Translations under genes and position numbers: made by a program | Shown here: positions 1 to 64,000 of the stretch, in pieces | How positions within the stretch are numbered: position 1 is the stretch's first letter | Layout: the number at the start of each line of letters is the position of its first letter | Assembly (NCBI RefSeq): GCF_004698125.1 | Contig: NZ_ML214297.1 | Coordinates: 2,020,891-2,084,890 of the forward strand | Source: Halosimplex halophilum | GTDB taxonomy: Archaea; Halobacteriota; Halobacteria; Halobacteriales; Haloarculaceae | Direction of reading: 5' to 3' | Length of the DNA: 64,000 bases | Notes under the pieces: generated by a model | Database searches by the model: none | What the model was told of the DNA's origin: nothing | Seen by the model: only the letters and a program-made list of their open reading frames with translations

Positions 1-392
1 AGATCACCGCGCCGGTCAACGATACCGAGGTGACCGACAGGGTCGCCGACGCGGTCACGAACCTCTTCCCCGGCGCCGAGGTCGACCACGAGCACGGCGA
101 GATCGTCGCCACCGCCCACGAGATGGAGACGCTCTCGGAGTCGCTGCACCGCCAGGAGATCCTCGACACCGCCCGCGGCGCCTTCTTCGAGGACCTGCGC
201 GGCGACACCTTCTCGTTCGACCTGAAGAAGCAGGCCGCCTTCCAGGGCGTCGTCAACTTCGCCGTCGGCGACCCGAGCGAACTCGGCGACATCCACGTCC
301 GCGTGCGCGTGAACGAACCCGACGCCGAGTCGTACATCGACCACGTCGCCCCGCCGACGAAAGAGGGCAAACCGATCGACCCCGACGGGTAG
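1..392 (+). CDS. UPF0201 family predicted RNA-binding protein, 5' end cut off
   Basis: The frame is open from the first bases of the window, and the residues before the first GTG (at 30) read ITAPVNDTEV, which matches the usual N-terminus of UPF0201 (COG1931) proteins. The true start therefore lies just outside the window and the GTG at 30 is internal. The family is archaeal, small and predicted to bind RNA through a double-stranded-RNA-binding-like fold; its biochemical role is not established. The remaining protein is acidic and contains the family-like stretch LHRQEILDTAR followed by a C-terminal alpha/beta segment ending in PPTKEGKPIDPDG. The stop is TAG. Family assignment is fairly sure, function is not. 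Confidence 0.85.
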   Translation, partial: ITAPVNDTEVTDRVADAVTNLFPGAEVDHEHGEIVATAHEMETLSESLHRQEILDTARGAFFEDLRGDTFSFDLKKQAAFQGVVNFAVGDPSELGDIHVRVRVNEPDAESYIDHVAPPTKEGKPIDPDG

Positions 393-464
393 GGCGTTCC
401 CCGACCCCGGTCCTGTCCCCGACGCGTAGCGCCTGCCCTGTCACCGACCGACACGGCTCGGTCA

Positions 465-474
465 GCTTTATCAC
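465..474 (+). promoter_or_regulatory. TATA-like box of the HAD gene
   Basis: GCTTTATCAC is centred about 28 nt before the ATG at 496, the spacing expected for a leaderless haloarchaeal transcript. Confidence 0.6.
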
Positions 475-495
475 CGGCACCGCGGACGAACGGAT

Positions 496-1128
496 ATGGC
501 AGCGGTCTTCTTCGACGTGGACGGAACGCTGGTGCGCTGGTCGGGCGACTACGCGGAGATACTGCGCGACGCTTTCGAGCGAGCGGGTATCGCTGACCCG
601 GACGACGCGTGGCTGGAGTCGTACGACGAGCACTTCTTCGAGCACTTCGGTGCGTTCGCTGGCGACCCGTATCACCGGGCGTTCGCGGAGGTCTGCGAGG
701 ACCACGCCGTCGACGCCCGCCCCGGAGACCTCGCTGAGGCGCTCGTCGCCGCGGAGTTCGACGCCGTCGAGCCGGTCCCCGGCGTCGCCGAGACCGTCGA
801 GAACCTGGCCGACACCCACACGCTGGGCATCCTGACGAACGGGATCCCCGACGTGCAGTTCGGGAAGGTCGACGAGATCGGACTGCTCGACCGCTTCGAC
901 GTTCGCGTCGCCTCCCACGACCCCGAAATCGAGGCGACCAAACCAGACCGGGACATCTACGCGGCGGCGAAGGCCCGGGTCGACGCCGAGCGGTACGTGA
1001 TGGTCGGCGACGACCGCGAACCCGACATCGACGGCGCTCGCGAGCACGGTTTCGAGACGATCCACGTCGACGCGACCGCCACGGACCTGTCGGCGCCCGA
1101 CTTCCGGACGCTGGCCACGCTGCTCTGA
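496..1128 (+). CDS. HAD-superfamily hydrolase (probable phosphatase)
   Basis: A 210-residue cytosolic hydrolase of the haloacid dehalogenase superfamily, with all four HAD motifs: FFDVDGTLV at residues 5-13 (Asp7 nucleophile, Asp9 acid/base), ILTNG near 112-116, a Lys in EATKPD near 152, and VGDDREPD near 172-179 for Mg2+ binding. A helical cap of about 75 residues lies between motifs I and II, as in the GS1-like and phosphoglycolate phosphatase-like groups. The substrate cannot be read from sequence; a small phosphomonoester is typical. The gene stands alone behind its own TATA-like box, with the start fixed by leaderless spacing. Confidence 0.9.
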   Translation: MAAVFFDVDGTLVRWSGDYAEILRDAFERAGIADPDDAWLESYDEHFFEHFGAFAGDPYHRAFAEVCEDHAVDARPGDLAEALVAAEFDAVEPVPGVAETVENLADTHTLGILTNGIPDVQFGKVDEIGLLDRFDVRVASHDPEIEATKPDRDIYAAAKARVDAERYVMVGDDREPDIDGAREHGFETIHVDATATDLSAPDFRTLATLL

Positions 1129-1160
1129 CTCGTCCGTTCTCTCGCCCGCGCCGACGGCGA

Positions 1161-2252
1161 TCAGCCGTCGTACCAGCTGACGAAGACGGCGATCCACTCG
1201 CCGAGTTCGCGCCGGCGGGTCACTTTGACCGACTCGACCCACTTGACCCACTGGAAGCCGCGGCGCCCGGGCGCGACCAGCCGCAGCGGCGCGCCGTGAC
1301 CGTGGCTGAGCCGCTCGCCGTCGACGTGGGTCGCCAGCAGCGCGTCGCCGGCCTCCGAGAGCGGGAGGCTCCACCGGTAGCCCGTCACCGACCGGAACTG
1401 CACCCAGGCCGCCCCCTCCTCGGGGTCGGCCGCGTCGAGGAGGTCGCCGACGCGGACGCCCCGCCAGTCGTGCTCGGAGTACCAGCCGCTCGTGCAATCG
1501 AGGAGGGCCCGCCGCTCGGCTGGCGCTATCGGGGAATCCAGATCCTCTCCGCCCGTCACGTCGTCGTCGGACAGTTCCAGCGGCTCGCGCACCCGGCCCT
1601 CGACGGTCAGCGACCACGCCTCGCGGTCGACGGGGTCGGGGTCGTCGGCGACCCACGAGGTGACGGGGAAACCGTTGCCGGCGTCGCTACCGCGCTCGCG
1701 CGATCCGGTGAACCGCCGCTCGGCCCCCGCCGTGTCGAAGACGCGGTTGGCGACCTCCTGCGCCTGCCACGCGACGGCGCCCGACCCGACCAGCGCGGCG
1801 TACCGCAGCGCGTTGCGCCGGTCGGAAACGGACTCCCGCGTCGGCAGCGCGAACCGCTGGCGGAGGTGGAGGAGCAACAGGAGGGGGACGAGCAGTCCCA
1901 GTCCGATGTGGAGGTTCAACAGCCCCCAGGGACCCAGGTCGAGTCGCCCGCCGAACACCCACCAGACGCCGGTCGCCAGCGCCGCCGCCGCGACGACGCC
2001 CAGCAGCGCCGACAGCAGCCGCGTCGCGTCGAGGGCGCCCGGCCGGAGCCGGTGGCGCACCCGCCGGAGCTTCCAGGCCAGCAGGACCACCGTCGCCAGC
2101 CCCGCCACCGCGTGGACGTCGAACACCCAGGCGCCCGCGGGACGGCCGGAGACGAGACTCACCCCGCCCGTCGCGAGCAGCAGGACCACTGCCGCGAGCA
2201 GCGACGCGTCGACGACCCGTGGCGGCGGTTCGATCCGCGGGAGCCGGCTCAT
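1161..2252 (-). CDS. Membrane molybdopterin-dependent oxidoreductase fused to a cytochrome b-like anchor
   Basis: A 363-residue protein with two parts. Residues 1-135 hold four hydrophobic helices, with His residues inside or at the ends of helices (DVHAV near 46, NLHIG near 117, LLHLRQ near 131), like a b561-type haem-binding bundle. Residues about 190-360 form an oxidoreductase molybdopterin-binding domain of the sulfite oxidase/YedY (MsrP) type; the Cys in LLDCTSGWYS is placed to be the molybdenum ligand, and HGHGAPLRLVAPG and QWVKWVESV are typical of the fold. There is no separate Tat signal. The likely role is reduction or oxidation of an oxyanion or sulfoxide with electrons passed through the membrane haem domain. 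The substrate is unknown. Confidence 0.85.
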   Translation of the reverse strand: MSRLPRIEPPPRVVDASLLAAVVLLLATGGVSLVSGRPAGAWVFDVHAVAGLATVVLLAWKLRRVRHRLRPGALDATRLLSALLGVVAAAALATGVWWVFGGRLDLGPWGLLNLHIGLGLLVPLLLLLHLRQRFALPTRESVSDRRNALRYAALVGSGAVAWQAQEVANRVFDTAGAERRFTGSRERGSDAGNGFPVTSWVADDPDPVDREAWSLTVEGRVREPLELSDDDVTGGEDLDSPIAPAERRALLDCTSGWYSEHDWRGVRVGDLLDAADPEEGAAWVQFRSVTGYRWSLPLSEAGDALLATHVDGERLSHGHGAPLRLVAPGRRGFQWVKWVESVKVTRRRELGEWIAVFVSWYDG

Positions 2253-2439
2253 CGGTCGTCGTTAGGACTCGATCGGCTTGACTGGCGGGATCGGCTCGAC
2301 CCGCGTTCGGATCGTCTGTCGGAGTCTCGGCTGGCTCCGTTCGAGTCGGTGGGTGATAGACGGACACGACAGCGACCGCAGTCGACGGTGAGGGTTGAAC
2401 GCCCTCGCCGCGCTCGCTAGCCGACGTGTCTACCGTACC

Positions 2440-2582
2440 CGACAGCGGGCGATGAAAGCCCTCGCCGCGCTCGCGGTCGCTGAGGCGGGATATCCGCGCT
2501 CTCCGCACCGCCCGCGCGGATAGTGCCCGCTCAGGCGACTACACGAGCGCGAGCGCGCCTCGCCCTTTCAGTCCACCAGGAA
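2440..2582 (-). repeat. Structured dispersed repeat, copy 1
   Basis: Read on the minus strand this matches the element at 57423-57540. It keeps TGAAAG/CTTTCA end pairing (2565-2570 with 2453-2458), a perfect 10-bp stem CGCGCTCGCG/CGCGAGCGCG (2466-2475 with 2548-2557), a middle stem (2476-2489 with 2526-2539) and an apical 9-bp stem TATCCGCGC/GCGCGGATA (2491-2499 with 2514-2522). The apical 32 nt are identical in both copies. It may be a non-coding RNA or a non-autonomous mobile repeat; the sequence does not decide. Confidence 0.7.
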
Positions 2583-2670
2583 CAGCACCGCAACAGCACC
2601 GCGACCGCACAGCACCGCAACCGCACCACCACTGCAACCGCACCGCTACCACATCGCCACCGCAACCGTC
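2581..2670. repeat. Degenerate short-period tract (CACCGCAAC-like)
   Basis: Successive CACCGC, CAACAGCACCGC and CACCGCAACCG units follow one another without strict periodicity beside the structured repeat. A shorter, more degraded GT-rich equivalent precedes copy 2 at about 57375-57418. Confidence 0.6.
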
Positions 2671-2737
2671 GGCCCACTGGCGGTCGACCTCGTAGCGTCC
2701 GCATTCTCAAGGGGGATCCGGTCGAACGGGCGACACG

Positions 2738-3631
2738 ATGCTTCGCCCGCCCGCAGTCACGGAGTTGATGGAGGACGCGGAGACGGCGCCGCCCGACGAG
2801 GACGCGCTGGCGGTCGCGCGGCGGCTCGACGAACCCGGGGTCGAGGCGGTCGTGGTCGTCGACGCCGGCGAGGTCGTCGGCATCGTCACGGAGTCGGACG
2901 TGGTCGCGCTGGTCGTCGAGGACCGGGACCCCGAGGCGCTGACGGCCGCGGACGTGCTGTCGAGTCCGGTCCACACCGCCGCGCCCGACGAGTCGGTCGT
3001 CGACGCCGCCGAGCGCCTCCGCGCCCACGGGATCGAGGCGCTGCCGGTGGTCGACGGCGGCGAACTTCGCGGCGTCGTCACGACGACGCTGTGCTCGCAG
3101 TACCTCCCGCACGTCCGCCGGGCCGCGCCGGAAGCGGGGGGCGACGACGACCGCGTCCGCGAGACCGAGCGCGCCGACACCGCCTACGAGAAGGCCGACT
3201 GGTCGTTCGAGTACGTCGGCCACCCCGACAGCATCGACGTGGGCGACGTGGTGCGGTTCTCGAAGCCGCTCGACGAGGCGGAGGTCGAGGCGTTCGCCGA
3301 CGCCAGCGGCGACACCAACCGCCTGCACCTCGACGACGAGTACGCCCGCGGGACCCGCTTCGGCCGGCGCATCGTCCACGGGACGCTCGTCGCCGGCGTC
3401 GTCAGCGCCGCGCTCGCCCGGCTCCCGGGGCTCGTCGTCTACCTCTCCCAGGAGGTCAGCTACCTCGGCCCGGTCGACATCGGCGACCGGGTCACGGCCG
3501 CCTGCGAGGTGGTCGAGGCGGTCGGCGAGGACCGCTACCGGCTCACGACGACCGTCACCGACGGCGGCGACGAGACGGTCGTCGACGGGGAGGCGGTCGT
3601 CCTCGCCGACCCGATCCCCGAAACCGCCTGA
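2738..3631 (+). CDS. CBS-domain pair fused to a MaoC-like hydratase
   Basis: A 297-residue protein. Residues about 4-128 are two CBS motifs (EAVVVVDAGEVVGIVTESD and EALPVVDGGELRGVVT), a module that usually binds adenosyl ligands and regulates an attached domain. Residues about 150-295 are a MaoC-type hot-dog domain with the hydratase signature FADASGDTNRLHLDDEYA followed by RIVHGTLVAG, the active-site Asp/His region of (R)-specific enoyl-CoA hydratases. It may hydrate an enoyl-CoA under control of cellular nucleotide or SAM level; that regulation is inferred only from domain architecture. No obvious fatty-acid genes are adjacent. Confidence 0.88.
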   Translation: MLRPPAVTELMEDAETAPPDEDALAVARRLDEPGVEAVVVVDAGEVVGIVTESDVVALVVEDRDPEALTAADVLSSPVHTAAPDESVVDAAERLRAHGIEALPVVDGGELRGVVTTTLCSQYLPHVRRAAPEAGGDDDRVRETERADTAYEKADWSFEYVGHPDSIDVGDVVRFSKPLDEAEVEAFADASGDTNRLHLDDEYARGTRFGRRIVHGTLVAGVVSAALARLPGLVVYLSQEVSYLGPVDIGDRVTAACEVVEAVGEDRYRLTTTVTDGGDETVVDGEAVVLADPIPETA

Positions 3632-3668
3632 GCGGGGTTGCGGCGCGGCGGCGCGACGGCCAGTCGAC

Positions 3669-5081
3669 TCACCGGTCCACAGCGCCGAGCGCGTGGACAT
3701 CCCCCGTCCCGTCGCCGACGTAGACGCGCCCGTCGACTACGGCCGGCGAACTCGTCACGCGACCGCCGAGCGCGGCCCGCCAGCGTTCCGTCCCGTCGCC
3801 GGCGTCGAGCGCGAGCACCGACCCGCCGTCGGTGCCGACGTAGACGCGTCCGTCGACCACGGCGGGCGAGGACTTGACGGCCCCGTCGGTCTCGTGGCGC
3901 CAGCGTTCCGTCCCGTCGGCGGTGTCGAGCGCCAGCACCGACCCGCCGTCGGTCCCGACGTAGAGGGTGTCGTCGGCGACCGCGGGCGAGGAGAAGACCG
4001 GGCCGTCGGTCTCGCGGCGCCACCACTCGGTGCCGTCGAGCGCGTCGACAGCGGCGATCCCGCCCGGGCTGGCGCCCGCGTAGACGACGCCGTCGGCGAC
4101 CGTCGGGCCGGACCACGTCCGGACCCCGCCCGGGCCGACGTAGCGCCACTCCTCCCGTCCGGTGTCGGCGTCGAGGGCGTAGATACGGCCGGCGTAGCTC
4201 CCGGCGAACACCCGCCCGTCGGCGAGCGCGACCGGGGCGGCGACGCCGAGGAACCCGCCCGCGTCGAACCGCCACCGCTCCGACCCGTCGGCGGCGTTGA
4301 CGGCGTAGACGCGCCCGTCCGTCGCGCCGAACCGGACCGTGCCGTCCGCGACCACCGGCCCGCCCCGCACCGCCGACGGCCCGGCGCGGTCGCCCGCGAC
4401 CGCGAACGACCACCGCTCGCGCCCGTCGTCCGCCTCCAGCGCCGTCAGCGTCCCGCCCTCGTCGCCGCAGTAGACGACCCCGCCCGCGACCGTCGGCGTC
4501 GCGCGCACCGCCGCGCCCGTCTCGCGGGTCCAGCGCTCCGCTCCGGACGTGTCGTCGGACGCCGCTGGAGCGCCGGTTCCCGACGTTCCGGTCCCCGACG
4601 CGGCCAGCGCGGTGACCGTCCCGTCCCCGCTCCCGACGTAGGCGGTCCCGCCGGCCACCGCGACCGACCCCCGGACCGCCCCGCCGAGACCGACCGACCA
4701 CGCCGGTTCGACCGCCGATCCCGGACCGGCGGTGGGTCCCGTGCTCTCGGGCCGCCACCCCGTGTGGGCGTCGTCGCCCTGGACCACCGGCCATCCGTCC
4801 GGCGGCGCGGGTGTCGCCGTCCGCTCGTCGGTCCGTCCCTCCCCGGATGTCGCCGTCTCCCCACCCGCCCGTCCGCTACCGGGCGCAGGGGTGTCCGCCT
4901 GCGGGTCGCCCTCGTCCGTCGCCGCGCCCTCGACCGGGGCGGGCGTGACGGTCGACCCGTCGGGGGCGTCGAACAGCGAGCAGCCGCTCAGCGCGCCGGC
5001 GCCGACCGCCAGCCCCCACCGGAGCAACCGCCGTCGCGACCACACCGGGTCGTCCCCGTCCTCGTCCGCACCCCGGACCAT
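3669..5081 (-). CDS. Tat-exported PQQ-like beta-propeller lipoprotein
   Basis: The ATG at 5081 (470 residues) is preferred over one 54 nt upstream because it puts SRRRLLRWGLAVGAGALSGC near the N-terminus: a twin-arginine signal followed by a lipobox with a Cys for lipid anchoring. After a Pro/Thr/Gly-rich linker (to about residue 100) come tandem blades of about 40 residues with the PQQ-propeller signature (RVYVGTDGGSVLALDAGDGTE, ERWRHETDG). The blades are also visible as 120-nt repeats in the DNA, clearest at 3700-3960. Such BamB-like propellers act as binding or scaffold proteins on the cell surface; whether this one binds PQQ is doubtful. It stands alone. Confidence 0.88.
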   Translation of the reverse strand: MVRGADEDGDDPVWSRRRLLRWGLAVGAGALSGCSLFDAPDGSTVTPAPVEGAATDEGDPQADTPAPGSGRAGGETATSGEGRTDERTATPAPPDGWPVVQGDDAHTGWRPESTGPTAGPGSAVEPAWSVGLGGAVRGSVAVAGGTAYVGSGDGTVTALAASGTGTSGTGAPAASDDTSGAERWTRETGAAVRATPTVAGGVVYCGDEGGTLTALEADDGRERWSFAVAGDRAGPSAVRGGPVVADGTVRFGATDGRVYAVNAADGSERWRFDAGGFLGVAAPVALADGRVFAGSYAGRIYALDADTGREEWRYVGPGGVRTWSGPTVADGVVYAGASPGGIAAVDALDGTEWWRRETDGPVFSSPAVADDTLYVGTDGGSVLALDTADGTERWRHETDGAVKSSPAVVDGRVYVGTDGGSVLALDAGDGTERWRAALGGRVTSSPAVVDGRVYVGDGTGDVHALGAVDR

Positions 5082-5216
5082 GTGAACCCTCTCGCGGGCC
5101 GTCGGCAAAAAGTCGCGGGCCGCGTGCGAGCGCACCCGGCCGCGGCCGCCGTTGTCGCCGGTACCGCCGGAGCGGCGGCTACGCGGCGTCGAAAATCGCA
5201 GAAGAACCGGTCGCAG

Positions 5217-6107
5217 TTACAGCAGCCCCGTCTTCTGGAGCTTCATCAGGTCCTCGGTGTCGAGGGTCTCGCCTTCCTTGAACTTCTGGTAGATCTCCTC
5301 GGCCTCCTCGCGGGCGGCCTCTTCCTTCTCCTGGCGGGCCTCCCGCTCCTCCTCCTCTTCCTTCTTGTCGAGCTCGCGCAGGCGCTTCTGGACGCGCACG
5401 AAGTCCTCGTGGTGCTGGTCGGCGGCCTCCTGGGCCTCCACGAACTTCTCGTGCATCTCGTCGGCCTCGTCGCGGATGTCGTCGGCCTCGCGGTAGGCCT
5501 CGATCATCTGGTTGTGGTGCTCCTGGGCCTCGTCCGCGAGTTCGGTGACCTTCTGGTGGTGCTTGGAGGCCTCCGAGCGGATCTCCTCGGCTTCCTCCTT
5601 GAGCTGTTCGAGGTCGCCGCCCTGGTTGAGCTTCTCCTTCTTCTCGGCGAGCTTCTCGCGCTTCTCCTCGATCTTCTCGATGAGCTCGCGCTCGTCCTCG
5701 GCGGAGAGGACCTCCGTCTGCTGTTTGAACTCCAGGTCCTCGATCTCGTCCTCGAGCTGCTCGATGTCCTTGCCCTCGTCGAGCTCGAGCTCGTCGCGCT
5801 GCTCCTCGACCTCGTCGAACAGCTCGTTGGCCTCGGCGTTGAGCTCGTTGCGCTTCTCCTTGTGCTCCTGGACCTGCTGGTTGAGCTCGTCGCGCTTCTC
5901 GCGGTGTTCCTGGGCCTCGTCGACCTTCTCGCGGGTCTTCGCGTTCAGGTCGTCGCGCTCGGAGGCCCGCTCGGAGGCCATCTGGTTGAGTTCGTTCCGT
6001 CGATCCCGGAGCTGTCCCGCGAGCTTGATGAGCTCGCCCTTGGACTTGTTCTCGAGATCGTCGTCTGTGACCGATACGTTCTTGGATTCGTCTATCGAGT
6101 CTGCCAT
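5217..6107 (-). CDS. Long coiled-coil protein, COG1340-like
   Basis: 296 residues, almost wholly helical and highly charged: continuous Glu/Lys/Arg heptads from about residue 20 to 275 (for example IEKIEEKREKLAEKKEKLNQ) with no membrane segment or signal. It resembles the archaeal COG1340 family of uncharacterised coiled-coil proteins, sometimes mislabelled phosphoserine phosphatase. The short C-terminal tail ETLDTEDLMKLQKTGLL looks like a separate binding motif. Lys content is higher than in its neighbours, so the DNA is locally less GC-biased. Its role is unknown; a structural or nucleoid/cytoskeleton-related function is only a guess. Confidence 0.85.
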   Translation of the reverse strand: MADSIDESKNVSVTDDDLENKSKGELIKLAGQLRDRRNELNQMASERASERDDLNAKTREKVDEAQEHREKRDELNQQVQEHKEKRNELNAEANELFDEVEEQRDELELDEGKDIEQLEDEIEDLEFKQQTEVLSAEDERELIEKIEEKREKLAEKKEKLNQGGDLEQLKEEAEEIRSEASKHHQKVTELADEAQEHHNQMIEAYREADDIRDEADEMHEKFVEAQEAADQHHEDFVRVQKRLRELDKKEEEEEREARQEKEEAAREEAEEIYQKFKEGETLDTEDLMKLQKTGLL

Positions 6108-6258
6108 AATTGTACCTCTATGCCATACCCGCTCCGGCGACCGACAGGGCCACCGCTACGAAGTGGCTGACGCCGACAACAAGGGTGTCCTGTCATGCTG
6201 GTCGGAGTGCGATACAGCCTGAACGCCGGAGACGTTCTGGTATCAGGACATTGCGCCT

Positions 6259-6280
6259 CCCCCTGTTTAAATATTCCGGT
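6259..6280 (-). promoter_or_regulatory. AT-rich box, possible promoter of the coiled-coil gene
   Basis: CTGTTTAAATATTCC is the only AT-rich element between the coiled-coil gene and the GH2 gene. Read on the minus strand it would give a leader of about 130 nt before the ATG at 6107. Weak evidence. Confidence 0.35.
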
Positions 6281-6354
6281 GGCCTATGTGGCTGTTTCAC
6301 ACCCCGACGCGCCCGAGAACGGCGCGTCAGGTCTTACCACACGGTAGGATGGGC

Positions 6355-8217
6355 TTATAAACGGTAGACGTTCTCGACGCCGGCGTCGCCGACCCGGACG
6401 GAGAGTTCGACCGACGAGGCCGACTCCGGGACGGAGACGGTCCCGACGACCGCCCGGGCGCCGGCCTCGACCGTCGCATCGACCTCGCCGGACTCGTTGC
6501 CGGCCTCCCAGCGCACGGTCCCCGAGATCGCCTCGGGCGCGTCGTTGGCGACGACCACGTCGCACTCGCCGGGGGAGGCGCCCACGAGGAACGCCTGGAC
6601 CGGCTCGAACGCCGACGCGAGGCTGTCGGCCGCTTCCTTGGGCGTGCCGTCGCGGGCGTAGACGCCCATCCCCGCGTCGCCGGCGTCCCGGAGCGCGTTC
6701 GCGACGACGACCGGCGCGCCGTCGGTCCGCAGCCGCTCGGCGACCCCGCGGACCAGCTCGGCCTGGTAGGCCTGGGAGGCCTCGGGGTCGTCGCCCCCCA
6801 CGACCGCGTCGTGTTTCGCCCGGTCGAAGCCCGCCAACTCGACATCCGCGTCGTCAGGGTCGACGCCCTCCGGCAGCGATCCCGCGCCGAACTCGCCGAC
6901 GGCGCCGTCCAGATCGTAGCGCTCGCGGACCCACTCCAGGTCGTCGACGCCGCCGTAGTCCCACCCCGGGTACAGCGCAGCCGCGTCGGGGTCGGTGCCG
7001 GGCTCGCCGACGACGGGGTACACCGCGACGCCGTCGGGGACCGCCTCGGCGACCGCCTCGGCGGCGCCGCGGTCGTAGTCGGCCCGCCAGACCCGGTAGC
7101 GGAAGCGCAGCCGGTCGAGCAGTCCCGACCCGACCCGCCCGGCGAACGTGTCGGTCGGCTCGTCGTGGACGCCGACCGCCGCCAGGCTCGGGTGGTGAGC
7201 GTACGTCCCGACGAGCCGCTCGGCCAGCTCCTCTCCCCGCGCGATGTCGAACACGCCGGGTCCGGTCAGCGGCAGGTCCTGCCAGACGAGGAGGCCCGCC
7301 TCGTCGCAGGCGTCGTACATCGCCTCCGGAAGCGCGTGCGCGTGCGCCCGCACGAGATTGGCGTTCACCTCGACCGCACGGTCGACGTCCGCGACCGTCG
7401 CGTCCTGCAGCGCGACGCCGCGGACGGGCACCTCCTCGCCGTTGACGCGCAGGCCGCCCCCGCCGGTCGCCTCGACGGTCGCGATCCCGGTGGTGCTCGT
7501 CCGCGCGGCGTCGTCGAGCTTCGCGCGCACCTCGTAGCGATGCTGGTGGCCCATCCCGCGGGGCCACCACAGCGACGGGTCCCGGACCTCGATGGACTTC
7601 TCGACGACCGCCCGCTCGCCGGCCGCCGCCGTGACGCTTGCCCGGTCCATCATCCCGCGGCCCCTGCGGTCGCCCGCCGGCTTGGTGGTGAGCGTCAGCC
7701 GGTCGTCGATCGACTCGCCGGCGTACACCTCGACGGCGGCGTCGATCGCCGCCCCCTCGTCGGTCGCGCGCGGCCGCAGGTCCACGTCGACGACGAACGG
7801 GTCGGGGTGGGCCGTCACGTCGACGCCCCACCAGATCCCCGGGACCGACCGGTCGGCGGGGACCCGGTCGGTGTCGTGGATCCCGCCGAACCGGTCCTCG
7901 GGCGCCCGGCACTCGACGACGAGTTCGTTCTCCGCCTCGGGCTCGAAGGGCACCCGCACGGGCTCGAAGACGGCGTCGGGCTCGGCGACCAGCTCGTCGT
8001 TGAGCCAGACCTCGGCGGCGGCGTAACAGCCCCGCAGTTCCAAAAGCGCGAGGTCGTCGTCGGGGTCGCGCGGGTCGTCGAAGACGGTCCGGTAGGCGAC
8101 CCGGTCCTCGCCGGCGAACGCGGCCGGGCGGCCCGGGACCTCGACCGGCTGCCACTCGCCGGGCGTCGGCTTGCCGCCGCCGGGGTCGACCGCCGCACCG
8201 CTCCACTCACTCGGCAT
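6355..8217 (-). CDS. Glycoside hydrolase family 2-like enzyme
   Basis: 620 residues with GH2 architecture: an N-terminal jelly-roll sugar-binding domain (about 15-130, LRGCYAAAEVWLNDE), an immunoglobulin-like domain (about 140-250, SLWWPRGMG), a TIM barrel (about 255-530) and a C-terminal beta domain (about 545-620). VRGVALQD, VRAHAHALPEAMYDACDEAGLLVWQDLPL and GVHDEPTD are barrel signatures. Glu353 fits the acid/base and Glu442 in GEFG fits the nucleophile. In most family members the acid/base is preceded by Asn; here it is Asp352. No signal peptide, so cytosolic. It resembles beta-mannosidase or beta-galactosidase types; the substrate is not predictable. Confidence 0.85.
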   Translation of the reverse strand: MPSEWSGAAVDPGGGKPTPGEWQPVEVPGRPAAFAGEDRVAYRTVFDDPRDPDDDLALLELRGCYAAAEVWLNDELVAEPDAVFEPVRVPFEPEAENELVVECRAPEDRFGGIHDTDRVPADRSVPGIWWGVDVTAHPDPFVVDVDLRPRATDEGAAIDAAVEVYAGESIDDRLTLTTKPAGDRRGRGMMDRASVTAAAGERAVVEKSIEVRDPSLWWPRGMGHQHRYEVRAKLDDAARTSTTGIATVEATGGGGLRVNGEEVPVRGVALQDATVADVDRAVEVNANLVRAHAHALPEAMYDACDEAGLLVWQDLPLTGPGVFDIARGEELAERLVGTYAHHPSLAAVGVHDEPTDTFAGRVGSGLLDRLRFRYRVWRADYDRGAAEAVAEAVPDGVAVYPVVGEPGTDPDAAALYPGWDYGGVDDLEWVRERYDLDGAVGEFGAGSLPEGVDPDDADVELAGFDRAKHDAVVGGDDPEASQAYQAELVRGVAERLRTDGAPVVVANALRDAGDAGMGVYARDGTPKEAADSLASAFEPVQAFLVGASPGECDVVVANDAPEAISGTVRWEAGNESGEVDATVEAGARAVVGTVSVPESASSVELSVRVGDAGVENVYRL

Positions 8218-8239
8218 ACCAACGTCCGCGTCCCCCGGT

Positions 8240-8249
8240 GGTATATCAG
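8240..8249 (-). promoter_or_regulatory. TATA-like box of the GH2 gene
   Basis: CTGATATACC on the minus strand is about 28 nt before the ATG at 8217, consistent with leaderless transcription and fixing that start. Confidence 0.6.
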
Positions 8250-8448
8250 TTACGTCGGACGGTCGGCGAGCCGCCCCGCCCGACCCGCTCCCGCCCCGAT
8301 CTGTCCCGACTCCTCCCCACCCCTTCCCCGACCGTCACTCTCCGGGCCTCCCTTCACCCCGTTTCACTTTCGCTCGCACGACCACCGTACGGGGACGGGT
8401 ACCCCGTCGCAGTCGCGCGATTACACTTTCACTCAGGGTACGGCTCGG

Positions 8449-8458
8449 GTTGATATGT
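8449..8458 (+). promoter_or_regulatory. TATA-like box of the 53-residue gene
   Basis: GTTGATATGT is centred about 28 nt before the ATG at 8480 and supports that start over longer open-frame alternatives. Confidence 0.6.
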
Positions 8459-8479
8459 CCCCGGGTCGAACTTCGGGGT

Positions 8480-8641
8480 ATGTTGAGCGAGATAGCCTGC
8501 CGGTGCGAGGCGGCGAACTGCTCGCGGAAGCTCACCGACGGCGACTGCATGCTCGTCTTCCGGACCGAGGGCGGGGAGCGCCGCGCCTACGAGTGCGAGT
8601 GCGGACACGTCACGGTCACCGTCGCCGCGACCGGCGAGTGA
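8480..8641 (+). CDS. Small Cys-rich protein, putative zinc-binding
   Basis: A 53-residue protein with five cysteines arranged as CRCEAANC, then DGDC, then CECG, followed by a short beta strand (HVTVTVAATGE). The paired C-x-C motifs suggest a structural zinc site, as in the many tiny zinc-finger proteins of haloarchaea. The start is set by the TATA-like box. No domain name can be given. The DUF371 gene follows after 58 nt on the same strand, but co-transcription is not shown. Confidence 0.75.
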   Translation: MLSEIACRCEAANCSRKLTDGDCMLVFRTEGGERRAYECECGHVTVTVAATGE

Positions 8642-8699
8642 ACCGCCTCCCGCGGGCCGACTTCGACTCCCTGAAGTAGCGGCGCCCGAACCCTCCCGC

Positions 8700-9200
8700 A
8701 TGACCGACGACGCCGCTCCCGACGGGTCCGCGACCGACGAGTCCGCGGTCGAGCGCGATGGCGACACCGACGACGAGGCGCTCGTCGAGGTCGTGCGCGC
8801 CCAGGGCCACGAGAACGTCACCGCCGAGCACGTCAGCACGCTGGAGTTCACCAGCGACGACTTCCTCACGCCGGCGGGCGACTGCATCCTCGCGGTCGAG
8901 GCCGACCGCGTCCCCGCGGACTTCGACGATGCGTTCGTCGACGCCTGCAGCTCCCACGGCGCGACGATCACGGCGACCATCGAGGCCGGAGGGCACACCC
9001 ACGAGGTGACCGGCCGCGGCCACCCCGACCTGTCCTTCGAGAACGAGCGCAGCCACGTGATCCGGACGAGCGACTACGTCGACGACCGGACCGTCCTCGT
9101 GGGCGCCGACGGCGCGGCCGCCGACGTGGACCGCGACCTCGTGGCGGCGCTGGCCGACGGCGCCGACGCGACGCTCCGGTTGCGGGTCGACCCCGCGTGA
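8700..9200 (+). CDS. DUF371 family protein
   Basis: 166 residues. After an acidic, disordered N-terminus (about 1-28) comes a DUF371 (COG2090) domain, recognised by RAQGHENVTAEHVSTLEFT, DFLTPAGDCILAVEAD and GHPDLSFENERSHVIRTSDYV. The family is archaeal, probably enzymatic or ligand-binding given its conserved His, Asp and Cys residues, but has no assigned reaction. The domain looks complete; the acidic N-terminal extension is a common haloarchaeal addition. Confidence 0.85.
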   Translation: MTDDAAPDGSATDESAVERDGDTDDEALVEVVRAQGHENVTAEHVSTLEFTSDDFLTPAGDCILAVEADRVPADFDDAFVDACSSHGATITATIEAGGHTHEVTGRGHPDLSFENERSHVIRTSDYVDDRTVLVGADGAAADVDRDLVAALADGADATLRLRVDPA

Positions 9201-9245
9201 CGCCCGGGCGGGTTCCAGCGCGAGCGGGACCCGACCTCCTCAGCG

Positions 9246-10292
9246 TCACGCACGGGTCGCCTGGAGAAGTTCGCTCCCCGGGTCCCGCCGGAGCCCCGTC
9301 CGCTCGATCCCCTCGAAGCCGGCCGCCCGGAGCCAGCGGGCGACCGCGTCGGCGTCGTGGACGCCCCGGCCGAGCGTCGCCCGGTAGGTCAGCGAGATCA
9401 GCGCGACCGCCGCGCGCCCCACGTTCATCCGGCCGCCGCCCTCGAACTGGTCGAGCACGGCGATCCGTCCGCCGGGTGCGAGCGCCCCGTGGACTCGCTC
9501 GAACAGCGCCCGTACCTCGGCCGCGTCGTGGCCGTGCAGGACGTTGAACAGCAGGACCGCGTCGTAGCCGCTCCCGATGTCGTCGGTGCGGTAGTCGCCG
9601 CCGCGGGTGGTTAGCCGGTCGGTCAGGCCGCGTTCGCGGGCCTCCGCCTCGGCCACGTCCAGCGCCGCGGGGTTGTCGAAGACCGTCGCAGACAGTCCGG
9701 GGTTGCGCTCGCAGAGTTCCGCCGCGTACAGGCCGTGGCCGCCGCCGAGGTCCAGCAGCGTCGTCGCGCCACCGGGAAGGTCGAGTTCGTCGGCCACGGG
9801 GTCGACCACCAGCGTCGCGGCCGCCCGGAACCCCCGCTGGGCGGTCGGCCACAGCTCGGGCTCGTCGTCGAGCCACTCGTAGATCGTCAGCGGCGGGCCG
9901 CCCTCCCGGACGGCCGTCTCCAGGTGGTCGTCCCAGAACGGGAACACCACGTCCCGCCAGAAGACGAACCACGGCGCGAGGTTCGCCTCGCCGTCGTCGG
10001 TGAGCCAGCGCGCGGTCGAGTCGCTCCGGACGAACGCCTCGCCGTCGCGCTCGACGTAGCCGTTCGCCGCGAGGACGGCGAGCAGGTCGCCCAGCGCCGC
10101 GGGGTCGGCGTCGATCCGGTCGGCGAGCGCCGGCGGCGTGTGCGGTTCGGTCAGCGCGTCGAAGACGCCGAGGTCGTGGGCGAGCGCGACCGCACGGAAA
10201 CTCCCGGCCCCGAGCAGGTCGAGCATCGCGGACGGCGCGCGGTCGAGACGGAACAGCGCGAGCCGTTCGAGGACGTTCGGGCGGACGGGCAT
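9246..10292 (-). CDS. SAM-dependent O-methyltransferase-like protein with winged-helix N-terminus
   Basis: 348 residues from the ATG at 10292. Residues about 20-105 form a winged-helix dimerisation domain (LAHDLGVFDALTEPHTPPALADRI, NGYVERDG) as in acetylserotonin/hydroxyindole O-methyltransferases. Residues about 110-345 form a Rossmann domain with SAM motif I LLDLGGGHGLYAAEL, an acidic residue in ATVFDNP, and AVLLFNVLHGHD. The C-terminal VHDADAVARWLRAAGFEGIERT is typical of the family. The acceptor is unknown. It diverges from endonuclease III across an 87-bp spacer. Confidence 0.85.
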   Translation of the reverse strand: MPVRPNVLERLALFRLDRAPSAMLDLLGAGSFRAVALAHDLGVFDALTEPHTPPALADRIDADPAALGDLLAVLAANGYVERDGEAFVRSDSTARWLTDDGEANLAPWFVFWRDVVFPFWDDHLETAVREGGPPLTIYEWLDDEPELWPTAQRGFRAAATLVVDPVADELDLPGGATTLLDLGGGHGLYAAELCERNPGLSATVFDNPAALDVAEAEARERGLTDRLTTRGGDYRTDDIGSGYDAVLLFNVLHGHDAAEVRALFERVHGALAPGGRIAVLDQFEGGGRMNVGRAAVALISLTYRATLGRGVHDADAVARWLRAAGFEGIERTGLRRDPGSELLQATRA

Positions 10293-10347
10293 CCCCTCGA
10301 ACTGGGGGGCGGCCGCGGATAGCCGTTCGGGTGCGCCGCGGTCTGTA

Positions 10348-10357
10348 CCGTTAAGGC
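10348..10357 (+). promoter_or_regulatory. TATA-like box of the endonuclease III gene
   Basis: CCGTTAAGGC lies about 28 nt before the ATG at 10380, which favours that start over the in-frame ATG at 10359. Confidence 0.6.
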
Positions 10358-10379
10358 GATGCGGGACTCGGTTCCGGGT

Positions 10380-11207
10380 ATGACCGAGGACCCGGAACCG
10401 CAGGAGAACATCAGCGGCGGCGCCGCCGGCGGCGGCGAGGCCGTGGCCTTCGAGCCCGGCGACGCCGACACCCGGGCGGAGGCCGTCGTCGACCGCCTCG
10501 GCGACATCTACTGGCAGAAGGCCTACGGCGGCCGCGACGGCTTCGAGTGTCTCGTCCGCACGATCCTGAGCCAGAACACCTCCGACGTGGCGAGCCAGCC
10601 GGCCCACGACGCCCTGATGGACCGCTACGGGCCGGACGGCGAGGCCGGCGGCGACGACCTGTCCGAGTCGCTCGCGGAAGCGGACCAGCAGACTCTCGCC
10701 GAGACCATCTCCTCGGCGGGACTGTACAACCAGAAGTCCGAGCGCATTATCGCACTGGCCGAGCGGGTCTGCGAGGCGTACGGCGGCGCCGACGGCTTCG
10801 ACGAGTTCGTCAAGACGGGCGACCCGGACGAGGTCCGCGAGACGCTGCTGGAGATGAACGGCGTCGGGCCGAAGACGGCCGACTGCGTCCTGCTGTTCTC
10901 GGGCGGCCGCGGCGGCGTCTTCCCCGTCGACACGCACGTCCACCGGATCGCCCGGCGGATGGGGCTGGCGCCCGCCGACGCCGACCACGAGGGCGTCCGC
11001 GAGGCGCTGGAGGCCGCGGTCCCCGAGGGGAAGTGCGGCTTCGGCCACACCGCGATGATCCAGTTCGGCCGGGAGTACTGCTCGGCGCGCAAGCCGGCCT
11101 GTCTCGACGACCCGGAGGCCTGTCCGCTCGCGGGTCTCTGCGACCGGGTCGGGGTCACGCCGGCGACGGGAGAGGTGGTCGACCCGGCCGAAGCGGCCGC
11201 CGACTGA
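10380..11207 (+). CDS. nth: Endonuclease III-like DNA glycosylase/AP lyase
   Basis: 275 residues. After an acidic leader (about 1-30) comes the HhH-GPD fold: FECLVRTILSQNTSD, then helix-hairpin-helix LLEMNGVGPKTADCVLL with Lys165 as Schiff-base residue, then PVDTHVHRI with Asp184 as catalytic acid. Cysteines at 234, 241, 248 and 254 would bind a [4Fe-4S] cluster. Their spacing is C-x6-C-x6-C-x5-C, four residues longer in the middle loop than the classical C-x6-C-x2-C-x5-C. The function is removal of oxidised pyrimidines and strand cleavage in base excision repair. It is monocistronic. Confidence 0.92.
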   Translation: MTEDPEPQENISGGAAGGGEAVAFEPGDADTRAEAVVDRLGDIYWQKAYGGRDGFECLVRTILSQNTSDVASQPAHDALMDRYGPDGEAGGDDLSESLAEADQQTLAETISSAGLYNQKSERIIALAERVCEAYGGADGFDEFVKTGDPDEVRETLLEMNGVGPKTADCVLLFSGGRGGVFPVDTHVHRIARRMGLAPADADHEGVREALEAAVPEGKCGFGHTAMIQFGREYCSARKPACLDDPEACPLAGLCDRVGVTPATGEVVDPAEAAAD

Positions 11208-11286
11208 GAAACGGAGTTGGCGACGGGACGGGCGCGGAGCGGTCAGGGGAAGCGGGACCGCTGCGGACGAGTGTGAAGGGGGTCCG

Positions 11287-12480
11287 TCAGTCTCTCGCGG
11301 CGAGCGGAGCGGTCACGTCGCCGAACGGGGATCCGCCGTCGGTCGTGGTTGCGTCGTCCGCGGAAGTTCCGTTCCCGGCCGCGGTCACGTTCCCGGCCGC
11401 GGTTCCGTTGCGGACGGTCGCGTTCGCAGCCGTGGCGTTGCCGGCGGTGGCGTTCGCGGCCGTCGCGTTCGCGGCGGCGGTCGCCTCCTCGATCGGGTCG
11501 TCGGTGTACCAGACCTGTAGCGAGCGGTAGGCCGACGCGCGGGAGGGCACCTCGGGCGCGTCGCCGCGGTAGAGGTACGCGCGCAGGCGGCTCGGCGCGT
11601 CGCCGGGCGCCGGCTCGGGCTCGAACGCGAGGTACCGGACGGCGCCGTCGCGCAGCGAGAGCTCCGCGCGGGCCTGTCGCGTCGCCGAGCGGACGGTGGT
11701 CACGTTGTCCTCGCGGACGACCGTCTCGCGGACGAGGACGACCGTGTAGTCGGTGCGCTCGCCCTCGTCGCTGGCGACCTCGAAGTACAGCGACCGGTTG
11801 GCGTCGACGGCGTCGGTGTAGTTGGCGGTGACGTACTCGCCGGTGGCGTTCTGCGTCAGCACGGCGAACTCGGTGAACTGCTCGTCGGTCCCGGCCCCGT
11901 TCGTGTCGGTCGTCGCGAGGACGGCCGTCGCGCCGACGGCGCTGGCGACCAGCAGGACGGCGAGCACGAAGGTCGCCGAGAGCCGCGGGCGGAAGGCGCC
12001 GGCGACCGACCCCAGCGGGAGCGACGGGGCGTAGCGCAGGTGCGCGGGCACCCGCCGGCGCCGGTAGGCGGCGGCGGCGACGGCGGCCAGCGTCGCGAGA
12101 GTGAGCCCCGCGAGGGCCGGGAGCGGTCGGATGGGCCAGGGGCTCGCGTTGACGGCCAGCGCGACGGCGGCGACGACGGCGACGCTCGCGACGACCGTCA
12201 GCCCGGCCCGGACGGCAGGGTCGATCGCGTCGACGGACGAGCCGTCGGCGGGCGAGGCGGTCGCGCGCGGCCGCCGGGGGTCGGCCCGGCCGCCCCCGCG
12301 CGGGTACAGCGCGGCGACGACCGCGTAGCCCGGCGCCAGCAGGACGACGGGCAGCCCCAGCGCGAGCCGCAGGGCGGGCACGTCGACCGACAGCGCGACG
12401 ACGAGGTCGAAGGCGGCGACGCCCGCGACGACCAGCGCGAGGTCGGCGACGCCGCCGCGTGCGGATGACTGGAGACTCAT
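11287..12480 (-). CDS. DUF1616 membrane protein with a tail of N-glycosylation sequons
   Basis: 397 residues. The N-terminal half has about four membrane helices (ALVVAGVAAFDLVVALSVDV, LGLPVVLLAPGYAVVAALYP, VVASVAVVAAVALAV, LTLATLAAVAAAAY), which with the loops define DUF1616. A fifth helix (about 170-190) leads into a C-terminal beta domain carrying sequons (QNATG, NYT, NRS, NVT). The last 65 residues are low-complexity Ala/Asn/Thr with about seven Asn-x-Thr sequons (NATAANATAGNATAANAT), so this part is probably extracellular and glycosylated. It is the last gene of an operon with the GT4 and 669-residue membrane genes; the ATG at 12480 is 4 nt from the preceding stop. Confidence 0.85.
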   Translation of the reverse strand: MSLQSSARGGVADLALVVAGVAAFDLVVALSVDVPALRLALGLPVVLLAPGYAVVAALYPRGGGRADPRRPRATASPADGSSVDAIDPAVRAGLTVVASVAVVAAVALAVNASPWPIRPLPALAGLTLATLAAVAAAAYRRRRVPAHLRYAPSLPLGSVAGAFRPRLSATFVLAVLLVASAVGATAVLATTDTNGAGTDEQFTEFAVLTQNATGEYVTANYTDAVDANRSLYFEVASDEGERTDYTVVLVRETVVREDNVTTVRSATRQARAELSLRDGAVRYLAFEPEPAPGDAPSRLRAYLYRGDAPEVPSRASAYRSLQVWYTDDPIEEATAAANATAANATAGNATAANATVRNGTAAGNVTAAGNGTSADDATTTDGGSPFGDVTAPLAARD

Positions 12481-12484
12481 GGTC

Positions 12485-14494
12485 TCAGGCCCCCGGTCGA
12501 GTGCACAGTTCGGCGTCCTGGTTCTCGTAGACCTGGTTGCTCCCGACGGGGCAGATCTGGTCGCGGTCGACCTGGCGGGTCACCACGGCGCCGCCGGCGG
12601 CGGTGAACTGGGGCGCGCCCGTCGACTGGTAGTCGCGGTAGACCACCCTGTCGTAGGGGGGGTCCGTCCCGTCGACGCGCGTGAGGTTGATCGTGTCGCT
12701 GAAGTGCGCGCCGCTGCTCTTGAACGCGGTCCGCCAGGGGTGGTCGGTGAAGACCGCGTCGACGCTGGCGGGCGTCGTCTCGCCGATGGAGTGCATGGCG
12801 ACGATCTCCGACTCGGAGTAGGCGTACTTCGGCCACTGCTCGTCGAAGGTCGGGTCGTCGAGCGTCGCCTTCTCGCCGGCGACCATCGCGAACGGGAAGA
12901 CCAGCAGGAGCACGACCAGACCGGCGGCCGCGACGCGCCCCGAGAACCGCGTCCCGAGGTACCGCAGGCCGACGGCGCCGACGACCGCCATCAGCGCGTA
13001 GGCGAACGCGAACCACCGGCCGGGGAGGAACGTGCGGATCCCGAACAGCGGCAGCCCCAGCGAGAAGAACAGCATCGCGCCGATGGCGACGACGAGCGTG
13101 TGGGCGGCCTGGGGCGAGCGGTGGCGCCGGACCAGCGCGAGCCCCCCGAGGACCGCCGCGAACAGGAGCACGAGGAAGCCGACGGCGTCGAGGTACGTCG
13201 CCACGCGGCGCATCAGCTCCGACGCGGGCGCGCTGCCGGCGACCGCGACGCCGGCCCCCTCGCTCCCGGCGAGGTTCAGGAAGCCCGCGGAGGTCCGCAG
13301 CGTCAGCGCGACCAGCCCGACCATGCGCGTGAGGAACGGCTCGCCACCCCAGGGCGTGGCCATCCAGATCCCGCCCGTGAACAGGAGGTGGAAGGCGAAC
13401 GCCCAGTGGAGGCCGACGACCCCCGGGGAGGTCCGGGAGGCGCCGTCGGTGATCGGGTCGCCGGACTCGGGGCCGAGCCCCATCGAGCCCGAGAGCCCGC
13501 CGGCGGGGGTGGCCCAGCCGACGCGGCCGACGAGCACCTGCGCGAGGACGGCCGAGCCGACGAACACCAGCGAGACGAACGCCGCCACCTGGTGGGTGAG
13601 CGTGACCGCGACGATCGACCCGGCCAGCAGCGCCCAGTCGGCCCGGCCGGTCTCGGCGTGCAGCAGGCGCGCGACCGCGAAGACGACCCCGAGGAAGAAG
13701 ACGAGCCCGAGGCTCGTCGGGATGACGTGCATCCCCCAGCGGATCGCCTGGTCGGTCATCGCGAACGCGCCGGCCGCGAACAGCGCCCAGCGGGTGTCCA
13801 CGAAGTACCGGGCGGTGCCGTAGACGAGCAGCACCGAGAGGACGACCGTGCTCCCGACGACCAGGTACAGCGAGAGGCGCAGGTCGACGCCGAGCAGGTC
13901 CGAGCCGACGACGGTGGTCAGGTGGTGGAACGGGGCGAAGAGGTACTTCGCGCCGGCCAGCGGCGCGAGCGAGTCGGCGGCCCCGACGGCCGCCGCGTAC
14001 TGGGTCGTGTGCTCCCAGCTGTCGACGCCGACGAACCCGGGCGTCGTGAACAGGCCGGTGAACCGCACGACGAACGCGTGGGCGAGCACCTGCGCGAGCA
14101 CCAGCCGCTCGTCGAGCGCCTCGGGCGACAGGAAGACGGTCTGCAGCAGGACGAACGCGCCGACCGCGCCGCTCGCGACGATGACGGCGAGCGTCCGCGT
14201 CCCGGCCAGGGCGGCCCAGGTCGCGATCCCGACCAGCGCGATCCCGGTCAGCTCGGCGGCCGCGACGCCGCCGGCGTCGAGCGTCGGCCGCCGCCGTTCG
14301 GCGGCGGTGTCCCGCCGGACCGAGACGAGATAGAGGCCGCAGGCCGCCCCGAGGACGACCGGGATCGTCCGGACGTACACCGAAGAGGTCAGGACGGCCA
14401 GCGGGAGCAGCCCCACCGCGACGACGAGGCCGAGGACCGCGACCGCCACGTCGAAGCGCGCGCTCGGCAGCCAGCTCGTCGGGCGCCGGTTCAT
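12485..14494 (-). CDS. Multi-pass membrane protein, GT-C-like
   Basis: 669 residues with roughly 13-15 hydrophobic helices spread over the first 520 residues and a hydrophilic C-terminal domain (about 530-669, ending in a Cys-containing segment). The first large extracellular loop contains GFVGVDSWEHTTQYA, an acidic motif placed like the catalytic Asp/Glu of GT-C glycosyltransferases that use polyprenyl-phosphate sugars. The start overlaps the stop of the upstream GT4 gene by 4 nt (ATGA), so they are translationally coupled. A glycan polymerase or lipid-linked-sugar transferase role is inferred from topology and context only. Confidence 0.7.
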   Translation of the reverse strand: MNRRPTSWLPSARFDVAVAVLGLVVAVGLLPLAVLTSSVYVRTIPVVLGAACGLYLVSVRRDTAAERRRPTLDAGGVAAAELTGIALVGIATWAALAGTRTLAVIVASGAVGAFVLLQTVFLSPEALDERLVLAQVLAHAFVVRFTGLFTTPGFVGVDSWEHTTQYAAAVGAADSLAPLAGAKYLFAPFHHLTTVVGSDLLGVDLRLSLYLVVGSTVVLSVLLVYGTARYFVDTRWALFAAGAFAMTDQAIRWGMHVIPTSLGLVFFLGVVFAVARLLHAETGRADWALLAGSIVAVTLTHQVAAFVSLVFVGSAVLAQVLVGRVGWATPAGGLSGSMGLGPESGDPITDGASRTSPGVVGLHWAFAFHLLFTGGIWMATPWGGEPFLTRMVGLVALTLRTSAGFLNLAGSEGAGVAVAGSAPASELMRRVATYLDAVGFLVLLFAAVLGGLALVRRHRSPQAAHTLVVAIGAMLFFSLGLPLFGIRTFLPGRWFAFAYALMAVVGAVGLRYLGTRFSGRVAAAGLVVLLLVFPFAMVAGEKATLDDPTFDEQWPKYAYSESEIVAMHSIGETTPASVDAVFTDHPWRTAFKSSGAHFSDTINLTRVDGTDPPYDRVVYRDYQSTGAPQFTAAGGAVVTRQVDRDQICPVGSNQVYENQDAELCTRPGA

Positions 14495-15465
14495 GCGGCG
14501 GTCACCTCCCCGTCGAGCGCGCCGTCGTCGCCGTCGATCCCGCCGTCGTCCCCGCCGAGCGCGCGCTCGTAGACGCCCAGCAGGTCCTCGCCCATGCGGT
14601 CGAGGCCGAACTCCCGGGCGCGTTTACGGCCCGTGGGTTCGGTCGTCCGCGCGAGCGCCGCGGCCAGCGCGTCGGCCAGCCCCGCGTCGGTGTCGGCGAC
14701 CGCCGAGCACTCGGCCCCCGAGAGCAGGTCGGGCACGTCGCCGACGGGCGTCGCGACGACCGGCAGGTTACACGAGAGCGCCTCCTTGACGGCGTTGGGC
14801 GACCCCTCGCGCTCGGAGGTCAGAAGCATGGCGTCGGCGGCGTTCATGTACGTCGGCACCGCCTCGTGGGGCACGCCCGAGACCGCGTGGAGCTCGACGG
14901 GCGCGTCGACCGCGGTCCGCGCCCGCTCGACCACCCGCTCGGCGCGCGGGTAGTTCTTCTCGGTCCGCCCGGTGTCGTACGGGAAGAGGACGTGCCTGGC
15001 GTCGGGGTCCCAGTCGACCGCGTCGACGGCCGCCTCGCGGGGTTCGGGGGCGAAGCGGTCGGTGTCGATCCCGTGAGGGACGACCGTCGTGTCGCGGTCG
15101 AGGGCGCCGGCCATCTCCTCGGACATGACGACCACCTCGTCGGCGAAGCGGGCGCACTGCTCGCTGAGTGTCCCGTAGGGACCCAGCAGGTCCGACCCCC
15201 ACAGCGAGAGGACGACCGGTCGCACCGGCTGTGCCAGCGCCGCCGGCGCGGTCAACCCGTAGTTGGCGTGGACGAGGTCGATGTCGGGACCGCGGGCGGC
15301 TCTGAGCACGCGGGCGTAGAAGCGGGCGTACTCCGCCAGCGACCGCTCGCGGCTCTCCCCCGGCACCGGGACGACGGTACAGGAGACGCCGTTGCGTTCC
15401 AGCACCTCCACTTGCTGTTCGAAAAACGGTCTGCGCGACGTGACCAGCTGAAGGGTTCGGACCAT
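14491..15465 (-). CDS. Glycosyltransferase family 4 (GT-B fold)
   Basis: 324 residues, cytosolic. The N-terminal Rossmann-like half includes DLVHANYGLTAPAAL and VLSLWGSDLLG; the C-terminal donor-binding half has the E-x7-E signature in SEREGSPNAVKEALSC and then NLPVVATPVGDVPDLL, typical of retaining GT4 enzymes. Residues about 305-324 are an acidic Gly/Asp tail (DDGGIDGDDGALDGE). It is the first gene of a three-gene operon. The sugar donor and acceptor cannot be read from sequence. Confidence 0.88.
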   Translation of the reverse strand: MVRTLQLVTSRRPFFEQQVEVLERNGVSCTVVPVPGESRERSLAEYARFYARVLRAARGPDIDLVHANYGLTAPAALAQPVRPVVLSLWGSDLLGPYGTLSEQCARFADEVVVMSEEMAGALDRDTTVVPHGIDTDRFAPEPREAAVDAVDWDPDARHVLFPYDTGRTEKNYPRAERVVERARTAVDAPVELHAVSGVPHEAVPTYMNAADAMLLTSEREGSPNAVKEALSCNLPVVATPVGDVPDLLSGAECSAVADTDAGLADALAAALARTTEPTGRKRAREFGLDRMGEDLLGVYERALGGDDGGIDGDDGALDGEVTAA

Positions 15466-15799
15466 CTATCGGAACACCGTCCGTCGCGGCCCTCGCGACG
15501 CGGGTGCCGATGAGACCGGCGGCCGGGGACCGCTCTCCCGGCCGACCGGTCGGTTCGAACCCCCCGGCTGTGCTGTGCTGTCGAACCCGTTCACACCAAG
15601 ACCGTTCCCCGGTTCGCCCATTGTAATGATGCGACTACGCCCCCGATCACCCGGACTAACGGCGCCCGCGCCCGATCGCGGGCGATCCGGTTCGGCCGGA
15701 AGAGAGCATATAACGCCGCTGGGACCGCCGATCTCCCCGGGCGGCGGGCGGCGAGCGGTGGTCGGCGATCGGCGGCGCGGTCGGGAGTGCGAGCCGGTC
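15466..15799. other. Intergenic region between flippase and glycosyltransferase genes
   Basis: Both flanking genes lie on the minus strand. The segment has an AT-rich box GCATATAACG near 15706-15715 that could serve as a distal promoter for the GT4 operon. A T-loop-like GGTTCGAAC at 15552-15560 has no tRNA around it. I see no gene. Confidence 0.6.
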
Positions 15800-17224
15800 T
15801 CAGGACCACGACCCGGTCACGTCTTCGAGCGCGCCGCGCATCTCCAGGCGGATCCCCCCGTGGGCGAGCAACAGGAGCGCGTAGACGGCGACGCCCGCCC
15901 CGACGCCGAGGGCGACGCGCTGCCAGCCGGTCGGGAGGTGCGGCCGCAGGGCGTAGACGGACAGCCCCATGATCGCAGCCGACCCGACGCTCCAGCCGAC
16001 CCGCCGCCAGGGGACGACCACGTCGACGAAGCGCGTGACGTAGGTGAGCGCGACGACCGCGGCGGTCGCCGCCGACAGCGTCGTTGCGACCGCGGCCCCC
16101 AGGATGCCGAACTGCGGCACCAGCGCGAGGTTCAGCACGAGGTTCGTCACGATGGCCGCCATGCTCCCCCGATAGCCCAGGCTGGGCTTGTCCATCGCGA
16201 ACAGCGACGGGCCCAACACCAGCTGGACCGACCGCAGGATCTTCTCGGTCATGAAGACGACCAGGACCGGGTAGGCGACGACCGTCTCCGGGCCGAACAG
16301 CGTGCCGAGGACCTCCCGGCCGAGGACGACCGCGCCGGCGAACGCGGGGATCGTCAGGTACAGCGGGATCTGCAGCCACTGCTCGAAGGCCGACTCGATC
16401 CGGTCGAGGCGGTCCTCGGCGTGCCACTCGGAGATCTGGGGGAACAGGGAGGTGCGGATCGCCTCGGTGAGCATCATCGCGACGCTGGCGACCCGCCAGG
16501 CGATCTCGTAGGCGCCGACGAGTTCGACCCCGACGAACAGCCGGAGGATCGCCACGTCCATCCACTGGTAGACGAAGCCGCCGACGTTCCCGACGAACAC
16601 GTACCGGCCGAAGTCGACGAGGCTCCGGGCCCGCGAGAGGCTGGGCAGCCCCACCGCCAGGTCCATCCGGACGAGCGCGCCCAGCGCCGTCGCGAACCGC
16701 CCGGCGCTGTAGGCGACGATGAGCGCCTTCGCCCCCCAGCCGTACTCGACGAGCGCGACGCCCACCGCGACCCACGTGAGCTTGCCGAGCACCTTCAGCG
16801 CGGCGTTCTTGTCGACGCGCATCTGCCCGGCGAGCAGCCGCAGGGTCAGCCCGCGGCTCTGAGCGGCGAGCAGTCCGAGGACCACCAGCGGGACGACGCC
16901 GGCCACGTCGACGTACGACTCGACGCGGGGAGCCAGCAACACCAGCGCGCCGATCCACGGGAGCATCAGCAACCCCTTCGTGCAGGCGGCGGTCGTGAGG
17001 ATCTCGCCGGTCGCCCCATCGGCGGAGAGCTGTTTCTCGCTGGCCTTCGAGACGCCGAGGTCGATCGGGATGCCGAGCATCCCGACGACCGCCTGGAAGA
17101 CGAAAAACGACCCCATGGGGCCGGTGCCGAGCGTCTGCGTGAACCAGGCGATCGCGGCGAACTCGACCAAGGCGAGGACGATGCTGCCGGAGAACAGCTT
17201 CAGGACGGAGTCGCGCAGGTCCAT
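15800..17224 (-). CDS. Wzx-type polysaccharide flippase (MOP superfamily)
   Basis: 474 residues with about 12-14 membrane helices along the whole length. The N-terminus MDLRDSVLKLFSGSIVLALVEF followed by FTQTLGTGPMGSFFVFQAVVGMLGIPIDLG is characteristic of polysaccharide-biosynthesis flippases, including the family positions for flipping lipid-linked oligosaccharides outward. Length is normal for the family. It lies between the GT4 operon and the divergent AlkP gene, so it probably exports the product of the surrounding transferases. The substrate, N-glycan precursor or exopolysaccharide unit, is open. Confidence 0.88.
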   Translation of the reverse strand: MDLRDSVLKLFSGSIVLALVEFAAIAWFTQTLGTGPMGSFFVFQAVVGMLGIPIDLGVSKASEKQLSADGATGEILTTAACTKGLLMLPWIGALVLLAPRVESYVDVAGVVPLVVLGLLAAQSRGLTLRLLAGQMRVDKNAALKVLGKLTWVAVGVALVEYGWGAKALIVAYSAGRFATALGALVRMDLAVGLPSLSRARSLVDFGRYVFVGNVGGFVYQWMDVAILRLFVGVELVGAYEIAWRVASVAMMLTEAIRTSLFPQISEWHAEDRLDRIESAFEQWLQIPLYLTIPAFAGAVVLGREVLGTLFGPETVVAYPVLVVFMTEKILRSVQLVLGPSLFAMDKPSLGYRGSMAAIVTNLVLNLALVPQFGILGAAVATTLSAATAAVVALTYVTRFVDVVVPWRRVGWSVGSAAIMGLSVYALRPHLPTGWQRVALGVGAGVAVYALLLLAHGGIRLEMRGALEDVTGSWS

Positions 17225-17592
17225 GGGCTACGTCGCGGCACCCGCCGTCGGTCCGAGGCCCAGCGACCGACCGCGGGCGGAGAGGGCTGTCGACACTGTC
17301 CGACCGGAGTCCCGTGCGTGCCGGCCGCAGCCGACCGGTTCGTCCCGGCCGTCGGTCGGCTCGTCCTCGCCGGTCGGCCGTCCACCGGGGACGGGCTGAC
17401 CGGCGGGGACGGACCGGCAGGGAGGAACGAATCGACCGGGCGGCGTCCACCGGCTCGCGCGGATGCAGGTCATTCACCTCGCCCGTCCACGAGCGCTCCC
17501 CCTTGTTAAAAGCCCGTTACCCCGGAGTAGGCCGGACGTACCGCGGGAGTACGGCCATCATAGCTAATGGCGAGAGTCCGGTCGGACCGCGT
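17225..17592. other. Divergent intergenic region, flippase / AlkP gene
   Basis: No gene is supported. The only promoter-like element is TTGTTAAAAGCCC (17502-17514), followed on the plus strand by a small inverted repeat (17530-17556). Confidence 0.6.
17502..17514 (+). promoter_or_regulatory. TATA-like box before the AlkP-superfamily gene
   Basis: TTGTTAAAAGCCC predicts a start site near 17535 and a leader of about 55 nt before the ATG at 17593. Immediately downstream, CGTAC-N7-GTACG flanked by GGCC/GGCC forms a short palindrome at 17530-17556 that could be an operator. Confidence 0.45.
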
Positions 17593-18909
17593 ATGGACAG
17601 CGAGCGCCCCAACGTGTTGTTCGTCTGCGTCGACGCGCTGCGGAGCGACTTCGCCTTCGGCGACTACGGGGCCGACAAGCCCCTCTTCGAGTTCCTCGAA
17701 CGCGAGGGGACGGCCTTCGACACGATGGTCGCCGCGGCGTCGTCGACGACGCCGTGCGTCGCCAGCTACATGACCGGCACCTACCCGCCCGAGCACGGCG
17801 TCCTCTCGCTGCGGGACTTCTCGCTCTCCGACGGCGTCACGACGCTCGCCGAGGCGTTCGACGCCGCCGGCTACGACACGTCGGCGTCGGTCACCGGCCC
17901 GATCACCGACGACACCGGCCTCGACGCGGGCTTCGACCGCTACGACTACCGCGAGCGCGACACCACCGTCTACACCGACTGGTTCGACGAGTACCGGCGC
18001 GAGCTCGCCGAGGCCGAGGGGCCGTGGTTCAGGTACCTCCACCTCTGGGAGGCCCACGTCCACAAGGACCTGCCGCCGGACGCCGACGACGACGAGATCG
18101 ACTACGACGCGGCCGTCCGCGGCGTCTTCGAGCAGCTCCAGCGCCTCCTGGAGGTCGTCGACCTCTCGGAGACGGTCGTGGCGGTCACCGGCGACCACGG
18201 CGAGGCGTTCCGCGACGGCACCTGGCGCCACCGCGCCTCTATCGTCGGGTTCAACCAGGTCCCGATCCCCTTCACCGACAAGCGCACGCGCAACGTCCGC
18301 AGCGACGTGTACGACCAGTACCTCCGCCCGCGCGGCATCGAGACCGAGGAGTGGTACAACTCCCTGCGGAAGGCCAGCGCGACCGAGTTCCCCAACGCCT
18401 TCCACCGCATCGGCCACGGCTACCACGTCTACGACTTCCTCACGCGGGTCCCCTTCGCCGTCGCCGGCCCCGGGATTCCCGCCGAGGGCCGCGTGACCGA
18501 CCAGGTCCGCTCGGTCGACATCTTCCCGACGCTGCTCGACGCGGCCGGCGTCGACCGGCCCGCCGACGTGTCCGGCCAGGACATCCTCTCGGAACCGATC
18601 GAACACCGGCCGGCGCACGTCCGCGCGGTCGGCGCCTCCGGCGAGCGCGAGCGGTGGCTCGACGGCGTCCGCTACGACGGCTGGAAGTACGTCCAGGGCC
18701 GCGACCGCGAGCTGTGCCAGCTGTTCGACCTCGAATCGGACCCGAAGGAGCTGGAGAACGTCGCCGACGACCACCCCGAGGTCGTCGAGCGACTGCGCGA
18801 CATCGTCGACGAGCACGTCGCCCGCGAGCGCCAGCTGGAGACGGCGTCGGTCTCCGAGGGCGCCGAACAGCGGATGACCAGCCGGCTCGAAGACCTGGGC
18901 TACCTGTAA
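17593..18909 (+). CDS. AlkP-superfamily sulfatase-like hydrolase or phosphotransferase
   Basis: 438 residues from the ATG at 17593, without signal peptide. Metal ligands are visible in NVLFVCVDALRSDF (near residue 7-18) and VTGDHGEAF. Where sulfatases have Cys/Ser-x-Pro-Ser-Arg this protein has STTPCVASYMTG, so a Thr probably replaces the formylglycine Cys, which points to phosphate or phosphodiester chemistry rather than sulfate-ester cleavage. The C-terminus is TSRLEDLGYL, matching the end of the AlkP protein at 33120-34742. It sits between flippase and beta-helix genes, so a glycan or phosphoglycan substrate is likely by context. Confidence 0.82.
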   Translation: MDSERPNVLFVCVDALRSDFAFGDYGADKPLFEFLEREGTAFDTMVAAASSTTPCVASYMTGTYPPEHGVLSLRDFSLSDGVTTLAEAFDAAGYDTSASVTGPITDDTGLDAGFDRYDYRERDTTVYTDWFDEYRRELAEAEGPWFRYLHLWEAHVHKDLPPDADDDEIDYDAAVRGVFEQLQRLLEVVDLSETVVAVTGDHGEAFRDGTWRHRASIVGFNQVPIPFTDKRTRNVRSDVYDQYLRPRGIETEEWYNSLRKASATEFPNAFHRIGHGYHVYDFLTRVPFAVAGPGIPAEGRVTDQVRSVDIFPTLLDAAGVDRPADVSGQDILSEPIEHRPAHVRAVGASGERERWLDGVRYDGWKYVQGRDRELCQLFDLESDPKELENVADDHPEVVERLRDIVDEHVARERQLETASVSEGAEQRMTSRLEDLGYL

Positions 18910-19077
18910 CGCGTCGAAACGGAGAATCCACGGAGGACCGGAGCGGGGACCGCGTCGGGAACCGCGCCGCGAGTGCATGCCGGACAGTCGCGATCCGGGG
19001 ACAGCCGGAAGTCGTCTCGCGGAGAGTCGACGGTCGATGTCCCGGAGGTGACGGTCGGTGTCCCGGCGGTCGACAGC

Positions 19078-20493
19078 CTACCGCGGACAGCCGATCGTCG
19101 GGTCGGACGGCTGCTTCGCGCCGTAGTGGTTGGTGTCGAAGTTCAGGTTCTTGAACTCGTTCGAGTGGGGCTGGATGATCGACTCCGTGCCCCGTCCCGG
19201 CGCCGGTTTCTTCGGGTTGTGGAACCAGTTGTGGTGGATGTCCGCGATATCGTCGGGGACTCCGCGGATGCTGACGTGGGACTCGGGGTCCTCCCCGGAG
19301 TTGAGATGTTTCGTCGGGACGAACGTGTTGTGGTGGATCTCGAGGGTCGCGCCGCCCGGGCGGTGGGTCCCGACCTGGTAGGCGATGGCGTCCTCGCCGA
19401 AGTGGTTGTAGCGCACCTCGTAGCCGGCGGTGCCCTCGTTGGCGACGGAGTGGCGGTTGAGGTTGAAGCGGTTGTACTCGACCAGCGTACTGCCGCCGCC
19501 GATACAGACGATGCCGTAGCCGAGCCCGTCCATCGCGTTGGTGTGGATGTGCGAGTGGTGGATCCGGGCCGAGTGCAGCAGTTTCACGCCCGAGTAGCTG
19601 AACCCGGAGATCTCGACGTTGTCGATCTCGCAGCCCTTGCCCTTGACCGTCACGCCGCTGTGAACCGGGCGGTCGTACTCGACGTACTCGTCGATCGAGC
19701 CGGTGACCCGCAGGCCCGTGATCCGGACCTGGTGCTCGGTGTGGAGCGGGCCCTCGCCGTGGACCTCGTCGGCGCGGATCTCCCCGCCCTTCGCCCCGTC
19801 GATGCCGCGGTTCGAGGCGAGCGTCACGCCCGCGGGGACCGTCAGCTCCCGGTCGGGGACGTTGATGCTCGCGTCGGGCGCGACGTACACCACGTCGCCG
19901 CTTGACGCGCTGTTCAGCGCCGATTCGAGTTCGCTCAGCGTCGAGACGACCGTGGTGGCGGCCGACTGCGGGACCGCGTCGGGGTAGCCGTCGCCGCCGC
20001 CCAGCACGTCGCTCGCCGCGGGCAGCGACTGGACGGTCTTCCCCTTCGCGACCGCACCGGGGTCGACGCGCGTCCCGTCGATTCGGACCTCGAAGTCGCC
20101 GCTCGTCGGCGAGAACGACGTGATCCGGCCCTGGAACGTGTAGGTGTCGCGCCCCCACGAGCCGACCGCGCCGGTCGCGGTCTGGGTGCCGTCGCCGTTC
20201 TCCGCGACCGTGTCGTTGCCCTCGGCGTCGCCGCGGACCGGTTCGACCGCACCGGTCGCGGTGAACTCGTAGTCGACCGCCGCCGAGCCGGTGCTGTCGA
20301 TCTCGATCCGGCGGCGACCGCCCGACCCCTGCGCGGCCCGCCCGCCCCGCGCGAGCAGCGGCGCCCCCACTGCGGCCGCGGCCGCTGTCAGGAACGACCG
20401 TCGCCCGAGCCCGCCCGAACGCCCCGGTAGGCCGCGGTTACGGTCGTCTCGCCCTTCGTCGTCCGTCGGTTCGCTATGGTTTCCGAACACCAT
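19078..20493 (-). CDS. Tat-exported right-handed beta-helix protein (paralogue 1)
   Basis: 471 residues from the ATG at 20493, chosen because a TATA-like box lies 28 nt upstream and GRRSFLTAAAAAVGAPLLARGG then forms an N-terminal Tat signal. Residues about 60-150 are one copy of a beta domain (VDYEFTATGAVEP, DTYTFQGRITSF, FEVRIDGTRVD). Residues about 165-471 are a right-handed parallel beta helix of pectate-lyase type (PDRELTVPAGVTLASNRGIDG, HSHIHTNAMDGLGYGIV, RYNHFGEDAIAYQVGTHRPG, IHHNTFVP). It is a close paralogue of the 20835-23138 product. A polysaccharide lyase or glycan-binding role on the surface is plausible but unproved. Confidence 0.85.
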   Translation of the reverse strand: MVFGNHSEPTDDEGRDDRNRGLPGRSGGLGRRSFLTAAAAAVGAPLLARGGRAAQGSGGRRRIEIDSTGSAAVDYEFTATGAVEPVRGDAEGNDTVAENGDGTQTATGAVGSWGRDTYTFQGRITSFSPTSGDFEVRIDGTRVDPGAVAKGKTVQSLPAASDVLGGGDGYPDAVPQSAATTVVSTLSELESALNSASSGDVVYVAPDASINVPDRELTVPAGVTLASNRGIDGAKGGEIRADEVHGEGPLHTEHQVRITGLRVTGSIDEYVEYDRPVHSGVTVKGKGCEIDNVEISGFSYSGVKLLHSARIHHSHIHTNAMDGLGYGIVCIGGGSTLVEYNRFNLNRHSVANEGTAGYEVRYNHFGEDAIAYQVGTHRPGGATLEIHHNTFVPTKHLNSGEDPESHVSIRGVPDDIADIHHNWFHNPKKPAPGRGTESIIQPHSNEFKNLNFDTNHYGAKQPSDPTIGCPR

Positions 20494-20515
20494 ATCGCGG
20501 TAAGCCTCCCGTTCT

Positions 20516-20525
20516 GGGATAAGGC
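20516..20525 (-). promoter_or_regulatory. TATA-like box of beta-helix paralogue 1
   Basis: GCCTTATCCC (minus strand) sits 28 nt before the ATG. The surrounding GCAGGTAGCCTT...GGCTTACC...CGATATG is shared with the promoter of paralogue 2. Confidence 0.6.
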
Positions 20526-20794
20526 TACCTGCGGAGGCGGTGCGCGGAGCCCGCACTTGCTCGCCTGGTCCGTACCGGATCCGTCCGGTTGGTTGCGGCT
20601 TCACGCGCCCTTGCGTAGGAACGGCCTACCCGAGACGGCCGACGAGCGGGGAACGCGCCCGCTCGCCGGCTCGTCAGAAGGCCGGCGGTACCCGCGCGTC
20701 GCCGCAGGAAACGTGCGGCTACTCGCGCGAGCTACGCGCGCGCGCGGAGACCGTAGAGTCGAAGGAGAAACCGGCACCGTCAGGCGTCAGAGAG

Positions 20795-20811
20795 GACGGG
20801 CCGGGCCCGTC
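20795..20811 (-). terminator. Possible terminator hairpin after beta-helix paralogue 2
   Basis: GACGGGC-CCG-GCCCGTC (minus strand) forms a 7-bp stem with a 3-nt loop 24 nt beyond the stop codon, followed by the pyrimidine run CTCTCT. Archaeal termination depends mainly on T-runs, so the assignment is tentative. Confidence 0.35.
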
Positions 20812-20834
20812 GGCGACAGAGCGGGACGGCGGCG

Positions 20835-23138
20835 TCAGGGACAGCCGATGTCGTCGTCGGACGGCTCGTCGGCACCGTAGTGGTTGTTCCGGTAGTCGAG
20901 GTTCGTGAACTCCTCGACGTGGGGCTGGATGATCGACTCGGTGCCCCGGCCCGGCGCCGGTTCCTGCGGGTTGTGGAACCAGTTATGGTGGATGTCGGCC
21001 ACGTCGTCGGGGACCCCACGGATACTGACGTGGGACTCGGGGTCCTCCCCGGAGTTGAGGTGCAGGGTGGGGACGAACGTGTTGTGGTGGATCTCGAGGG
21101 TCGTCCCGCCCGGGCGGTGGGTCCCGACCTGGTAGGCGATGGCGTCCTCGCCGAAGTGGTTGTAGCGCACCTCGTAGCCCGCGTAGCCGCGACTGGCGAC
21201 GGAGTGGCGGTTGAGGTTGAACTCGTTGTACTCGATCAGGGTGTCGCCGCCCTCCTGGTTGCAGACGATGCCGTAGCCGAGCCCGCCCATCGCGTTGGTG
21301 TGGATGTGCGAGTGGTGGACGTAGGCGGGTTCCTGGAGCTTGACGCCGCCGTAGCTGAACCCGGAGATCTCGACGTTGTCGACCTCGCAGCCGGTCCCCT
21401 TGACCGTCACGCCGCTGTGGACCGGGCGGTCGAACTCGACGTACTCGTCGATCGAGCCGGTGACCCGCAGGCCCGTGACGCGCACGTCGTCTTCGGTCTG
21501 GAGCGGTCCCTCGCCGTAGACCTCGTCGGCGCGGATCTCGCCGCCGGGGGCGCCGTCGATACCGCGGTTCGAGGCCAGGGTCACGCCCGCGGGGACCGTC
21601 AGCTCCCGGTCGGGGACGTTGATGCTCGCGCCCGGTTCGACGTACACCACGTCGCCGCTAGACGCGTCGTCCAGCGCCGATTCGAGTTCGCCCCGCGTCG
21701 AGACGACGGCGTCGGCCTCCGACTGGGGGACGGTCCCCGAGTACCCCTCGCCGCCGCCCACGACGGCGGTCGGTTCCGGCGCCTCGTACTGGCTCAGGTC
21801 GATCGCGTCGCCGTCCACCCGCACTTCGGCGTGGTCGACGTCCGGCCCGAACGTCAGCAGCTCGCCGCGGAACCGGTAGGTGTCGCCGTAGCCGTTGCCG
21901 GTGTAGCCGTCGGCGCGCCAGGTGCCGTCGCCGGTCTCGGTGACCGAGTCGTTGTCGCCGGCGGCGTTCTCCTCGGCGTCGGTGACTCGCGTGATCTCCC
22001 CGGTGGTGGTGAACGCGTAGTCCAGTTCCGAGGGGTCCTCCGTGGTGAGCACCTCGATCGTGCGTTGCTCCGGTCGGAACTGTTCGAGGTCGACGGCGCT
22101 GCCGTCGACGCGCACCTCCGCGTAGTCCGTCACGGGGCCGAAGTCGGTCAGTTCCCCCTCGAAGGTGTAGGTGTCGCCGTAGCCGTTGCCGGTGAAGCCG
22201 TCGGCGGTCCAGGTCCCGTCGTCGTTCTCGGTGACCGAGTCGTTGTCGCCGGCGGCGTTCTCCTCGGCGTCGGTGACTCGCGTGATCTCCCCGGTGGTCG
22301 TGAAGGTGTAGTCCAGTTGCGAGGGGTCCTCCGTGGTGAGCACCTCGATCGTGTGTCGCTCGGGTTCGGAGTCGGACGCGGACACGAACCGACTCAGGTC
22401 GACGGCGCTGCCGTCGACCCGGACCTCGGCGAAGTCCTCGACCGGACCGAAGTCGGTGAGGTCGCCGTCGAAGTAGTAGGTGTCGCCGTAGCCGTTGCCG
22501 GTGTAGCCGTCGGCGGTCCAGGTCCCGTCGTCGTTCTGCGAGACGCTGTCGTTGTCGCCGGCGGCGTTCTCCTCGGCGTCGTAGTTCGGTTCGATCTCGC
22601 CGGTCGTCGTGAAGGTGTAGTCCAGCTCGGAGGGGTCCTCCGTGGTGAGCACCTCGATCGTGTGCTCGTACTCGGCGACGAGGTCGTCGACGGTGACGGC
22701 CTCGCCGTCGAGGTAGAGCTCGTAGGCGCCCGTCGCGGAGAAGTCGACGACGCGACCGGTGACGGTGTAGGCGTCGCCGAAGCCGTTGCCGGTCGTGCCG
22801 GTCGCGGTCCAGGTCCCGTCGTCGTTCTCGACGACGGCGTCGTTGCTTTCCGCGGAGTTGCGCCCGTTCCCGGTGTCCGGGGTGATCTCCCCGGTCGCCG
22901 TGAACTCGTAGTCGACCGCGAGGTCGCCCGTCTCGGTCGTCTCGCCCGTCGAGACGATCTCGAGGTGGCGCGTCGCCGGCGCGCCGGCGGCCTCGCCGCC
23001 GAACAGCGCGCCGGCCGCCGCGGCCCCCGCCCCGATCTTCAGGAACGAGCGACGGTCGAACCCCTCGCCCGGTGGTAGCCGGTTGCGCCGAGTTTCCTCG
23101 CTCGTACTATCCGGTTCGTTCTGGTTACCGTTCACCAT
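20835..23138 (-). CDS. Tat-exported beta-helix protein with four tandem beta domains (paralogue 2)
   Basis: 767 residues. The N-terminus has a Tat signal DRRSFLKIGAGAAAAGALFGG (about 28-48). Four copies of a domain of about 95-100 residues follow (about 57-155, 160-262, 264-358, 361-455), each with LDYTFTTTGEI, DSVTENDDGTWTADG and GYGDTYTF...AEVRVDGSAVDL. Copies 2-4 begin TIEVLTTEDPS. Residues about 465-767 are a beta helix nearly identical in pattern to paralogue 1. Copies 2-4 are also alike at the DNA level with periods of 291 and 309 bp, a sign of recent tandem duplication. The domain is unnamed here; surface glycan binding would fit. Confidence 0.87.
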   Translation of the reverse strand: MVNGNQNEPDSTSEETRRNRLPPGEGFDRRSFLKIGAGAAAAGALFGGEAAGAPATRHLEIVSTGETTETGDLAVDYEFTATGEITPDTGNGRNSAESNDAVVENDDGTWTATGTTGNGFGDAYTVTGRVVDFSATGAYELYLDGEAVTVDDLVAEYEHTIEVLTTEDPSELDYTFTTTGEIEPNYDAEENAAGDNDSVSQNDDGTWTADGYTGNGYGDTYYFDGDLTDFGPVEDFAEVRVDGSAVDLSRFVSASDSEPERHTIEVLTTEDPSQLDYTFTTTGEITRVTDAEENAAGDNDSVTENDDGTWTADGFTGNGYGDTYTFEGELTDFGPVTDYAEVRVDGSAVDLEQFRPEQRTIEVLTTEDPSELDYAFTTTGEITRVTDAEENAAGDNDSVTETGDGTWRADGYTGNGYGDTYRFRGELLTFGPDVDHAEVRVDGDAIDLSQYEAPEPTAVVGGGEGYSGTVPQSEADAVVSTRGELESALDDASSGDVVYVEPGASINVPDRELTVPAGVTLASNRGIDGAPGGEIRADEVYGEGPLQTEDDVRVTGLRVTGSIDEYVEFDRPVHSGVTVKGTGCEVDNVEISGFSYGGVKLQEPAYVHHSHIHTNAMGGLGYGIVCNQEGGDTLIEYNEFNLNRHSVASRGYAGYEVRYNHFGEDAIAYQVGTHRPGGTTLEIHHNTFVPTLHLNSGEDPESHVSIRGVPDDVADIHHNWFHNPQEPAPGRGTESIIQPHVEEFTNLDYRNNHYGADEPSDDDIGCP
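21925..22665. repeat. Tandem DNA repeats encoding the beta domains
   Basis: The segment starting GAGGGGTCCTCCGTGGTG occurs at 22030, 22321 and 22630, with long near-identical flanks between copies. Spacings are 291 and 309 bp (97 and 103 codons), so the frame is kept. Confidence 0.85.
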
Positions 23139-23507
23139 ATCGCTGGTAAGCCCGATCTACTGAGAAAAGGCTACCTGCAGGGAGGCTACCCGATACCCCC
23201 GGATCGTGGGGCGTTGCCTTCGGTTCCGTGCCGGTCGGTTACGGGATACGTACCGGATCGCGGCGGATTTATGTCGATCGGCGCGACCCGCGACCCGACC
23301 GCGACCGCCGTCGCCCGCCGCGGACGGGCGGCCGGTAAGGGCCTGTTTCGAGCGCCCACGCGAGCGGTAATCGGTCGTTACTCACCGGATATCCGGTTCT
23401 GCGGCCCGGTCCCGGAACCGGTTCGCCCGCCGGCGAGCGTTCTCACCCGTCGTCCGCAACCGTCCTGCCTGCCGTCGGCGAGCGGTGCGCCCGCGGGTCG
23501 CGGGGGT
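23139..23507. other. Intergenic region between two beta-helix genes
   Basis: Holds the paralogue 2 promoter at its left end. The rest is GC-rich, without a credible gene, RNA gene or repeat that I can see. Confidence 0.6.
23162..23171 (-). promoter_or_regulatory. TATA-like box of beta-helix paralogue 2
   Basis: GCCTTTTCTC (minus strand) lies 28 nt before the ATG at 23138, preceded by GCAGGTA as in paralogue 1. Confidence 0.6.
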
Positions 23508-25016
23508 TCACTCCCCGTCGGCGGCCGGCGTGGTGTTCCCGCCCGGTCGCAGGGTCTCGATGGAGAGGTTCCGGCGTTCGACGGCGGTGTTCTCCGTCTC
23601 GATCGGGCGGCCGGTCACCCGGATCGTCGAGCCGACGACGGTGCAGTTCTCGGAGTCGACGAGGACGATCCCGTGGCGGTCGGCGCCGGACTGCTCGATC
23701 CGGCAGTCGCGCAGGGTCGTCCCCGGGCGGTCGGCGATCTCGACGGCCGCGCCCCCGCTGGCGCTCCCGGTGACGGTGACGTCGTCGAAGGTGAGCGGCG
23801 CCCTCGACCCGCCGTTGCTGGCGTCGGTCGCGTCGATCGCGTTGAAGTCGTCGCGGTCGACCCTGATCGTCGTGTTCCGGACGACCGAGCTGCCGTGTTC
23901 GGGGTGGTAGGAGATCGCGCCGAACCCGGGGCCGGCGTTCTCGCCGATCCTGACCTCGCAGTTCTCGACCAGCTGGTCGCTGCGGGCGCGCAGCCGGATC
24001 CCGCGGACGTTGAGGTGGTGGTCCGAGGGGCTCGGGGGCACCTCGTCGACGACGACGAGCACGTCCTTGACCGTCGACCCGGTCGAGCCGATCCGGACGT
24101 TGGCGATGTTGTTGTTCTCGTAGCGGCCGCCCCGGACGTGGATGTCGCCGTTGTTGCCGGTGTACCCGTCGAGCGTCTGACCCGGCGCCGACGCGTACAG
24201 CCCGTTGTTCGGGAAGTTCGCGATCTCGCAGTCGCGGAAGGTCAGCGAGCCCGCGTGGTCCTTGCCGACGAAGATGCCGACGCCGTTGCCGCCGTCGTGG
24301 CCGCCGCCGCGGGCGACGACCCGCTCGACCAGCCCCTTCCCCCGGGGGTTTTGCACCTCGAACCGGTAGGCGACGTGTTTGCGCTCCGTGTTCCGGTCGG
24401 GCAGTTTCCCGTGGGTCCGGAGGTTCCGGGCGACGATGTTGCCCTCCGAGATGGTCCTGACGGCGCCGCCGACGCCGGACTCCGTGAAGTCGAACTCCAG
24501 GCCGTCGAGGAGGATGTCGCCCACCCCCCTGAAGTCGATGAAGTGGTTGCCGATCTCGTCGATCGGCCCGCTCGGGACGAGGACCGCTCGCTCGTGGGGG
24601 ATCGAGACGAGCCCGAACTCGGAGACGTCCTCGATCTCCATGTAGTCGAGCGCGTAGCGGCCGGCGGGGAAGTAGACGAGCGTGTCGTCGGCGATCGTGT
24701 CGGTGAGCACGTCGTTGACCGGCTCCTCTCCCTCCGGGTCGGCGCCGGCGTCGACGGCGTTGACGATCGAGTCGAACTGGTCGCCGTACTCGGCGACGAC
24801 CTCCGGGATCGGCGTCGCCGTCGGCGTGCCGGTTGGCGTCGGCTCGGCCGTCGGGGTCGGCGACTCGGTCAGTCTGACGGGGCCGGCCCGCGTCCCCGCC
24901 CCCTCCCGGTCGGTCTGCTCGCGATCGTTCGACCCACACCCGGCCGCGCCGACCCCCAGCGCGGCCGCTGCTGTCCCTCTGAGGAACCGTCGCCGTGACA
25001 GCCGATCGGGAACCAT
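23508..25016 (-). CDS. Tat-exported beta-helix lipoprotein
   Basis: 502 residues from the ATG at 25016, which places LSRRRFLRGTAAAALGVGAAGC at the N-terminus as a twin-arginine signal with lipobox Cys. A Thr/Pro linker (PTPTAEPTPTGTPTATPIP) follows. From about residue 80 comes a pectin-lyase-like helix: an N-terminal segment DTLVYFPAGRYAL typical of phage-tailspike/pectate-lyase-3 starts, then coils with HDGGNGVGIFVG, RDCEIANFPNNGLY and RYENNNIANVRI. It is unrelated in detail to the two beta-helix paralogues beside it. A surface-anchored polysaccharide-binding or cleaving protein is the likely type; no catalytic residues can be assigned. Confidence 0.83.
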   Translation of the reverse strand: MVPDRLSRRRFLRGTAAAALGVGAAGCGSNDREQTDREGAGTRAGPVRLTESPTPTAEPTPTGTPTATPIPEVVAEYGDQFDSIVNAVDAGADPEGEEPVNDVLTDTIADDTLVYFPAGRYALDYMEIEDVSEFGLVSIPHERAVLVPSGPIDEIGNHFIDFRGVGDILLDGLEFDFTESGVGGAVRTISEGNIVARNLRTHGKLPDRNTERKHVAYRFEVQNPRGKGLVERVVARGGGHDGGNGVGIFVGKDHAGSLTFRDCEIANFPNNGLYASAPGQTLDGYTGNNGDIHVRGGRYENNNIANVRIGSTGSTVKDVLVVVDEVPPSPSDHHLNVRGIRLRARSDQLVENCEVRIGENAGPGFGAISYHPEHGSSVVRNTTIRVDRDDFNAIDATDASNGGSRAPLTFDDVTVTGSASGGAAVEIADRPGTTLRDCRIEQSGADRHGIVLVDSENCTVVGSTIRVTGRPIETENTAVERRNLSIETLRPGGNTTPAADGE

Positions 25017-25122
25017 TTGCTTGTTCGTAGCCCTTCGGCACATTTGTTATGTCCGCGATAATTTCCGTAGGAACCGTTTACCCGCCGATATCGGGGACGG
25101 GCGTCGGCAGCGGCGGCCGCCG

Positions 25123-26202
25123 TCACTGCCGCTCGGCGACCGGCCGCGGGGCGTCGACCTCGGCGGACCGGCGGGAGGGGGCGGCGTCCGCGAGCTGCGA
25201 GCGGATCACGTCAGTCGTGTCGACGCAGTCGGCGAGCAGCCGCTCGCGGCGGCCCGCCCAGTCGATCTCGTCGTGGTCGGCGAGGATCGAACTCGCCCGC
25301 CGCAGCGCCTCGGCCTGGCGGTCCTCGCCGGTCGTGTTGACGACGAGGCCGTACTCCGACTCCAGCGCCTCCAGATAGCCGAGTTCGAGCGTCGAGGCGT
25401 AGACGGCGGGCGTCCCCAGGACGGCCGACTCGGCGGCCATCGTCGCGCTCTCGCCGACGAACAGATCCGCGTGGGCCAGCAGGTGGTGCATGTCCTCGGG
25501 CGGGACGGTCGCCCGCCGGTCGGCGAGGTCCGGCGGCAGGTCGGCCTCGGCGGTGATCACCACCCGCGCGCCGTGGCGTTCGAGCTCGTCGACGACCGCG
25601 CGGGCGTCCGCGAAGCCGCCGCCGCCCACGTCGTGCAGCGCCTCCCAGGCGACCAGCCGCAGGACGACGAGCCGCTGGTCCGGGTCGATCCCGGCGTCGG
25701 CGACGACCGACGGGTCCGGGTCGAACCGGTCGGGGTGGAGGTAGGCGAGTTCGTGGAACCCGGGGTAGGTGACCTGCTTGTCGCCGAGGTCGTCGGTGTA
25801 CGCCTCGGGCGTGCAGACCCGGTCGGCGAACGGGAACGTGAGCCGGTTCCCCAGCGTCGCGTGCTCGGTGTCGGTGAACACGACCGACCGGCAGGAAAGC
25901 AGCGTCGCGACGTGGGCGACCGCGGGCTCGCCGATGGCGGTCAGCACGTCCGGGTCCGCCCGGCGGGCCCGCCGGAGCAGGGCGAGCTCGTAGCGCAGCT
26001 GCGACTTCGCCAGCGAGGGCAGCGAGTCGCTGGTCGGCGCGAGCACCTCGTAGTCGATGCCGTAGCGCTCAAGCAGGTCGGCGGCCAGCTCCACGTCGCG
26101 CATGAACACCGAGACCTCGTGGCCGGCCGCCTCCAGCTCCCCGATGGCCTCGCGGAAGAAGTGGACGTGGGCCGGGTGCTGGATGGTCACGAAGACCCGC
26201 AT
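25123..26202 (-). CDS. DUF354 family glycosyltransferase-like protein
   Basis: 359 residues. MRVFVTIQHPAHVHFFREAI and HEVSVFMRDVELAADLLERYGI are the DUF354 (COG1817) signature; the fold is GT-B like MurG or UDP-GlcNAc 2-epimerase. The C-terminal half has DLFVGESATMAAESAVLGTPAVYAS, the donor-site loop seen in such folds. The start codon directly follows the stop of the UDP-sugar dehydrogenase gene (TGA then ATG), so the two are co-transcribed and probably act in sequence on a nucleotide sugar. Confidence 0.87.
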   Translation of the reverse strand: MRVFVTIQHPAHVHFFREAIGELEAAGHEVSVFMRDVELAADLLERYGIDYEVLAPTSDSLPSLAKSQLRYELALLRRARRADPDVLTAIGEPAVAHVATLLSCRSVVFTDTEHATLGNRLTFPFADRVCTPEAYTDDLGDKQVTYPGFHELAYLHPDRFDPDPSVVADAGIDPDQRLVVLRLVAWEALHDVGGGGFADARAVVDELERHGARVVITAEADLPPDLADRRATVPPEDMHHLLAHADLFVGESATMAAESAVLGTPAVYASTLELGYLEALESEYGLVVNTTGEDRQAEALRRASSILADHDEIDWAGRRERLLADCVDTTDVIRSQLADAAPSRRSAEVDAPRPVAERQ

Positions 26203-27459
26203 TCAGACCTCCCCGACGCCCTCGTAGCGCAGTCCCGCCGCCTCGACGGCCTCGGCGTCGAAGACGTCGCGGCCGTCGACGACCGCCGACGCGCCCAGCT
26301 CGGCGAACCGCTCGGGGTCCAGGTCGGCGAACTCGGTGTGGTCGGTGACGACGACGACGGCGTCGACCGGCTGGTACGGCGACGCGACCGACGACGCCTC
26401 GTCGAGGACCGGGTCGTAGGTCTCGACGGTCACGTCGTAGTCGGCCAGCCCCTCCCGGATCGGGAAGTAGGGGCTGTTGCGGTCGTCGGCGAGGTCGGGC
26501 TTGAACGCGCGGCCGAGCAACAGCGCGGTCGCGTCCTGCGGGAGGACCCGCTCGCGCGTCAGCGCGTCGACGGTCATGTCCGCGACGTACTCGGGCATCT
26601 GGTTGTTGATCGTCCGCGCGACGGTCAGCAGCTCGTGGGTGAACCCGGCGTCCTCGGCCTCGCCGATGAGGAGGTGGGGGTCGACGGGGATGCAGTGGCC
26701 GCCGACGCCGGCGCCCGGCTCGAAGCCCATGAAGCCGAAGGGCTTGGTGCTCGCCGCGTCGATGGCCGCGCGGGCGTCCACGTCCAGCGAGTCCAGCGAG
26801 ACGGCGATCTCGTTGGCGAACGCGATGTTGATGTCGCGGAAGGCGTTCTCGACGATCTTCGACACCTCCGCGACCTCGACGCTCTCGACCGGGTGGACCT
26901 CGGCGTCGAGCAGGCGGTCGTAGAACGCGGTCGCCCGCTCGCGCCCCTCGTCGGTGAGCGCGCCGACCACGCGCGGGATGGCCTCCAGCGGCCACGCCTC
27001 GTTGCCGGGGTCGACCCGCTCGGGCGCGGCCGCGAGGTAGTAGTCGGTCCCCGACTCCAGCCCGTAGGTGTCGAAGACCTCGGCGATCTCCCGTCGGACG
27101 GTCCCCGGCGGAATGGTCGACTCGACGACGACGAGACAGGGGTCGGCGGCCTCGCGGCTCCGCAGCCCCTCGCCGATGGTCTCGCTGGCGGCCCGGAGCG
27201 GCCCGAGGTCGACCCGCTCGGCCCCGTCGACCGGCGTCGGGACCGTGACGACGCAGGTGTCCGCCTCCGCGGCGACCGCCGCGCCGTCCGTCGTCGCCGA
27301 GACCCGCTCGTCCTCGTCGACCGCCAGGTACTCCCCGTCCTCGATCCGCTCGACGACCGCCGGATCCACGTCGACGCAGGCGACCGACCGGCCGCGCTCG
27401 ACGGCCAGCTCCGCGACCTCCTTGCCGACGAACCCGACGCCGTAGATGCCGATGCTCAT
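26203..27459 (-). CDS. UDP-glucose/UDP-N-acetylmannosamine 6-dehydrogenase family protein
   Basis: 418 residues. MSIGIYGVGFVGKEVAELA is the NAD-binding glycine loop; VVESTIPPGT lies between the domains; GVGGHCIPVDPHLL carries the catalytic Cys; LLGRAFKPDLADDRNSP begins the C-terminal UDP-binding domain. The enzyme makes a UDP-uronic acid by two NAD-dependent oxidations. It resembles the WecC/UDP-ManNAc group more than UDP-glucose dehydrogenases, but specificity is not certain. It is the first gene of a two-gene operon with its own promoter. Confidence 0.9.
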   Translation of the reverse strand: MSIGIYGVGFVGKEVAELAVERGRSVACVDVDPAVVERIEDGEYLAVDEDERVSATTDGAAVAAEADTCVVTVPTPVDGAERVDLGPLRAASETIGEGLRSREAADPCLVVVESTIPPGTVRREIAEVFDTYGLESGTDYYLAAAPERVDPGNEAWPLEAIPRVVGALTDEGRERATAFYDRLLDAEVHPVESVEVAEVSKIVENAFRDINIAFANEIAVSLDSLDVDARAAIDAASTKPFGFMGFEPGAGVGGHCIPVDPHLLIGEAEDAGFTHELLTVARTINNQMPEYVADMTVDALTRERVLPQDATALLLGRAFKPDLADDRNSPYFPIREGLADYDVTVETYDPVLDEASSVASPYQPVDAVVVVTDHTEFADLDPERFAELGASAVVDGRDVFDAEAVEAAGLRYEGVGEV

Positions 27460-27486
27460 ACGCCACCCCACCGGAGCGGCCGGGAA

Positions 27487-27496
27487 TGTTATTATC
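27487..27496 (-). promoter_or_regulatory. TATA-like box of the UDP-sugar dehydrogenase operon
   Basis: GATAATAACA (minus strand) begins 28 nt before the ATG at 27459. Confidence 0.6.
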
Positions 27497-27910
27497 AGCT
27501 TACGGACGATTACGCGGCGTCGACGGACCGGGCCGGACCGGTATACCGCCTCTAGCGGCGCGCTCCCGCCCGACGGGCGGTCTCCGGGCGGGAACCGGTG
27601 GCGACCGGCGGCGTTCGCGGTCCGCTGGGTCGCTCTGGCCGCCGTCCGGCGGTCGCCGGCGGGGCGACCACGGGCGGGTGACCGGGGCGGGGAGCGCGTT
27701 ATCCGGCTCTTACTTATTGGCTGCCGTCCGGTTGGAACGCCCGATGTCAGGTACCGCGACTCGCGGCGCCGTCGACCGGTCACTGGCGACCGCCGAGCGG
27801 CCGTCGCCAGTCGTCGAGCGGCCGCTCGCGGCGGCCGCCGGCGGCACCCGCCGGACAGTCACTCGACCGCACCGGGACCAGCCGAGGGCGCGCCTCCGAA
27901 CTCGCGGCCC

Positions 27911-27919
27911 GGGGAGGGG
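27911..27919 (+). promoter_or_regulatory. Shine-Dalgarno site deciding the GTG start of the GT4 gene
   Basis: GGGGAGGGG, matching the 16S 3' end, lies 6-8 nt before the GTG at 27926. It is one of the few clear ribosome-binding sites in this mostly leaderless window. Confidence 0.55.
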
Positions 27920-27925
27920 ACGGCC

Positions 27926-29173
27926 GTGAGCCGGCCCGGCGGGGACGGCGACCGCGGGTCGGTGCTGCTCGTCCACCACCGGGCGATCGCCTCGCCGTAC
28001 AGCGCGACCGTCCCGCACTACCTCGCGCGGGAACTCGCCGACTCCGGGACCGTCCACGTCCTCAGTCGGCGCCGCCCCGACGGCGCCGGCGACGGCGACG
28101 GCGGGTTTCCCGACGACGTGGTCCACCACGAGGTCGGGACCGGACAGGTGCCGATCCTCTCGGGGCTGCTGTTCGTCGTCGTCTCGACGCTGTACGCCGC
28201 CGCCCTGGGCGCCCGCCACCGCTTCGACGCCGTCTACGCCTTCCAGCAGACGATCATCCAGGGGTGGCCGGCCGCCCGCGCCGGCGGCTCGCGGTTCGTC
28301 GTCGGCCTCCAGTCGGTCCCCGTCCGCCAGAAGCGGGACCTCTCGGACGCCGCCCACGGCCGGCTCCCGCTCCGGAAGCGCGTCCGCGTGGCGCTTCTGG
28401 CCCGGTACGCCTGGGCGGTCGGCCGGCTGCTCGACCGGACCGACGAGGTCGTCTGCCTGACCGACGGGATCCGCGATGCGACGGAACTGGAGTACGGCGT
28501 CGACCTCTCGGGCGCCCACGTCATCGGGATGGGCGTCGACACCGACCGCTTCGCCGTCGAGTCGACGCGCGAGCCCGCCCGCGGTCCGGACGACACCTGG
28601 GTAGTCACCTACGTCGGCTCGATCGGCCCGCCGCGCGGGCTGGAACACGTCCTCGACGCCGTCGCCGAGAGCGACCGCGACGTCGAGTTCCGCGTCGCCG
28701 GCGGCGGCGGCGACGACTACATGACCTCCCTGCGCGAGCGGGCCCGCGACCTCGGGATCGACGACCGGGTCACCTGGCTCGGGATCGTCCCCCACGAGGA
28801 GGTCCCCGAAGTCCTCGCCGACGCCGACGTCGCCGTCTCCCCGCTGGCCGACATCGAGTCCTACCGGATCAGCTTCCCCGCGAAGCTCCTGGAGTACATG
28901 GCCGCCGGGACCCCCGTGGTCGCGACCGACATCCCCGCCCACCGGCGGCTGGTCGAGCCGAGGGAGAACGGACTGCTGTACGACGGGAGCGCCGACGGCC
29001 TCGTCGACGCGCTCGACGACGTGATCGGCGGCGAGGTCGACGCCCGGGCGCTGGGCCGGGCGGCCCGCGCCACCGCGGAGGCCCACGACTGGGCGGCCGT
29101 CGTCGCGGAACACGAGGCGGTGCTGTTCGACCGGACCGTCAGGCGACCGCGAGCGCAGCCGGTGCCGGCGTAG
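27926..29173 (+). CDS. Glycosyltransferase family 4 (GT-B fold)
   Basis: 415 residues from a GTG at 27926; no ATG lies in a sensible place, and a strong Shine-Dalgarno site precedes this GTG. The N-terminal domain starts SVLLVHHRAIASPYSATVPHYLARELA; the donor domain contains VVTYVGSIGPPRGLEHVLDA, DDRVTWLGIVPHEEVPEVLADADVAVSP and FPAKLLEYMAAGTPVVATD, standard GT4 elements. A hydrophobic segment near residue 73-92 (SGLLFVVVSTLYAAALGA) could touch the membrane. The donor is unknown; its place next to the UDP-uronate gene makes a uronic-acid transferase a reasonable guess. Confidence 0.86.
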   Translation: MSRPGGDGDRGSVLLVHHRAIASPYSATVPHYLARELADSGTVHVLSRRRPDGAGDGDGGFPDDVVHHEVGTGQVPILSGLLFVVVSTLYAAALGARHRFDAVYAFQQTIIQGWPAARAGGSRFVVGLQSVPVRQKRDLSDAAHGRLPLRKRVRVALLARYAWAVGRLLDRTDEVVCLTDGIRDATELEYGVDLSGAHVIGMGVDTDRFAVESTREPARGPDDTWVVTYVGSIGPPRGLEHVLDAVAESDRDVEFRVAGGGGDDYMTSLRERARDLGIDDRVTWLGIVPHEEVPEVLADADVAVSPLADIESYRISFPAKLLEYMAAGTPVVATDIPAHRRLVEPRENGLLYDGSADGLVDALDDVIGGEVDARALGRAARATAEAHDWAAVVAEHEAVLFDRTVRRPRAQPVPA

Positions 29174-29251
29174 GAACTCCCCAACTCGTTTGGTGATCCC
29201 GGTTGTGATCCGGTTACTGCGGGTAACCCGTTCGGTATCCCACGTAGCTGA

Positions 29252-29266
29252 AAAATACTTTATCCG
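29252..29266 (+). promoter_or_regulatory. TATA-like box of the PP-loop gene
   Basis: AAAATACTTTATCCG is centred 28 nt before the GTG at 29288, supporting leaderless initiation at that GTG. Confidence 0.65.
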
Positions 29267-29287
29267 GTAGCAGGAGTCGTCTGATCC

Positions 29288-30721
29288 GTGTCATCGAAAG
29301 GCGAATCACTTCCATCTGTCGCCGATCGAACGACGGGGGCGTCCGGAGGCGGTCGCTCGCCGGTCGTCACCGTCGACTCGGTCACCGCCGACGGCCGCCG
29401 CGTCGAGTCGACCGTCTCCTACGACGACGAACTGCGGCCGTTCTTCGACGACTCCCCGTTCTACGTCGAGTACGGCGTCGACGTCTCCGACCTGCCCGAG
29501 TCGATCCTGACGATCCCGGTGCTGGCACACGTCTGCCCGGTGGCGTGGGCGGTCGGCGCAGACGTGCGGGTGCCGTCCGTCGACCGACGCTTCCTCGACG
29601 CTCTCGAACGCGTCGGCAACACGCTCTGTGATATGTACCCGTTCATGGAGGGTGGGCGAGTCATCGCCGAGCGGGCGCCCGAGTGGGACGAGACGGCGGT
29701 CGGTCGGGACCGAGCGTCCCCGTCGAGCGTCCCCGAGTCGACCGGCGAGGCGGGTATGCTGTTCACGGGCGGGGTGGACTCGCTGGCGACGTACGTCCGC
29801 CACCGCGAGCAGGAGCCGACGCTGATCACCGTCCAGGGGTGGGTCGTCGGCGCCGACGAGACCGAGCGGTGGCGCCGGCTCCGCGAGCGGACGGAGCGGT
29901 TCGCCGAACGGTTCGGCGTCGACGCGGCGTTCGTCCGTTCGAACATGCTCGAGTTCCTCGACACCGCGCTGCTCGACGCCCACTACAAGCCCTACCACGA
30001 CGGCGCGTGGTACAGCGCCGTCGGCTGCGGCCTCGGCATGCTCGGCCTCTGCGCGCCGCTCGCGGTCGCCCGGGGGATGGGACGGATCTACATCGCCGCG
30101 TCCTTCTGGGAGGGCATGGAGGCGCCGTCGATGTTCGACGACTGGGACGGGCCAGCCATGCCGTGGGGCTCGCACCCGGACATCGACGACGGGATCGCGT
30201 GGGCCGACACCGAGGCGGTCCACGACGGGTTCGAACTCGACCGTCAGGGCCGGATCGACGCCATCGCAGCGTACGTCCGGGAGCACGACCCGACCCTGCC
30301 CGTGTACTCCTGTTCGGCCTCCAACGAGGCCGAGAACTGCGGGCGCTGCGAGAAGTGTCTCCGCACCGCGATGGGCCTCGCGCTGGCGGGGCTGGACCCC
30401 GCCGACCACGGCTACGACCTCGACCGTCGCTCGTTCGCCCGCGCGGTCCGGAAGTTCGAGGCCGGAGAGTGGCTCGACGACCACCACTCACCGTACTACT
30501 GGCAGCAGTTCCAGGAGCGGCTCCCGGCGGACGCCGACCTGCCGATGGACGGGTCCGACGCGTTCGTGCGCTGGTTGCTCGACGCCGACATCGAGTCGAT
30601 GGCCGGGTCGCCGACCCGCGACCGGCTCGTGCGCACCGCCGCCAGACACACGCCCTACCCCGTCTACGCCAGGGTCTATCCGGTCTACGGCGCTCTGAAA
30701 GAGCGCCTCCGCGGGGACTGA
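29288..30721 (+). CDS. PP-loop ATPase with QueC-like zinc motif
   Basis: 477 residues from a leaderless GTG. FTGGVDSLATY at 159-169 is a PP-loop (normally SGGxDS), the ATP-pyrophosphatase signature of QueC, NAD synthetase and asparagine synthetase-like enzymes. Cys342, 351, 354 and 357 (C-x8-C-x2-C-x2-C, in SCSASNEAENCGRCEKC) resemble the zinc site of QueC (C-x7-C-x2-C-x2-C). The first 150 residues are a separate domain without clear relatives. The protein is twice the length of QueC and no other queuosine gene is near, so it probably adenylates a carboxyl group in the glycan pathway. The ATP-grasp gene converges from the other side. Confidence 0.8.
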   Translation: MSSKGESLPSVADRTTGASGGGRSPVVTVDSVTADGRRVESTVSYDDELRPFFDDSPFYVEYGVDVSDLPESILTIPVLAHVCPVAWAVGADVRVPSVDRRFLDALERVGNTLCDMYPFMEGGRVIAERAPEWDETAVGRDRASPSSVPESTGEAGMLFTGGVDSLATYVRHREQEPTLITVQGWVVGADETERWRRLRERTERFAERFGVDAAFVRSNMLEFLDTALLDAHYKPYHDGAWYSAVGCGLGMLGLCAPLAVARGMGRIYIAASFWEGMEAPSMFDDWDGPAMPWGSHPDIDDGIAWADTEAVHDGFELDRQGRIDAIAAYVREHDPTLPVYSCSASNEAENCGRCEKCLRTAMGLALAGLDPADHGYDLDRRSFARAVRKFEAGEWLDDHHSPYYWQQFQERLPADADLPMDGSDAFVRWLLDADIESMAGSPTRDRLVRTAARHTPYPVYARVYPVYGALKERLRGD

Positions 30722-30768
30722 CCGCCGAGAACTGACCGGCAGAGACTGACCGACGCGACCGACGCCGC

Positions 30769-31956
30769 TCACCGGAGCGCGTTCAGCGCGTCGCGGACGA
30801 ACGGTCGCGGGTCGTCGAGGCGCAAGTAATCGAAGCGAGGGTGTTCGCGGAGCGACCCGGCGACCGCCGAGAACGCCTCGCGGCGGCCCGGCCGCTCGAC
30901 CAGTTCCTCCTCGTCGAACAGGACGCTGTGGAGGTAAGAGAGCTCGCCGCGGACGAGGTGGCCCGCCGTGCCCACCTCGTAGTCGTCGACGATCCGGTCG
31001 CCGTCGCCGCGGGCGAGCAGCCAGTAGTCGTGGGGGAAGTCCGCGCCCGCCCGCACGGAGAACGGCAGCGACGACCACAGCCGCGGGTTGATCTCCATCA
31101 GCCGGAACTCGCCGTCCTCGTCGCGCAGGAACTCGACCATCGCCAGCCCGTGCCACTCCAGCTCGTCCAGCAGGGCGCGGCCGGACTCGCCGAGTTCGGG
31201 GATCGAGACGGACTCGCGGAAGGAACTGGGGCCGCCGGCGTAGTTGTACGCGCGGACCTGCCGGTGCTGGAAGGTCCTGACGGGTTCGCCCTCGTCGTAC
31301 AGCGCGAAGAAGCCGTACTCGTCGGTGGTCGGGAGGAACTCCTGGACGATCGGCGTGTGGCCGTTCCGGCGGCGGATCGTCTCCACGTCCGGTTTGTTCC
31401 CGTTGAGGTACTGCGTCGAGGGCGGGTCCCGGGAGCGCCCGGACGGCATGTCGTCGACGTAGGCGTCGGCGAGCAGGGTGTACCGGCCCTTGACGACCCA
31501 CTCGCGGTCCCAGTCGTCGACCTCGTCGAGCAGGCGGGTGTCGGGGACGGCGACGCCCGCCCGCTCGGCGGCGTCGAACAGCTCGACGCGGTCCTGGACC
31601 CGGCGCAGCCCCTCGGCGGTCGGCCACAGCGTCTCGACGTGGGGCTCGAACTCGTCGCGGTACCGCGCGAGGACGTACACGTCCTCCTCGCGGACGGGCA
31701 GGATCGTCAGCACGTCCGGCCGCATCGCGAGCGCGAGCAGGGCGTCCTTGTAGGCGACCAGGTCCTCGGCGGGGTCGGGGACGACGACCGTCTCGCCGGC
31801 GTAGCGCGACCGGAAGGCGGCGGCGTCCTCGTCCTCCGAGACGACGACGGTGTGGATGCCGCGGCTCCCCAGCGAGCGCACGCAGGCGACGCTGCTCGGC
31901 GCGGCGATCGCCGGGACGACGACCGCGCTCGGCCCGTCGGCTGGATCGATGCTCAT
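30769..31956 (-). CDS. ATP-grasp carboxylate-amine ligase
   Basis: 395 residues from the ATG at 31956. An ATG 39 nt upstream is rejected because it would overlap the TATA-like box. Residues about 10-100 form the pre-ATP-grasp domain (AVVVPAIAAPSSVACVRSLG), followed by WVVKGRYTL with the ATP-contacting Lys, PIVQEFLPTTDEYGF, and GEFRLMEINPRLWSSLPF carrying the Mg-binding Glu and Asn. Such enzymes join a carboxylate to an amine through an acyl-phosphate. It resembles carbamoyl-phosphate-synthase-like ligases in polysaccharide clusters. Substrates are unknown; the neighbouring FemAB-like gene suggests an amino-acid or amide modification. Confidence 0.85.
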   Translation of the reverse strand: MSIDPADGPSAVVVPAIAAPSSVACVRSLGSRGIHTVVVSEDEDAAAFRSRYAGETVVVPDPAEDLVAYKDALLALAMRPDVLTILPVREEDVYVLARYRDEFEPHVETLWPTAEGLRRVQDRVELFDAAERAGVAVPDTRLLDEVDDWDREWVVKGRYTLLADAYVDDMPSGRSRDPPSTQYLNGNKPDVETIRRRNGHTPIVQEFLPTTDEYGFFALYDEGEPVRTFQHRQVRAYNYAGGPSSFRESVSIPELGESGRALLDELEWHGLAMVEFLRDEDGEFRLMEINPRLWSSLPFSVRAGADFPHDYWLLARGDGDRIVDDYEVGTAGHLVRGELSYLHSVLFDEEELVERPGRREAFSAVAGSLREHPRFDYLRLDDPRPFVRDALNALR

Positions 31957-31982
31957 CTGGCCGCCCGTTGTCGAGGGCGTAC

Positions 31983-31993
31983 CGTTAGTATTC
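31983..31993 (-). promoter_or_regulatory. TATA-like box of the ATP-grasp gene
   Basis: GAATACTAAC (minus strand) is about 28 nt before the ATG at 31956 and decides that start. Confidence 0.55.
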
Positions 31994-32028
31994 ACCGCCG
32001 GACGGCGAGAAATGGGTGCCTACTGCCG

Positions 32029-33123
32029 TCACTTCCGGTCGAACAGACCCGCCGCGACGCCCGAAAGCAGGCCCGACCGGCCGTCGGTCCCGTCGCCGGC
32101 CATCGACAGCCGCCGGCGTTCGAACTGCTCGTAGGCCCAGCTGGCGGCGTCGAACAGCATCGGGTTGCTGTGGACCCGGTAGCTCGTCTCCAGGTCGGGG
32201 GCGAACTTCGCCTTGTACTCGTTGATCCGCTCGGCGCCGGCGCCGACGAGGTCGTAGCGGCTCCGCCCGTCGGCCAGCGCGTCGGTCATGACCCGCCAGT
32301 CCAGCAGGTCGTTGACCGGCAGCGGCACGTCCCGTTCCGGCCGGACGCCGCCGATCCAGCGGTAGACCGTGTCGTCGTCGGCGAGGGCCAGGATCCCGCC
32401 GACGAACTCCCCGTCGACCCGGCAGACGTACGGGCGGAGCGCCCCGTCGGGGAGAGCCCCGACCAGGTCGTCGACGAACGCCGTCGGCATCGACACCGGC
32501 CGGTCCTGCTCGCGGTAGCGGCGCTCGACCTGGTCGAGGATGCGCCCCACCGCCCGCTCGCCCTCCGCGCGGACGGCGTAGTCGACGTCGTAGCTGGCGT
32601 CGATGTTCGACCGGGCGTCGCTGCTGAACCGGTCGAGCAGGTCCGCCTCGTCGGTCAGCTCGACGACGTACGTGTACTGTGGTTCGACCTCGTAGCCGGC
32701 CCACTGGAACGGCCGCACGTCGTCGTAGCCGGGGCCGGTGTCGATGCGGGTGACCGCCGGGTCGATCGTCTCCGCGACGTACTCGAAACAGCCGTCGAGC
32801 AGCCCCTGGTGGCGCCGCTCGGCCTTCCGCCGGGAGAGCTTCGCCATGTTCAGCCGCGCGGGGCCGAGGTACTCCGCCCACGCGGCCGGCGGCGGCGAGA
32901 ACGCTGCCCGCATCGGCCCCTTCTCCACCTCGAACAGGGGCAGGAGTCCGACGGGCTCCTGGCCCTTGTAGCCGACCAGCGCGTGCAGCTCCGCGCCGGT
33001 GTAGTCGGCGAGCCGCTCCAGGACGGCCGAGCGGTGGAACACCGTCGCCTCCGGCGACCGGTCGACCGCGCGGTCCCACTCGTCGAACTCGTCGGCGTCG
33101 AGCCGTGTCACGTCGATACTCAT
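32029..33123 (-). CDS. FemAB-like GNAT acyl/aminoacyl transferase
   Basis: 364 residues with a duplicated GNAT fold of the FemAB/COG2348 type: VFHRSAVLERLADYTGAELHALVGYKGQEPVGLLPLF in the first half, and PYVCRVDGEFVGGILALADDDTVYRWIGG plus YDLVGAGAERINEYKAKFAPDLE in the second. The last pattern is typical of FemAB-like proteins of exopolysaccharide and PEP-CTERM/exosortase clusters. Bacterial FemAB enzymes move an aminoacyl group from tRNA to a lipid-linked acceptor. The gene starts inside the stop of the upstream AlkP gene (ATGA overlap), so it is translationally coupled. The acceptor is inferred to be a glycan or its carrier. Confidence 0.85.
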   Translation of the reverse strand: MSIDVTRLDADEFDEWDRAVDRSPEATVFHRSAVLERLADYTGAELHALVGYKGQEPVGLLPLFEVEKGPMRAAFSPPPAAWAEYLGPARLNMAKLSRRKAERRHQGLLDGCFEYVAETIDPAVTRIDTGPGYDDVRPFQWAGYEVEPQYTYVVELTDEADLLDRFSSDARSNIDASYDVDYAVRAEGERAVGRILDQVERRYREQDRPVSMPTAFVDDLVGALPDGALRPYVCRVDGEFVGGILALADDDTVYRWIGGVRPERDVPLPVNDLLDWRVMTDALADGRSRYDLVGAGAERINEYKAKFAPDLETSYRVHSNPMLFDAASWAYEQFERRRLSMAGDGTDGRSGLLSGVAAGLFDRK

Positions 33124-34742
33124 CGCTCGATGTACCCCAGGTCTTCCAGCCGCGACTCGACCGCCCCCTCGCGGGCTGTCGCCTCGATCCGTTCGGTGTC
33201 CGCGTACTCGCGGGCGCCGGCGTCGTCGACGACCGGCAGGACGTCCCCGTCCATCCGCTCGGCCCGCGGCAGGCCGAACAGCGCCAGGAGCGTCGGCGCC
33301 ACGTCGTAGATGTGCGCGCCCGACAGCGACGCGCCGGTGTCGACGCCCTCGCCCGCGACCGCGACGATCCCCTCGCGCTTGTGGTTCCACGGCTCGGACG
33401 GCTCGCCGAAGGCGTCGTCGGCCAGCCGCGCGGAGAGGAACTGCTCGAACTCGTGGGGGACGAGGACGATGTCGACCGCTTCCCCGGCGGCGGGCCCCTC
33501 GAAGTACGCCTCCCGGGGCTCGACGGCCTCGAAGACCGGGTCGCCGTCCGGCGTCTCCACGCCCGAGAGCAGGTCGATCAGCTCCGATCGGACCCGCTCG
33601 TACTCGTCGGGCGGGACCACCCCGTCCGGCTCGCGCCCCTCGACGTTGATCCGGACGCCGAGTTCGCTCCGCGAGCGCACGAACGCCGTCGAGGCGGGGA
33701 AGTCGACCTGTTCGGCGCCGGACTCGGCGACCGACGACGGGACGACCCGGCCCACCGCGTCGGTCAGGCCGACGGCGTCGAGGACGCGGACGACCCGCTG
33801 GGTTGTCACGCCCGCGCGGGCCAGTCCGGCCATCGCGGCGTCGAGGGCGCTCCGGTCCACGTCGCCGGTCTCGCCGCGGCGCAGCTTCGAGTCGCGGACG
33901 GTCGCCCACGTCGGCATCCCCTCGCCGCCGCGTTCCGTCTCGACGTAGCCGGCCTCGCGGAGGAACTCGTTGACGCGGAACTCGTAGTCGTCGTACTCGC
34001 CCATGCCGTGGTCGCTGACGACGACGACGGTGTCCGGGTCGACCCGGTCCAGAACGCGGTCGAGCTGTTCGTCGACGGCCCCGTAGACGGCCTCGACGGC
34101 CGCCCACTCGTCGGGGTAGCGGTGGAAGACGGTGTCGACCACCTGGAACTGGAGGAACCCGAAGTCGGGGTCGAACCGGTCCGCGAGGTAGGTGAACGCG
34201 TCGCCGCGCATCCGGACGACCTCGCGGTGGGCGGCGTAGCCGGTGTCGGCGCCGTCGCCCTCGGCGTCGGGGTACACCCGGTACTCCCCGACGGCGTCGC
34301 GCACGTCGTCGAGCAGCCCCTCGGGGTGGCAGGGCGGGTCCTCCGGCGCGGTGTAGCCGGGGACCAGCGCGCCGTCGAACGACCGGGGCGGGTGAGTCAC
34401 CGGGACGTTGACGACGACGCTCCGGTGGCCCGCGTCGGCGAGGTACTCCCAGACCGGCCGCTCGCGCAGGCGCGTGGCGTCGACCACGTCCCAGTCGTAG
34501 CCGTCGAACGCGAGGAAGTCGAAGAGTCCGTGCTTGCCGGGGTTCGTACCGGTGTACAGCGAGGGCCACGCGCTCGGCGTCCACGGCGGGATCCCCGACC
34601 GCAGCGGCCCGCTCGCCCCCCTGTCGAACAGCGATTCGAGCGTCGGTACCTGTCCCCCCTCGAACAGCGGCGTCAGGACCCGTCTGCACGCCGCGTCGAG
34701 CCCGACGACGAGGCAGTCCATGCCGTCTCGGTCTGCTACCAT
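33120..34742 (-). CDS. AlkP-superfamily phosphodiesterase/nucleotide pyrophosphatase-like enzyme
   Basis: 540 residues, no signal. MDCLVVGLDAACRRVL holds the first metal Asp; PPWTPSAWPSLYTGTNPGKHGLFDF has the nucleophile Thr; DTVVVVSDHGMGEYDD holds the second metal group, and GAHIYDVAPTLLALFGLP the C-terminal His. This matches the type I phosphodiesterase/AglZ-like group seen in glycan clusters. Its end, ESRLEDLGYIER, repeats that of the 17593-18909 protein. The ATG at 34742 has a TATA-like box 28 nt upstream. It leads a two-gene operon with the FemAB-like gene. Confidence 0.86.
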   Translation of the reverse strand: MVADRDGMDCLVVGLDAACRRVLTPLFEGGQVPTLESLFDRGASGPLRSGIPPWTPSAWPSLYTGTNPGKHGLFDFLAFDGYDWDVVDATRLRERPVWEYLADAGHRSVVVNVPVTHPPRSFDGALVPGYTAPEDPPCHPEGLLDDVRDAVGEYRVYPDAEGDGADTGYAAHREVVRMRGDAFTYLADRFDPDFGFLQFQVVDTVFHRYPDEWAAVEAVYGAVDEQLDRVLDRVDPDTVVVVSDHGMGEYDDYEFRVNEFLREAGYVETERGGEGMPTWATVRDSKLRRGETGDVDRSALDAAMAGLARAGVTTQRVVRVLDAVGLTDAVGRVVPSSVAESGAEQVDFPASTAFVRSRSELGVRINVEGREPDGVVPPDEYERVRSELIDLLSGVETPDGDPVFEAVEPREAYFEGPAAGEAVDIVLVPHEFEQFLSARLADDAFGEPSEPWNHKREGIVAVAGEGVDTGASLSGAHIYDVAPTLLALFGLPRAERMDGDVLPVVDDAGAREYADTERIEATAREGAVESRLEDLGYIER

Positions 34743-34765
34743 ATTCCCCCGTTGACACTAACCCG

Positions 34766-34777
34766 GAATTGTAATTG
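34766..34777 (-). promoter_or_regulatory. TATA-like box of the AlkP-FemAB operon
   Basis: CAATTACAATTC (minus strand), about 28 nt before the ATG at 34742. Confidence 0.6.
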
Positions 34778-34815
34778 AGTGGGTATCGGTCGTGTCGGGG
34801 GAAATATCCGGTTTA

Positions 34816-34836
34816 TTCCGCGCGGGCGGCGCGGAA
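34816..34836. other. Small perfect hairpin, possible terminator of the aldo/keto reductase gene
   Basis: TTCCGCGC-GGGCG-GCGCGGAA forms an 8-bp stem with a 5-nt loop, about 155 nt beyond the aldo/keto reductase stop and 74 nt before the AlkP gene start. No T-run follows. Confidence 0.35.
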
Positions 34837-34991
34837 ATCACGCCACCGGGTCCGTTCGACCGTGTCCGGGTCCTGTCGGGCCCCGGACCCCGGTCCGTCC
34901 GGGTAGGCGGACGATATCCTCGTTCAGTTCAGGTTACCGCGGTCCCAGGGGAGGGTCGGCGCCCCCGCGACCGTGGGCGGGGGGCCGGCGC

Positions 34992-35969
34992 TCAGGCCTC
35001 GGTCGCGTCGTCGATGCGCGCCCACTGGTCGTCGGACAGCGACACCTCGATGGCGTCGAGGTTTTCGTCGAGCTGGTCGACGGTGCGGGCCCCGACGATC
35101 GGGACGCAGGTGAACCGCTCGTGGTCCATCAGCCAGCGCAGCGACACCTGCGCGGGCGTGGCGTCGACCTCGTCGGCCACGGCCCGGATCTCGTCCAGGA
35201 CCTCCCAGGCCTGGTCGTCGAGGTACCAGTCGGTGAAGTGCTCGTCGAGGTCGCCCCGCGAGCCGTCCGGCGTCTTCACCTCGCCGTCGCCCACGCGCTC
35301 GTACTTGCCGGTGAGAAAGCCGCCGTGCAGCGGCGAGTACGGGCAGACTGCGATGTCCTGGTCGGCACAGACATCCAGGTACTCCGAGACGGGGTCCCGA
35401 TACGTGGCCGAGTACTGCGGCTGGGTGACGGAGAAGGCCTCGTAGTTGTTCACGTCGGCCTGCCACAGGCCCTTGGTGAGCTTCCAGGCGTCACAGGTCG
35501 AGATGCCGACGTAGTGGACTTTGCCCTCCGAGACCAGGTCGTCGACGGCCCGCAGCGTCTGCTCGATGGGCGTCTCGTCGTCGAAGCGGTGCAGGTAGAG
35601 GATGTCCAGGTAGTCCGTGCCGAGCTTCTCCAGCGAGCCCTCGACCTCCGCCTTGACGTTCTTCTTCGAGAGGTTCTCCTGGAAGCGGGACACGTCCGAC
35701 CAGTAGCACTTCGAGGCGACCACGTAGTCCTCGCGGTCGCGCTCGTCGAGCCACTCGCCGATCCACTTCTCGGAGCGGCCCCCGCCGTAGCCGTTGGCGG
35801 TGTCGATGAAGTTGCCGCCCCGCTCCTCGAGGGCGTCGAGCAGTTCGTGGGCCTGTTCGCGGTCGGTCTCCATCACGCCGCTGTCCTCGTGTTCGAGGCC
35901 GAACCGCCAGGTGCCGAGACAGATGGGCGATACCTGCAGTCCCGTCGAGCCGAGTCGGACGTACTCCAT
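34992..35969 (-). CDS. Aldo/keto reductase
   Basis: 325 residues, (beta/alpha)8 barrel. MEYVRLGSTGLQVSPICLGTWRFG is the usual start. The catalytic tetrad is visible: Asp and Tyr in FIDTANGYGGGRSEKWIG, Lys in VVASKCYW and His in ILYLHRFD. The NADP-binding end has VPIVGARTVDQLDENLDA. It reduces an aldehyde or ketone with NAD(P)H; the YghZ/voltage-gated K-channel beta-like subgroup is a fair comparison. It is not clearly linked to the glycan genes. Confidence 0.9.
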   Translation of the reverse strand: MEYVRLGSTGLQVSPICLGTWRFGLEHEDSGVMETDREQAHELLDALEERGGNFIDTANGYGGGRSEKWIGEWLDERDREDYVVASKCYWSDVSRFQENLSKKNVKAEVEGSLEKLGTDYLDILYLHRFDDETPIEQTLRAVDDLVSEGKVHYVGISTCDAWKLTKGLWQADVNNYEAFSVTQPQYSATYRDPVSEYLDVCADQDIAVCPYSPLHGGFLTGKYERVGDGEVKTPDGSRGDLDEHFTDWYLDDQAWEVLDEIRAVADEVDATPAQVSLRWLMDHERFTCVPIVGARTVDQLDENLDAIEVSLSDDQWARIDDATEA

Positions 35970-35990
35970 GCGCGTCCGATCGACCGGCCG

Positions 35991-36001
35991 CGTGTTAACC
36001 G
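35991..36001 (-). promoter_or_regulatory. TATA-like box of the aldo/keto reductase gene
   Basis: GGTTAACACG (minus strand) about 28 nt before the ATG at 35969. Confidence 0.55.
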
Positions 36002-36120
36002 GTCGGGTACCGGAAGCGGCTTCCGGCGGAGCGGGCGGCGAGCGGCCCGTTCGACCGGTCGACGGCCGGCCGCTCGTACGACCGGTCGAGGGGATCGCGA
36101 AGCGGGGATTCCGAGACGAA

Positions 36121-36133
36121 TACATTTTTTTAC
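36121..36133 (+). promoter_or_regulatory. TATA-like box of the HalX regulator gene
   Basis: TACATTTTTTTAC, about 28 nt before the ATG at 36156. Confidence 0.6.
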
Positions 36134-36155
36134 CAAAGCGGCTTACCACCGGTCG

Positions 36156-36749
36156 ATGCCGAACGGCGGGGGGACGAAGCCACGAGACGGGTTCGCCGAC
36201 GACCGGACGACGATCCTCGTCGTCGACGACGAGGAGGTGGTCCGCGAGTCGTTCGCGCTGTATCTCGAACCGCTGGGCTACGCGGTCCGGACGGCCGACA
36301 GCGGCGGGGCCGCGCTGGCGGCCGTCGACGACGACGTCGACGTCGTCCTGCTGGACCGCCGGATGCCCGACCGGTCGGGCGACGAGGTCCTGGAGGAGAT
36401 CCGCGCCCGCAACATCGACTGCCAGATCGCCCTGGTCACGGCGGTCGACCCGGACTTCGACATCGTCACGATCGACTGCGACGACTACTTGGTCAAGCCG
36501 GTCGACCGCGACGACCTGATCGGGACCGTCGAGCGCCTCGAACTGCTCGACGAGTACGACGAGGCCCGTCGCGAACTCAGCGCGCTCCGGGTCAAGCGCA
36601 ACGTCCTCGAGGTCGAGAAACACCCCTCGGCGCTCGAAGACAGCGCCGAGTTCCGCCGCCTCCAGAACCGCATCGACGAGCTGGAGGCCGAACTCGACGA
36701 GATCGAGTCCGAGTTCGACGAGCGCCTCGGCTACGAGGGTCCGAGCTGA
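36156..36749 (+). CDS. HalX-domain response regulator
   Basis: 197 residues. Residues about 17-125 are a receiver domain: TTILVVDDEEVVRESF (acidic pocket), VVLLDRRMPDRSG (phosphorylated Asp), ALVTAVDPDFD and DYLVKPVDRDDL (Lys). Residues about 130-190 are a HalX domain, a charged helical hairpin found after haloarchaeal receivers (EFRRLQNRIDELEAELDEIE). There is no DNA-binding domain, so output is presumably by protein contact. No histidine kinase gene is adjacent. Confidence 0.92.
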   Translation: MPNGGGTKPRDGFADDRTTILVVDDEEVVRESFALYLEPLGYAVRTADSGGAALAAVDDDVDVVLLDRRMPDRSGDEVLEEIRARNIDCQIALVTAVDPDFDIVTIDCDDYLVKPVDRDDLIGTVERLELLDEYDEARRELSALRVKRNVLEVEKHPSALEDSAEFRRLQNRIDELEAELDEIESEFDERLGYEGPS

Positions 36750-36826
36750 CCACGCGGCGCTGCCGCCCGCTCGCGCCGCCACACGGCCGCGCCGCCGCTG
36801 TCACCGGTCGCCGACTCCTCGCGTAG

Positions 36827-37240
36827 TCACCGGTCGCCGACGAACAGCGCGGCGGCCGCCGCCGTGACCAGGAGGAAGGCGACCAGCGAGAGGTTCGGGA
36901 TCGTCAGCCCGACCACGCGCAGCTGCACCGCTGCGCAGCCGCCGAACGCGCAGCGGCCGCCCGCCGCGACCTGCAGCCAGGAGTGGTACGCCGCCAGGGC
37001 CGTCCCGAGCGTCGACAGCGGCAGGACCGTCCGGGAGACGCCCGGGCGGCGCTCGACCAGCGCGACGCCGAAGACGACCACCAGCGGGTACATCAGGATC
37101 CGCTGGTACCAGCACAGTTCGCAGGGGACCAGCCCCATCCCGACCGAGAGATAGAGGCTCCCGGCGGTGGCGACGGCGGCGACGAGAGCGCCGGCCGCGA
37201 GCGGATACCTGGCGTCGAGGGCGTCGAGGCGTGCGCTCAC
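36827..37240 (-). CDS. dsbB: DsbB-family thiol:quinone oxidoreductase
   Basis: 137 residues from a GTG at 37240, supported by a TATA-like box 28 nt upstream; the longer open frame upstream is Arg-rich and not credible. Four membrane helices are visible. CELCWYQR carries the first redox pair (C-x2-C) after helix 1, and CAFGGC the second pair (C-x4-C) in the loop between helices 3 and 4, as in DsbB. It would pass electrons from a surface thiol oxidase to membrane quinone, helping disulfide formation in exported proteins. No DsbA-like gene is in the window. Confidence 0.9.
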   Translation of the reverse strand: MSARLDALDARYPLAAGALVAAVATAGSLYLSVGMGLVPCELCWYQRILMYPLVVVFGVALVERRPGVSRTVLPLSTLGTALAAYHSWLQVAAGGRCAFGGCAAVQLRVVGLTIPNLSLVAFLLVTAAAAALFVGDR

Positions 37241-37261
37241 GGGCGGCGTTGCGCGGGGCGG

Positions 37262-37271
37262 GGCAAAATAC
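37262..37271 (-). promoter_or_regulatory. TATA-like box of dsbB
   Basis: GTATTTTGCC (minus strand), 28 nt before the GTG at 37240; it decides that start. Confidence 0.6.
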
Positions 37272-37334
37272 GGATCGGTTCGGCGGGCGCGGACTGCAGT
37301 CCGGTCCGGCGACGCGACCGACCGTCGAGCGGCC

Positions 37335-39254
37335 TCAGACGAAGCGGAACGTCTCCAGGTTCTTCGGGGCGAAGGTGCGCATGTTGAACTCGTGGTACAG
37401 CGCCGACGAGAGGTCCTGGGTGGAGGACTCGTCGCCGTGGACACAGAGCACCTTCTCGGGGCGGGGGTTCATCGTGCGGACGAAGTTCTCCAGGCCCTGG
37501 CGGTCGGCGTGGCCGGAGAAGCCGTCGACCGTCTCCACGTCCATGTTCAGCGAGAGGGTGTCGGCGCGGCCGCCGCCGTCGTTGACGGGGATCTCGTCCC
37601 AGCCGTTCTGGATGCGGCGACCGAGCGTGCCCTGTGCCTGGTAGCCGACGAATATCATGGTGCCGTCGTCCTGGCCGCCGACGTGGCGCAGCCAGGACAT
37701 GATGGGGCCGCCCTCCACCATCCCGGAGGTCGAGAGGACGATGCAGGGCCCGCCGTCGGCGATCTCCTGTCGCTCGTCCTCGCCGCCGTCGATGTGGTTG
37801 AACTGGTCGGCGAGGAACGGGTTCTCGTCCTCGTGGAAGATCCGGTCGCGGAGGTCGTCGCGGAGGTACTCGGGGTAGGTCGTGTGGATCGCAGTGGCCT
37901 CCCAGATCATCCCGTCGAGGTGGACCGGCACCTCGGGGATCTCGCCCTCGCGCATCGCCTCCTCCAGGACGAGCATGATCTCCTGGGAGCGGCCGACCGC
38001 GAACGCGGGGATGAGCACCTTCCCGTCGCGCTCGACGGTGTTCCGGATGACCTCCTTGAGCTTGCGCTCGGAGTCGGCCTGGTCGGTCTGGTAGTCGTTG
38101 CGCCCGCCGTAGGTCGACTCCAGGACCAGCGTCTCGACGCGCGGGAACTCGTTGACGGCGCCGTTGAACAGGCGAGTGTCCTCGTAGTGAATGTCCCCGG
38201 AGAAGGCGACGTTGTAGAGGCCGTCGCCGATGTGGAAGTGGGAGATGGCCGACCCGAGGATGTGGCCGGCGTTGTGGAAGGTGAGCTTGATGTCCGGCGC
38301 GATGTCGGTCACGTCGCCGTACTCCAGCGGGATGGTGTGTTTGATCGCCTCGCGGACCATCTCGGACTCGTAGGGCGGCGACCGCCCCTCCTTGGCGGCC
38401 ACGTCGAGGTAGTCCAGCGTGAGCAGGCCCATCAGGTCGCGGGTCGGCTCGGTGCAGTAGATGGGACCGTCGTAGCCGTACTTGAACAGGAGGGGGACGA
38501 GCGCCGAGTGGTCGAGGTGGGCGTGGGTGAGCACGACCGCGTCGAGCGAGCTCGGGCCCGATCCGAGCGCCTCGGGCACCTGGAGGTAGGGCACCTCGTC
38601 CTCGGCGCCGGGCTTGTCGCCGCAGTCGATGAGCACGCGGGTCTCGGGCGTCGAGAGGACGAAGGCGGCGCGGCCGACCTCGCGACAGCAGCCCAGCGTC
38701 GAGATGCGGACCCACTCGTCGTCGGACATCTCCTCGCGGTGGATCTGGCGGCCGATGCGTTCGAGGATGTCCCGCCGGTCGTCCCGTTCCTGCTTGAGGA
38801 AGTTGCGGACGTTCTTGACCGTCGAGGACTCGATTGGCGGCGTGCGGACCACCTCGGGCGTCCAGCCGACCTCCTGGGTGATCTCCCGGAGCGTCGAGCC
38901 GTGGCGGCCGATGACCATGCCGGGCTTCTGGGCCTCGACGACGACCTCGCCGGTGTCGTGGTGGAAGTCCAGGTCGGTGACGCCGGCCTCCTCGGGGATG
39001 ATGCTCTCGATGGTCGCCCTGGCGTCGCTGGGTTCCGAGAGCTCGGAGGGGTCGGGCCGGACGGTGATGCGCTTGCGGAGCTTCGAGGCGAGCTCGCGGA
39101 TCAGGTCGCCGTTGCTGGCGAACTTCTTCGGGTCGCGCGTGTACACGACCAGCTCCGGCCCCTCGTAGGCGACCTCCGTGATGGAGATGTCGACCGGGAC
39201 TTCCTGTTCGATCTCTGCTCTGATATCGTCGAGTTGCTTGTCTACTTGACTCAT
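37335..39254 (-). CDS. FttA/aCPSF1 beta-CASP ribonuclease, transcription termination factor
   Basis: 639 residues, the normal length of archaeal CPSF1. Residues 1-145 hold two KH-type domains, with the GxxG loop in MVIGRHGSTLREI (112-124). Residues about 180-640 are metallo-beta-lactamase plus beta-CASP: LTHAHLDHSAL (His244, His246, Asp248, His249), HNAGHILGSAI, LESTYGG, and the C-terminal KVLCVHGDESS. Archaeal FttA cleaves nascent RNA behind RNA polymerase and ends transcription. It is an essential-type housekeeping gene with a leader of unusual structure (see the inverted repeats at 39369-39426). Confidence 0.95.
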   Translation of the reverse strand: MSQVDKQLDDIRAEIEQEVPVDISITEVAYEGPELVVYTRDPKKFASNGDLIRELASKLRKRITVRPDPSELSEPSDARATIESIIPEEAGVTDLDFHHDTGEVVVEAQKPGMVIGRHGSTLREITQEVGWTPEVVRTPPIESSTVKNVRNFLKQERDDRRDILERIGRQIHREEMSDDEWVRISTLGCCREVGRAAFVLSTPETRVLIDCGDKPGAEDEVPYLQVPEALGSGPSSLDAVVLTHAHLDHSALVPLLFKYGYDGPIYCTEPTRDLMGLLTLDYLDVAAKEGRSPPYESEMVREAIKHTIPLEYGDVTDIAPDIKLTFHNAGHILGSAISHFHIGDGLYNVAFSGDIHYEDTRLFNGAVNEFPRVETLVLESTYGGRNDYQTDQADSERKLKEVIRNTVERDGKVLIPAFAVGRSQEIMLVLEEAMREGEIPEVPVHLDGMIWEATAIHTTYPEYLRDDLRDRIFHEDENPFLADQFNHIDGGEDERQEIADGGPCIVLSTSGMVEGGPIMSWLRHVGGQDDGTMIFVGYQAQGTLGRRIQNGWDEIPVNDGGGRADTLSLNMDVETVDGFSGHADRQGLENFVRTMNPRPEKVLCVHGDESSTQDLSSALYHEFNMRTFAPKNLETFRFV

Positions 39255-39368
39255 AGCTGCGAAAACAGGGTCGGACCGGCCGGTCGCCGGGCGGCGCCGA
39301 CGGCTACCCGCTCGTCGTCGCGCGCGCCACGGCGTGCCCGCCGGGGTCTGAGAGCAATACTCATAGGT

Positions 39369-39426
39369 CGGTTTTCCTGCTGGGGGAATCCACTCCGGAC
39401 CCTAGACGGAAGTGTCCGGAAAACCG
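39369..39426 (-). promoter_or_regulatory. Nested inverted repeats in the probable leader of the FttA gene
   Basis: Outer arms CGGTTTTCC (39369-39377) and GGAAAACCG (39418-39426) are perfectly complementary. Inner arms TCCGGAC (39394-39400) and GTCCGGA (39414-39420) compete for part of the same bases, so two alternative folds are possible. If the FttA gene starts from the AT-rich box at 39451-39460 (minus strand), both lie at the 5' end of its mRNA. Confidence 0.45.
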
Positions 39427-39450
39427 GCTTACTCCCTCCTAACCTCCCGG

Positions 39451-39460
39451 TGTTATAAAA
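39451..39460 (+). promoter_or_regulatory. TATA-like box in the FttA / hypothetical gene divergent region
   Basis: TGTTATAAAA can serve the plus-strand gene at 39503 (leader about 20 nt) and, read on the other strand as TTTTATAACA, the FttA gene (leader about 170 nt). Confidence 0.5.
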
Positions 39461-39502
39461 GCCTTCGCAAACGAGTAGGCGATCCGACGCGAGGGACCCG
39501 AT

Positions 39503-40054
39503 ATGCGACTCACGCCGGACGCCGTCGCCGACCAGCACGAGTGGGTCCGCGAACGCGACGCCGTCGTCGTCGCGCTGATCAACGCGACCCGCGCCGACCT
39601 GGGCGAGCGCTTCGACACCGAGGTCGACGAGGTGACCGGCGGGCAGTACCGCCGCGCCGTCGACGAGGTGTTCGCCGACGGCGACCGCGCCGTCAACGTC
39701 GCCGCCCTCGTCGGGATCCTCCGAGACCTCGACGTACAGGGCGACTACCCGGGATTCGTCGTCGACGAACTCCTCGGACGGGAACTCGCGGGGACGATCG
39801 CGGGGGACCAGCCGCTGCGCCTGCTCGGCGAGGCGACCTTCCACTACGCGGACGTGGCGATAGAGGATGTGGATGCGGCCGTCGAGGGGGCCGACGGGTC
39901 CGCGGGCGTCTACGACGGCGACCCCGCGGGGCTGGACGACCTCGACGCGGCGCTCGCCGCGGGGTTCCAGACGCGACTCCCCGGCTGGGAGTGGCGCGAG
40001 GGGGCGAGCCCGTTCGCGGTCGAGCCGACCGGCGATACCGGCGGGAGCGAGTGA
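39503..40054 (+). CDS. Conserved haloarchaeal hypothetical protein
   Basis: 183 residues, acidic, soluble, without signal or membrane segments. It begins MRLTPDAVADQHEWVRERDAVVVALINATRADLGERFDTEVDEVTGGQYRRAVDEVF, probably a helical domain. The central part, EATFHYADVAIEDVDAAVEG, and the tryptophan-containing end LPGWEWREGASPF suggest a second beta-rich part. Codon use and composition match its neighbours, so it is surely a gene. I do not recognise the family. Confidence 0.8.
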   Translation: MRLTPDAVADQHEWVRERDAVVVALINATRADLGERFDTEVDEVTGGQYRRAVDEVFADGDRAVNVAALVGILRDLDVQGDYPGFVVDELLGRELAGTIAGDQPLRLLGEATFHYADVAIEDVDAAVEGADGSAGVYDGDPAGLDDLDAALAAGFQTRLPGWEWREGASPFAVEPTGDTGGSE

Positions 40055-40066
40055 CGCCGGCGCCGC

Positions 40067-41203
40067 TCAGTCCCGCAGCAGCGCGTCGCCGTGGCGCTCG
40101 CGCAGCCGCCGGAGGTCCCCGCGCTGGCCGACGAGGTGGTCGGGCACCTCGTCGTACACCTCGGAGAAGAGGTCGTCCGGGTCGGGCGCGGCCTCGGCCT
40201 CCGCCGTCTCGATGGCGTCGGCGACGCGCTCCTCGACCCGGGCGTCGATAGCGTCGACGCCCGCCTCGTCCAGCCGGCCGGTCTCGACGAGGAACGTCTC
40301 GAGGCGGTCGATCGGGTCGCGGTCGCGCCAGTACTCGACCTCCTCGTCGTCGCGGTACACGTCGGGGTCGTCGGCGGTGGTGTGGGCGCCGTAGCGGTAC
40401 TCGACGGACTCGATCAGCGTCGGCCGCAGGTCCTCGGCGTCCGGATCGAGGGCCTTCTCGCGGGCGTAGCGGACCACCGAGTACACCGCAAGCGGGTCCA
40501 TGCCGTCGACGCGGATCCCCTCGAACCCATAGGCGTCGGCCTTCTGTGCGAGCGTCGCGCTCGCGGTCTGGCGCCGCCGCGGGACGGAGATGGCCCACTG
40601 GTTGTTGTGACAGAGGAAGACGGCGGGCGCGTCGAACACGCCCGCGAAGTTCAGCGCCTCGTGGAAGTCCCCTTCCGAGGTGGCGCCGTCCCCGAAGTGC
40701 GCGAGCGCGACCGACTCGTCGCCCCGGTGGCCGGCCGCCATCGCCGCGCCGGTCGCGTGGGGGAGCTGGGTCGCGATCGGGATGGCCTCGGGCGCGACCG
40801 TCGGGCCGTCGGCGCTCCCGCATGGCAACTCCGCGCCCATCAGCCCGCGGAGGATCCCGGGCAGGTCGAACCCCGCGACCAGCCGGACGGCGTGCTCGCG
40901 GTAGGTCGGGAACACCCAGTCGTCGTCGGCCAGCGCGAGCGTGCTCGCGACCTGACCGGCCTCCTGGCCGCTCATCGGCGCGTAGGTCGCCAGCCGGCCC
41001 TGGCGCTGCCAGCTCACCGCACGCTCGTCGAAGTGCCGGGCGGTCACCATCGCCTCGTACATCGTCACCAGCGCCTCGTCCGACAGATCCGGTTCGGTCG
41101 CGCCGGGGAGGAGCCGGCCGTCCGGGTCGAGGACCCGCACCTCGCCGCTGTCGTCGGCGTAGTCGTTCGTCCGTATCAGGTCCGTGTCTCGTATCGTGCT
41201 CAT
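40067..41203 (-). CDS. Thiamine-diphosphate-dependent 2-oxoacid dehydrogenase E1 component, alpha subunit
   Basis: 378 residues. The ThDP signature is complete: GDGATSEGDFHEALNFAG...FLCHNN, with the Mg/ThDP-binding Gly-Asp-Gly and Asn. The N-terminal half (VTARHFDERAVSWQRQGRLATYAPMSGQEAGQV) and the phosphorylation-loop region (VEYRYGAHTTADDPDVYRDDEE) fit E1-alpha of pyruvate or branched-chain 2-oxoacid dehydrogenase. E1-beta, E2 and E3 genes are not adjacent, which is unusual for this enzyme. Its partner must be encoded elsewhere, and the substrate is uncertain. Confidence 0.9.
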   Translation of the reverse strand: MSTIRDTDLIRTNDYADDSGEVRVLDPDGRLLPGATEPDLSDEALVTMYEAMVTARHFDERAVSWQRQGRLATYAPMSGQEAGQVASTLALADDDWVFPTYREHAVRLVAGFDLPGILRGLMGAELPCGSADGPTVAPEAIPIATQLPHATGAAMAAGHRGDESVALAHFGDGATSEGDFHEALNFAGVFDAPAVFLCHNNQWAISVPRRRQTASATLAQKADAYGFEGIRVDGMDPLAVYSVVRYAREKALDPDAEDLRPTLIESVEYRYGAHTTADDPDVYRDDEEVEYWRDRDPIDRLETFLVETGRLDEAGVDAIDARVEERVADAIETAEAEAAPDPDDLFSEVYDEVPDHLVGQRGDLRRLRERHGDALLRD

Positions 41204-41423
41204 GGTGTCGTTGTCCGTTCGTCCGCAGTGTCGCCTGTCGAAGGGACGTAGCGTCGACCGATGACGGCACCGCAGGGGACGCCGTCGAACTGCACTATCC
41301 TGTCGCGAGAGACTCCGCCAGCGGTGTCGGGAAACGTCGGTCCGCGGTGTCGCGTCGGTTGCGCAGCGAAGCGGACGCCGTCCGCGCCGGAGTGGCGGAG
41401 GACATACGTGTACGGAAGCGCGG

Positions 41424-41440
41424 TTTATACTTAATTATTG
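41424..41440 (+). promoter_or_regulatory. AT-rich promoter element upstream of proS
   Basis: TTTATACTTAATTATTG is the most AT-rich stretch in this part of the window. It predicts transcription from about 41460 and a leader of roughly 210 nt for proS. Confidence 0.5.
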
Positions 41441-41480
41441 TGTGGTATTCCGAAACACACCGAACGAACGTCCGGCTTTG

Positions 41481-41541
41481 CGGCCGTCTCCGGCCGGATC
41501 AAGAGACGACAGGTCTGATCGGTCGACACCGGAGACGGCCG
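41481..41541 (+). promoter_or_regulatory. Large hairpin in the probable proS leader
   Basis: CGGCCGTCTCCGG (41481-41493) and CCGGAGACGGCCG (41529-41541) pair perfectly over 13 bp around a 35-nt loop, which contains its own shorter pairing (GATCA with TGATC). It starts about 20 nt after the predicted transcription start. Confidence 0.55.
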
Positions 41542-41673
41542 TCCACCGACGTGTCTGTCCGTGTGGCGACAGCTCCGATCGGTATTCGTCGGCCCCGTCG
41601 GCGGCGCCGGGGGCGTGCGAACGCGAACCGGGGCTTCGTCAGGTTCAAGAGCGCGCTCGGCGAGGAATCGATA

Positions 41674-43128
41674 ATGAGCGGCGAGCAGGAACTCGGCATC
41701 ACCGAGAGCAAGGAGCATTCGACGGGCGAGTGGTACGCCGAAGTCGTGCAGAAGGCGGAGCTGGCTGACTACGCGCCCATGGGCGGGTTCATCGTCACCC
41801 GCCCCCGTGGGTACGCGGTCTGGGAGCGCATCCAGGACCACCTCGACGGCTGGTTCAAGGACACCGGGGTCGACAACGCCTACTTCCCGATGTTCATCCC
41901 CGAGAGCTACCTCGAACGGGAGAAGGACATCGTCGAGGGGTTCGACCCCGAGGTCGCGTGGGTGACCCACGGCGGCTACGAGGAACTCGAGGAGCGCCTC
42001 GCGGTCCGTCCGACCAGCGAGTCCATCATCACCCCCTTCATCGCCGACTGGGTCCGCTCGCACCGGGACCTGCCCATGCGGCTCAACCAGTGGTGTTCGG
42101 TCGTCCGGTGGGAGGCCACCGAGACCAAGCCGTTCTTCCGTACGAAGGAGTTCCTCTGGCAGGAGGGCCACACCGCCCACGCCGACCAGGAGGGCGCCTG
42201 GGACGAGACGATGACCCGCCTCGACCAGTACGAGCGGCTCTACGAGGACGTGATGGCCATGCCCGCGCTGAAGGGGCGCAAGCCCGAACACGACAAGTTC
42301 CCCGGCGCCCACACCACCACGACCATCGAGACGCTCATGCCCGACGGCAAGAGCGTCCAGGCCGCCACCTCCCACTACCTGGGCACCTCCTTCGCCGAGG
42401 CGTTCGACATCACCTACGCCGACGAGGACGAGGAGGAACAGACCGCCCACACCACCTCGTGGGGCCTCTCGTGGCGCTCGATGGGCGCGCTCATCATGCT
42501 CCACTCCGACGACCAGGGGCTCGTGCTCCCGCCCACGCTCGCGCCCACGCAGGTCGTCGTCGTCCCCATCTGGCAGGAGGACAACAAGGACGAGGTGCTG
42601 GAGTACGCCGCCGACGCCGCCGCCGAGCTCGACGAAGCGGGGATCAGGGTCAACCTCGACGACCGCGACAACCGCAACCCCGGCTTCAAGTACAACGAGT
42701 GGGAGCTCAAGGGCGTCCCCCTCCGGGTCGAGGTCGGCCCCAACGAGGTCGAGGACGGGGAACTCACGCTCGTCCACCGCCCCGACGGGGAGAACAGCGT
42801 CGAAGATCGGGAGAACATCGCCGCGACCGTCGAGGAGCACCTCGACACCGTCTACGCCAAGCTCTACGCCAGCGCCGAGGAGACGCTGGAAGGGGAGATC
42901 CGCGAGGCGGAGTCCCGCGAGGAGATCCTCGGCACCATCGGCCAGCACGGCGGCTACGTCAAGACCGGCTGGTGCGGCGACGAGGACTGCGAGGAGCCCA
43001 TCAAGGACGCGCTGGCCGCCGAGATCGTGATGGTTCCCCTCGACCGCGACGAGGAGCCCGTCCACGACGACTGCGCCATCTGCGGCGACGAGGCCGAGGA
43101 GACCGCCTACTGGGCGAAGACCTACTAG
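41674..43128 (+). CDS. proS: Prolyl-tRNA synthetase (archaeal/eukaryotic type)
   Basis: 484 residues from the ATG at 41674. Class II motifs: PMFIPESYLE with the proline-site region, motif 2 RWEATETKPFFRTKEFLWQEGHTAHA, motif 3 TTSWGLSWRSMGALIMLHSDDQGLVLPP. An anticodon-binding domain (VVVVPIWQEDN...) follows, then the C-terminal domain typical of the archaeal type with Cys in GWCGDEDCEEP and CAICGDE for zinc, ending in a Tyr (WAKTY). It charges tRNA-Pro. The gene is monocistronic with a long structured leader. Confidence 0.96.
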   Translation: MSGEQELGITESKEHSTGEWYAEVVQKAELADYAPMGGFIVTRPRGYAVWERIQDHLDGWFKDTGVDNAYFPMFIPESYLEREKDIVEGFDPEVAWVTHGGYEELEERLAVRPTSESIITPFIADWVRSHRDLPMRLNQWCSVVRWEATETKPFFRTKEFLWQEGHTAHADQEGAWDETMTRLDQYERLYEDVMAMPALKGRKPEHDKFPGAHTTTTIETLMPDGKSVQAATSHYLGTSFAEAFDITYADEDEEEQTAHTTSWGLSWRSMGALIMLHSDDQGLVLPPTLAPTQVVVVPIWQEDNKDEVLEYAADAAAELDEAGIRVNLDDRDNRNPGFKYNEWELKGVPLRVEVGPNEVEDGELTLVHRPDGENSVEDRENIAATVEEHLDTVYAKLYASAEETLEGEIREAESREEILGTIGQHGGYVKTGWCGDEDCEEPIKDALAAEIVMVPLDRDEEPVHDDCAICGDEAEETAYWAKTY

Positions 43129-43422
43129 GACCCACTTTTTCGCTCGGAGGTGTCCTCGGTCGCTAAAAGCGACCTGCGGGCACCCCCGAGCCAAAAACTT
43201 GGGGAAAAAGGGCCGGACGACTCGCTCACTCCGTTCGCTCGCGTCCGGAGAACCGGCGCCGCGGGCGCCGGACGCTCGGTCGACGCCCGATGCTCGAAGG
43301 GTCACGGTATATCTTCCGAGTCCGCCGATACTACGCGGGCGCATTCCGTCAGCAGGCTACACGCGGTCCGAACCGCTCCGTGGCGCGAAGGTTGAAGTAC
43401 GGGTACGCGACCACCGGCGGCC
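43129..43422. other. Intergenic region proS / pilus ATPase
   Basis: Begins with the proS terminator. A GGTATATC box at about 43307-43314 is the most promoter-like element before the ATPase gene. A short inverted pair (GGCCGGACG...CGTCCGG, 43210-43246) surrounds a CTCGCTCACTCCGTTCGCTCG run, common filler in haloarchaeal genomes. Confidence 0.5.
43132..43141 (+). terminator. T-run terminator after proS
   Basis: CACTTTTTC begins 4 nt after the TAG stop; a T5 run is the usual archaeal termination signal. Confidence 0.5.
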
Positions 43423-45375
43423 ATGGACGCACTGCTGTCTCGACTCCGCGGGAGCGACGACGGGGACGCCTGCGAGTGTGACCCCGCGTTCGAGGGCGAC
43501 CGGCTGGTCGTCGACGCGGGCGACTGCCCGGGCGGCGGCCGGCTCGCCTCGGCGGCCGAGTGCCGCGAGACGGTCGTCGAGGCGCTGACCGAGCGGGACG
43601 CCGAGGCCGTCGAGACCCGCGCCGACGGGACCGTCCGCGCGTACGAGGACGACGCCGCGGCGCTGCTGACGGCGGCCGGCCGGTTCGCCGGCGCCGTCGC
43701 CTTCCGCGACGAGCGGCTCGGCGACCGGGCGCTCCGGGACCCCCTGGCTGCCGCGCGGGAGGCGACCGGGCGGGCCGGCCCGGTCGAGCGGATCGCCGCC
43801 GAGACGGGGCTGGCCGAGGGCGCGGCCGCCGCGGAGGGGTACGAGGACGCGCTCCGGCCGTTCGTCGGGCCGACGGTCAGCCGCTCCAGGGTCGCCGCCC
43901 GGCCGCCGGGCGACGCCCGACTGCGCGACCGCCGGGAACTCGACGGCGGGGGCGTCGTCCGGATATACGAACGACCGGGGGACGCGGTGGCGACCTACCA
44001 CCTCGAACCGGTCGAGGCGCGGTTCGACGAGGCGACGACGGCGACGCTCTCGGCGGCCTACGAGCGGCTGGCCGGCGGCGAGGTCGCGGGCGCCGAGCGG
44101 GCGCCGGGCCGGGCCGTCCGGGCGGTCGCCGACGCGGACGACCCGGTCGAGGACATCGCGGCCGTCCTCCGCAAGCACGCACGAGGCTACGGCGTCGTCG
44201 CGGATCTCTTCGCCGACCCGCGGGTCTCCGACGTGTTCGCGACGGCACCGGTCGCGGCGAGGCCGCTGCGGGTCCGCGTCGACGGCGAGGCGATGCGGAC
44301 GAACGTCCGACTCACCGACGAGGGCGCAGCGGCGCTGGCCTCGCGGTTCCGCCGCGAGAGCGGGCGGGCGTTCTCCGGCGCGGACCCGACGCTGGACGCC
44401 GCGGTCGCAACGGATGACCGACGGGTGCGCGTGGCCGCGGTGACCGACCCCGTCAGCGACGGGGTTGCCTTCGCCTTCCGGGCCGGCGACCGGGAGGCCT
44501 GGACGCTCCCCGCGCTGGTCGCGAACGGGACGATGTCGGCCGACGCCGCCGCCCTGCTGTCGGTCACCGTCGAGCGGGGCGCGGCCGGCCTGGTCGCCGG
44601 CCCGCGCGGGGCGGGGAAGACGACCTGCCTGAGCGCGCTGCTGTGGGAGGTCCCCGCGGCGACCCGCAGCGTCGTCGTCGAGGACACGCCCGAACTCCCC
44701 GTGGAGGCGCTCCAGTCGCAGGGCCGCGACGTGCAGGCGCTCCGCAGTTCGCTCGACGAGAGCGGGACCTCACCGACCGAGGCGCTCCGGACCGCGCTTC
44801 GGCTCGGCAGCGGCGCGCTCGTGGTCGGGGAGATCCGCGGCGAGGAGGCCGGGACACTGTACGAGGCGATGCGCGTCGGCGCCAACGACGGGGCGGTCCT
44901 CGGTACGATCCACGGCGACGGCGGCGCGGCCGTCCGCGAGCGGGTCGTCGCCGACCTGGGCGTCCCCGAGAGCTCCTTCGCGGCGACCGACCTGCTGGTC
45001 ACGCTCGAAGCCGCCGAGAGCGCCGACGGGACCCAGCGCCGCGTCCGCGCCATCGAGGAGGTCGAGCGGACCGGCGGTGGGGGCACGGACGCGGGCGGAG
45101 AGATAGGTCCCGACGGCGACGCCGCGTCGGTCGAGTTCGTCACGCTCTACGAGCGCGACGGCGACGGCCTGGGGTCGACCGACCGGATCGAGCGAGGTAA
45201 CAGCCGGCTGGTCGCCGCGCTGACGCGACCCGCGGAGAGCTACGCCGACCTGCGGGACGAGTTGTCCGCCCGGACCGAGTGGCTCGACGGCCTCGCCGCC
45301 ACCGGCCGGACCGACCCCGAGACGGTCGAACGGGCACGGGTCGAACGAGAGCGGGTCGACGGGGAGCGTGCGTGA
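43423..45375 (+). CDS. Type II/IV secretion ATPase of a type IV pilus-like system
   Basis: 650 residues. The N-terminal third is variable, starting with four Cys (17, 19, 35, 47) in an acidic context. The catalytic half has a Walker A GPRGAGKTT (about 393-401), the Asp box VVVEDTPELP, Walker B region GALVVGEIRGEEA, and a His box around GTIHGDG, all typical of GspE/PilB/FlaI hexameric ATPases. The next gene overlaps its stop by 1 nt and encodes the membrane platform, so the two form the core motor for assembling surface filaments or a secretion machine. It is not an archaellum ATPase by context, as no fla/arl genes are here. Confidence 0.9.
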   Translation: MDALLSRLRGSDDGDACECDPAFEGDRLVVDAGDCPGGGRLASAAECRETVVEALTERDAEAVETRADGTVRAYEDDAAALLTAAGRFAGAVAFRDERLGDRALRDPLAAAREATGRAGPVERIAAETGLAEGAAAAEGYEDALRPFVGPTVSRSRVAARPPGDARLRDRRELDGGGVVRIYERPGDAVATYHLEPVEARFDEATTATLSAAYERLAGGEVAGAERAPGRAVRAVADADDPVEDIAAVLRKHARGYGVVADLFADPRVSDVFATAPVAARPLRVRVDGEAMRTNVRLTDEGAAALASRFRRESGRAFSGADPTLDAAVATDDRRVRVAAVTDPVSDGVAFAFRAGDREAWTLPALVANGTMSADAAALLSVTVERGAAGLVAGPRGAGKTTCLSALLWEVPAATRSVVVEDTPELPVEALQSQGRDVQALRSSLDESGTSPTEALRTALRLGSGALVVGEIRGEEAGTLYEAMRVGANDGAVLGTIHGDGGAAVRERVVADLGVPESSFAATDLLVTLEAAESADGTQRRVRAIEEVERTGGGGTDAGGEIGPDGDAASVEFVTLYERDGDGLGSTDRIERGNSRLVAALTRPAESYADLRDELSARTEWLDGLAATGRTDPETVERARVERERVDGERA

Positions 45376-47150
45376 TGGCGGCCACCGACGGTGCGGACGG
45401 ACGGCGGTCGAAATCACCGGCAGGTGGGAGGGACCCGACCCGCGACGGCGACGACTATTTGGTCGCGGCCGTCGAGGCGCTCGCGACCGTCCCGCCGTGG
45501 GACCCCGGAACCGACCCGCAACTCGGGCGGGCGGTCGACTTCCTCGGCAGGGACCTCGACGCGGAGACGGTCCTGCGAGCGGCCGACGGCGCCGGCGTCG
45601 TCGCCGCCGTCGCGGTCGCGGTATCCCTGACCGTGTTTCTGGGGGCGCCGTCGGTCGCCGTCCCCGCGGCGCTGCTGGTCGGGCTCGCCGTCGCGGCCGC
45701 CGCGCGGTACCTGCCCCGCGGGCTGGCGACCGCCCGGCGGACCCGCGCGCTCGGGGCGGCGCCGGAGCTCGTCTCCAGCGCGGTCCTGCGGATGCGGCTG
45801 GCGCCGACGCCCGAGACGGCCGCGGCCTTCGCGGCCGAGACGAGCGACGGGCGACTGGCGCGGTGCCTGTCGGCGCACGTCCGGCGGGCGCGCGGGACCG
45901 GCCGGTCGGGGCTGTCGTCGTTCGCCGACGAGTGGGCCGAGTGGTTCCCCGCGCTCCGGCGCGCGCTCACCTTGGTCGAGTCGGCGGGCTCGGCACAACC
46001 GGAGGAACGCGAGCGGGCGCTGGACGGCGCGCTCGACGTGACGCTGGAGGGGACCCGGGAGGCGATGGCCGAGTTCGCCGCCGGGGTCCAGGGACCGGCG
46101 ACCGCGCTCTACGCGTTCGGCGTCCTCCTCCCGCTGGCGCTCGTGGCCCTGCTCCCCACCGCCGGCACCGTCGGCCTGGAGGTCCCGCTGGCGGCGGTCG
46201 TCGTCGGCTACGACCTGCTGTTGCCCGCCGCACTGGTGGTCGCCAGCGGCTGGCTGCTCGCCCGCCGCCCCGTCGCGTTCCCGCCCGCGCCCGTGTCCCG
46301 GTCCCACCCCGACGTGCCCGACAGCCGGTGGCCCGCCGCGGTCGCCGGCGCGGCGGTCGGCGCGGGCGCCTGGCTCGTCGTCGCCCGGATCGCCGCGCCG
46401 TGGGCGGCGCTGGTCACTGCACCGGCCGCCGGCCTGGGCGTCGGCCTCGTCGTCGCCTACCGACCGATGACCGCCGTCCGCGACCGCGTCGCGGCCGTCG
46501 AGTCGGGACTGCCCGACGCGCTGTACCTCGTGGGCCGCGAGGTCGACCGGGGACGCTCAGTCGAGGCGGCGCTGGACGACGCGGTCGAACTGCTCGATTC
46601 GGCGACCGGCGACGTGTTCGAGGACGCCGTCCGCCAGCAGCGCCAGGTCCGCGCGGGGGTCCGCGAGTCCTTTCTCGGCGAGCACGGCGCGCTCGCGACG
46701 GTCCCGAGCGAGCGCGCGCGGAGCACGGCGGAGCTGCTCGCCGTCGCCGCCTCGGAGGGCCGGCCCGCGGGGCCGGCGGTCGTCGCGATGGCCGACCACC
46801 TCGACGACCTGCAGGGCGTCGAGCGGACGATCCGCCGCGACCTGGAGCGGGTCACGTCGACGCTCGCGAACACGGCCGCCGTGTTCGGCCCGCTCGTCGT
46901 CGGCGCGACGGTCACGCTCGCCGAACAGATGAGCACCGACGGGCCGCTGACGGCCGCCGTCTCGCCCGCGGCGCTCGGGCTCGCCGTCGGCGCGTACGTG
47001 ATGGCGCTCGCCGTGATCCTGACGGTCCTCGCGACCGGGCTGGAGCGCGGCCTCGACCGCTCGCTGGTCGGCTACCGCGTCGGCCGCGCGCTCTGCCTCG
47101 CCAGCGCCGTCTTCGTCGCCGGCCTCGTCGGGACGGGATGGCTGGTCTGA
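45375..47150 (+). CDS. TadC/GspF-like membrane platform protein, double domain
   Basis: 591 residues from the ATG at 45375, which shares one base with the ATPase stop. Two T2SSF domains are visible. The first is about 95-290, with helices GVVAAVAVAVSLTVFLG, ALLVGLAVAAAARYLP and the later pair LYAFGVLLPLALVALLP and LLLPAALVVASGWLLA. The second is about 345-591, with WPAAVAGAAVGAGAWLVVARIAAPWAAL, the cytoplasmic stretch ESGLPDALYLVGREVDRGRSVEAALDDAVELL and the closing pair of helices. It anchors the ATPase and the growing filament in the membrane. Confidence 0.88.
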   Translation: MAATDGADGRRSKSPAGGRDPTRDGDDYLVAAVEALATVPPWDPGTDPQLGRAVDFLGRDLDAETVLRAADGAGVVAAVAVAVSLTVFLGAPSVAVPAALLVGLAVAAAARYLPRGLATARRTRALGAAPELVSSAVLRMRLAPTPETAAAFAAETSDGRLARCLSAHVRRARGTGRSGLSSFADEWAEWFPALRRALTLVESAGSAQPEERERALDGALDVTLEGTREAMAEFAAGVQGPATALYAFGVLLPLALVALLPTAGTVGLEVPLAAVVVGYDLLLPAALVVASGWLLARRPVAFPPAPVSRSHPDVPDSRWPAAVAGAAVGAGAWLVVARIAAPWAALVTAPAAGLGVGLVVAYRPMTAVRDRVAAVESGLPDALYLVGREVDRGRSVEAALDDAVELLDSATGDVFEDAVRQQRQVRAGVRESFLGEHGALATVPSERARSTAELLAVAASEGRPAGPAVVAMADHLDDLQGVERTIRRDLERVTSTLANTAAVFGPLVVGATVTLAEQMSTDGPLTAAVSPAALGLAVGAYVMALAVILTVLATGLERGLDRSLVGYRVGRALCLASAVFVAGLVGTGWLV

Positions 47151-47160
47151 AACTTTAAAT
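47151..47160 (+). promoter_or_regulatory. TATA-like box inside the pilus-like locus
   Basis: AACTTTAAAT, 28 nt before the ATG at 47185; the four surface-protein genes may thus be transcribed separately from the motor genes. Confidence 0.6.
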
Positions 47161-47184
47161 CGAAACGGGCGACCAGGCCGGCCC

Positions 47185-47661
47185 ATGTTCGACACCGCCG
47201 TCGAATCGACGCACGTCTGGCTCGGCCTCGCGGTCGTGAGCGCCGGGATACTCGGGCTCGCGCTACGGGTCCCGACCGCGCCGCCGCCCGACGCGACCGG
47301 GCTCGCTCGCACCGTCGACAGCGTCGCGGCCAGCCCGCACGAGGCGACGGCGCGACACCCGCTCGACGCCCGACAGGTCCGGATCGGCGCCCACCGGGTC
47401 GGGCTGCGCGGCCCCGGCGGCGACGCGCACGCGTCGCTCGCGTACGGGCCGGTCGTCCCCGCCGTCGGCGGCGACGGCGACCGCCTCCGGCGCGTGCTCC
47501 GGGGGGTCCCGCCCGAACGGGCGTTCGGCAGCGAGGCGACGTTCGCGCGGGCGCTCGACCGCTCGCGGACGACGGAGCCGTCGTGGCGACCCGCGCCGGA
47601 GCGACTGCTCGTCAGACGGGTGACCTGGGGGGACACGAATGCGACGCTCGTGGGGGCGTGA
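47185..47661 (+). CDS. Single-anchor surface protein of the pilus-like locus (1)
   Basis: 158 residues with one N-terminal membrane helix (about 11-28, VWLGLAVVSAGILGLALRV) and a soluble domain outside. The domain contains DARQVRIGAHRVGLRGPGGDAHASLAYGPVVPA and ends WRPAPERLLVRRVTWGDTNATLVGA with a possible sequon. The architecture suggests a minor pilin-like or chaperone component. It probably belongs to a haloarchaeal DUF that always sits here (I recall DUF7283), not verified. Its end overlaps the next gene by 23 nt. Confidence 0.75.
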   Translation: MFDTAVESTHVWLGLAVVSAGILGLALRVPTAPPPDATGLARTVDSVAASPHEATARHPLDARQVRIGAHRVGLRGPGGDAHASLAYGPVVPAVGGDGDRLRRVLRGVPPERAFGSEATFARALDRSRTTEPSWRPAPERLLVRRVTWGDTNATLVGA

Positions 47662-48031
47662 GGCCCAGACCGAGCCGCTGGCGGCGGTCGTGGCGGTCGT
47701 GGTCGTCGCCCTGGCGCTCGCGCTCTACGCCGGGGCCTTCGAGGCGAACCTCCCGGGACCGGTCGACCGCGACCACGCCGAGGCGGCCGCCGACCGGGTC
47801 GAGCGCGCGCTGACCGTCGGCGGCGTCGTCCGACCGGAGCGCCTCGCCGCCGCGCTCGACCGCGGGCCGGACGGGTACCGGATCAACGCCACCCTCGACT
47901 TCGGGGGGCGGACGGAACGGGCCGGGCCGGCCGCACCGGGGACGGCCGACACCGCGTCCCGACGGGTGAGCGTCCGGGCGGGTCCGGGCGAAGTCGCGCC
48001 CGCTCGGCTGGAGGTACGGGTATGGACCTAA
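47639..48031 (+). CDS. Single-anchor surface protein of the pilus-like locus (2), TadE-like
   Basis: 130 residues. The N-terminus MRRSWGREAQTEPLAAVVAVVVVALALALYAGAF has the form of TadE/pilin-like proteins: a short positive leader, a Glu at the start of the hydrophobic helix (TEPL) and a long helix. The rest (about 40-130) is a small soluble beta domain (RINATLDFGG, RRVSVRAGP). No consensus prepilin peptidase cleavage site is certain. It overlaps both neighbouring genes (23 and 10 nt). I recall a family name DUF7285 for this position, not verified. Confidence 0.75.
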   Translation: MRRSWGREAQTEPLAAVVAVVVVALALALYAGAFEANLPGPVDRDHAEAAADRVERALTVGGVVRPERLAAALDRGPDGYRINATLDFGGRTERAGPAAPGTADTASRRVSVRAGPGEVAPARLEVRVWT

Positions 48032-48909
48032 GGGCGTCGAGCACGGCACTGGACACCGTCCTGTTCGTCCTGCTGGTCGGCGTCGCCGTCGGGACGCTCG
48101 CGGGCGTCGGCGACCGGCGGGCGCCCGGCGGGGACCGCGTCGCCGAGGAGACGGCGGACCTGCTGGCGACGGCCACGACCGAGGTGACCTACACGCGTTC
48201 TGCCCGGGTCCCGTCGTCGGCGCTGCTGGACGGCTCCGAGACGGTGACCGTCACCGTCGACCGGACGGCTGCCGGGACGCACGCCGAGTTGCTCGCGGCT
48301 GCCGCGCTGGCCGATCCCTCGCTCGGCGGCGCCTCCCTCACCGGGGTCGGCGGGGACCTGCGGGTCGGCGCCCGGAACGCGACCGAGTGCGTGCTGCACA
48401 CCCGCGAGGGGACGGCGCAGGTCGCGGTGACCTGGTACCCGTACCCGAACGCGACGCTGCGGTCGTCGTTCACCGCGGGCGACGCGCCGCCGCGGGGCGC
48501 CGACGTGTCGGTGGCGACCGTCGCCGCTGCGAGCGGACTGGCGAACGTCACCGGCCCGGCCGAGCGATCGGCGCGGACGGGCGGCTTCGACGGCGTCGCG
48601 GGCGTGCTCGCCGACGCGGTCGTCGCGGGGCTGTTCCCGCCCGGCGAGACGCGCGACGCCCTCTACAGCGAGGGACCGGACCGCGCGCTGGTCGCGCACC
48701 GCTACCGGCACGCATCGGCCGCCCTCGGCGTCGACGCGACGGAGTTTCTGCGGCCCGGGGGCGTCGAACGGGCGAATCGTCGTCTCTCCGGCGGGCTGGC
48801 CGAGCGGCTGGCGGCGGACCTGCGGCGCCGGTACGACTCGCCGACGGAGGCCGCGCGGGCGGTGCGGGCCCATCGAGTTCGGATCGTCGTCAGGACGTGG
48901 TCCGGATGA
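48022..48909 (+). CDS. Single-anchor surface protein of the pilus-like locus (3)
   Basis: 295 residues with one N-terminal helix (about 8-25, ALDTVLFVLLVGVAVGTLAGV) and an exposed domain rich in small residues and sequons (RNATE, PNATL, ANVTG). It contains TATTEVTYTRSARVPSSALL and the Cys in TECVLH, and ends with a basic segment VRAHRVRIVVRTWSG. It starts 10 nt inside the preceding gene and ends in a 4-nt overlap (ATGA) with the next. Probably an accessory pilus subunit; I recall DUF7284 for this position, not verified. Confidence 0.75.
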   Translation: MDLRASSTALDTVLFVLLVGVAVGTLAGVGDRRAPGGDRVAEETADLLATATTEVTYTRSARVPSSALLDGSETVTVTVDRTAAGTHAELLAAAALADPSLGGASLTGVGGDLRVGARNATECVLHTREGTAQVAVTWYPYPNATLRSSFTAGDAPPRGADVSVATVAAASGLANVTGPAERSARTGGFDGVAGVLADAVVAGLFPPGETRDALYSEGPDRALVAHRYRHASAALGVDATEFLRPGGVERANRRLSGGLAERLAADLRRRYDSPTEAARAVRAHRVRIVVRTWSG

Positions 48910-51900
48910 GCCGGCGCGGGTTCGAACTCGGCACCCGCGGGCGGGTCCCGTTCGCGCTCGTCGGCGTCCTGCTGGTGCTGACGAGCGCGCTGTTCGCGGG
49001 CGCCGTCGACCGCCCGCAACCGACGCCCGAGCCGGCGGTCGACCTGGCCGTCGAGCGGACGACCGCGGACGCCCGCGCGGCGGTCCGGACGGCCGTCGCC
49101 GAAGCGGGCGTCGCAGCGGCCGGCGACCCCGTCGTCGCGCCGGCGACCAACCGCTGGGGCGAACTGCTCGACCCCGACACGGCGTTCCGGGACGCGCTGA
49201 AACTCCGGGTCTATCTCGCAGCGCGGGAACGGCTGCGAACGGTTGCGCGGACCCACCGCGGGGTCCGGGCGAACGCGTCGCTGCCGCCAGCGCGGACGCC
49301 CGAGGCGCTGAGGGCGGCGATGGACCGGGTCAGCGTCGAACGGGCGGGCCCCGACGGGACGAAGCTCCGCGCCGAGGTCGCGAACGTCACCGTCGAGGCG
49401 ACCCGGAACGGCCGGGTCGTCGGGACCGAGCGGGTCTCGTTTGCGGTCGTCGTCCCGACGCCGGTACTGGCCGTCCACGAGCGCGTCGAGACCTACCAGG
49501 AGCGGCTCAGACGCGGGGTCACGAAGCCGGGCCTTGGCCAGCGGCTGACCGCCCGGCTCTACGCCGTCGCCTGGGCCCGGGGCTACGCCCAGTACGGGGG
49601 CGCGCCCATCGACAACGTCGTCGCCAACCGCCACGTCGAGTTGATGACCAACGGGGCGATGCTGGGCGTCCAGCGGTCGACGTTCGGCGAGAGCGACCCC
49701 GACGGCCGGCGAGGGCTCGGGAAGGCCATCGCGCGCGTCGGGCTCCAGAAGGTCGTCGCCGCGCGCGGCCCGAACGACCCCGCGACGAGTGCGCTCCTGC
49801 AGGAGCGGATCCGGGCCGCCGGCGGACCCACCGAACGCGCGGGCGTTCCGGGACTCGCCGCGGGCGGGACCGGCGCGCCGGCCCCCAACGAGACGGTGAC
49901 TGTCTCCGTCGGGCTCTCAGCCGACAGGGCGTTCCGCGAGTTCGTTCGCGACGACGGGATCAACCGGACGGTCGACTCGGTGTTCGGTGCCCGAATACAG
50001 ACGCTGGCAGCGACCGAGCGGGTCGGCGGCGGGACGCCCGCCCGGCCGGGCCCGCCCGCGGGCGACGACTGGCAGTTCCGCGTCGGGTCGACCGACACGG
50101 AGGTACTCGCCGTGTGGAACGCGACCCGCGCCCCGACGGTCTCGGACCCGTCTGGGTACCACCGGCTGGAGACGTACGTCCGGACCGTACGGCTGCGCCA
50201 CGAGCGGGAGGCCGTGTGGCACCACAACGGCTCGCTGAACGCGACGACGCGGACGAGCACGGAGACCAAACGGGTGCGGGTCGCCGTCGTCGGTCGCCAC
50301 GCGCCGACGCCACACGCTCCGGCCCACCCCATCCCGTCCGTCCACGAGCGCGGCGGTCGGTTCCGCGGCCCGAACCTCGCCGACGTACCGCCGAAGGTCC
50401 GCGACGCGGTCGAACTCGCGGGCGGTCCGGACGCGCTCGCCGGGCGCGCGGCCCGGGGTTCGCTCCCGGGGACGCCGACGCGGATCGACGGCGAGTGGCC
50501 CGGCGAGGTGGCGCGGTGGGCCCACCGCGACCTGATCGGGTTGCGGGAGACCGTCCGCGAACTGTCCGTCCCGGTCTCGCGCGGGCGGATGGGGACTCAC
50601 GAGGCGGCGCCGGCGGCGGCGCTGGCCGCCAACCTGAGCGAGCGGCGCGCGGAGCTCGTCGACGCGCCGGCCACCTACGACAGCGTCGCAGCGAAGGCCC
50701 GGGCGGCCGTCCGCGGCCGCTACCTCTCGCTGGTGGTCGAGCGGCTGGAGCGGCGGGCCGAGCAGCGGTCGGAGCGCGAGGGCGCGTTCGCGAGCGCCAT
50801 CGGGAACGTCGGCGGGCCGTCGCTGTCGCGGCTGCGGTCGAGCTACGACGCCCGGCGAGCCGACGAGCGCGACGCCGGGCCGGGGGACGGGTCGAGTGAG
50901 GCCGCCGGAGGGTCGGCGGGCGCCGGTGACGGACCGGCCCTGGCGTACTCGGTCGACGGCGCGCCGCCGTACCTGACGCTGACGAAGGTCACACCGGGGC
51001 AGGTCGCGGCGGTGGACAACGAGACACACCCGCTGACCGCCCGGAACGTCAACTACTTCTCGGTCCCGTACGGCGACGCGACGGACGTGGCGCTGAGCGC
51101 GCTCCTGCCCGGCGGGACGAGCCGCGAGCGGCGGCTCTCGACGGCCGCGCGAGCGCTCCGGGCGGCCAACCGGACGCTGGAGCACCGGTCGAACGCGACC
51201 GTCAGAGAGCGCCGCGACCGCCTGCTGGAGGGGTTGAACGACACGGTCGCGGCGGTCGAAGGAGACCTGGCGGCGGCGCTCGCGGACGCCGGCGTCGGCA
51301 ACGACTCGACCGACCACGGTGCCGTCGTCGAGGCGGGACTCGACCGGTGGTCGGCGCTCGACGCGCGGGCGCTCGCGATGACGAACGGGTCGGTCGTCGA
51401 CCCGGTCGTCGCCGCCGCGGTCCGGCGGACCGACGGCGGGTGGTCGACGATCCGGCGCGACTGGGTCCGGTTACGGCTGCGAACCGCGCTCTACGACGCG
51501 CTGGAGTCGAAGCGCGGGAAGGTCTCGGGTCCGGCGGTGACGGGCGCGACCGCGGTCGTGAAAGAGCGGGTCCGTCGACAGGTGCGCTCGGAGATCTCGT
51601 CGGCCGCCGCGAAGCGGCTCAACCGGTCGATTACCCAGATCCCGGCCGGGCTGCCGCTGGCGCCGCCGCTGGGCAACTGGGTGGCGACGACGAACGTCTG
51701 GTCGGTGACTGTCCGTGGCCAGTACGCTCGCTTCGCCGTCGAGGTGCCCCGGCAGACGCCCGCCGTCGGCGACGCGTCGCTGCAGTACGTCCGCGACGGC
51801 GGGAACGCGACCCTGGACCTCGACGGGGACGGCGTCCCGGAGACGCTGGGCCGCTCGTCGAAGGTGCGGTTCACGTCGCGGACGGCGGTGACGGTCGTCG

Positions 51901-52061
51901 TCCCGCCCGGCGGCACCGGCGTCGGCGACGTCGACGGCGCGATGGTCGAGGAGTCGGCCGGGTGGCCCGAGCCCGGTCCGAGCCCCCGGGAGCGGCCCTG
52001 GACCGGCGAGGCGTATCCGCTGTCGACCAACGGGACCGAGGCCGGTGACGGGAGCGGGTAG
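48906..52061 (+). CDS. Large single-anchor surface protein of the pilus-like locus
   Basis: 1,051 residues, the largest product in the window. One N-terminal helix (about 14-33, VPFALVGVLLVLTSALFAGAV) is followed by about 1,000 exposed residues with many sequons (NASL, NVTV, NETV, NATR, NRT, NGS). The C-terminal third contains long helical stretches (NRTLEHRSNATVRERRDRLLEGLNDTV), then SITQIPAGLPLAPPLGNWVATTNVWSV and VPETLGRSSKVRF...VVVPPGG. It could be a filament tip or adhesin, or the scaffold that the other anchored subunits join. The start overlaps the preceding gene by 4 nt. I recall DUF7286 for this position, not verified. Confidence 0.78.
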   Translation: MSRRGFELGTRGRVPFALVGVLLVLTSALFAGAVDRPQPTPEPAVDLAVERTTADARAAVRTAVAEAGVAAAGDPVVAPATNRWGELLDPDTAFRDALKLRVYLAARERLRTVARTHRGVRANASLPPARTPEALRAAMDRVSVERAGPDGTKLRAEVANVTVEATRNGRVVGTERVSFAVVVPTPVLAVHERVETYQERLRRGVTKPGLGQRLTARLYAVAWARGYAQYGGAPIDNVVANRHVELMTNGAMLGVQRSTFGESDPDGRRGLGKAIARVGLQKVVAARGPNDPATSALLQERIRAAGGPTERAGVPGLAAGGTGAPAPNETVTVSVGLSADRAFREFVRDDGINRTVDSVFGARIQTLAATERVGGGTPARPGPPAGDDWQFRVGSTDTEVLAVWNATRAPTVSDPSGYHRLETYVRTVRLRHEREAVWHHNGSLNATTRTSTETKRVRVAVVGRHAPTPHAPAHPIPSVHERGGRFRGPNLADVPPKVRDAVELAGGPDALAGRAARGSLPGTPTRIDGEWPGEVARWAHRDLIGLRETVRELSVPVSRGRMGTHEAAPAAALAANLSERRAELVDAPATYDSVAAKARAAVRGRYLSLVVERLERRAEQRSEREGAFASAIGNVGGPSLSRLRSSYDARRADERDAGPGDGSSEAAGGSAGAGDGPALAYSVDGAPPYLTLTKVTPGQVAAVDNETHPLTARNVNYFSVPYGDATDVALSALLPGGTSRERRLSTAARALRAANRTLEHRSNATVRERRDRLLEGLNDTVAAVEGDLAAALADAGVGNDSTDHGAVVEAGLDRWSALDARALAMTNGSVVDPVVAAAVRRTDGGWSTIRRDWVRLRLRTALYDALESKRGKVSGPAVTGATAVVKERVRRQVRSEISSAAAKRLNRSITQIPAGLPLAPPLGNWVATTNVWSVTVRGQYARFAVEVPRQTPAVGDASLQYVRDGGNATLDLDGDGVPETLGRSSKVRFTSRTAVTVVVPPGGTGVGDVDGAMVEESAGWPEPGPSPRERPWTGEAYPLSTNGTEAGDGSG

Positions 52062-52140
52062 GACGGCGCGCCGACCGAACCGGTTCGACTCGGGCGACCG
52101 AGAGTGACACTGACTTGTAGGCCGACCGCGAAAGAGGGGT

Positions 52141-52563
52141 ATGCTCAGAGGCGAGTTCGAGTCGGCGGCCGAGCGGTCGGCCGAGGAGTTGCGTAGCGCG
52201 TACGGCGACGTACTGGCAGAGACCGTCGAGTCGGTGGGGGTCGACACCGTCGTCTCGCGGTCGGGGGTCGACCGCGATATCGTCGAGGCGATCGCGGCCG
52301 GCGAGGAACCCGAGCTGACGCTTGAGGCCGCGGCGGCCGTCCTGGCGGCCGACCCCGAGCGTCCGGACGGCGAGACGATCAAGGCGGAGGCGCTGGACAT
52401 CCTCCTGATGGGGATGACCACCGCGGTCGTCGACGTCGACGCCGTCGCCGCCGGCCTGAACGACGAGATGGACCCCAAGGAGATCCAGCAGAAGGTGGAG
52501 GGGCGATACCCGGTCACGCTCGCCGAGTACGCGGCGATCCACCACTTCCTCGAAGCTCGATAA
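52141..52563 (+). CDS. DUF5791-like small haloarchaeal protein
   Basis: 140 residues, soluble, acidic and largely helical: MLRGEFESAAERSAEELRSAYGDVLAETVESVGV, then SRSGVDRDIVEAIAAGEEPELTLEAAAAVLA, which looks like a helix-turn-helix-type helical bundle, then MDPKEIQQKVEGRYPVTLAEYAAIHHFLE. The pattern fits the haloarchaeal DUF5791 family as I remember it, not verified. Function unknown. The stop TAA overlaps the ATG of the SDR gene by 1 nt, so the two are co-translated. Confidence 0.8.
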   Translation: MLRGEFESAAERSAEELRSAYGDVLAETVESVGVDTVVSRSGVDRDIVEAIAAGEEPELTLEAAAAVLAADPERPDGETIKAEALDILLMGMTTAVVDVDAVAAGLNDEMDPKEIQQKVEGRYPVTLAEYAAIHHFLEAR

Positions 52564-53468
52564 TGCGCGTCGCTATCCTCGGCTGCGGCTACGTCGGGCT
52601 GGAACTGGGCCGACAGCTGACCGCCGCTGGCCACGACGCCGTCGGCGTCCGCCGCTCGGAACAGGGCGTCGAAGCGATCGAGTCCGCGGGCTTCGCGGGC
52701 GTCCGGGCGGACGTGACTGACGCCGACGCGCTGGCGGCCGTGCCCGACGCCGACGCCGTCGTCTTCGCGGCCAGCAGCGGCGGGCGCGGCGCGGCGGCCG
52801 CCCGCGAGGTGTACGTCGAGGGGCTGGAGACGGCGATCGACCACTTCTGCGGGCGCGAAGACCCGCCCGACCGGTTCGTGTATTCGTCGAGTACAGGCGT
52901 ATACGGCGACCACGACGGCGACTGGGTCGACGAGGAGACGCCGGTCGAGCCGACCACCGAGAAGACCGAGGTACTCGCCGAGGCCGAACGGATCGCGGTC
53001 GAGCGGCCCGCTGAGTCCGGGGTCGACGGCACGGTCGCCCGGTACGCCGGGCTGTACGGCCCGGACCGGTACCGACTCGCCCGGTACGTCGAGGGGCCGG
53101 TGACCGAGGGGTACCTGAACATGGTCCACCGCGACGACGCCGCGGGCGCGGTGCGGTACCTGCTCGACTCGGACCTGGCACACGGCGAGGTCGTCAACGT
53201 CGTCGACGACGAGCCGGTCTCGAAGTGGGCGTTCGCCGACTGGCTGGCCGAGCAGTGCGGCGAGCCCGAGCCGCCCAAGCGGACGGTCGAGGACCGCCTC
53301 GCCGAGGAGGACCTCTCGGAGACCGTCGAGCGGCGGCTGCGGACGAGCAAGCGCGTCTCGAACGGGAGACTGCGCGGGCTGGACTACGAGTTCGCGTTCC
53401 CGACCTACCGGGAGGGGTACCGGGCGGCGGTCGACGCGTATCTCGCGGACGCCGACGGGGCGGCCTGA
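52563..53468 (+). CDS. NAD(P)-binding SDR / epimerase-like protein
   Basis: 301 residues. MRVAILGCGYVGLELGRQL is the Rossmann glycine motif (GxGxxG type), followed by ADAVVFAAS, YSSSTGVYGDHDGDWVDEET and VNVVDDEPVSKWAFADW, typical of extended SDRs of the YeeZ-like group. The catalytic Tyr-x3-Lys is not visible where expected (PTTEKTEVLAEAERI), so it may be an atypical SDR that binds NAD without epimerase activity. Co-translated with the DUF5791-like gene. Confidence 0.85.
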   Translation: MRVAILGCGYVGLELGRQLTAAGHDAVGVRRSEQGVEAIESAGFAGVRADVTDADALAAVPDADAVVFAASSGGRGAAAAREVYVEGLETAIDHFCGREDPPDRFVYSSSTGVYGDHDGDWVDEETPVEPTTEKTEVLAEAERIAVERPAESGVDGTVARYAGLYGPDRYRLARYVEGPVTEGYLNMVHRDDAAGAVRYLLDSDLAHGEVVNVVDDEPVSKWAFADWLAEQCGEPEPPKRTVEDRLAEEDLSETVERRLRTSKRVSNGRLRGLDYEFAFPTYREGYRAAVDAYLADADGAA

Positions 53469-53618
53469 GCCCGGGCGAACGTATTCGGCGTTCGAGATGT
53501 CGGTGATACGCCCGGTCTGAATCGGGCGTTTCAGTCCGATTCGTTCGGTATTTTCGGCGATACGGTCGACGGAGAGACAGTGAGAAACTACTTGACCCTC
53601 GAAGTCGACAGCCCGGGT

Positions 53619-54809
53619 ATGCCACACGCAGCCGCGGGTGGCGTCGGGGCGGTCGCGCCCCGCGACGCCGCCGCGGCGGTCGCCGAGCAGGACCCGCTGG
53701 TCTTGGCGGCCGCCGTCGTCGGCTTGCTCGTCGTGCTCGTCGCGCTCTGGTGGGGGGTCCGGCGGCTGCGCCGGACACCGGGTGCGGAGTTCGTCGGTCA
53801 CCTCGCGGACCGGGAGGAGGTGTCGGTCCTGATGCACCCCAACCCGGACCCCGACGCCATGGCCTCGGCGGTCGCCGTCGGCGAGTTCGCCGCGGAGGCC
53901 GGGGTCGAGGCCCACCTCCAGTACCCCGGGGAGATCCGCCACCAGGAGAACCGCGCCTTCGAGACGGTCCTCGACCTGGAGTTCGACCGCGTCGACACCG
54001 CCAGCGACCTGCTGGCCGACGACGTGGTGCTCGTCGACCACAACGAACCACGGGGGTTCGCCGGCGCCGACTCGGTCGCCCCGTTCGCCGTCGTCGACCA
54101 CCACCCCGGCGACGGGGAAGGCGAGGAGTTTACCGACGTGCGCCCCGACCACGGCTCCTGTGCCAGCATCCTCGCCGAGTACCTGCGCCAGCAGGACTGG
54201 GAGCCCGTCGGCCCCGACGAGGAGGACGACGTCGCCGAGGACGCCGACCGGATCCTCCCGTCGGACACCGCGACGGGCCTGCTCTACGGCATCCAGTCCG
54301 ACACGAAGCACCTGACCAAGGGGTGTTCGGCCGCCGAGTTCGAGGCCAGCGCCTACCTCTACGAGGGCATCGACGAGGACCGGCTCGACCGCATCGCGAA
54401 CCCGTACGTCGACGCCGAGGTGCTCGACGTGAAGGCCCGCGCCATCAACCAGCGACGCGTCGAGAATCCCTTCGCCGTCGCCGACGTGGGGGAGGTCTCC
54501 AACGCCGACGCGATCCCACAGGCCGCCGACGAGCTGAGCCAGCTGGAGGGCGTGACCGCCGTCGTCGTGATCGGCCAGAAGGGCGACACCTTACACCTCT
54601 CCGGCCGCTCGCGGGACGACCGGGTCCACATGGGCAAGACGCTGCGGACCGTCGTCGACGAGATCCCCATGGCCAACGCCGGCGGCCACGCCCGCATGGG
54701 CGGCGGCCAGCTCTCCGTCGAGCACATGGAGGGGCTGGGCCCCGGCGACGGCCTCGACCGCGCGGAGTTCGTCGACCGCCTGTTCGACGCTATGGCCGGC
54801 GAGATCTAG
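53619..54809 (+). CDS. Membrane-anchored DHH-family phosphoesterase
   Basis: 396 residues from the ATG at 53619; an in-frame GTG 39 nt upstream is possible but less likely. One membrane helix at about 26-47 (PLVLAAAVVGLLVVLVALWW) precedes the DHH domain: MHPNPDPDAMASA, VVLVDHNEP and FAVVDHHPGD hold the metal ligands. The DHHA1 domain follows, with TLHLSGRSRDDRVHMGKTL and NAGGHARMGGG. Relatives cleave short nucleotides, cyclic dinucleotides or pyrophosphate; an anchored form recalls GdpP. The substrate is not known. Confidence 0.88.
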   Translation: MPHAAAGGVGAVAPRDAAAAVAEQDPLVLAAAVVGLLVVLVALWWGVRRLRRTPGAEFVGHLADREEVSVLMHPNPDPDAMASAVAVGEFAAEAGVEAHLQYPGEIRHQENRAFETVLDLEFDRVDTASDLLADDVVLVDHNEPRGFAGADSVAPFAVVDHHPGDGEGEEFTDVRPDHGSCASILAEYLRQQDWEPVGPDEEDDVAEDADRILPSDTATGLLYGIQSDTKHLTKGCSAAEFEASAYLYEGIDEDRLDRIANPYVDAEVLDVKARAINQRRVENPFAVADVGEVSNADAIPQAADELSQLEGVTAVVVIGQKGDTLHLSGRSRDDRVHMGKTLRTVVDEIPMANAGGHARMGGGQLSVEHMEGLGPGDGLDRAEFVDRLFDAMAGEI

Positions 54810-54840
54810 GCCGAGTCGGTCCGGCCTGCCGGGAGGCGTG

Positions 54841-54850
54841 GACTTTTGCC
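54841..54850 (+). promoter_or_regulatory. TATA-like box of the Gfo/Idh/MocA gene
   Basis: GACTTTTGCC, about 28 nt before the ATG at 54872. Confidence 0.55.
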
Positions 54851-54871
54851 CCGGCGGGGTCACCGCCGGAT

Positions 54872-55939
54872 ATGAGCTACGACATCGCGTTCGTCGGCAC
54901 CGGGCCCGAGCCGGACAATCCGGTCTGGGGCGAGAGCGCGGCGATGGCCTACCGCCACGCCGAGGGCTACCGCGAGCGCGACGACTGCCGGATCGTCGCC
55001 GCCGCCGACATCGTCCGCGAGCACGTCGCCGCCTTCGCCGACGAGTTCGACATCGACGACCCGGGGGTCTTCGAAGACTACGAGACGATGCTCGCCGCCG
55101 CCGATCCCGACATCGTCTCGGTCTCGACCCCCGTGCCGACCCACGCGGAGATCGTCCTCGACTGTATCGCGAGCGGCGTCCCCGAGGCGGTCCACTGCGA
55201 GAAGCCGATGGCGACGACGTGGGGCGACGCGCGCCTGATGGCCCAGGAGGCGAGCCGCCGGGACGTGCAGCTGACGTTCAACCACCAGCGCCGGTTCTCC
55301 CCGGTGTGGCGCGAGCCCAAGCGGGCGCTGGACGAGGGCGCAATCGGCGACCTGCAGCGGGTCGAGGTCGGCACGAGCACCCTGCTGGACAACGGCACCC
55401 ACCACATCGATCTGGCGCACATGTACGCCGACGAATCGCCGGTCGAGTGGGTCATCGGCCAGGTCGACTACCGCGAGGAGTACGTCAAGTACGGCGCCCA
55501 CAACGAGAACCAGGGGCTCGTCCACTGGGAATACGAGAGCGGGGTCCAGGGCATCGCGACGACGGGCTTCGGCGAGGACGGGGTCGGCGTCCACCACCGG
55601 CTGCACGGCACCGACGGGGTCATCGAGGTGACGCCGTGGACCGAGCCGCAGGCGCGTGTCCGCCGGGACGGCGAAGACTGGGAGCCGCTGGTCTCGGGCG
55701 TCGAGGACGCGGCGGCGGTCCCACCGGCCATCGACCACGTCGTCGAGTGTCTGCGCGACGGCGTCGAACCGGCGTTCTCCGCCCGGCGGGCGCTGTCGGT
55801 GACCGAGGTGATCTTCGCCGCCTGGGAGTCCTCGCGGCGGCGCGGCCGGGTGGAGCTCCCCCTGCGGATCGACGACAACCCGCTGGAAGCGATGGTCGAA
55901 TCGGGCGAACTATCGCCAGAGCCCGCCGACGAGGGCTGA
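54872..55939 (+). CDS. Gfo/Idh/MocA family oxidoreductase
   Basis: 355 residues. The N-terminal Rossmann domain starts MSYDIAFVGTGPEPDNPVWGES, with a longer insertion after the first glycines than usual, then CRIVAAADI, and the family signature HCEKPMATTWGDARLM. The C-terminal domain has NHQRRFSPVWREPKRALDEGAIGDLQRVEVGT and the conserved DNGTHHIDLAHMY, whose His is the likely catalytic residue. It oxidises a sugar or cyclitol with NAD(P); sugar identity is unknown. Monocistronic. Confidence 0.9.
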   Translation: MSYDIAFVGTGPEPDNPVWGESAAMAYRHAEGYRERDDCRIVAAADIVREHVAAFADEFDIDDPGVFEDYETMLAAADPDIVSVSTPVPTHAEIVLDCIASGVPEAVHCEKPMATTWGDARLMAQEASRRDVQLTFNHQRRFSPVWREPKRALDEGAIGDLQRVEVGTSTLLDNGTHHIDLAHMYADESPVEWVIGQVDYREEYVKYGAHNENQGLVHWEYESGVQGIATTGFGEDGVGVHHRLHGTDGVIEVTPWTEPQARVRRDGEDWEPLVSGVEDAAAVPPAIDHVVECLRDGVEPAFSARRALSVTEVIFAAWESSRRRGRVELPLRIDDNPLEAMVESGELSPEPADEG

Positions 55940-56030
55940 ATCCCGATATCGGTTCTCCGGGAACCACCGACCGAAAATCGACCGTCGAGCGACCCGCTCG
56001 CCCGTCGGACGCGCGTCGGACGGCCCCGGA

Positions 56031-56040
56031 AGCTTATGGT
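56031..56040 (+). promoter_or_regulatory. TATA-like box of the 64-residue membrane protein gene
   Basis: AGCTTATGGT, about 28 nt before the ATG at 56063; it rules out the ATG inside it (56036) as start. Confidence 0.55.
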
Positions 56041-56062
56041 GCCGGGCGAGCGTCTACCGGGT

Positions 56063-56257
56063 ATGCTCAACGCGCTGGCGCTCCAGTTGGACGTTCTCAC
56101 CCAACCCGTCGGGATCCTCGGCGTCCTCATCCTGCTGGCGGCGATCATCCTGGTCGGCCGGTTCCTGCTGTCGATGGCCTGGCGGCTGGTGATCATCGGC
56201 ATCATCATCGTGGGGACGCTGTACATCCTCAGCGTCCTCGGCTTCTCCGTCCTGTAA
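56063..56257 (+). CDS. Small two-helix membrane protein
   Basis: 64 residues, almost entirely hydrophobic: helix 1 about 15-35 (PVGILGVLILLAAIILVGRFLL) and helix 2 about 39-60 (WRLVIIGIIIVGTLYILSVLGF), with Arg34 and Arg41 between them. No soluble domain. Leaderless start by TATA-like box spacing. Function unknown; it lies tail-to-tail with the MscS gene 11 nt away. Confidence 0.75.
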   Translation: MLNALALQLDVLTQPVGILGVLILLAAIILVGRFLLSMAWRLVIIGIIIVGTLYILSVLGFSVL

Positions 56258-56268
56258 GTCGGCCGCCC

Positions 56269-57129
56269 TCAGCGGTCGACCGTCGACGGCTCCTCGACGA
56301 CGATTTCGCCGGAGAGCTCGTGCTGGGTGGTCGTGCTGAGGTCGATGCCGGCGTCCGCACAGCGCTCTTTGACCCGCTGGATGTACGTCGATCGGGCGAC
56401 GGAGAACTCCTCGCGGTCGGGGCTGTCGATCCAGAACCGCGACTGGACGAGGACCGCCGAGTCGGCCAGGTCCGTGACGCGCACGGACGGTTCGGGGTCG
56501 TCGAGGATCCCCTCGTGGTCGTCGGCCACGTCGAGGAGGATCCGGGTCGTCTCGTCGATGTCGTCAGCGTAGCCGATGCCGAACGGGTAGGAGATGCGCA
56601 GCTGTTCGTTGCTCATCCGGTTGGTGACGGCGGTCGTCGCGAGCTCGGTGTTCGGGACCGTGACCGTCTCGTTGTCGAAGGTGCGGACCCTGGTCACGCG
56701 GAAGCCGATGTCCTCGATGAACCCCGCGCGGCCGTCCCACTCGATCCAGTCGTCGATGTTAAAATTGCGGTCCTGGACGATGAACAGGCCGGCGACGAAG
56801 TTCGAGAGCACGTCCTGGGCGGCGAACCCGACCGCCAGCGTTAGCGCGGCGACCACGAGCGCCGACCCGCCCAAAAGCGCGGTGAACCCCGCAGCCGCGA
56901 CGCCGGCCGCGAGCGCGACGACGACCACCGCGACGCCGAGCACCTTGAGCAGCGCCCGTTCCAGCGTCGACTCCAGGGTCCAGCGGTCGAGCGCGAACGC
57001 CGCGAGCGGTTCGACCACGAAGCGTCCGAGGAGGTAGACGACGACCGCGACGGCCGCGAACTCCGCGAGCTGCCAGCCCAGCGCGGCGTACTCCTCGCCC
57101 AGCTGCGAGAGCGACTGCAGGGGGGTCAT
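56269..57129 (-). CDS. mscS: Small-conductance mechanosensitive channel (MscS family)
   Basis: 286 residues from the ATG at 57129, set by a TATA-like box 28 nt upstream. Membrane helices lie at about 18-40, 60-82 and 85-110; the pore helix has the Gly/Ala pattern AAGFTALLGGSALVVAALTLAVGFAAQDVLSNFVAG typical of MscS TM3. The cytosolic beta domain has FNIDDWIEWDGRAGFIEDIGFRVTRVRTFDNETVTVPN and the C-terminal alpha/beta domain follows. It opens under membrane tension during hypo-osmotic shock. The gene lies tail-to-tail with the 64-residue gene. Confidence 0.93.
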   Translation of the reverse strand: MTPLQSLSQLGEEYAALGWQLAEFAAVAVVVYLLGRFVVEPLAAFALDRWTLESTLERALLKVLGVAVVVVALAAGVAAAGFTALLGGSALVVAALTLAVGFAAQDVLSNFVAGLFIVQDRNFNIDDWIEWDGRAGFIEDIGFRVTRVRTFDNETVTVPNTELATTAVTNRMSNEQLRISYPFGIGYADDIDETTRILLDVADDHEGILDDPEPSVRVTDLADSAVLVQSRFWIDSPDREEFSVARSTYIQRVKERCADAGIDLSTTTQHELSGEIVVEEPSTVDR

Positions 57130-57150
57130 AGGGGTACGAACGACGGCACC

Positions 57151-57160
57151 CAGGTAAAGG
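57151..57160 (-). promoter_or_regulatory. TATA-like box of mscS
   Basis: CCTTTACCTG (minus strand), about 28 nt before the ATG at 57129. Confidence 0.6.
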
Positions 57161-57275
57161 TGGTCACGCGAGTCGCTCGCAGCCGGTGATTCATCCGGCG
57201 AATCGTTGCCGCTCAGGGCGACTTTCCGCCGTAACCGTTCCGGCACCGATTCGCGACCGAGGTGCGGTGGCGCGC

Positions 57276-57303
57276 GCTGTCGCGAGTCTTGGCTCGCGAC
57301 AGC
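57276..57303. other. Perfect 11-bp stem-loop
   Basis: GCTGTCGCGAG, loop TCTTGG, CTCGCGACAGC. No T-run follows, so terminator function is unlikely. It may be part of the composite repeat element that ends at 57545. Confidence 0.6.
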
Positions 57304-57422
57304 ATCGCGCGAGGGATGAGCACCGCACGCCGCAGGCGCGCGGAGCGCAATCGGCTGGGGAGGGTCGTGGCCGTCTGCGTTGCTGTGCGGGGTGGGTACG
57401 GTACCGTGCTGTCCTGGTGGAC

Positions 57423-57540
57423 TGAAAGGGCGAGACGCGCTCGCGTGCAGTTCAGTCGCCTGAGTCGGCTCTATCCGCGCGGGCGGTGCGGAGAGCGCGG
57501 ATATCCGACTCAGCGACCGCGAGCGCGTCGAGGGCTTTCA
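57423..57540 (+). repeat. Structured dispersed repeat, copy 2
   Basis: A long folded element: TGAAAG/CTTTCA ends (57423-57428 with 57535-57540), asymmetric internal loops GGCGAGA and TCGAGGG, 10-bp CGCGCTCGCG/CGCGAGCGCG (57436-57445 with 57518-57527), GTCGC/GCGAC and TGAGTCGG/CCGACTCA (57455-57468 with 57505-57517), and an apical 9-bp stem (57472-57480 with 57495-57503) with 14-nt loop. Copy 1 keeps all stems, with TCGG/CCGA changed to CGGG/CCCG on both sides. Confidence 0.75.
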
Positions 57541-57644
57541 CCGCTCGCTGTCGAGTGCAGTCGACGATCCAGAGCGAGTCACGCGAGTTTGCTCGGTACG
57601 TCCGGCGGCAATAGCGAGATACGGAACCGAAGCGTCTCGAACAC

Positions 57645-58268
57645 CTAGACGCCGTCGAGGAAGTTGCGGATCACGTCGTGGCCGACCGCAGTTAACACCG
57701 ATTCGGGGTGGAACTGGACGGCCTCGATCGGGTGCTCGCGGTGGCGGATCCCCATCACCAGGTCCACGGTGTCGCCCTCGTCGGTCTCGGCCTCGGTGGT
57801 GGCGGTCACCTCGAAGCAGTCGGGGACCTCGGTGGCGACCAGCGAGTGGTAGCGGCCGCCGCGGATCCCCTGGTCGAGTCCCGCGAAGACGCCCTCGCCG
57901 TCGTGGCTGATCGGGAAGGCCTTGCCGTGGATGGGCTCGGGCGCGCGCCCGACCTCGCCGCCGTAGGCGTAGACTGCGGCTTCGAGGCCGAGACAGACCC
58001 CGAGCGTCGGTACTTCGGGGCTGATCTCGGTGAGCACGTCCAGCGTGACGCCCACGTCGCGGTCGTTCTCCGGGTGGCCGGGGCCGGGCGAGATGACGAT
58101 GGCGTCGGGGTCGGCGGCGCGCACGTCGTCCAGCGACGCGGTGTTGCGGACGACCTCGGTGTCGGCGTGCTCGCTGACGTACTCGACGAGGTTGTAGGTA
58201 AAGGAGTCGAAGTTGTCGACGAACAGCACCTGCCGCTCGTCGGCGCGCTCGCGCCCGGCGGCGCTCAT
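57645..58268 (-). CDS. trpG: Anthranilate synthase component II (glutamine amidotransferase)
   Basis: 207 residues. Class I amidotransferase triad: Cys in TLGVCLGLEAAVY, His and Glu in VQFHPESVL. It begins with NFDSFTYNLVEYV after a short acidic leader, and contains ISPGPGHPE. It frees ammonia from glutamine for TrpE. Last gene of trpDFEG; its ATG overlaps the trpE stop by 4 nt. Confidence 0.95.
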   Translation of the reverse strand: MSAAGRERADERQVLFVDNFDSFTYNLVEYVSEHADTEVVRNTASLDDVRAADPDAIVISPGPGHPENDRDVGVTLDVLTEISPEVPTLGVCLGLEAAVYAYGGEVGRAPEPIHGKAFPISHDGEGVFAGLDQGIRGGRYHSLVATEVPDCFEVTATTEAETDEGDTVDLVMGIRHREHPIEAVQFHPESVLTAVGHDVIRNFLDGV

Positions 58269-59997
58269 CGGGACACCTCCCCGGGTTCGGCGGCGTCCCC
58301 GGTCTCCGCTTCGCTGTCGTCAGTCGCGCCTTCGGCGTCGCCGTCGGCGCCCTCCGCGGCTGCCGAGTCCGGGACCTCGATGGCCTCCAAGGCGTCGAGG
58401 ACGCCGCGCATCTTCTGCTCGGTCTCCTCGTACTCGCTGGCCGGGTCGCTGTCGGCGACGATGCCGGCGCCGGCCTGGACCGTGACGCGGTCGGCGCTGT
58501 CGGCGGCTTCGTCCGGGACGCCGACACCGTACCGACTATCGAGGTCCTCGACCGTGGCGGTGCGGATGACGATGGCGAGTTCGGCGTCGCCGGTCCAGGT
58601 GAAGTAGCCGACGCCGCCGCCGTAGGGACCCCTGGCCGTCCGCTCCAGGTCGTCGATGATCTCCATCGCGCGGATCTTCGGCGCACCGGAGAGCGTCCCG
58701 GCGGGGAAGGAGGCCCGGGCGGCGTCGAAGGCGTCCGAATCGTCAGCCAGGGTGCCCGTCACCGTCGACTCGATGTGCTGGACGTGGCTGTACTTGAGGA
58801 CGCTCATGAACTCCTCGACGCGCACGGAGCCGGGTTCGGACACGCGGCGCACGTCGTTGCGCGCCAGGTCGACGAGCATCGTGTGCTCGGCGCGCTCCTT
58901 CCCGTCGGCGAGCATCTCGCCGGCCAGCCGGCGGTCCTCGACGGGGCTCGTCCCGCGGGCGCAGGTGCCGGCGATGGGGTTCGAGAGCACGCGGTCCCCG
59001 CGGACCGCCACCAGCGTCTCCGGGCTGGCGCCGACGATGGAGAGGCCGTCGTAGTCGAGGACGTACATGTACGGCGAGGGGTTGACCGACCGCAGCGACT
59101 CGTAGAGCCCGAGCGGGTCCACGTCGCCGTACAGCTCCCGGGTCCGCGAGATGACGCCCTGGTAGATGTCGCCCGCGAGGACGTGCTCTTTGGCCTTCTC
59201 GACGGCGGCCTCGTACTCGTCCTTCGGGCCGGCCGTCTCGGCGTCGCGGACGAACCCGCCCGTCTCCAGGTCGGCGGCGCCCGCCAGCAGGTCCGCGACG
59301 CGCTCGGCCTCCGCCTCCAGTTCCTCGTAGCGGGCGGCGGCGTCGTCGCCGGGTTCGAGGATCGGCGTGAGCACGAGCGAGACGGTGCCCTCCACCTCGT
59401 CGAAGACGAGCGTGCTCGTGGTGAGGACGAACTGGGCGTCGGGGTACCGGGAGTCGGGGTGGTCCAGTCCGACCTCGTCGAGCCAGCAGTCGTAGACGGC
59501 GTCGTAGCCGAGGAAGCCGACGAGGCCGCCCTCGAAGTGCTCGCGGTCCATGTCGGGGAACCCGCGCCGCTGTACGTCGGGCATCGCGCCGCGGACGCTG
59601 TCGAGGGTGTCGCCGCCGTTGGCGTCGAAGAAGGCCTCGTAGCGGTCGTCGAACGTCTCGACGGTCGCGCCCTCGGCGTCGACGGTGACGACGCCCTTCG
59701 GGTCGTAGCCGACGAAGGAGTAGCGGGCGTGCCGGTCCTCCGTCGTCGGCGCGAACGCGCCGTCCGGGTCGCTGGAGGCGACCTTCTCGGCGCTCTCCAG
59801 CAGGAAGGTGTAGTCGGCCGCCTCGATGTCCGTGGTCCGACCCGACAGCGCGGCGTACGCGTCCAGCGGCTCCAGGTCGGTGTCCAACTCGACCGCGGCG
59901 CGGACGACGACGGGGTCGTCGCCGTCGGTGTCCGCCAGCTCGACGAACTCCGCCTTCGACGGTTCGAGTCCGAAGTCGGTTCCGGGACCGGGGTCGC

Positions 59998-60001
<4 letters not shown>
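58265..60001 (-). CDS. trpE: Anthranilate synthase component I
   Basis: 578 residues. The chorismate-binding domain is clear in the C-terminal half: LSNPIAGTCARGTSPVEDRRLAGEML, EHTMLVDLARNDVRRV, VQHIESTVTG, PAGTLSGAPKIRAMEIID and GPYGGGVGYFTW. The N-terminal half carries ESAEKVASSDPDGAFAP, the usual region of tryptophan feedback binding. The protein is longer than most bacterial TrpE because of an acidic C-terminal tail (about 545-578). It makes anthranilate from chorismate with ammonia from TrpG. Overlaps trpF and trpG by 4 nt each. Confidence 0.95.
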
Positions 60002-60689
<688 letters not shown>

Positions 60690-60693
<4 letters not shown>

Positions 60694-61715
60694 CGGCCCC
60701 CGTCGGCGGCGACGCGGGTACTGACTTCCCGCAGGTCGTCCAGTTTGGTCGCGGCGTCGCCCGAGTCGATGGCGTCGGCGGCCGCCTCGACGCCGGCCTC
60801 CAGCGAGTCGGCCTCGCCGGCGACGTAGACGGCGGCGCCCGCGTTCGCGAGGATGATCTCGCGCTTGGCGCCGCGCACGTCGCCCTCGACGATCCCCAGC
60901 AGGTCCTCGGCGTTCTCCTCGGGCGTCCCGCCCGCGACAGCCTCGATGTCGTGGGTCTCCAGCCCGAGGTCCTCGGGGGTGACCGTGTACTCGGTGACCT
61001 CGCCGTCCTCGACCTCCGCGACGGCGGTCTCGTCGTGGATCGTGATCTCGTCCATGCCGGAGCCGTGGACGATCAGCGCGTGGTCGACGGGCATCTCTGC
61101 GACGGCGCGGCCGATCAGCGGGACCAGGTCTGGGTCGTAGACGCCCATGACCTGCGCGTCGGCGCCGGCGGGGTTCGTGAGCGGACCGAGCACGTTGAAG
61201 ATGGTCCGCATCCCCACCTCGCGGCGCGGGCCGATGACGGCCTTCATCGCCGGGTGGAAGGCGGGCGCGTGCATGTAGCCGATGCCGGCCTCCTCGATGG
61301 TCGCCTCGACGGCCTCGGGCGCGGTGTCCATGTCGAGGCCGACCTCCTCCAGCACGTCCGAGCTCCCCGACGACGAGGAGACGGAGTAGTTGCCGTGCTT
61401 GGCGACCGGGACGCCGGCGCCGGCGGCGACGATGGCGCTGGTCGTCGAGACGTTGATCGTGTCGTAGTCGTCGCCGCCGGTGCCGCAGGTGTCGACCAGC
61501 GGCGCCCGGTCGGGGTCGATCGTGCGGGCGGCCTCGCGCATCCCCTGGGCGAAGCCGGCGATCTCCGCCTCCGTCTCGCCCTTCGCGCGCAGCGCCGCCA
61601 GCAGCGCGCCGATCTGTGCCTCCGTCGCGTCCTCGAAGACGGCCGTCGCCGCCTCGCGGGCCTCCTCCAGCGTCAGGTCCTCCCCGTTCGTGACTGACTC
61701 GATGTATGCTTCCAT
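60690..61715 (-). CDS. trpD: Anthranilate phosphoribosyltransferase
   Basis: 341 residues from the ATG at 61715; longer upstream reading is not credible because it would run through the promoter. VDTCGTGGDDYDTINVSTTSAIVAAGAGVPVAKHGNYS is the PRPP/anthranilate signature, and RTIFNVLGPLTNPAG and HGSGMDEI are also typical. It joins anthranilate to PRPP. First gene of trpDFEG, behind a promoter with a palindrome. Confidence 0.96.
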
Positions 61716-61746
61716 GTGTATCACCGATGGACGGTTTAGTTCTACG

Positions 61747-61775
61747 ATGTACGAATCAGTACATTCACTTAAGGG
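61747..61775 (-). promoter_or_regulatory. trp operon promoter with palindromic operator candidate
   Basis: On the minus strand CCCTTAAGTG (61766-61775) is the likely TATA region. ATGTAC-N6-GTACAT (61747-61764), a perfect 6-bp inverted repeat, fills the space between it and the predicted start site near 61743. A repressor bound there would block initiation. The half-sites contain TGTAC, similar to the TGTACA TRP box of methanogen TrpY. Confidence 0.55.
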
Positions 61776-61910
61776 TGTCGGGTGGCGACGAAGAGTCGAC
61801 GCGACCGGCCCGTGGTCGCTTCGGGCGCGGCGGCCCGAAGCGACCTGGAGGCCTCCGAGTCGGAGACGGCCGGCGGATTCCATTCTCAAAGTTTGTACCG
61901 CGGGGGGAGG

Positions 61911-61920
61911 GACTATAAGA
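61911..61920 (+). promoter_or_regulatory. TATA-like box of the transducer gene
   Basis: GACTATAAGA, about 28 nt before the ATG at 61943. Confidence 0.65.
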
Positions 61921-61942
61921 GCGTTCGATATACCGTAGGGAT

Positions 61943-63409
61943 ATGCGACCGACCCTCAAGCGACGGATCGGTGCGGCGCTGGGCGGGCAGTTCGCCCACG
62001 CCGTCTATCAGGTGGTGGTCCTCCTGGTCGCGCCGGACCTGTGGCCGGTGCTCGGCGGACTGGGCGTTCTCGCGGCCGCGGGGGGACTCGCCTCCGCCTA
62101 TCGCTCGATCGGCCGGGCGCTCGACGACCGCGAGCGCGAGCGCCGGCGCCTCCAGACGGCGCTGACCGAGGCCGAGCGCGAGCGCGACGACCTCCGCGAG
62201 CGGCTGGACGACGCGAAGGCGGACCTGGCGGACCTCCGGGCCGAGCGCGACGCCCGCCCGGCGACACCGCCGGTGGCGACGCCCGACGGCGGGATCCAGG
62301 CGGCCGACGACGGCGGGCCCGTCGACTACGACGGCAGCGTCCGGGCGGTCGAGACGGCGCTGGACGCCTTCGGCGACGGCGACCTGACCCGGCGGCTCGA
62401 CGCCGGGGACGACTCGGAAGCGCTCGCCGCGCTCGCGGCGGAGTTCAACGAGATGGCCGCGACCTTCGAGCAGACGTTCGACGCCGCGGCGGGGTTCAGC
62501 GACGAGGTCGTCGGCTCCTCCGAGCAGGTGACGACGGCGACCGAGGCCGTCACCGACTCCAGCGAGACGGTCGCCCGCCGGGTCCAGGAGATCGCCGACG
62601 TGTTCCACGAGCAACACCAGCAGATCACCCAGATCTCCGACGAGATGTCCGACATGTCCGCGACCATCGAGGAGATCGCCGCCTCCTCCGACGAGGTCAA
62701 GGAGATGGCCGACAGGACCGAACGCTCGACCGTCGAGGGCATCGAAGCCGGCCGCTCGGCGCGGGACACCATGGACGAGGCCCAGGACCAGATCGAGGGC
62801 GTCGTCGAGACGGTGACCGAACTCGACGAGCGGATGGACGAGGTCGGTCAGATCGTCGACCTCATCGACGACATCGCCGAGCAGACGAACATCCTCGCGC
62901 TGAACGCCTCCATCGAGGCCGCCCACGCCTCGGCGGGCGCGAACGACAACGGCTTCGGCGTCGTCGCCGACGAGGTCAAGAGCCTCGCCGAGGAGACCAA
63001 GGACGCCACCAACGAGATCGAGGGGCTCATCGGCGAGATCCAGGACCAGACCGACGAGACCGTCGAGGAGATCACCGAGATGCAGTCGACCGTCGACGAG
63101 GGCAAGGAGACCGTCGGCGAGGGGCTGGACGCCCTGGAGTCGATCCTCGAACACGTCCAAGAGACCGCCTCGGGCGTCACCGAGATATCCGACGCCACCG
63201 ACGACCAGGCCGCCTCCTCCGAGGAGGTCGCCGCCATCGCCGACGAGGCCGCCGAGACCAGCAAGGAGAACGTCGAGGAGGCCGAGCAGGTCGCCGCCAT
63301 CGCCGAGGAGCAGAACCTCGCGCTCTCGGAGATGTACGTCAACGCGAAGATGCTCACGATGCGCGCCGAGCAGCTCTCGGCGCTGTTCGAGCGCTACGAG
63401 ACCGAGTGA
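61943..63409 (+). CDS. Methyl-accepting chemotaxis transducer without an extracellular sensor
   Basis: 488 residues. The N-terminus has one or two hydrophobic segments (about 18-52: VYQVVVLLVAPDLWPVLGGLGVLAAAGGLA) with almost no loop, then a coiled coil (about 55-95), a HAMP-like piece (VETALDAFGDGDLTRRL...LAAEFNEMAATFE, about 130-175) and a long signalling domain. The CheA/CheW-binding tip EQTNILALNASIEAAHA is at about 312-328, flanked by EEIAASSDEV and Glu/Gln-rich methylation helices. There is no periplasmic or PAS domain, so it would sense something inside the membrane or cytosol, or serve a partner protein. Confidence 0.92.
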   Translation: MRPTLKRRIGAALGGQFAHAVYQVVVLLVAPDLWPVLGGLGVLAAAGGLASAYRSIGRALDDRERERRRLQTALTEAERERDDLRERLDDAKADLADLRAERDARPATPPVATPDGGIQAADDGGPVDYDGSVRAVETALDAFGDGDLTRRLDAGDDSEALAALAAEFNEMAATFEQTFDAAAGFSDEVVGSSEQVTTATEAVTDSSETVARRVQEIADVFHEQHQQITQISDEMSDMSATIEEIAASSDEVKEMADRTERSTVEGIEAGRSARDTMDEAQDQIEGVVETVTELDERMDEVGQIVDLIDDIAEQTNILALNASIEAAHASAGANDNGFGVVADEVKSLAEETKDATNEIEGLIGEIQDQTDETVEEITEMQSTVDEGKETVGEGLDALESILEHVQETASGVTEISDATDDQAASSEEVAAIADEAAETSKENVEEAEQVAAIAEEQNLALSEMYVNAKMLTMRAEQLSALFERYETE

Positions 63410-63450
63410 TCGGCGCCGTCGCGACCCTCGCGTCCATCCTGCCGCTCGCG

Positions 63451-63460
63451 ACGCCTTTAA
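63451..63460 (+). promoter_or_regulatory. TATA-like box of the M24 peptidase gene
   Basis: ACGCCTTTAA, about 28 nt before the ATG at 63486. Confidence 0.6.
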
Positions 63461-63485
63461 CTCCCGCAGCCGAGCAGTACCGACC

Positions 63486-64000
63486 ATGTCCCACACCGAC
63501 GCGGTCCGCGAGCGGCTCGACGCGTATCTCGCCGACAACGACCTTGAAGCCGTCTGGTTCGCCCGACCCCCTTCCTTCGCGTGGCTGACCGGCGGGAACA
63601 ACGTCGTCGACCGCGCCGCCGATATCGGGGTCGCCGCCGCCGGCTACGACGGCGACGGCCTCACCGTCGTCACCGACAACATCGAGGCGGAGCGACTGGT
63701 CGACGAGGAACTCCCCGACGACGCGACCGTCGAGACCGTCCAGTGGTACGAGGCCGACCTCGCCGAGGCGGTCGCGGCGTTCAGCCCGACGCCGGCGGCC
63801 GCCGACTTCGACGTGCCCGGCTTCGAATCGGTCGACCCGACCGACCTCCGCCAGCCGCTGACCGACGCCGACGTCGAGCGGTTCCGGTCGCTGGGCGCCG
63901 ACGCCGCCGAGGTGGTCGAAAGCGTCGTCCGCGAGGCGAGCGCCGACGACGAGGAACGGGAGGTGGGCGGCCGCCTGCGCGACCGGCTGTTCGCCCGCGG
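63486..64000 (+). CDS. M24 family Xaa-Pro peptidase, 3' end cut off
   Basis: The first 171 residues are in the window: MSHTDAVRERLDAYLADN, then EAVWFARPPSFAWLTGGNNVVDR, the creatinase/prolidase-type N-terminal domain, then DADVERFRSLGADAAEVVESVVREAS, the helix linking it to the pita-bread catalytic domain, which lies beyond the right edge. The metal ligands cannot be seen, so activity is not shown here. Haloarchaea commonly encode such Xaa-Pro aminopeptidase-like proteins. Confidence 0.85.
   Translation, partial: MSHTDAVRERLDAYLADNDLEAVWFARPPSFAWLTGGNNVVDRAADIGVAAAGYDGDGLTVVTDNIEAERLVDEELPDDATVETVQWYEADLAEAVAAFSPTPAAADFDVPGFESVDPTDLRQPLTDADVERFRSLGADAAEVVESVVREASADDEEREVGGRLRDRLFAR

Follow-up and report, generated by a model that had tools for sequence, protein, structure and literature searches.

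A QueC-superfamily PP-loop protein and a FemAB–AlkP gene pair in a glycan region of Halosimplex halophilum: a candidate pathway for amide decoration of surface sugars

Introduction

The window analysed here, a stretch of 64,000 nucleotides from Halosimplex halophilum, carries genes for a PP-loop ATP pyrophosphatase, an ATP-grasp ligase-like protein, a FemAB-type transferase and an AlkP-superfamily phosphodiesterase among genes for glycan assembly. We consider it somewhat probable (about 0.55) that this region is part of a surface-glycan cluster, producing an S-layer N-glycan or an exopolysaccharide, which decorates amino-uronic sugars with amide-bonded groups in a Wbp/Vim-like manner. A wider and more tentative proposal is that a previously undescribed family of the QueC superfamily, present in haloarchaea, Bathyarchaeota and several bacterial phyla, amidates glycan carboxylates, and that in haloarchaea it may act with the AlkP–FemAB pair and an ATP-grasp ligase in a Wbp/Vim-like pathway leading to N-aminoacyl uronamide sugars, possibly tethering surface proteins. 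If this were true, archaea would share with bacteria the tRNA-dependent aminoacylation of surface sugars and their amidation, which in bacteria are tied to protein anchoring, and the QueC scaffold would gain a further role besides nucleobase synthesis and protein deazaguanylation.

The Wbp/Vim pathway of Porphyromonas gingivalis and Tannerella forsythia yields a 2-N-seryl, 3-N-acetylglucuronamide, a linking sugar of the T9SS; VimA, which matches TIGR03019, is proposed to aminoacylate the sugar after deacetylation by VimE, and the AsnB-like WbpS makes the uronamide (PMC7468200). No publication on haloarchaeal PP-loop/FemAB clusters, on DUF362 clusters or on DUF6395 was found in literature searches.

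Organization of the locus

All four genes and the neighbours named in the first-pass annotation (the nucleotide-sugar dehydrogenase, the DUF354 protein and a GT4 glycosyltransferase) were found (Table 1). The FemAB and AlkP genes are tightly coupled, as that annotation had held, sharing a 4-base ATGA overlap at their junction (...CGATGAGT...). The PP-loop gene lies on the other strand, convergent with the ATP-grasp gene, and therefore stands outside the operon of the other three genes.

Table 1. Features of the glycan region, in window coordinates
Feature	Position	Strand	Basis or remark
PP-loop ATP pyrophosphatase in an unnamed family of the QueC superfamily, extended at both termini, 477 aa	29288..30721	+	TGGVDS, C(x)8CxxCxxC, fold
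ATP-grasp carboxylate-amine ligase-like protein, 395 aa	30769..31956	-	PRK06849/PRK12767 and ATPgrasp_Ter similarity
FemAB-type tandem-GNAT transferase (VimA/TIGR03019-like), Acetyltransf_6, 364 aa	32029..33123	-	PF13480 E=3e-21
Type I phosphodiesterase of the AlkP superfamily, 533-540 aa, predicted to be cytosolic	33120..34742, start 34742 or 34721	-	PF01663 E=2e-37
GT4 glycosyltransferase, 114 bases upstream of PP-loop gene, same strand	27926..29173	+	PF13692/PF00534
Nucleotide-sugar 6-dehydrogenase (UDP-uronate forming)	26203..27459	-	TIGR03026, 314.5 bits vs cut-off 189.8
DUF354 glycosyltransferase/2-epimerase-fold protein	25123..26202	-	PF04007 E=2e-15
Tat-exported right-handed beta-helix lipoprotein, genus-conserved	23508..25043	-	PF13229, TAT motif
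Tat-exported tandem-repeat protein, C-terminal region resembling the beta-helix protein at 19078, genus-conserved	20835..23138	-	TAT_signal
Right-handed beta-helix protein, paralogous to the C-terminal portion of 20835-23138	19078..20370	-	PF13229 E=5e-8
Sulfatase-family protein	17593..18909	+	PF00884
Wzx-type flippase	15800..17224	-	PF13440/PF01943
GT4 glycosyltransferase	14491..15411	-	PF13692
Multi-pass membrane protein, weakly PMT-like	12485..14494	-	PF13231 E=0.0013
DUF1616 membrane protein	11287..12480	-	PF07760

The PP-loop protein

The predicted fold and the motifs place the PP-loop protein in the QueC superfamily, outside every named family, in line with its earlier description as a QueC-like ATP pyrophosphatase. 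It contains LFTGGVDS, with the family-conserved TGGVDS variant of the SGGxDS loop, and the zinc motif C(x)8CxxCxxC that is also found in QueC (C342-x8-C351-xx-C354-xx-C357, with all four cysteines invariant in 89 sequences). The AF2 model (pLDDT 79.5) has QatC as its top solved fold (9y01_B; E=1.9e-6, probability 1.00, 420 columns, with a TM-score of just 0.38/0.41), followed by further PP-loop enzymes including QueC and Cap9. It shares the PP-loop Rossmann fold and the SGGxDS-type loop with QueC, QatC and Cap9 (PF06508 superfamily; PMC13329287, PMC13279940), and its N- and C-terminal extensions with QatC. A viral fold search matched phage QueC-type proteins alone.

In other respects the protein differs from QueC and QatC. 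It scores 15 bits against Pfam QueC (PF06508), below the gathering cut-off of 22; the true QueC encoded elsewhere in the same genome (C3:686625) scores 243 bits. The canonical QueC substrate motifs YxQxHxxE, VPxRN and YPDC (PMC13329287) are absent from the family alignment, which has a signature of its own (PWGSHPxID, HD, RQ), whereas YPDC and related motifs are present in the Halosimplex QueC. The family profile found no match among PDB sequences, and profile–profile comparison with the Halosimplex QueC, using shallow alignments, gave a probability of 2.4%. The superfamily assignment depends on the motifs and on the match in fold. Neither the QatC family (NCBIfam NF041925) nor PADLOC gave a match at the locus, and no QatB-like neighbour was recognized. 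The WbpG cysteine pattern, CxxC(x)6CxC, is not that of the PP-loop protein, and no NCBIfam match to WbpG was obtained.

The FemAB–AlkP pair and the ATP-grasp protein

Structural search with the FemAB model (AF2, pLDDT 82.6) indicates a tandem-GNAT Fem fold of the aminoacyl-tRNA type, which agrees with the aminoacyl-transferring FemAB assignment made earlier. The top solved folds are the aminoacyl-tRNA-dependent Sbb17/Sba18, FemX, FemA and MprF, and all of the top 22 solved-structure matches are of the aminoacyl-tRNA type or are MprF/LPG-synthase domains, including A-PGS; the best TM-score is 0.67 (query) or 0.79 (target), and CoA-dependent GNATs rank lower. Sba18 acts on the amino sugar streptothrisamine. 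Sequence identity to FemX/FemA, MprF and Sba18/Sbb17 is 12–17%, and the FemAB protein of the window differs from these in being paired with an AlkP. TIGR03019 matches at 27 bits and its curated score of 260 bits is not reached. The protein folds like tRNA-dependent aminoacyl transferases and would use aminoacyl-tRNA.

The AlkP protein scores 130 bits against PF01663 (cut-off 23). Residues D9, T48, D196, H200, D237, H238 and H447 are conserved in 54 sequences; we take their roles to be catalytic (metal or nucleophile), as is general for the superfamily. No hydrophobic segment was found in the protein. Conserved residues of the ATP-grasp protein are K156, E283, E288 and N290. Searches of PDB sequences with the ATP-grasp, FemAB and AlkP proteins gave weak general matches only.

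The adjacency of FemAB and AlkP genes is far above chance. Among the matches listed, an AlkP at least 53% like that of the window lies within 3 kb of FemAB in 101 of 132 FemAB places, against 0.4 expected, and in 67 of the 101 paired places the two genes overlap or are at most 10 bp apart. At PP-loop loci, FemAB lies within 3 kb of all 15 AlkPs of the window's subfamily and of none of the other AlkP subfamily (27–37% identity). FemAB occurs in 160/292 haloarchaeal genomes, and most FemAB–AlkP pairs are without a PP-loop gene. If the model proposed below is right, the pair, with FemAB in about half of the sampled haloarchaeal genomes, would be a defined target for gene deletion and glycan mass spectrometry in a tractable haloarchaeon.

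Distribution and gene neighbourhoods

The PP-loop family has members in haloarchaea, Bathyarchaeota, Bacillota and Chloroflexota, in many cases next to glycan genes, and is present in 14/96 genomes of the taxonomic family. Of 74 PP-loop loci, 54 have a member of one or more of eight glycan-linked families within 10 kb; over the same distance an AlkP of either subfamily is found in 45, a polysaccharide deacetylase in 37 and an ATP-grasp gene in 9 of the 74. Most Natrialbaceae loci form one synteny block, so these counts overstate the number of independent events. Homologues scattered without glycan neighbours, which the first-pass annotation named as a finding that would refute its reading, are represented only in part: some paralogues lie outside glycan loci, beside nadE/DUF58 or dap genes. 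Priestia plasmids carry two tandem PP-loop genes with UDP-sugar dehydrogenase, galU, ATP-grasp and pyruvyl transferase genes, and Dehalococcoidia have three in tandem with an Acetyltransf_6 gene 13 bp upstream.

The four activities had been described as rarely seen side by side in archaea. For haloarchaea this is wrong: all four genes also occur together in H. salinum (loci L037 and L053) and, arranged differently, in Natronorubrum thiooxidans and N. sulfidifaciens (L071 and L084), and a metagenome-assembled genome has the PP-loop gene with FemAB/AlkP (L054). Within Halosimplex, the GT4 gene adjoins the PP-loop gene in all main loci, and the ATP-grasp gene is next to the main PP-loop cluster in 7/7 genomes having that cluster. 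The interval at 30.7–34.7 kb varies in gene content among species; no FemAB–AlkP pair was seen at the site in 5/7 other Halosimplex genomes, and an HMGL-like gene takes its place in three.

Comparison with the Wbp/Vim pathway and proposed mechanism

In other haloarchaea the FemAB–AlkP pair lies beside Wbp-type aminouronate operons (6-dehydrogenase, NF040723 3-dehydrogenase, DegT aminotransferase, hexapeptide acetyltransferase and wecB 2-epimerase) at which a VimE-like deacetylase is next to a second FemAB, so that Wbp enzymes, VimE-like deacetylase and VimA-like FemAB stand in one locus. In the genome of the window, a Wbp-type operon that includes genes for a deacetylase and an AsnB-like amidotransferase lies at C1:1.557-1.573 Mb, about 490 kb from the four-gene cluster and unlinked to it. 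Features common to the two systems, in surface-glycan clusters, are a uronate-forming dehydrogenase, Wbp-type enzymes, an amine-freeing deacetylase, a TIGR03019-matching FemAB-type protein and an ATP-dependent enzyme for amide formation. Unlike the Porphyromonas pathway, the present system is archaeal, has a dedicated AlkP partner and an added ATP-grasp ligase, lacks a T9SS, and has a QueC-superfamily PP-loop protein beside the cluster in place of the AsnB-like WbpS; no VimE-like deacetylase was found in the window's genome.

Exopolysaccharide clusters of the XrtA/PEP-CTERM type contain a FemAB (TIGR03019), a deacetylase (TIGR03006) and an amidotransferase (TIGR03108). The likeness is a FemAB-like gene with deacetylase, glycosyltransferases and amidotransferase in a glycan cluster; the difference is that no exosortase or archaeosortase lies within 100 kb of the four-gene cluster.

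In the proposed mechanism, the nucleotide-sugar dehydrogenase would supply the uronate, and FemAB would use aminoacyl-tRNA to aminoacylate a free amine of the amino-uronate sugar, as is proposed for VimA. The AlkP partner may act in the cytosol on a phospho-linked donor, acceptor or by-product. The PP-loop enzyme would adenylate the sugar carboxylate and amidate it with ammonia or an amine, as WbpS does in Porphyromonas, and the ATP-grasp enzyme would join a second carboxylate and amine; this division of labour, like all of the substrates, is putative. Glycosyltransferases and the flippase would then assemble and export the product. The earlier idea of an amide- or amino-acid-decorated glycan, with a putative substrate and product, is in part supported by context: by the folds, by genes for uronate formation and glycan assembly nearby in several lineages, and by the Wbp/Vim precedent (PMC7468200).

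Alternative explanations

The strongest competitor, which we regard as unlikely but appreciable, is that the AlkP–FemAB pair alone, perhaps with the ATP-grasp protein, decorates amino sugars, and that the PP-loop protein works independently and only happens to reside in variable glycan islands; it could be, for instance, a WbpG-like amidotransferase forming an acetamidino group on an N-acetyl group rather than acting on a carboxylate. The opposite strand of the PP-loop gene and the far wider occurrence of FemAB–AlkP agree with this, and WbpG is itself a QueC-fold sugar amidotransferase (PMC13329287); however, its cysteine pattern is not the QueC-type pattern of the PP-loop protein (PMC13329287), and the recurrence of the four genes in rearranged order in Natronorubrum, the PP-loop gene with FemAB/AlkP in the metagenome-assembled genome and its association with Acetyltransf_6 in Dehalococcoidia argue for a connection. 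A link to protein sorting, the alternative offered in the first-pass annotation, appears improbable. The cluster would make a moiety that an archaeosortase joins to cargo, as proposed for exosortase/FemAB clusters; FemAB is TIGR03019-like, the T9SS linking sugars are Wbp/Vim sugars (PMC7468200), and the archaeosortase gene lies about 12–19 kb from a polysaccharide deacetylase homologue in 8/8 Halosimplex genomes, that deacetylase being a member of the Wbp operon in the window's genome. The archaeosortase gene is nevertheless single-copy and unlinked to the four genes. In six Halosimplex genomes it shares a contig with the cluster at a distance of 110–630 kb, and in H. salinum it is on another contig; direct linkage was rejected on this distance. 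No gene for PGF-CTERM cargo was observed next to the four-gene cluster, and FemAB is missing from half of the Halosimplex genomes whereas all have the archaeosortase.

It is also improbable, slightly more so, that, in the manner of Cap9/QatC, a protein N-terminus receives 7-carboxy-7-deazaguanine or some other acid from the PP-loop protein, the locus serving defence or surface-protein modification. QatC and Cap9 do act on protein N-termini (PMC13279940), and QatC is the top fold with comparable extensions; yet the neighbours are glycan rather than defence genes, a conserved MG(G/T)S partner was not observed, and the Y and D of YPDC, which read the 7-deazaguanine, have no conserved counterpart in the PP-loop protein (GSHPxID, x variable). 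The 'MGSVV' N-terminus of the deacetylases was dismissed as a Cap9-type target, a disordered tail being absent. A QatC-like defence system was rejected, PADLOC, phage and QatB support all being absent; the PP-loop protein had no match in 50,697 phage records. Least probable of all is that the genes came together by chance in a variable genomic island and share no pathway. The differing gene content of the 30.7–34.7 kb interval would fit such an island, but for FemAB–AlkP chance is already largely refuted by the pairing count, and the co-occurrence is repeated across families and domains.

The gene cluster and its conservation in Halosimplex

The four genes reported in the first-pass annotation were confirmed by independent gene calling and family searches, which place them in a single glycan cluster spanning approximately 11.3 to 34.7 kb of the window. 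In order, the cluster encodes DUF1616, a PMT-like membrane protein, a GT4, a flippase, a sulfatase, three exported proteins of beta-helix or related type, DUF354, a nucleotide-sugar 6-dehydrogenase, another GT4, PP-loop, ATP-grasp, FemAB and AlkP. The AlkP and FemAB genes share an ATGA overlap; the PP-loop gene is convergent with the ATP-grasp gene and is therefore a separate transcription unit, perhaps shared with the GT4 upstream.

Features discussed in the text (plain coordinates, window; L, fetched loci; G000, the window's genome; C1, one of its contigs)
Feature	Coordinates	Strand
Sulfatase	17593-18909	
Shorter exported paralogue	19078-20370	
Exported Tat protein	20835-23138	
PP-loop (ATP pyrophosphatase)	29288-30721	+
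ATP-grasp	30769-31956	-
FemAB (Acetyltransf_6)	32029-33123	-
AlkP (phosphodiesterase)	33120-34742	-
HMGL-like gene, Halosimplex	L034:7395-8420	
Second PP-loop region, Halosimplex	L039:8060-18199	
89-aa protein, Halorientalis	L049:11606-11872	
DUF6395, Priestia plasmid	L139:17621-18937	
Wbp-type operon	C1:1.557-1.573 Mb	
Archaeosortase	G000:C1:1583127	
Deacetylase locus (L168)	G000:C1:1563000-1582999	

The entire block is syntenic within Halosimplex, the genus of the window's genome, whose named relatives are H. pelagicum, H. aquaticum, H. carlsbadense and H. salinum. PP-loop, as a single copy or two in tandem, is kept together with ATP-grasp, GT4 and a nucleotide-sugar dehydrogenase. FemAB-AlkP is variable: at this site it is present in the window's genome and H. 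salinum and absent in two species; one further genome, the eighth, is a partial MAG. In three species (loci L032, L033 and L034) an HMGL-like (PF00682) gene replaces FemAB-AlkP beside PP-loop, which we read as an alternative accessory module. All four genes recur together, in a different order, in Natronorubrum thiooxidans and N. sulfidifaciens, and one MAG locus (L054) carries PP-loop with two FemAB-AlkP units. The exported Tat protein has tandem repeats of ~100 aa and a beta-helix-like end, and the shorter paralogue adjoins it; PP-loop is flanked by their exported homologues in other Halosimplex and, in Natrialbaceae, by Tat-exported proteins from a different family.

The PP-loop family

The PP-loop protein falls in no named family: it scored 15 bits against Pfam QueC (cut-off 22) and gave no match in NCBIfam, PADLOC or a PDB profile search. 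The solved fold closest to its AF2 model (pLDDT 79.5) is QatC (E = 1.9e-6; modest TM scores of 0.38/0.41), followed by other PP-loop enzymes including QueC; a separate true QueC is encoded elsewhere in the genome. TGGVDS and C(x)8CxxCxxC are retained, and the canonical QueC motifs YxQxHxxE, VPxRN and YPDC (PMC13329287) are absent. QueC and Cap9 read the 7-deazaguanine at the YPDC position (PMC13279940); when the motifs are aligned by hand, this position corresponds to GSHPxID (x variable). Among the residues that never or hardly ever vary are W241, P297, D300, HD312-313, RQ319-320 and N350.

Homologues occur in Natrialbaceae, Haloarculaceae, Bathyarchaeota/Thermoproteota, Paenibacillus, Priestia, Pseudobutyrivibrio, Dehalococcoidia, Coriobacteriia, Alphaproteobacteria and Dependentiae, and are labelled hypothetical in the plasmid records examined. 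Tandem or near-tandem duplicates (2-3 copies) recur in unrelated lineages (L032, L034, L035, L037, L115, L126, L139), which suggests several related substrates per glycan. The Priestia plasmid glycan cluster that holds PP-loop also encodes a DUF6395 protein; PF19932 has a weak match to the PP-loop family, which makes DUF6395 a candidate for a related PP-loop family.

Among 74 loci fetched by PP-loop alone and scored for eight neighbour families within 10 kb, we found an AlkP-cluster protein in 45, polysaccharide deacetylase in 37, Gfo/Idh in 33, epimerase in 31, DUF362 in 29, DUF354 in 21, FemAB in 13 and ATP-grasp in nine, counts that are not independent because many loci represent one Natrialbaceae synteny block. 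Independent support comes from Priestia plasmids (UDP-sugar dehydrogenase, galU, YheC/D ATP-grasp and pyruvyl transferase with two PP-loops), Halorientalis (ATP-grasp adjoining PP-loop), Dehalococcoidia (Acetyltransf_6 immediately upstream of three PP-loops) and pyruvyl transferases near PP-loop in Paenibacillus, one alphaproteobacterium, two archaeal MAGs and Pseudobutyrivibrio. All eight families are lacking in 20/74 loci. Among counter-examples, a second Halosimplex paralogue (~50% identity; L039, L040) lies outside a glycan locus, near nadE (Pfam), an FkbM methyltransferase and a gene we take, from reading its sequence, to be DUF58-type. An ATP-grasp paralogue lies ~6.5 kb from this copy. 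The Halomicrobium counter-examples adjoin what are presumably dapA, dapB and dapD, named likewise.

The FemAB-AlkP pair

Matches to the FemAB AF2 model (pLDDT 82.6) rank the aminoacyl-tRNA-dependent Sbb17/Sba18, FemX, FemA and MprF above CoA-dependent GNATs. FemAB and AlkP are both without hydrophobic segments and keep their predicted active-site residues. At the thresholds used, FemAB occurs in 160 and AlkP in 151 of 292 haloarchaeal genomes. Among the matches listed, at least 101 of 132 FemAB places lie <3 kb from an AlkP with ≥53% identity to that of the window (0.4 expected), and at least 67 overlap it or lie within 10 bp; the association is not chance. In the PP-loop loci, FemAB lies no more than 3 kb from 15/15 AlkPs that belong to the window's subfamily (≥50% identity), a count that excludes the window's own, likewise paired, AlkP; the other AlkP subfamily has no FemAB at this distance. 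The AlkP family ends without variation in RLxxLGY, a C-terminal tail shared by the sulfatase and by an unrelated 89-aa protein of Halorientalis.

Proposed glycan decoration and the protein-sorting alternative

FemAB was also used to choose 12 further haloarchaea; where these carry the pair, it lies mostly in glycan loci. In several of them it adjoins an aminouronate operon, complete or partial, with hexapeptide acetyltransferase, DegT aminotransferase, UDP-GlcNAc 3-dehydrogenase (NF040723), nucleotide-sugar dehydrogenase, wecB 2-epimerase, AglJ-like GT2 and a deacetylase that matches the VimE model best, below the curated cut-off, and that a second FemAB adjoins. The Wbp/Vim pathway of Porphyromonas and Tannerella follows the same gene logic. 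It yields 2-N-seryl, 3-N-acetylglucuronamide and 2-N-glycyl, 3-N-acetylmannuronic acid, its VimA matches TIGR03019 and its uronamide is made by the AsnB-like WbpS; the text describing it does not mention archaea (PMC7468200). In the window's genome, ~490 kb from the cluster, a Wbp-type operon encodes an AsnB-like amidotransferase and a deacetylase, but this genome lacks a VimE-like gene.

Amide or amino-acid decoration of a surface glycan, as originally suggested, is well supported by context, with Wbp/Vim now a specific characterised model; some of the mechanistic steps proposed for the cluster are inferred. The alternative, exosortase-type protein sorting, is not supported by linkage of archaeosortase, although by the Wbp/Vim parallel a role in protein anchoring is possible.

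In 8/8 Halosimplex genomes, the distance between the single archaeosortase gene and a polysaccharide-deacetylase homologue is ~12-19 kb; in the window's genome, this deacetylase sits inside the Wbp-type operon with the AsnB-like amidotransferase.

Follow-up and report, generated by a model that had tools for sequence, protein, structure and literature searches.

Two elements that fold in the same layered way, one on each strand, raise the question of what has been dispersed in the 64-kb window (the whole stretch of Halosimplex halophilum DNA that was analysed). The first-pass annotation had left the choice between a non-coding RNA family, a REP-like mobile repeat and a protein-binding site. 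We found that both elements are members of a single dispersed family and that their fold is the one drawn in that annotation. The core of copy 1 (locus L015, 57419-57540, + strand) is both a place of the arm motif GGACTGAAAGGGCGAG and a match of 131 bits to R1, a covariance model built from 60 diverse cores. The core of copy 2 (locus L014, 2453-2574, - strand) has the same fold and is likewise a motif place and an R1 match, of 119 bits. Between its arm GGACTGAAAGGGCGAG and its 3' arm CGAGGGCTTTCA, copy 1 contains a stem (57435-57445/57518-57528), a middle helix (57455-57468/57505-57517) and an apical stem-loop (57471-57504) with a loop of 14 nt (57481-57494), all on the + strand. The apical stem and loop, described earlier as identical, are the same in both copies over 36 nt, loop included (CTATCCGCGCGGGCGGTGCGGAGAGCGCGGATATCC), and the 10-bp stem CGCGCTCGCG, described as perfect, is identical in the two. 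The exchange of TCGG/CCGA for CGGG/CCCG in the stem between them is indeed compensatory; in that strand the minus copy has one extra C. Upstream of the copy 1 core, again on the + strand, lie a 5' hairpin domain (GGCGCGCGCTG...CGCGCGAGG, 57269-57313), a second 5' hairpin module that ends in ATCGGCTGGGGAGG (57314-57363) and a linker rich in GCGGT and GCTGT (57364-57418) with CCTGGTG at its end, directly before the core; the remnant of a 3' tail unit (CTGTCGAGTGCAGTC) follows at 57541-57571. Copy 2 lacks the 5' hairpin domain and has, on the - strand, a GCGGT-rich linker (2575-2663) and a 57-nt tail unit with a second 3' arm (GCGAGCGCGGCGAGGGCGTTCA, 2396-2452). Both copies are intergenic. Copy 1 is flanked by the gene of an MscS-like channel (56269-57129, -) and that of a class-I glutamine amidotransferase (57645-58268, -), presumably trpG, and copy 2 by the genes of a molybdopterin oxidoreductase (1161-2252, -) and of a CBS/MaoC protein (2768-3631, +). 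Each copy folded slightly better than its shuffled sequences, with z -2.5 for copy 1 (1 of 200 shuffles equally good) and z -2.2 for copy 2 (6 of 200).

Both annotated copies exist, but the element, first described as present twice, has about 75 good copies in the genome and belongs to a larger composite. Allowing up to two mismatches, GGACTGAAAGGGCGAG was found at 92 places, 42 of them exact, against 6 places (3 and 3 per strand) for the reversed pattern used as a control; the two orientations are about equally common (47 and 45 places). Searched over 86 genome loci, R1 gave 75 matches at E<=1e-6, one of which is the antisense of another. A small number of motif places, among them L077, L078, L080 and L084, are chance occurrences. 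When genes were predicted with a codon-score finder trained on the 64-kb window, none of 88 motif places lay inside a predicted gene and no gene was predicted over any of them. Their flanking genes were both oriented like the motif in 28 cases, divergent in 23, convergent in 19 and both opposite in 16, while 2 places had no upstream gene.

The core measures about 120 nt (mostly 108-124 nt without an inserted hairpin) and is one module of a composite of 350-500 nt in Halosimplex. This composite begins with the 5' hairpin domain, which precedes 74 of the 88 motif places at a median of 166 nt before the core, and continues with a second hairpin, which is variable and has CGGCTGGGGAGG at its end; then come a GCGGT-rich linker that varies in length, the core itself and the 57-nt tail units, each of which repeats the 3' arm of the core. 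Tail units are spaced by exactly 57 nt in 44 of 56 cases among the genome loci, and 12-mers common to the copies fade past about -300 and +300 nt. The points at which optional hairpins occur are fixed: one lies in the apical loop, and the others follow the CCCGCT strand, precede the head or follow the 5' hairpin. The genome also contains relics, among them a 5' domain that stops right after the first arm of the core and deletions between repeated arm sequences. Several further features of the modules were recorded. Hairpins are inserted after the CCCGCT or GTCGCT strand at loci L002, L016, L035, L051 and L074 and before the head at L013, L024, L245 and L246, and small hairpin modules at fixed points are present in other genera too; these modules may be mobile repeats of their own. 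In tail arrays such as that at C2:257345-257537, each 57-nt unit offers a further 3' arm for a single 5' arm. At L055:1501-1621, one copy has a 3' arm that now complements its 5' arm perfectly (CTCGCCCTTTCA), as though it had been copied from that arm. We also considered a peptide encoded by the 57-nt tail and rejected it: entropy by codon position was 0.53/0.57/0.79 over 42 distinct units, a weak excess at the third position with many first and second positions varying, and the reading had one in-frame stop among 40 units listed.

Compensatory changes were then sought among aligned homologues and were found in abundance. The MAFFT alignment A1 comprised 60 cores of 108-128 nt picked for diversity, over which 37 pairs were scored. 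Pairing was observed in 94.7% of the cells against 88.9% in shuffles, a figure favoured by the fact that the structure was drawn from these same sequences; the compensatory changes are less affected, with 20 of the 37 pairs showing them against 8.9 in shuffles and 118 compensatory cells against 32.9. None of 500 shuffles reached the A1 value for paired cells, compensatory pairs or compensatory cells, and sliding the partners abolished the signal. Outside Halosimplex (alignment A4, 57 matches fitted to the model), two or more different Watson-Crick types were each seen in no fewer than two rows at 25 of the 37 pairs. Much of the variation consists of whole helix blocks that are swapped, such as GAGCGGG/CCCGCTC, GAGCGAC/GTCGCTC and the window's GAGTCGG/CCGACTC. 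In the resulting layout, CTGAAAG/CTTTC forms the arm and GGCGAG/CGAGGG an internal loop; a GC-rich stem comes next, then a second helix, which covaries, and an exchangeable apical hairpin. The arm sequences are invariant and the internal loop, which from its sequence would be able to form tandem G-A pairs, is kept in nearly all A1 copies.

The selection on an RNA or a cruciform put forward in the first-pass annotation is therefore upheld as far as selection on the fold is concerned, whereas a plain double-stranded DNA cruciform is less likely given the distribution of wobble pairs between the strands. If the duplex mattered, G-T and A-C oppositions would be equally common on the + strand. We counted 75 G-T against 21 A-C cells in A1 (G-T occurring at 20 pairs and A-C at 12), 68 against 17 in an alignment of simple cores (129 of 178 distinct complete cores, 108-135 nt long), 62 against 16 in A3 and 87 against 13 in A4, where leaving out the terminal pair gives 47 against 12; the copies being related, the cells in these counts are not independent. 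Taken pair by pair, G-T exceeded A-C at 19 pairs against 6 in A3, counted after removal of its two weakest rows (one a relic of deletion, the other antisense to L055; sign test p 0.015), and at 13 against 5 in A4 (p 0.10). This excess on one strand indicates that one particular strand is folded, and the + strand of the core is likely to be that strand, as RNA or as single-stranded DNA.

The annotators' statement that other haloarchaea have similar repeats proved right, and the covariance search that they had proposed gave a first estimate of the spread. With a limit of 12 scored candidates per genome and a threshold of E<=1e-3, R1, with its 60 cores, matched 110 of the 293 Halobacteriales genomes sampled, the matches being spread over 38 of 87 genera. 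A looser arm-to-arm pattern, GGACTGAAAGGGN{0,4}CN{80,110}GGGCTTTC, was present in 154 of the 293 genomes and 53 of the 87 genera, at up to 113 places per genome, and its reversed control gave 0 in every row listed. This pattern also catches a type B scaffold (with GCAAGCAC inside), in which the arms and the GGCGAG/CGAGGG loop are as in type A, and a subtype in which a GGG/GGG loop replaces the latter. The interior of type B differs (GACG.AAGCAC...GCGCAGCGAGTC) and is enclosed by CTGAAAG/CTTTC arms, as seen in L100, L119, L127, L165, G172 and others. Two cores lie head to head, about 180-270 nt apart, at L245, L246, L253, L262 and L263, in the manner of a REPIN or an inverted composite. Eight plasmid records match, none of them with an annotation under the match; R1 did not match the Haloquadratum plasmid PL47, no phage record matched and the exact pattern was found in 0 viral contigs.

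Within Halosimplex, named records of H. pelagicum, H. salinum, H. carlsbadense and H. aquaticum carry the motif, and many sites are shared. At the copy 1 site, H. pelagicum (G003) has an identically placed and oriented copy, which differs in its helix block and has an additional apical hairpin and an additional tail. H. aquaticum (G005, L231) has a copy on the same side of the trpG-like gene in opposite orientation, which suggests an independent arrival in one intergenic gap, and the matched stretches of G002, G004, G006 and G007 contain no copy. Orientation was the same at 20 of 20 occupied shared sites in H. pelagicum, 6 of 6 in H. salinum, 6 of 6 in H. carlsbadense and 1 of 2 in H. aquaticum; matched sites without the element numbered 7, 2, 3 and 3, respectively. 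The loci were chosen because they bear the element, so that the share of occupied sites is biased upward while orientation is unbiased, and the comparison leaves aside matches of L063+, whose flank consists of another element, and four loci where the motif occurs by chance. Copies at shared sites were no more alike than copies taken at random: the orthologous copy ranked on average 21st of 43 H. pelagicum copies by similarity (18 of 19 pairs could be ranked; for L031 there were two copies in the locus, and the one with the better rank was taken). L073 and L049 are 95.5% alike over 400 nt, though each occupies a site that other species share. These results suggest exchange between copies; fast neutral divergence of intergenic DNA could also produce the random ranks. 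Empty intergenic DNA aligns poorly between species, and the empty sites are too diverged for a target duplication to be read.

Movement itself is documented by two other species, G214 and G302, both of one genus, a single pair picked since two of its matches had an equal score. Both genomes contain a composite in which a B-type core in reverse, a middle domain and an A-type core in forward orientation follow one another. The two composites are 96.6% identical over 322 nt, with identical A cores, and the surrounding 5.5-kb stretches have no other similarity. One composite thus occupies unrelated sites, which means that it has moved. The element-free sites mentioned above likewise favour mobility. 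The exact ends of the element derive from this one genome pair, in which, as the one clean case, no target duplication was seen. Neither a transposase nor an active copy of the element was found.

On this basis, we think it reasonably probable that the elements form a short, transposase-less mobile repeat family of haloarchaea, with a core that folds on one strand and that is built into a composite in Halosimplex. Among the possibilities first listed, the REP-like repeat fits best, with some 75 intergenic copies and a composite at unrelated sites, and the other two are less likely. Movement would use the folded single strand, read by a putative enzyme acting in trans; copies at old sites may be kept alike by exchange among dispersed copies, through gene conversion or template switching, and the optional hairpins would be further small repeats nested at fixed points. 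The preservation of a perfect fold at old sites nevertheless suggests some use, for which a purely selfish element would not account. A rival candidate is a multicopy structured RNA with a cellular role (a regulator, a sponge or a processing signal) whose + strand is transcribed by readthrough or from distant promoters. We consider this unlikely, even if the strong covariation, the wobble preference on the + strand, the site and orientation conserved across species and the tandem G-A-like loop would all suit such an RNA. In the 60 nt that precede the 5' domain, none of 74 copies has an AT-only hexamer of the kind expected in a TATA-like promoter, which makes a standard archaeal promoter of the element's own unlikely and a dedicated RNA gene less likely, while leaving some room for an RNA role. 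Moreover, neighbouring genes lie in all four orientations (28/23/19/16), the distribution is patchy (110 of 293 genomes) and no Rfam family corresponds: Rfam 15 gave 0 matches at the gathering score in the 64-kb window, with only sub-threshold chance matches over the element at E<=5.

A bound DNA site, in which selection would act on a protein-bound duplex or cruciform, as in a nucleoid, topology or replication element of the BIME kind, would explain the intergenic positions in nearly equal orientations (47 and 45 places), the invariant arms and the conserved sites. We hold it to be improbable, and a double-strand site such as the protein-binding site first suggested is less likely, as neither this nor a cruciform should favour G-T over A-C on one strand. 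Slightly less credible again is a derivation from IS605-type ends, in which the elements would be relics (PATEs) of transposons with a deleted tnpB core, moved by IS200 TnpA. Palindromes, the absence of coding capacity and many copies are features of PATEs too in the sections of PMC3119063 that describe them, but PATEs are described there as lacking inverted arms, which the core does have. A location of the copies inside larger transposon ends was assessed in part, at the 4 tnpB loci of the H. halophilum genome, and none of these carries the head, tail or 5' domain of the element. Nor does Y1_Tnp track the element: among genomes of our own choosing, it was found in 12 of 17 that are rich in the element and 5 of 9 that are poor in it, and as this transposase is missing from 5 of the 17 and present in 5 of the 9, no IS200/IS605 link shows.

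Returning to the mobile repeat family, its sequences might even represent an order-wide mobile class, although we would not count on it. The mobile form of this class would be a strand-specific folded single strand; scaffolds A and B would share an arm-and-loop clamp as a handle for a putative enzyme or ribonucleoprotein; hairpins would nest at fixed points, and exchange would keep dispersed copies alike, so that site and orientation would be inherited and sequence would not. Our overall verdict is that these repeats form a genuine haloarchaeal family that was mobile in the past at least and whose strand-polar fold is unusually well supported. It offers a testable picture of what many haloarchaeal intergenic regions contain, R1 finding the element in more than a third of the sampled Halobacteriales, and advises caution with gene annotation over these repeats.

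Among known systems, the REP/BIME and REPIN sequences of bacteria with RAYT transposases are intergenic palindromes present in tens to hundreds of copies, REPs being 20-40 bp long. The haloarchaeal element resembles them in its intergenic palindromes, its high copy number and the head-to-head pairs of some genomes. It differs in size, with a core of about 120 nt and a composite of 350-500 nt, and no RAYT-like partner was found, Y1_Tnp being distributed over element-rich and element-poor genomes as given above. The family does not appear in the literature searched, mainly listings and the beginnings of abstracts, where the motif strings occur only in papers on unrelated subjects; the main text of PMC2864571, in the part available, has no haloarchaeal terms and the accessible text of PMC3733652 no 'halo' term. 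PATEs (palindrome-associated transposable elements), as the relevant sections of PMC3119063 present them, are non-coding, heterogeneous and palindromic elements of high copy number without inverted repeats, whose ends are common to IS605-type transposons. The present element is likewise non-coding, heterogeneous, palindromic and found in many copies, but its core has inverted arms and no kinship with IS605 ends was seen at 4 of 4 tnpB loci. With these loci devoid of the element and no Y1 link, we regard membership of the PATE/IS605 type as unsupported. The sections of the same paper on the SMR-A elements of Haloquadratum walsbyi (HqIRS42, HqIRS43 and HqIRS55) describe transposase-less repeats that measure about 110 bp, have inverted ends and occur in tens of copies. 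Their several families are alike in form and not in sequence; they insert into the near-terminal palindromes of PATEs or IS605-type transposons, make no target duplication and have a mode of movement called 'enigmatic' (PMC3119063). Compared by description only, our cores are similar in length (mostly 108-124 nt), in their inverted terminal arms (CTGAAAG...CTTTC), in their tens of copies and in having no transposase gene. SMR-A elements lie inside other palindromic repeats; here the core is downstream of a hairpin domain at 74 of 88 places, and the tnpB loci lack that domain. In contrast to SMR-A, the present core is mostly part of one composite and extends over 38 (model) to 53 (pattern) of 87 genera, and its conserved fold, compensatory changes and strand polarity have no counterpart in those sections. 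On the best reading, the element is closest in description to the SMR-A and PATE elements of Haloquadratum, and its strand-polar, covarying fold provides a direct clue to the 'enigmatic' movement of these transposase-less repeats (PMC3119063, sections on SMR-A).
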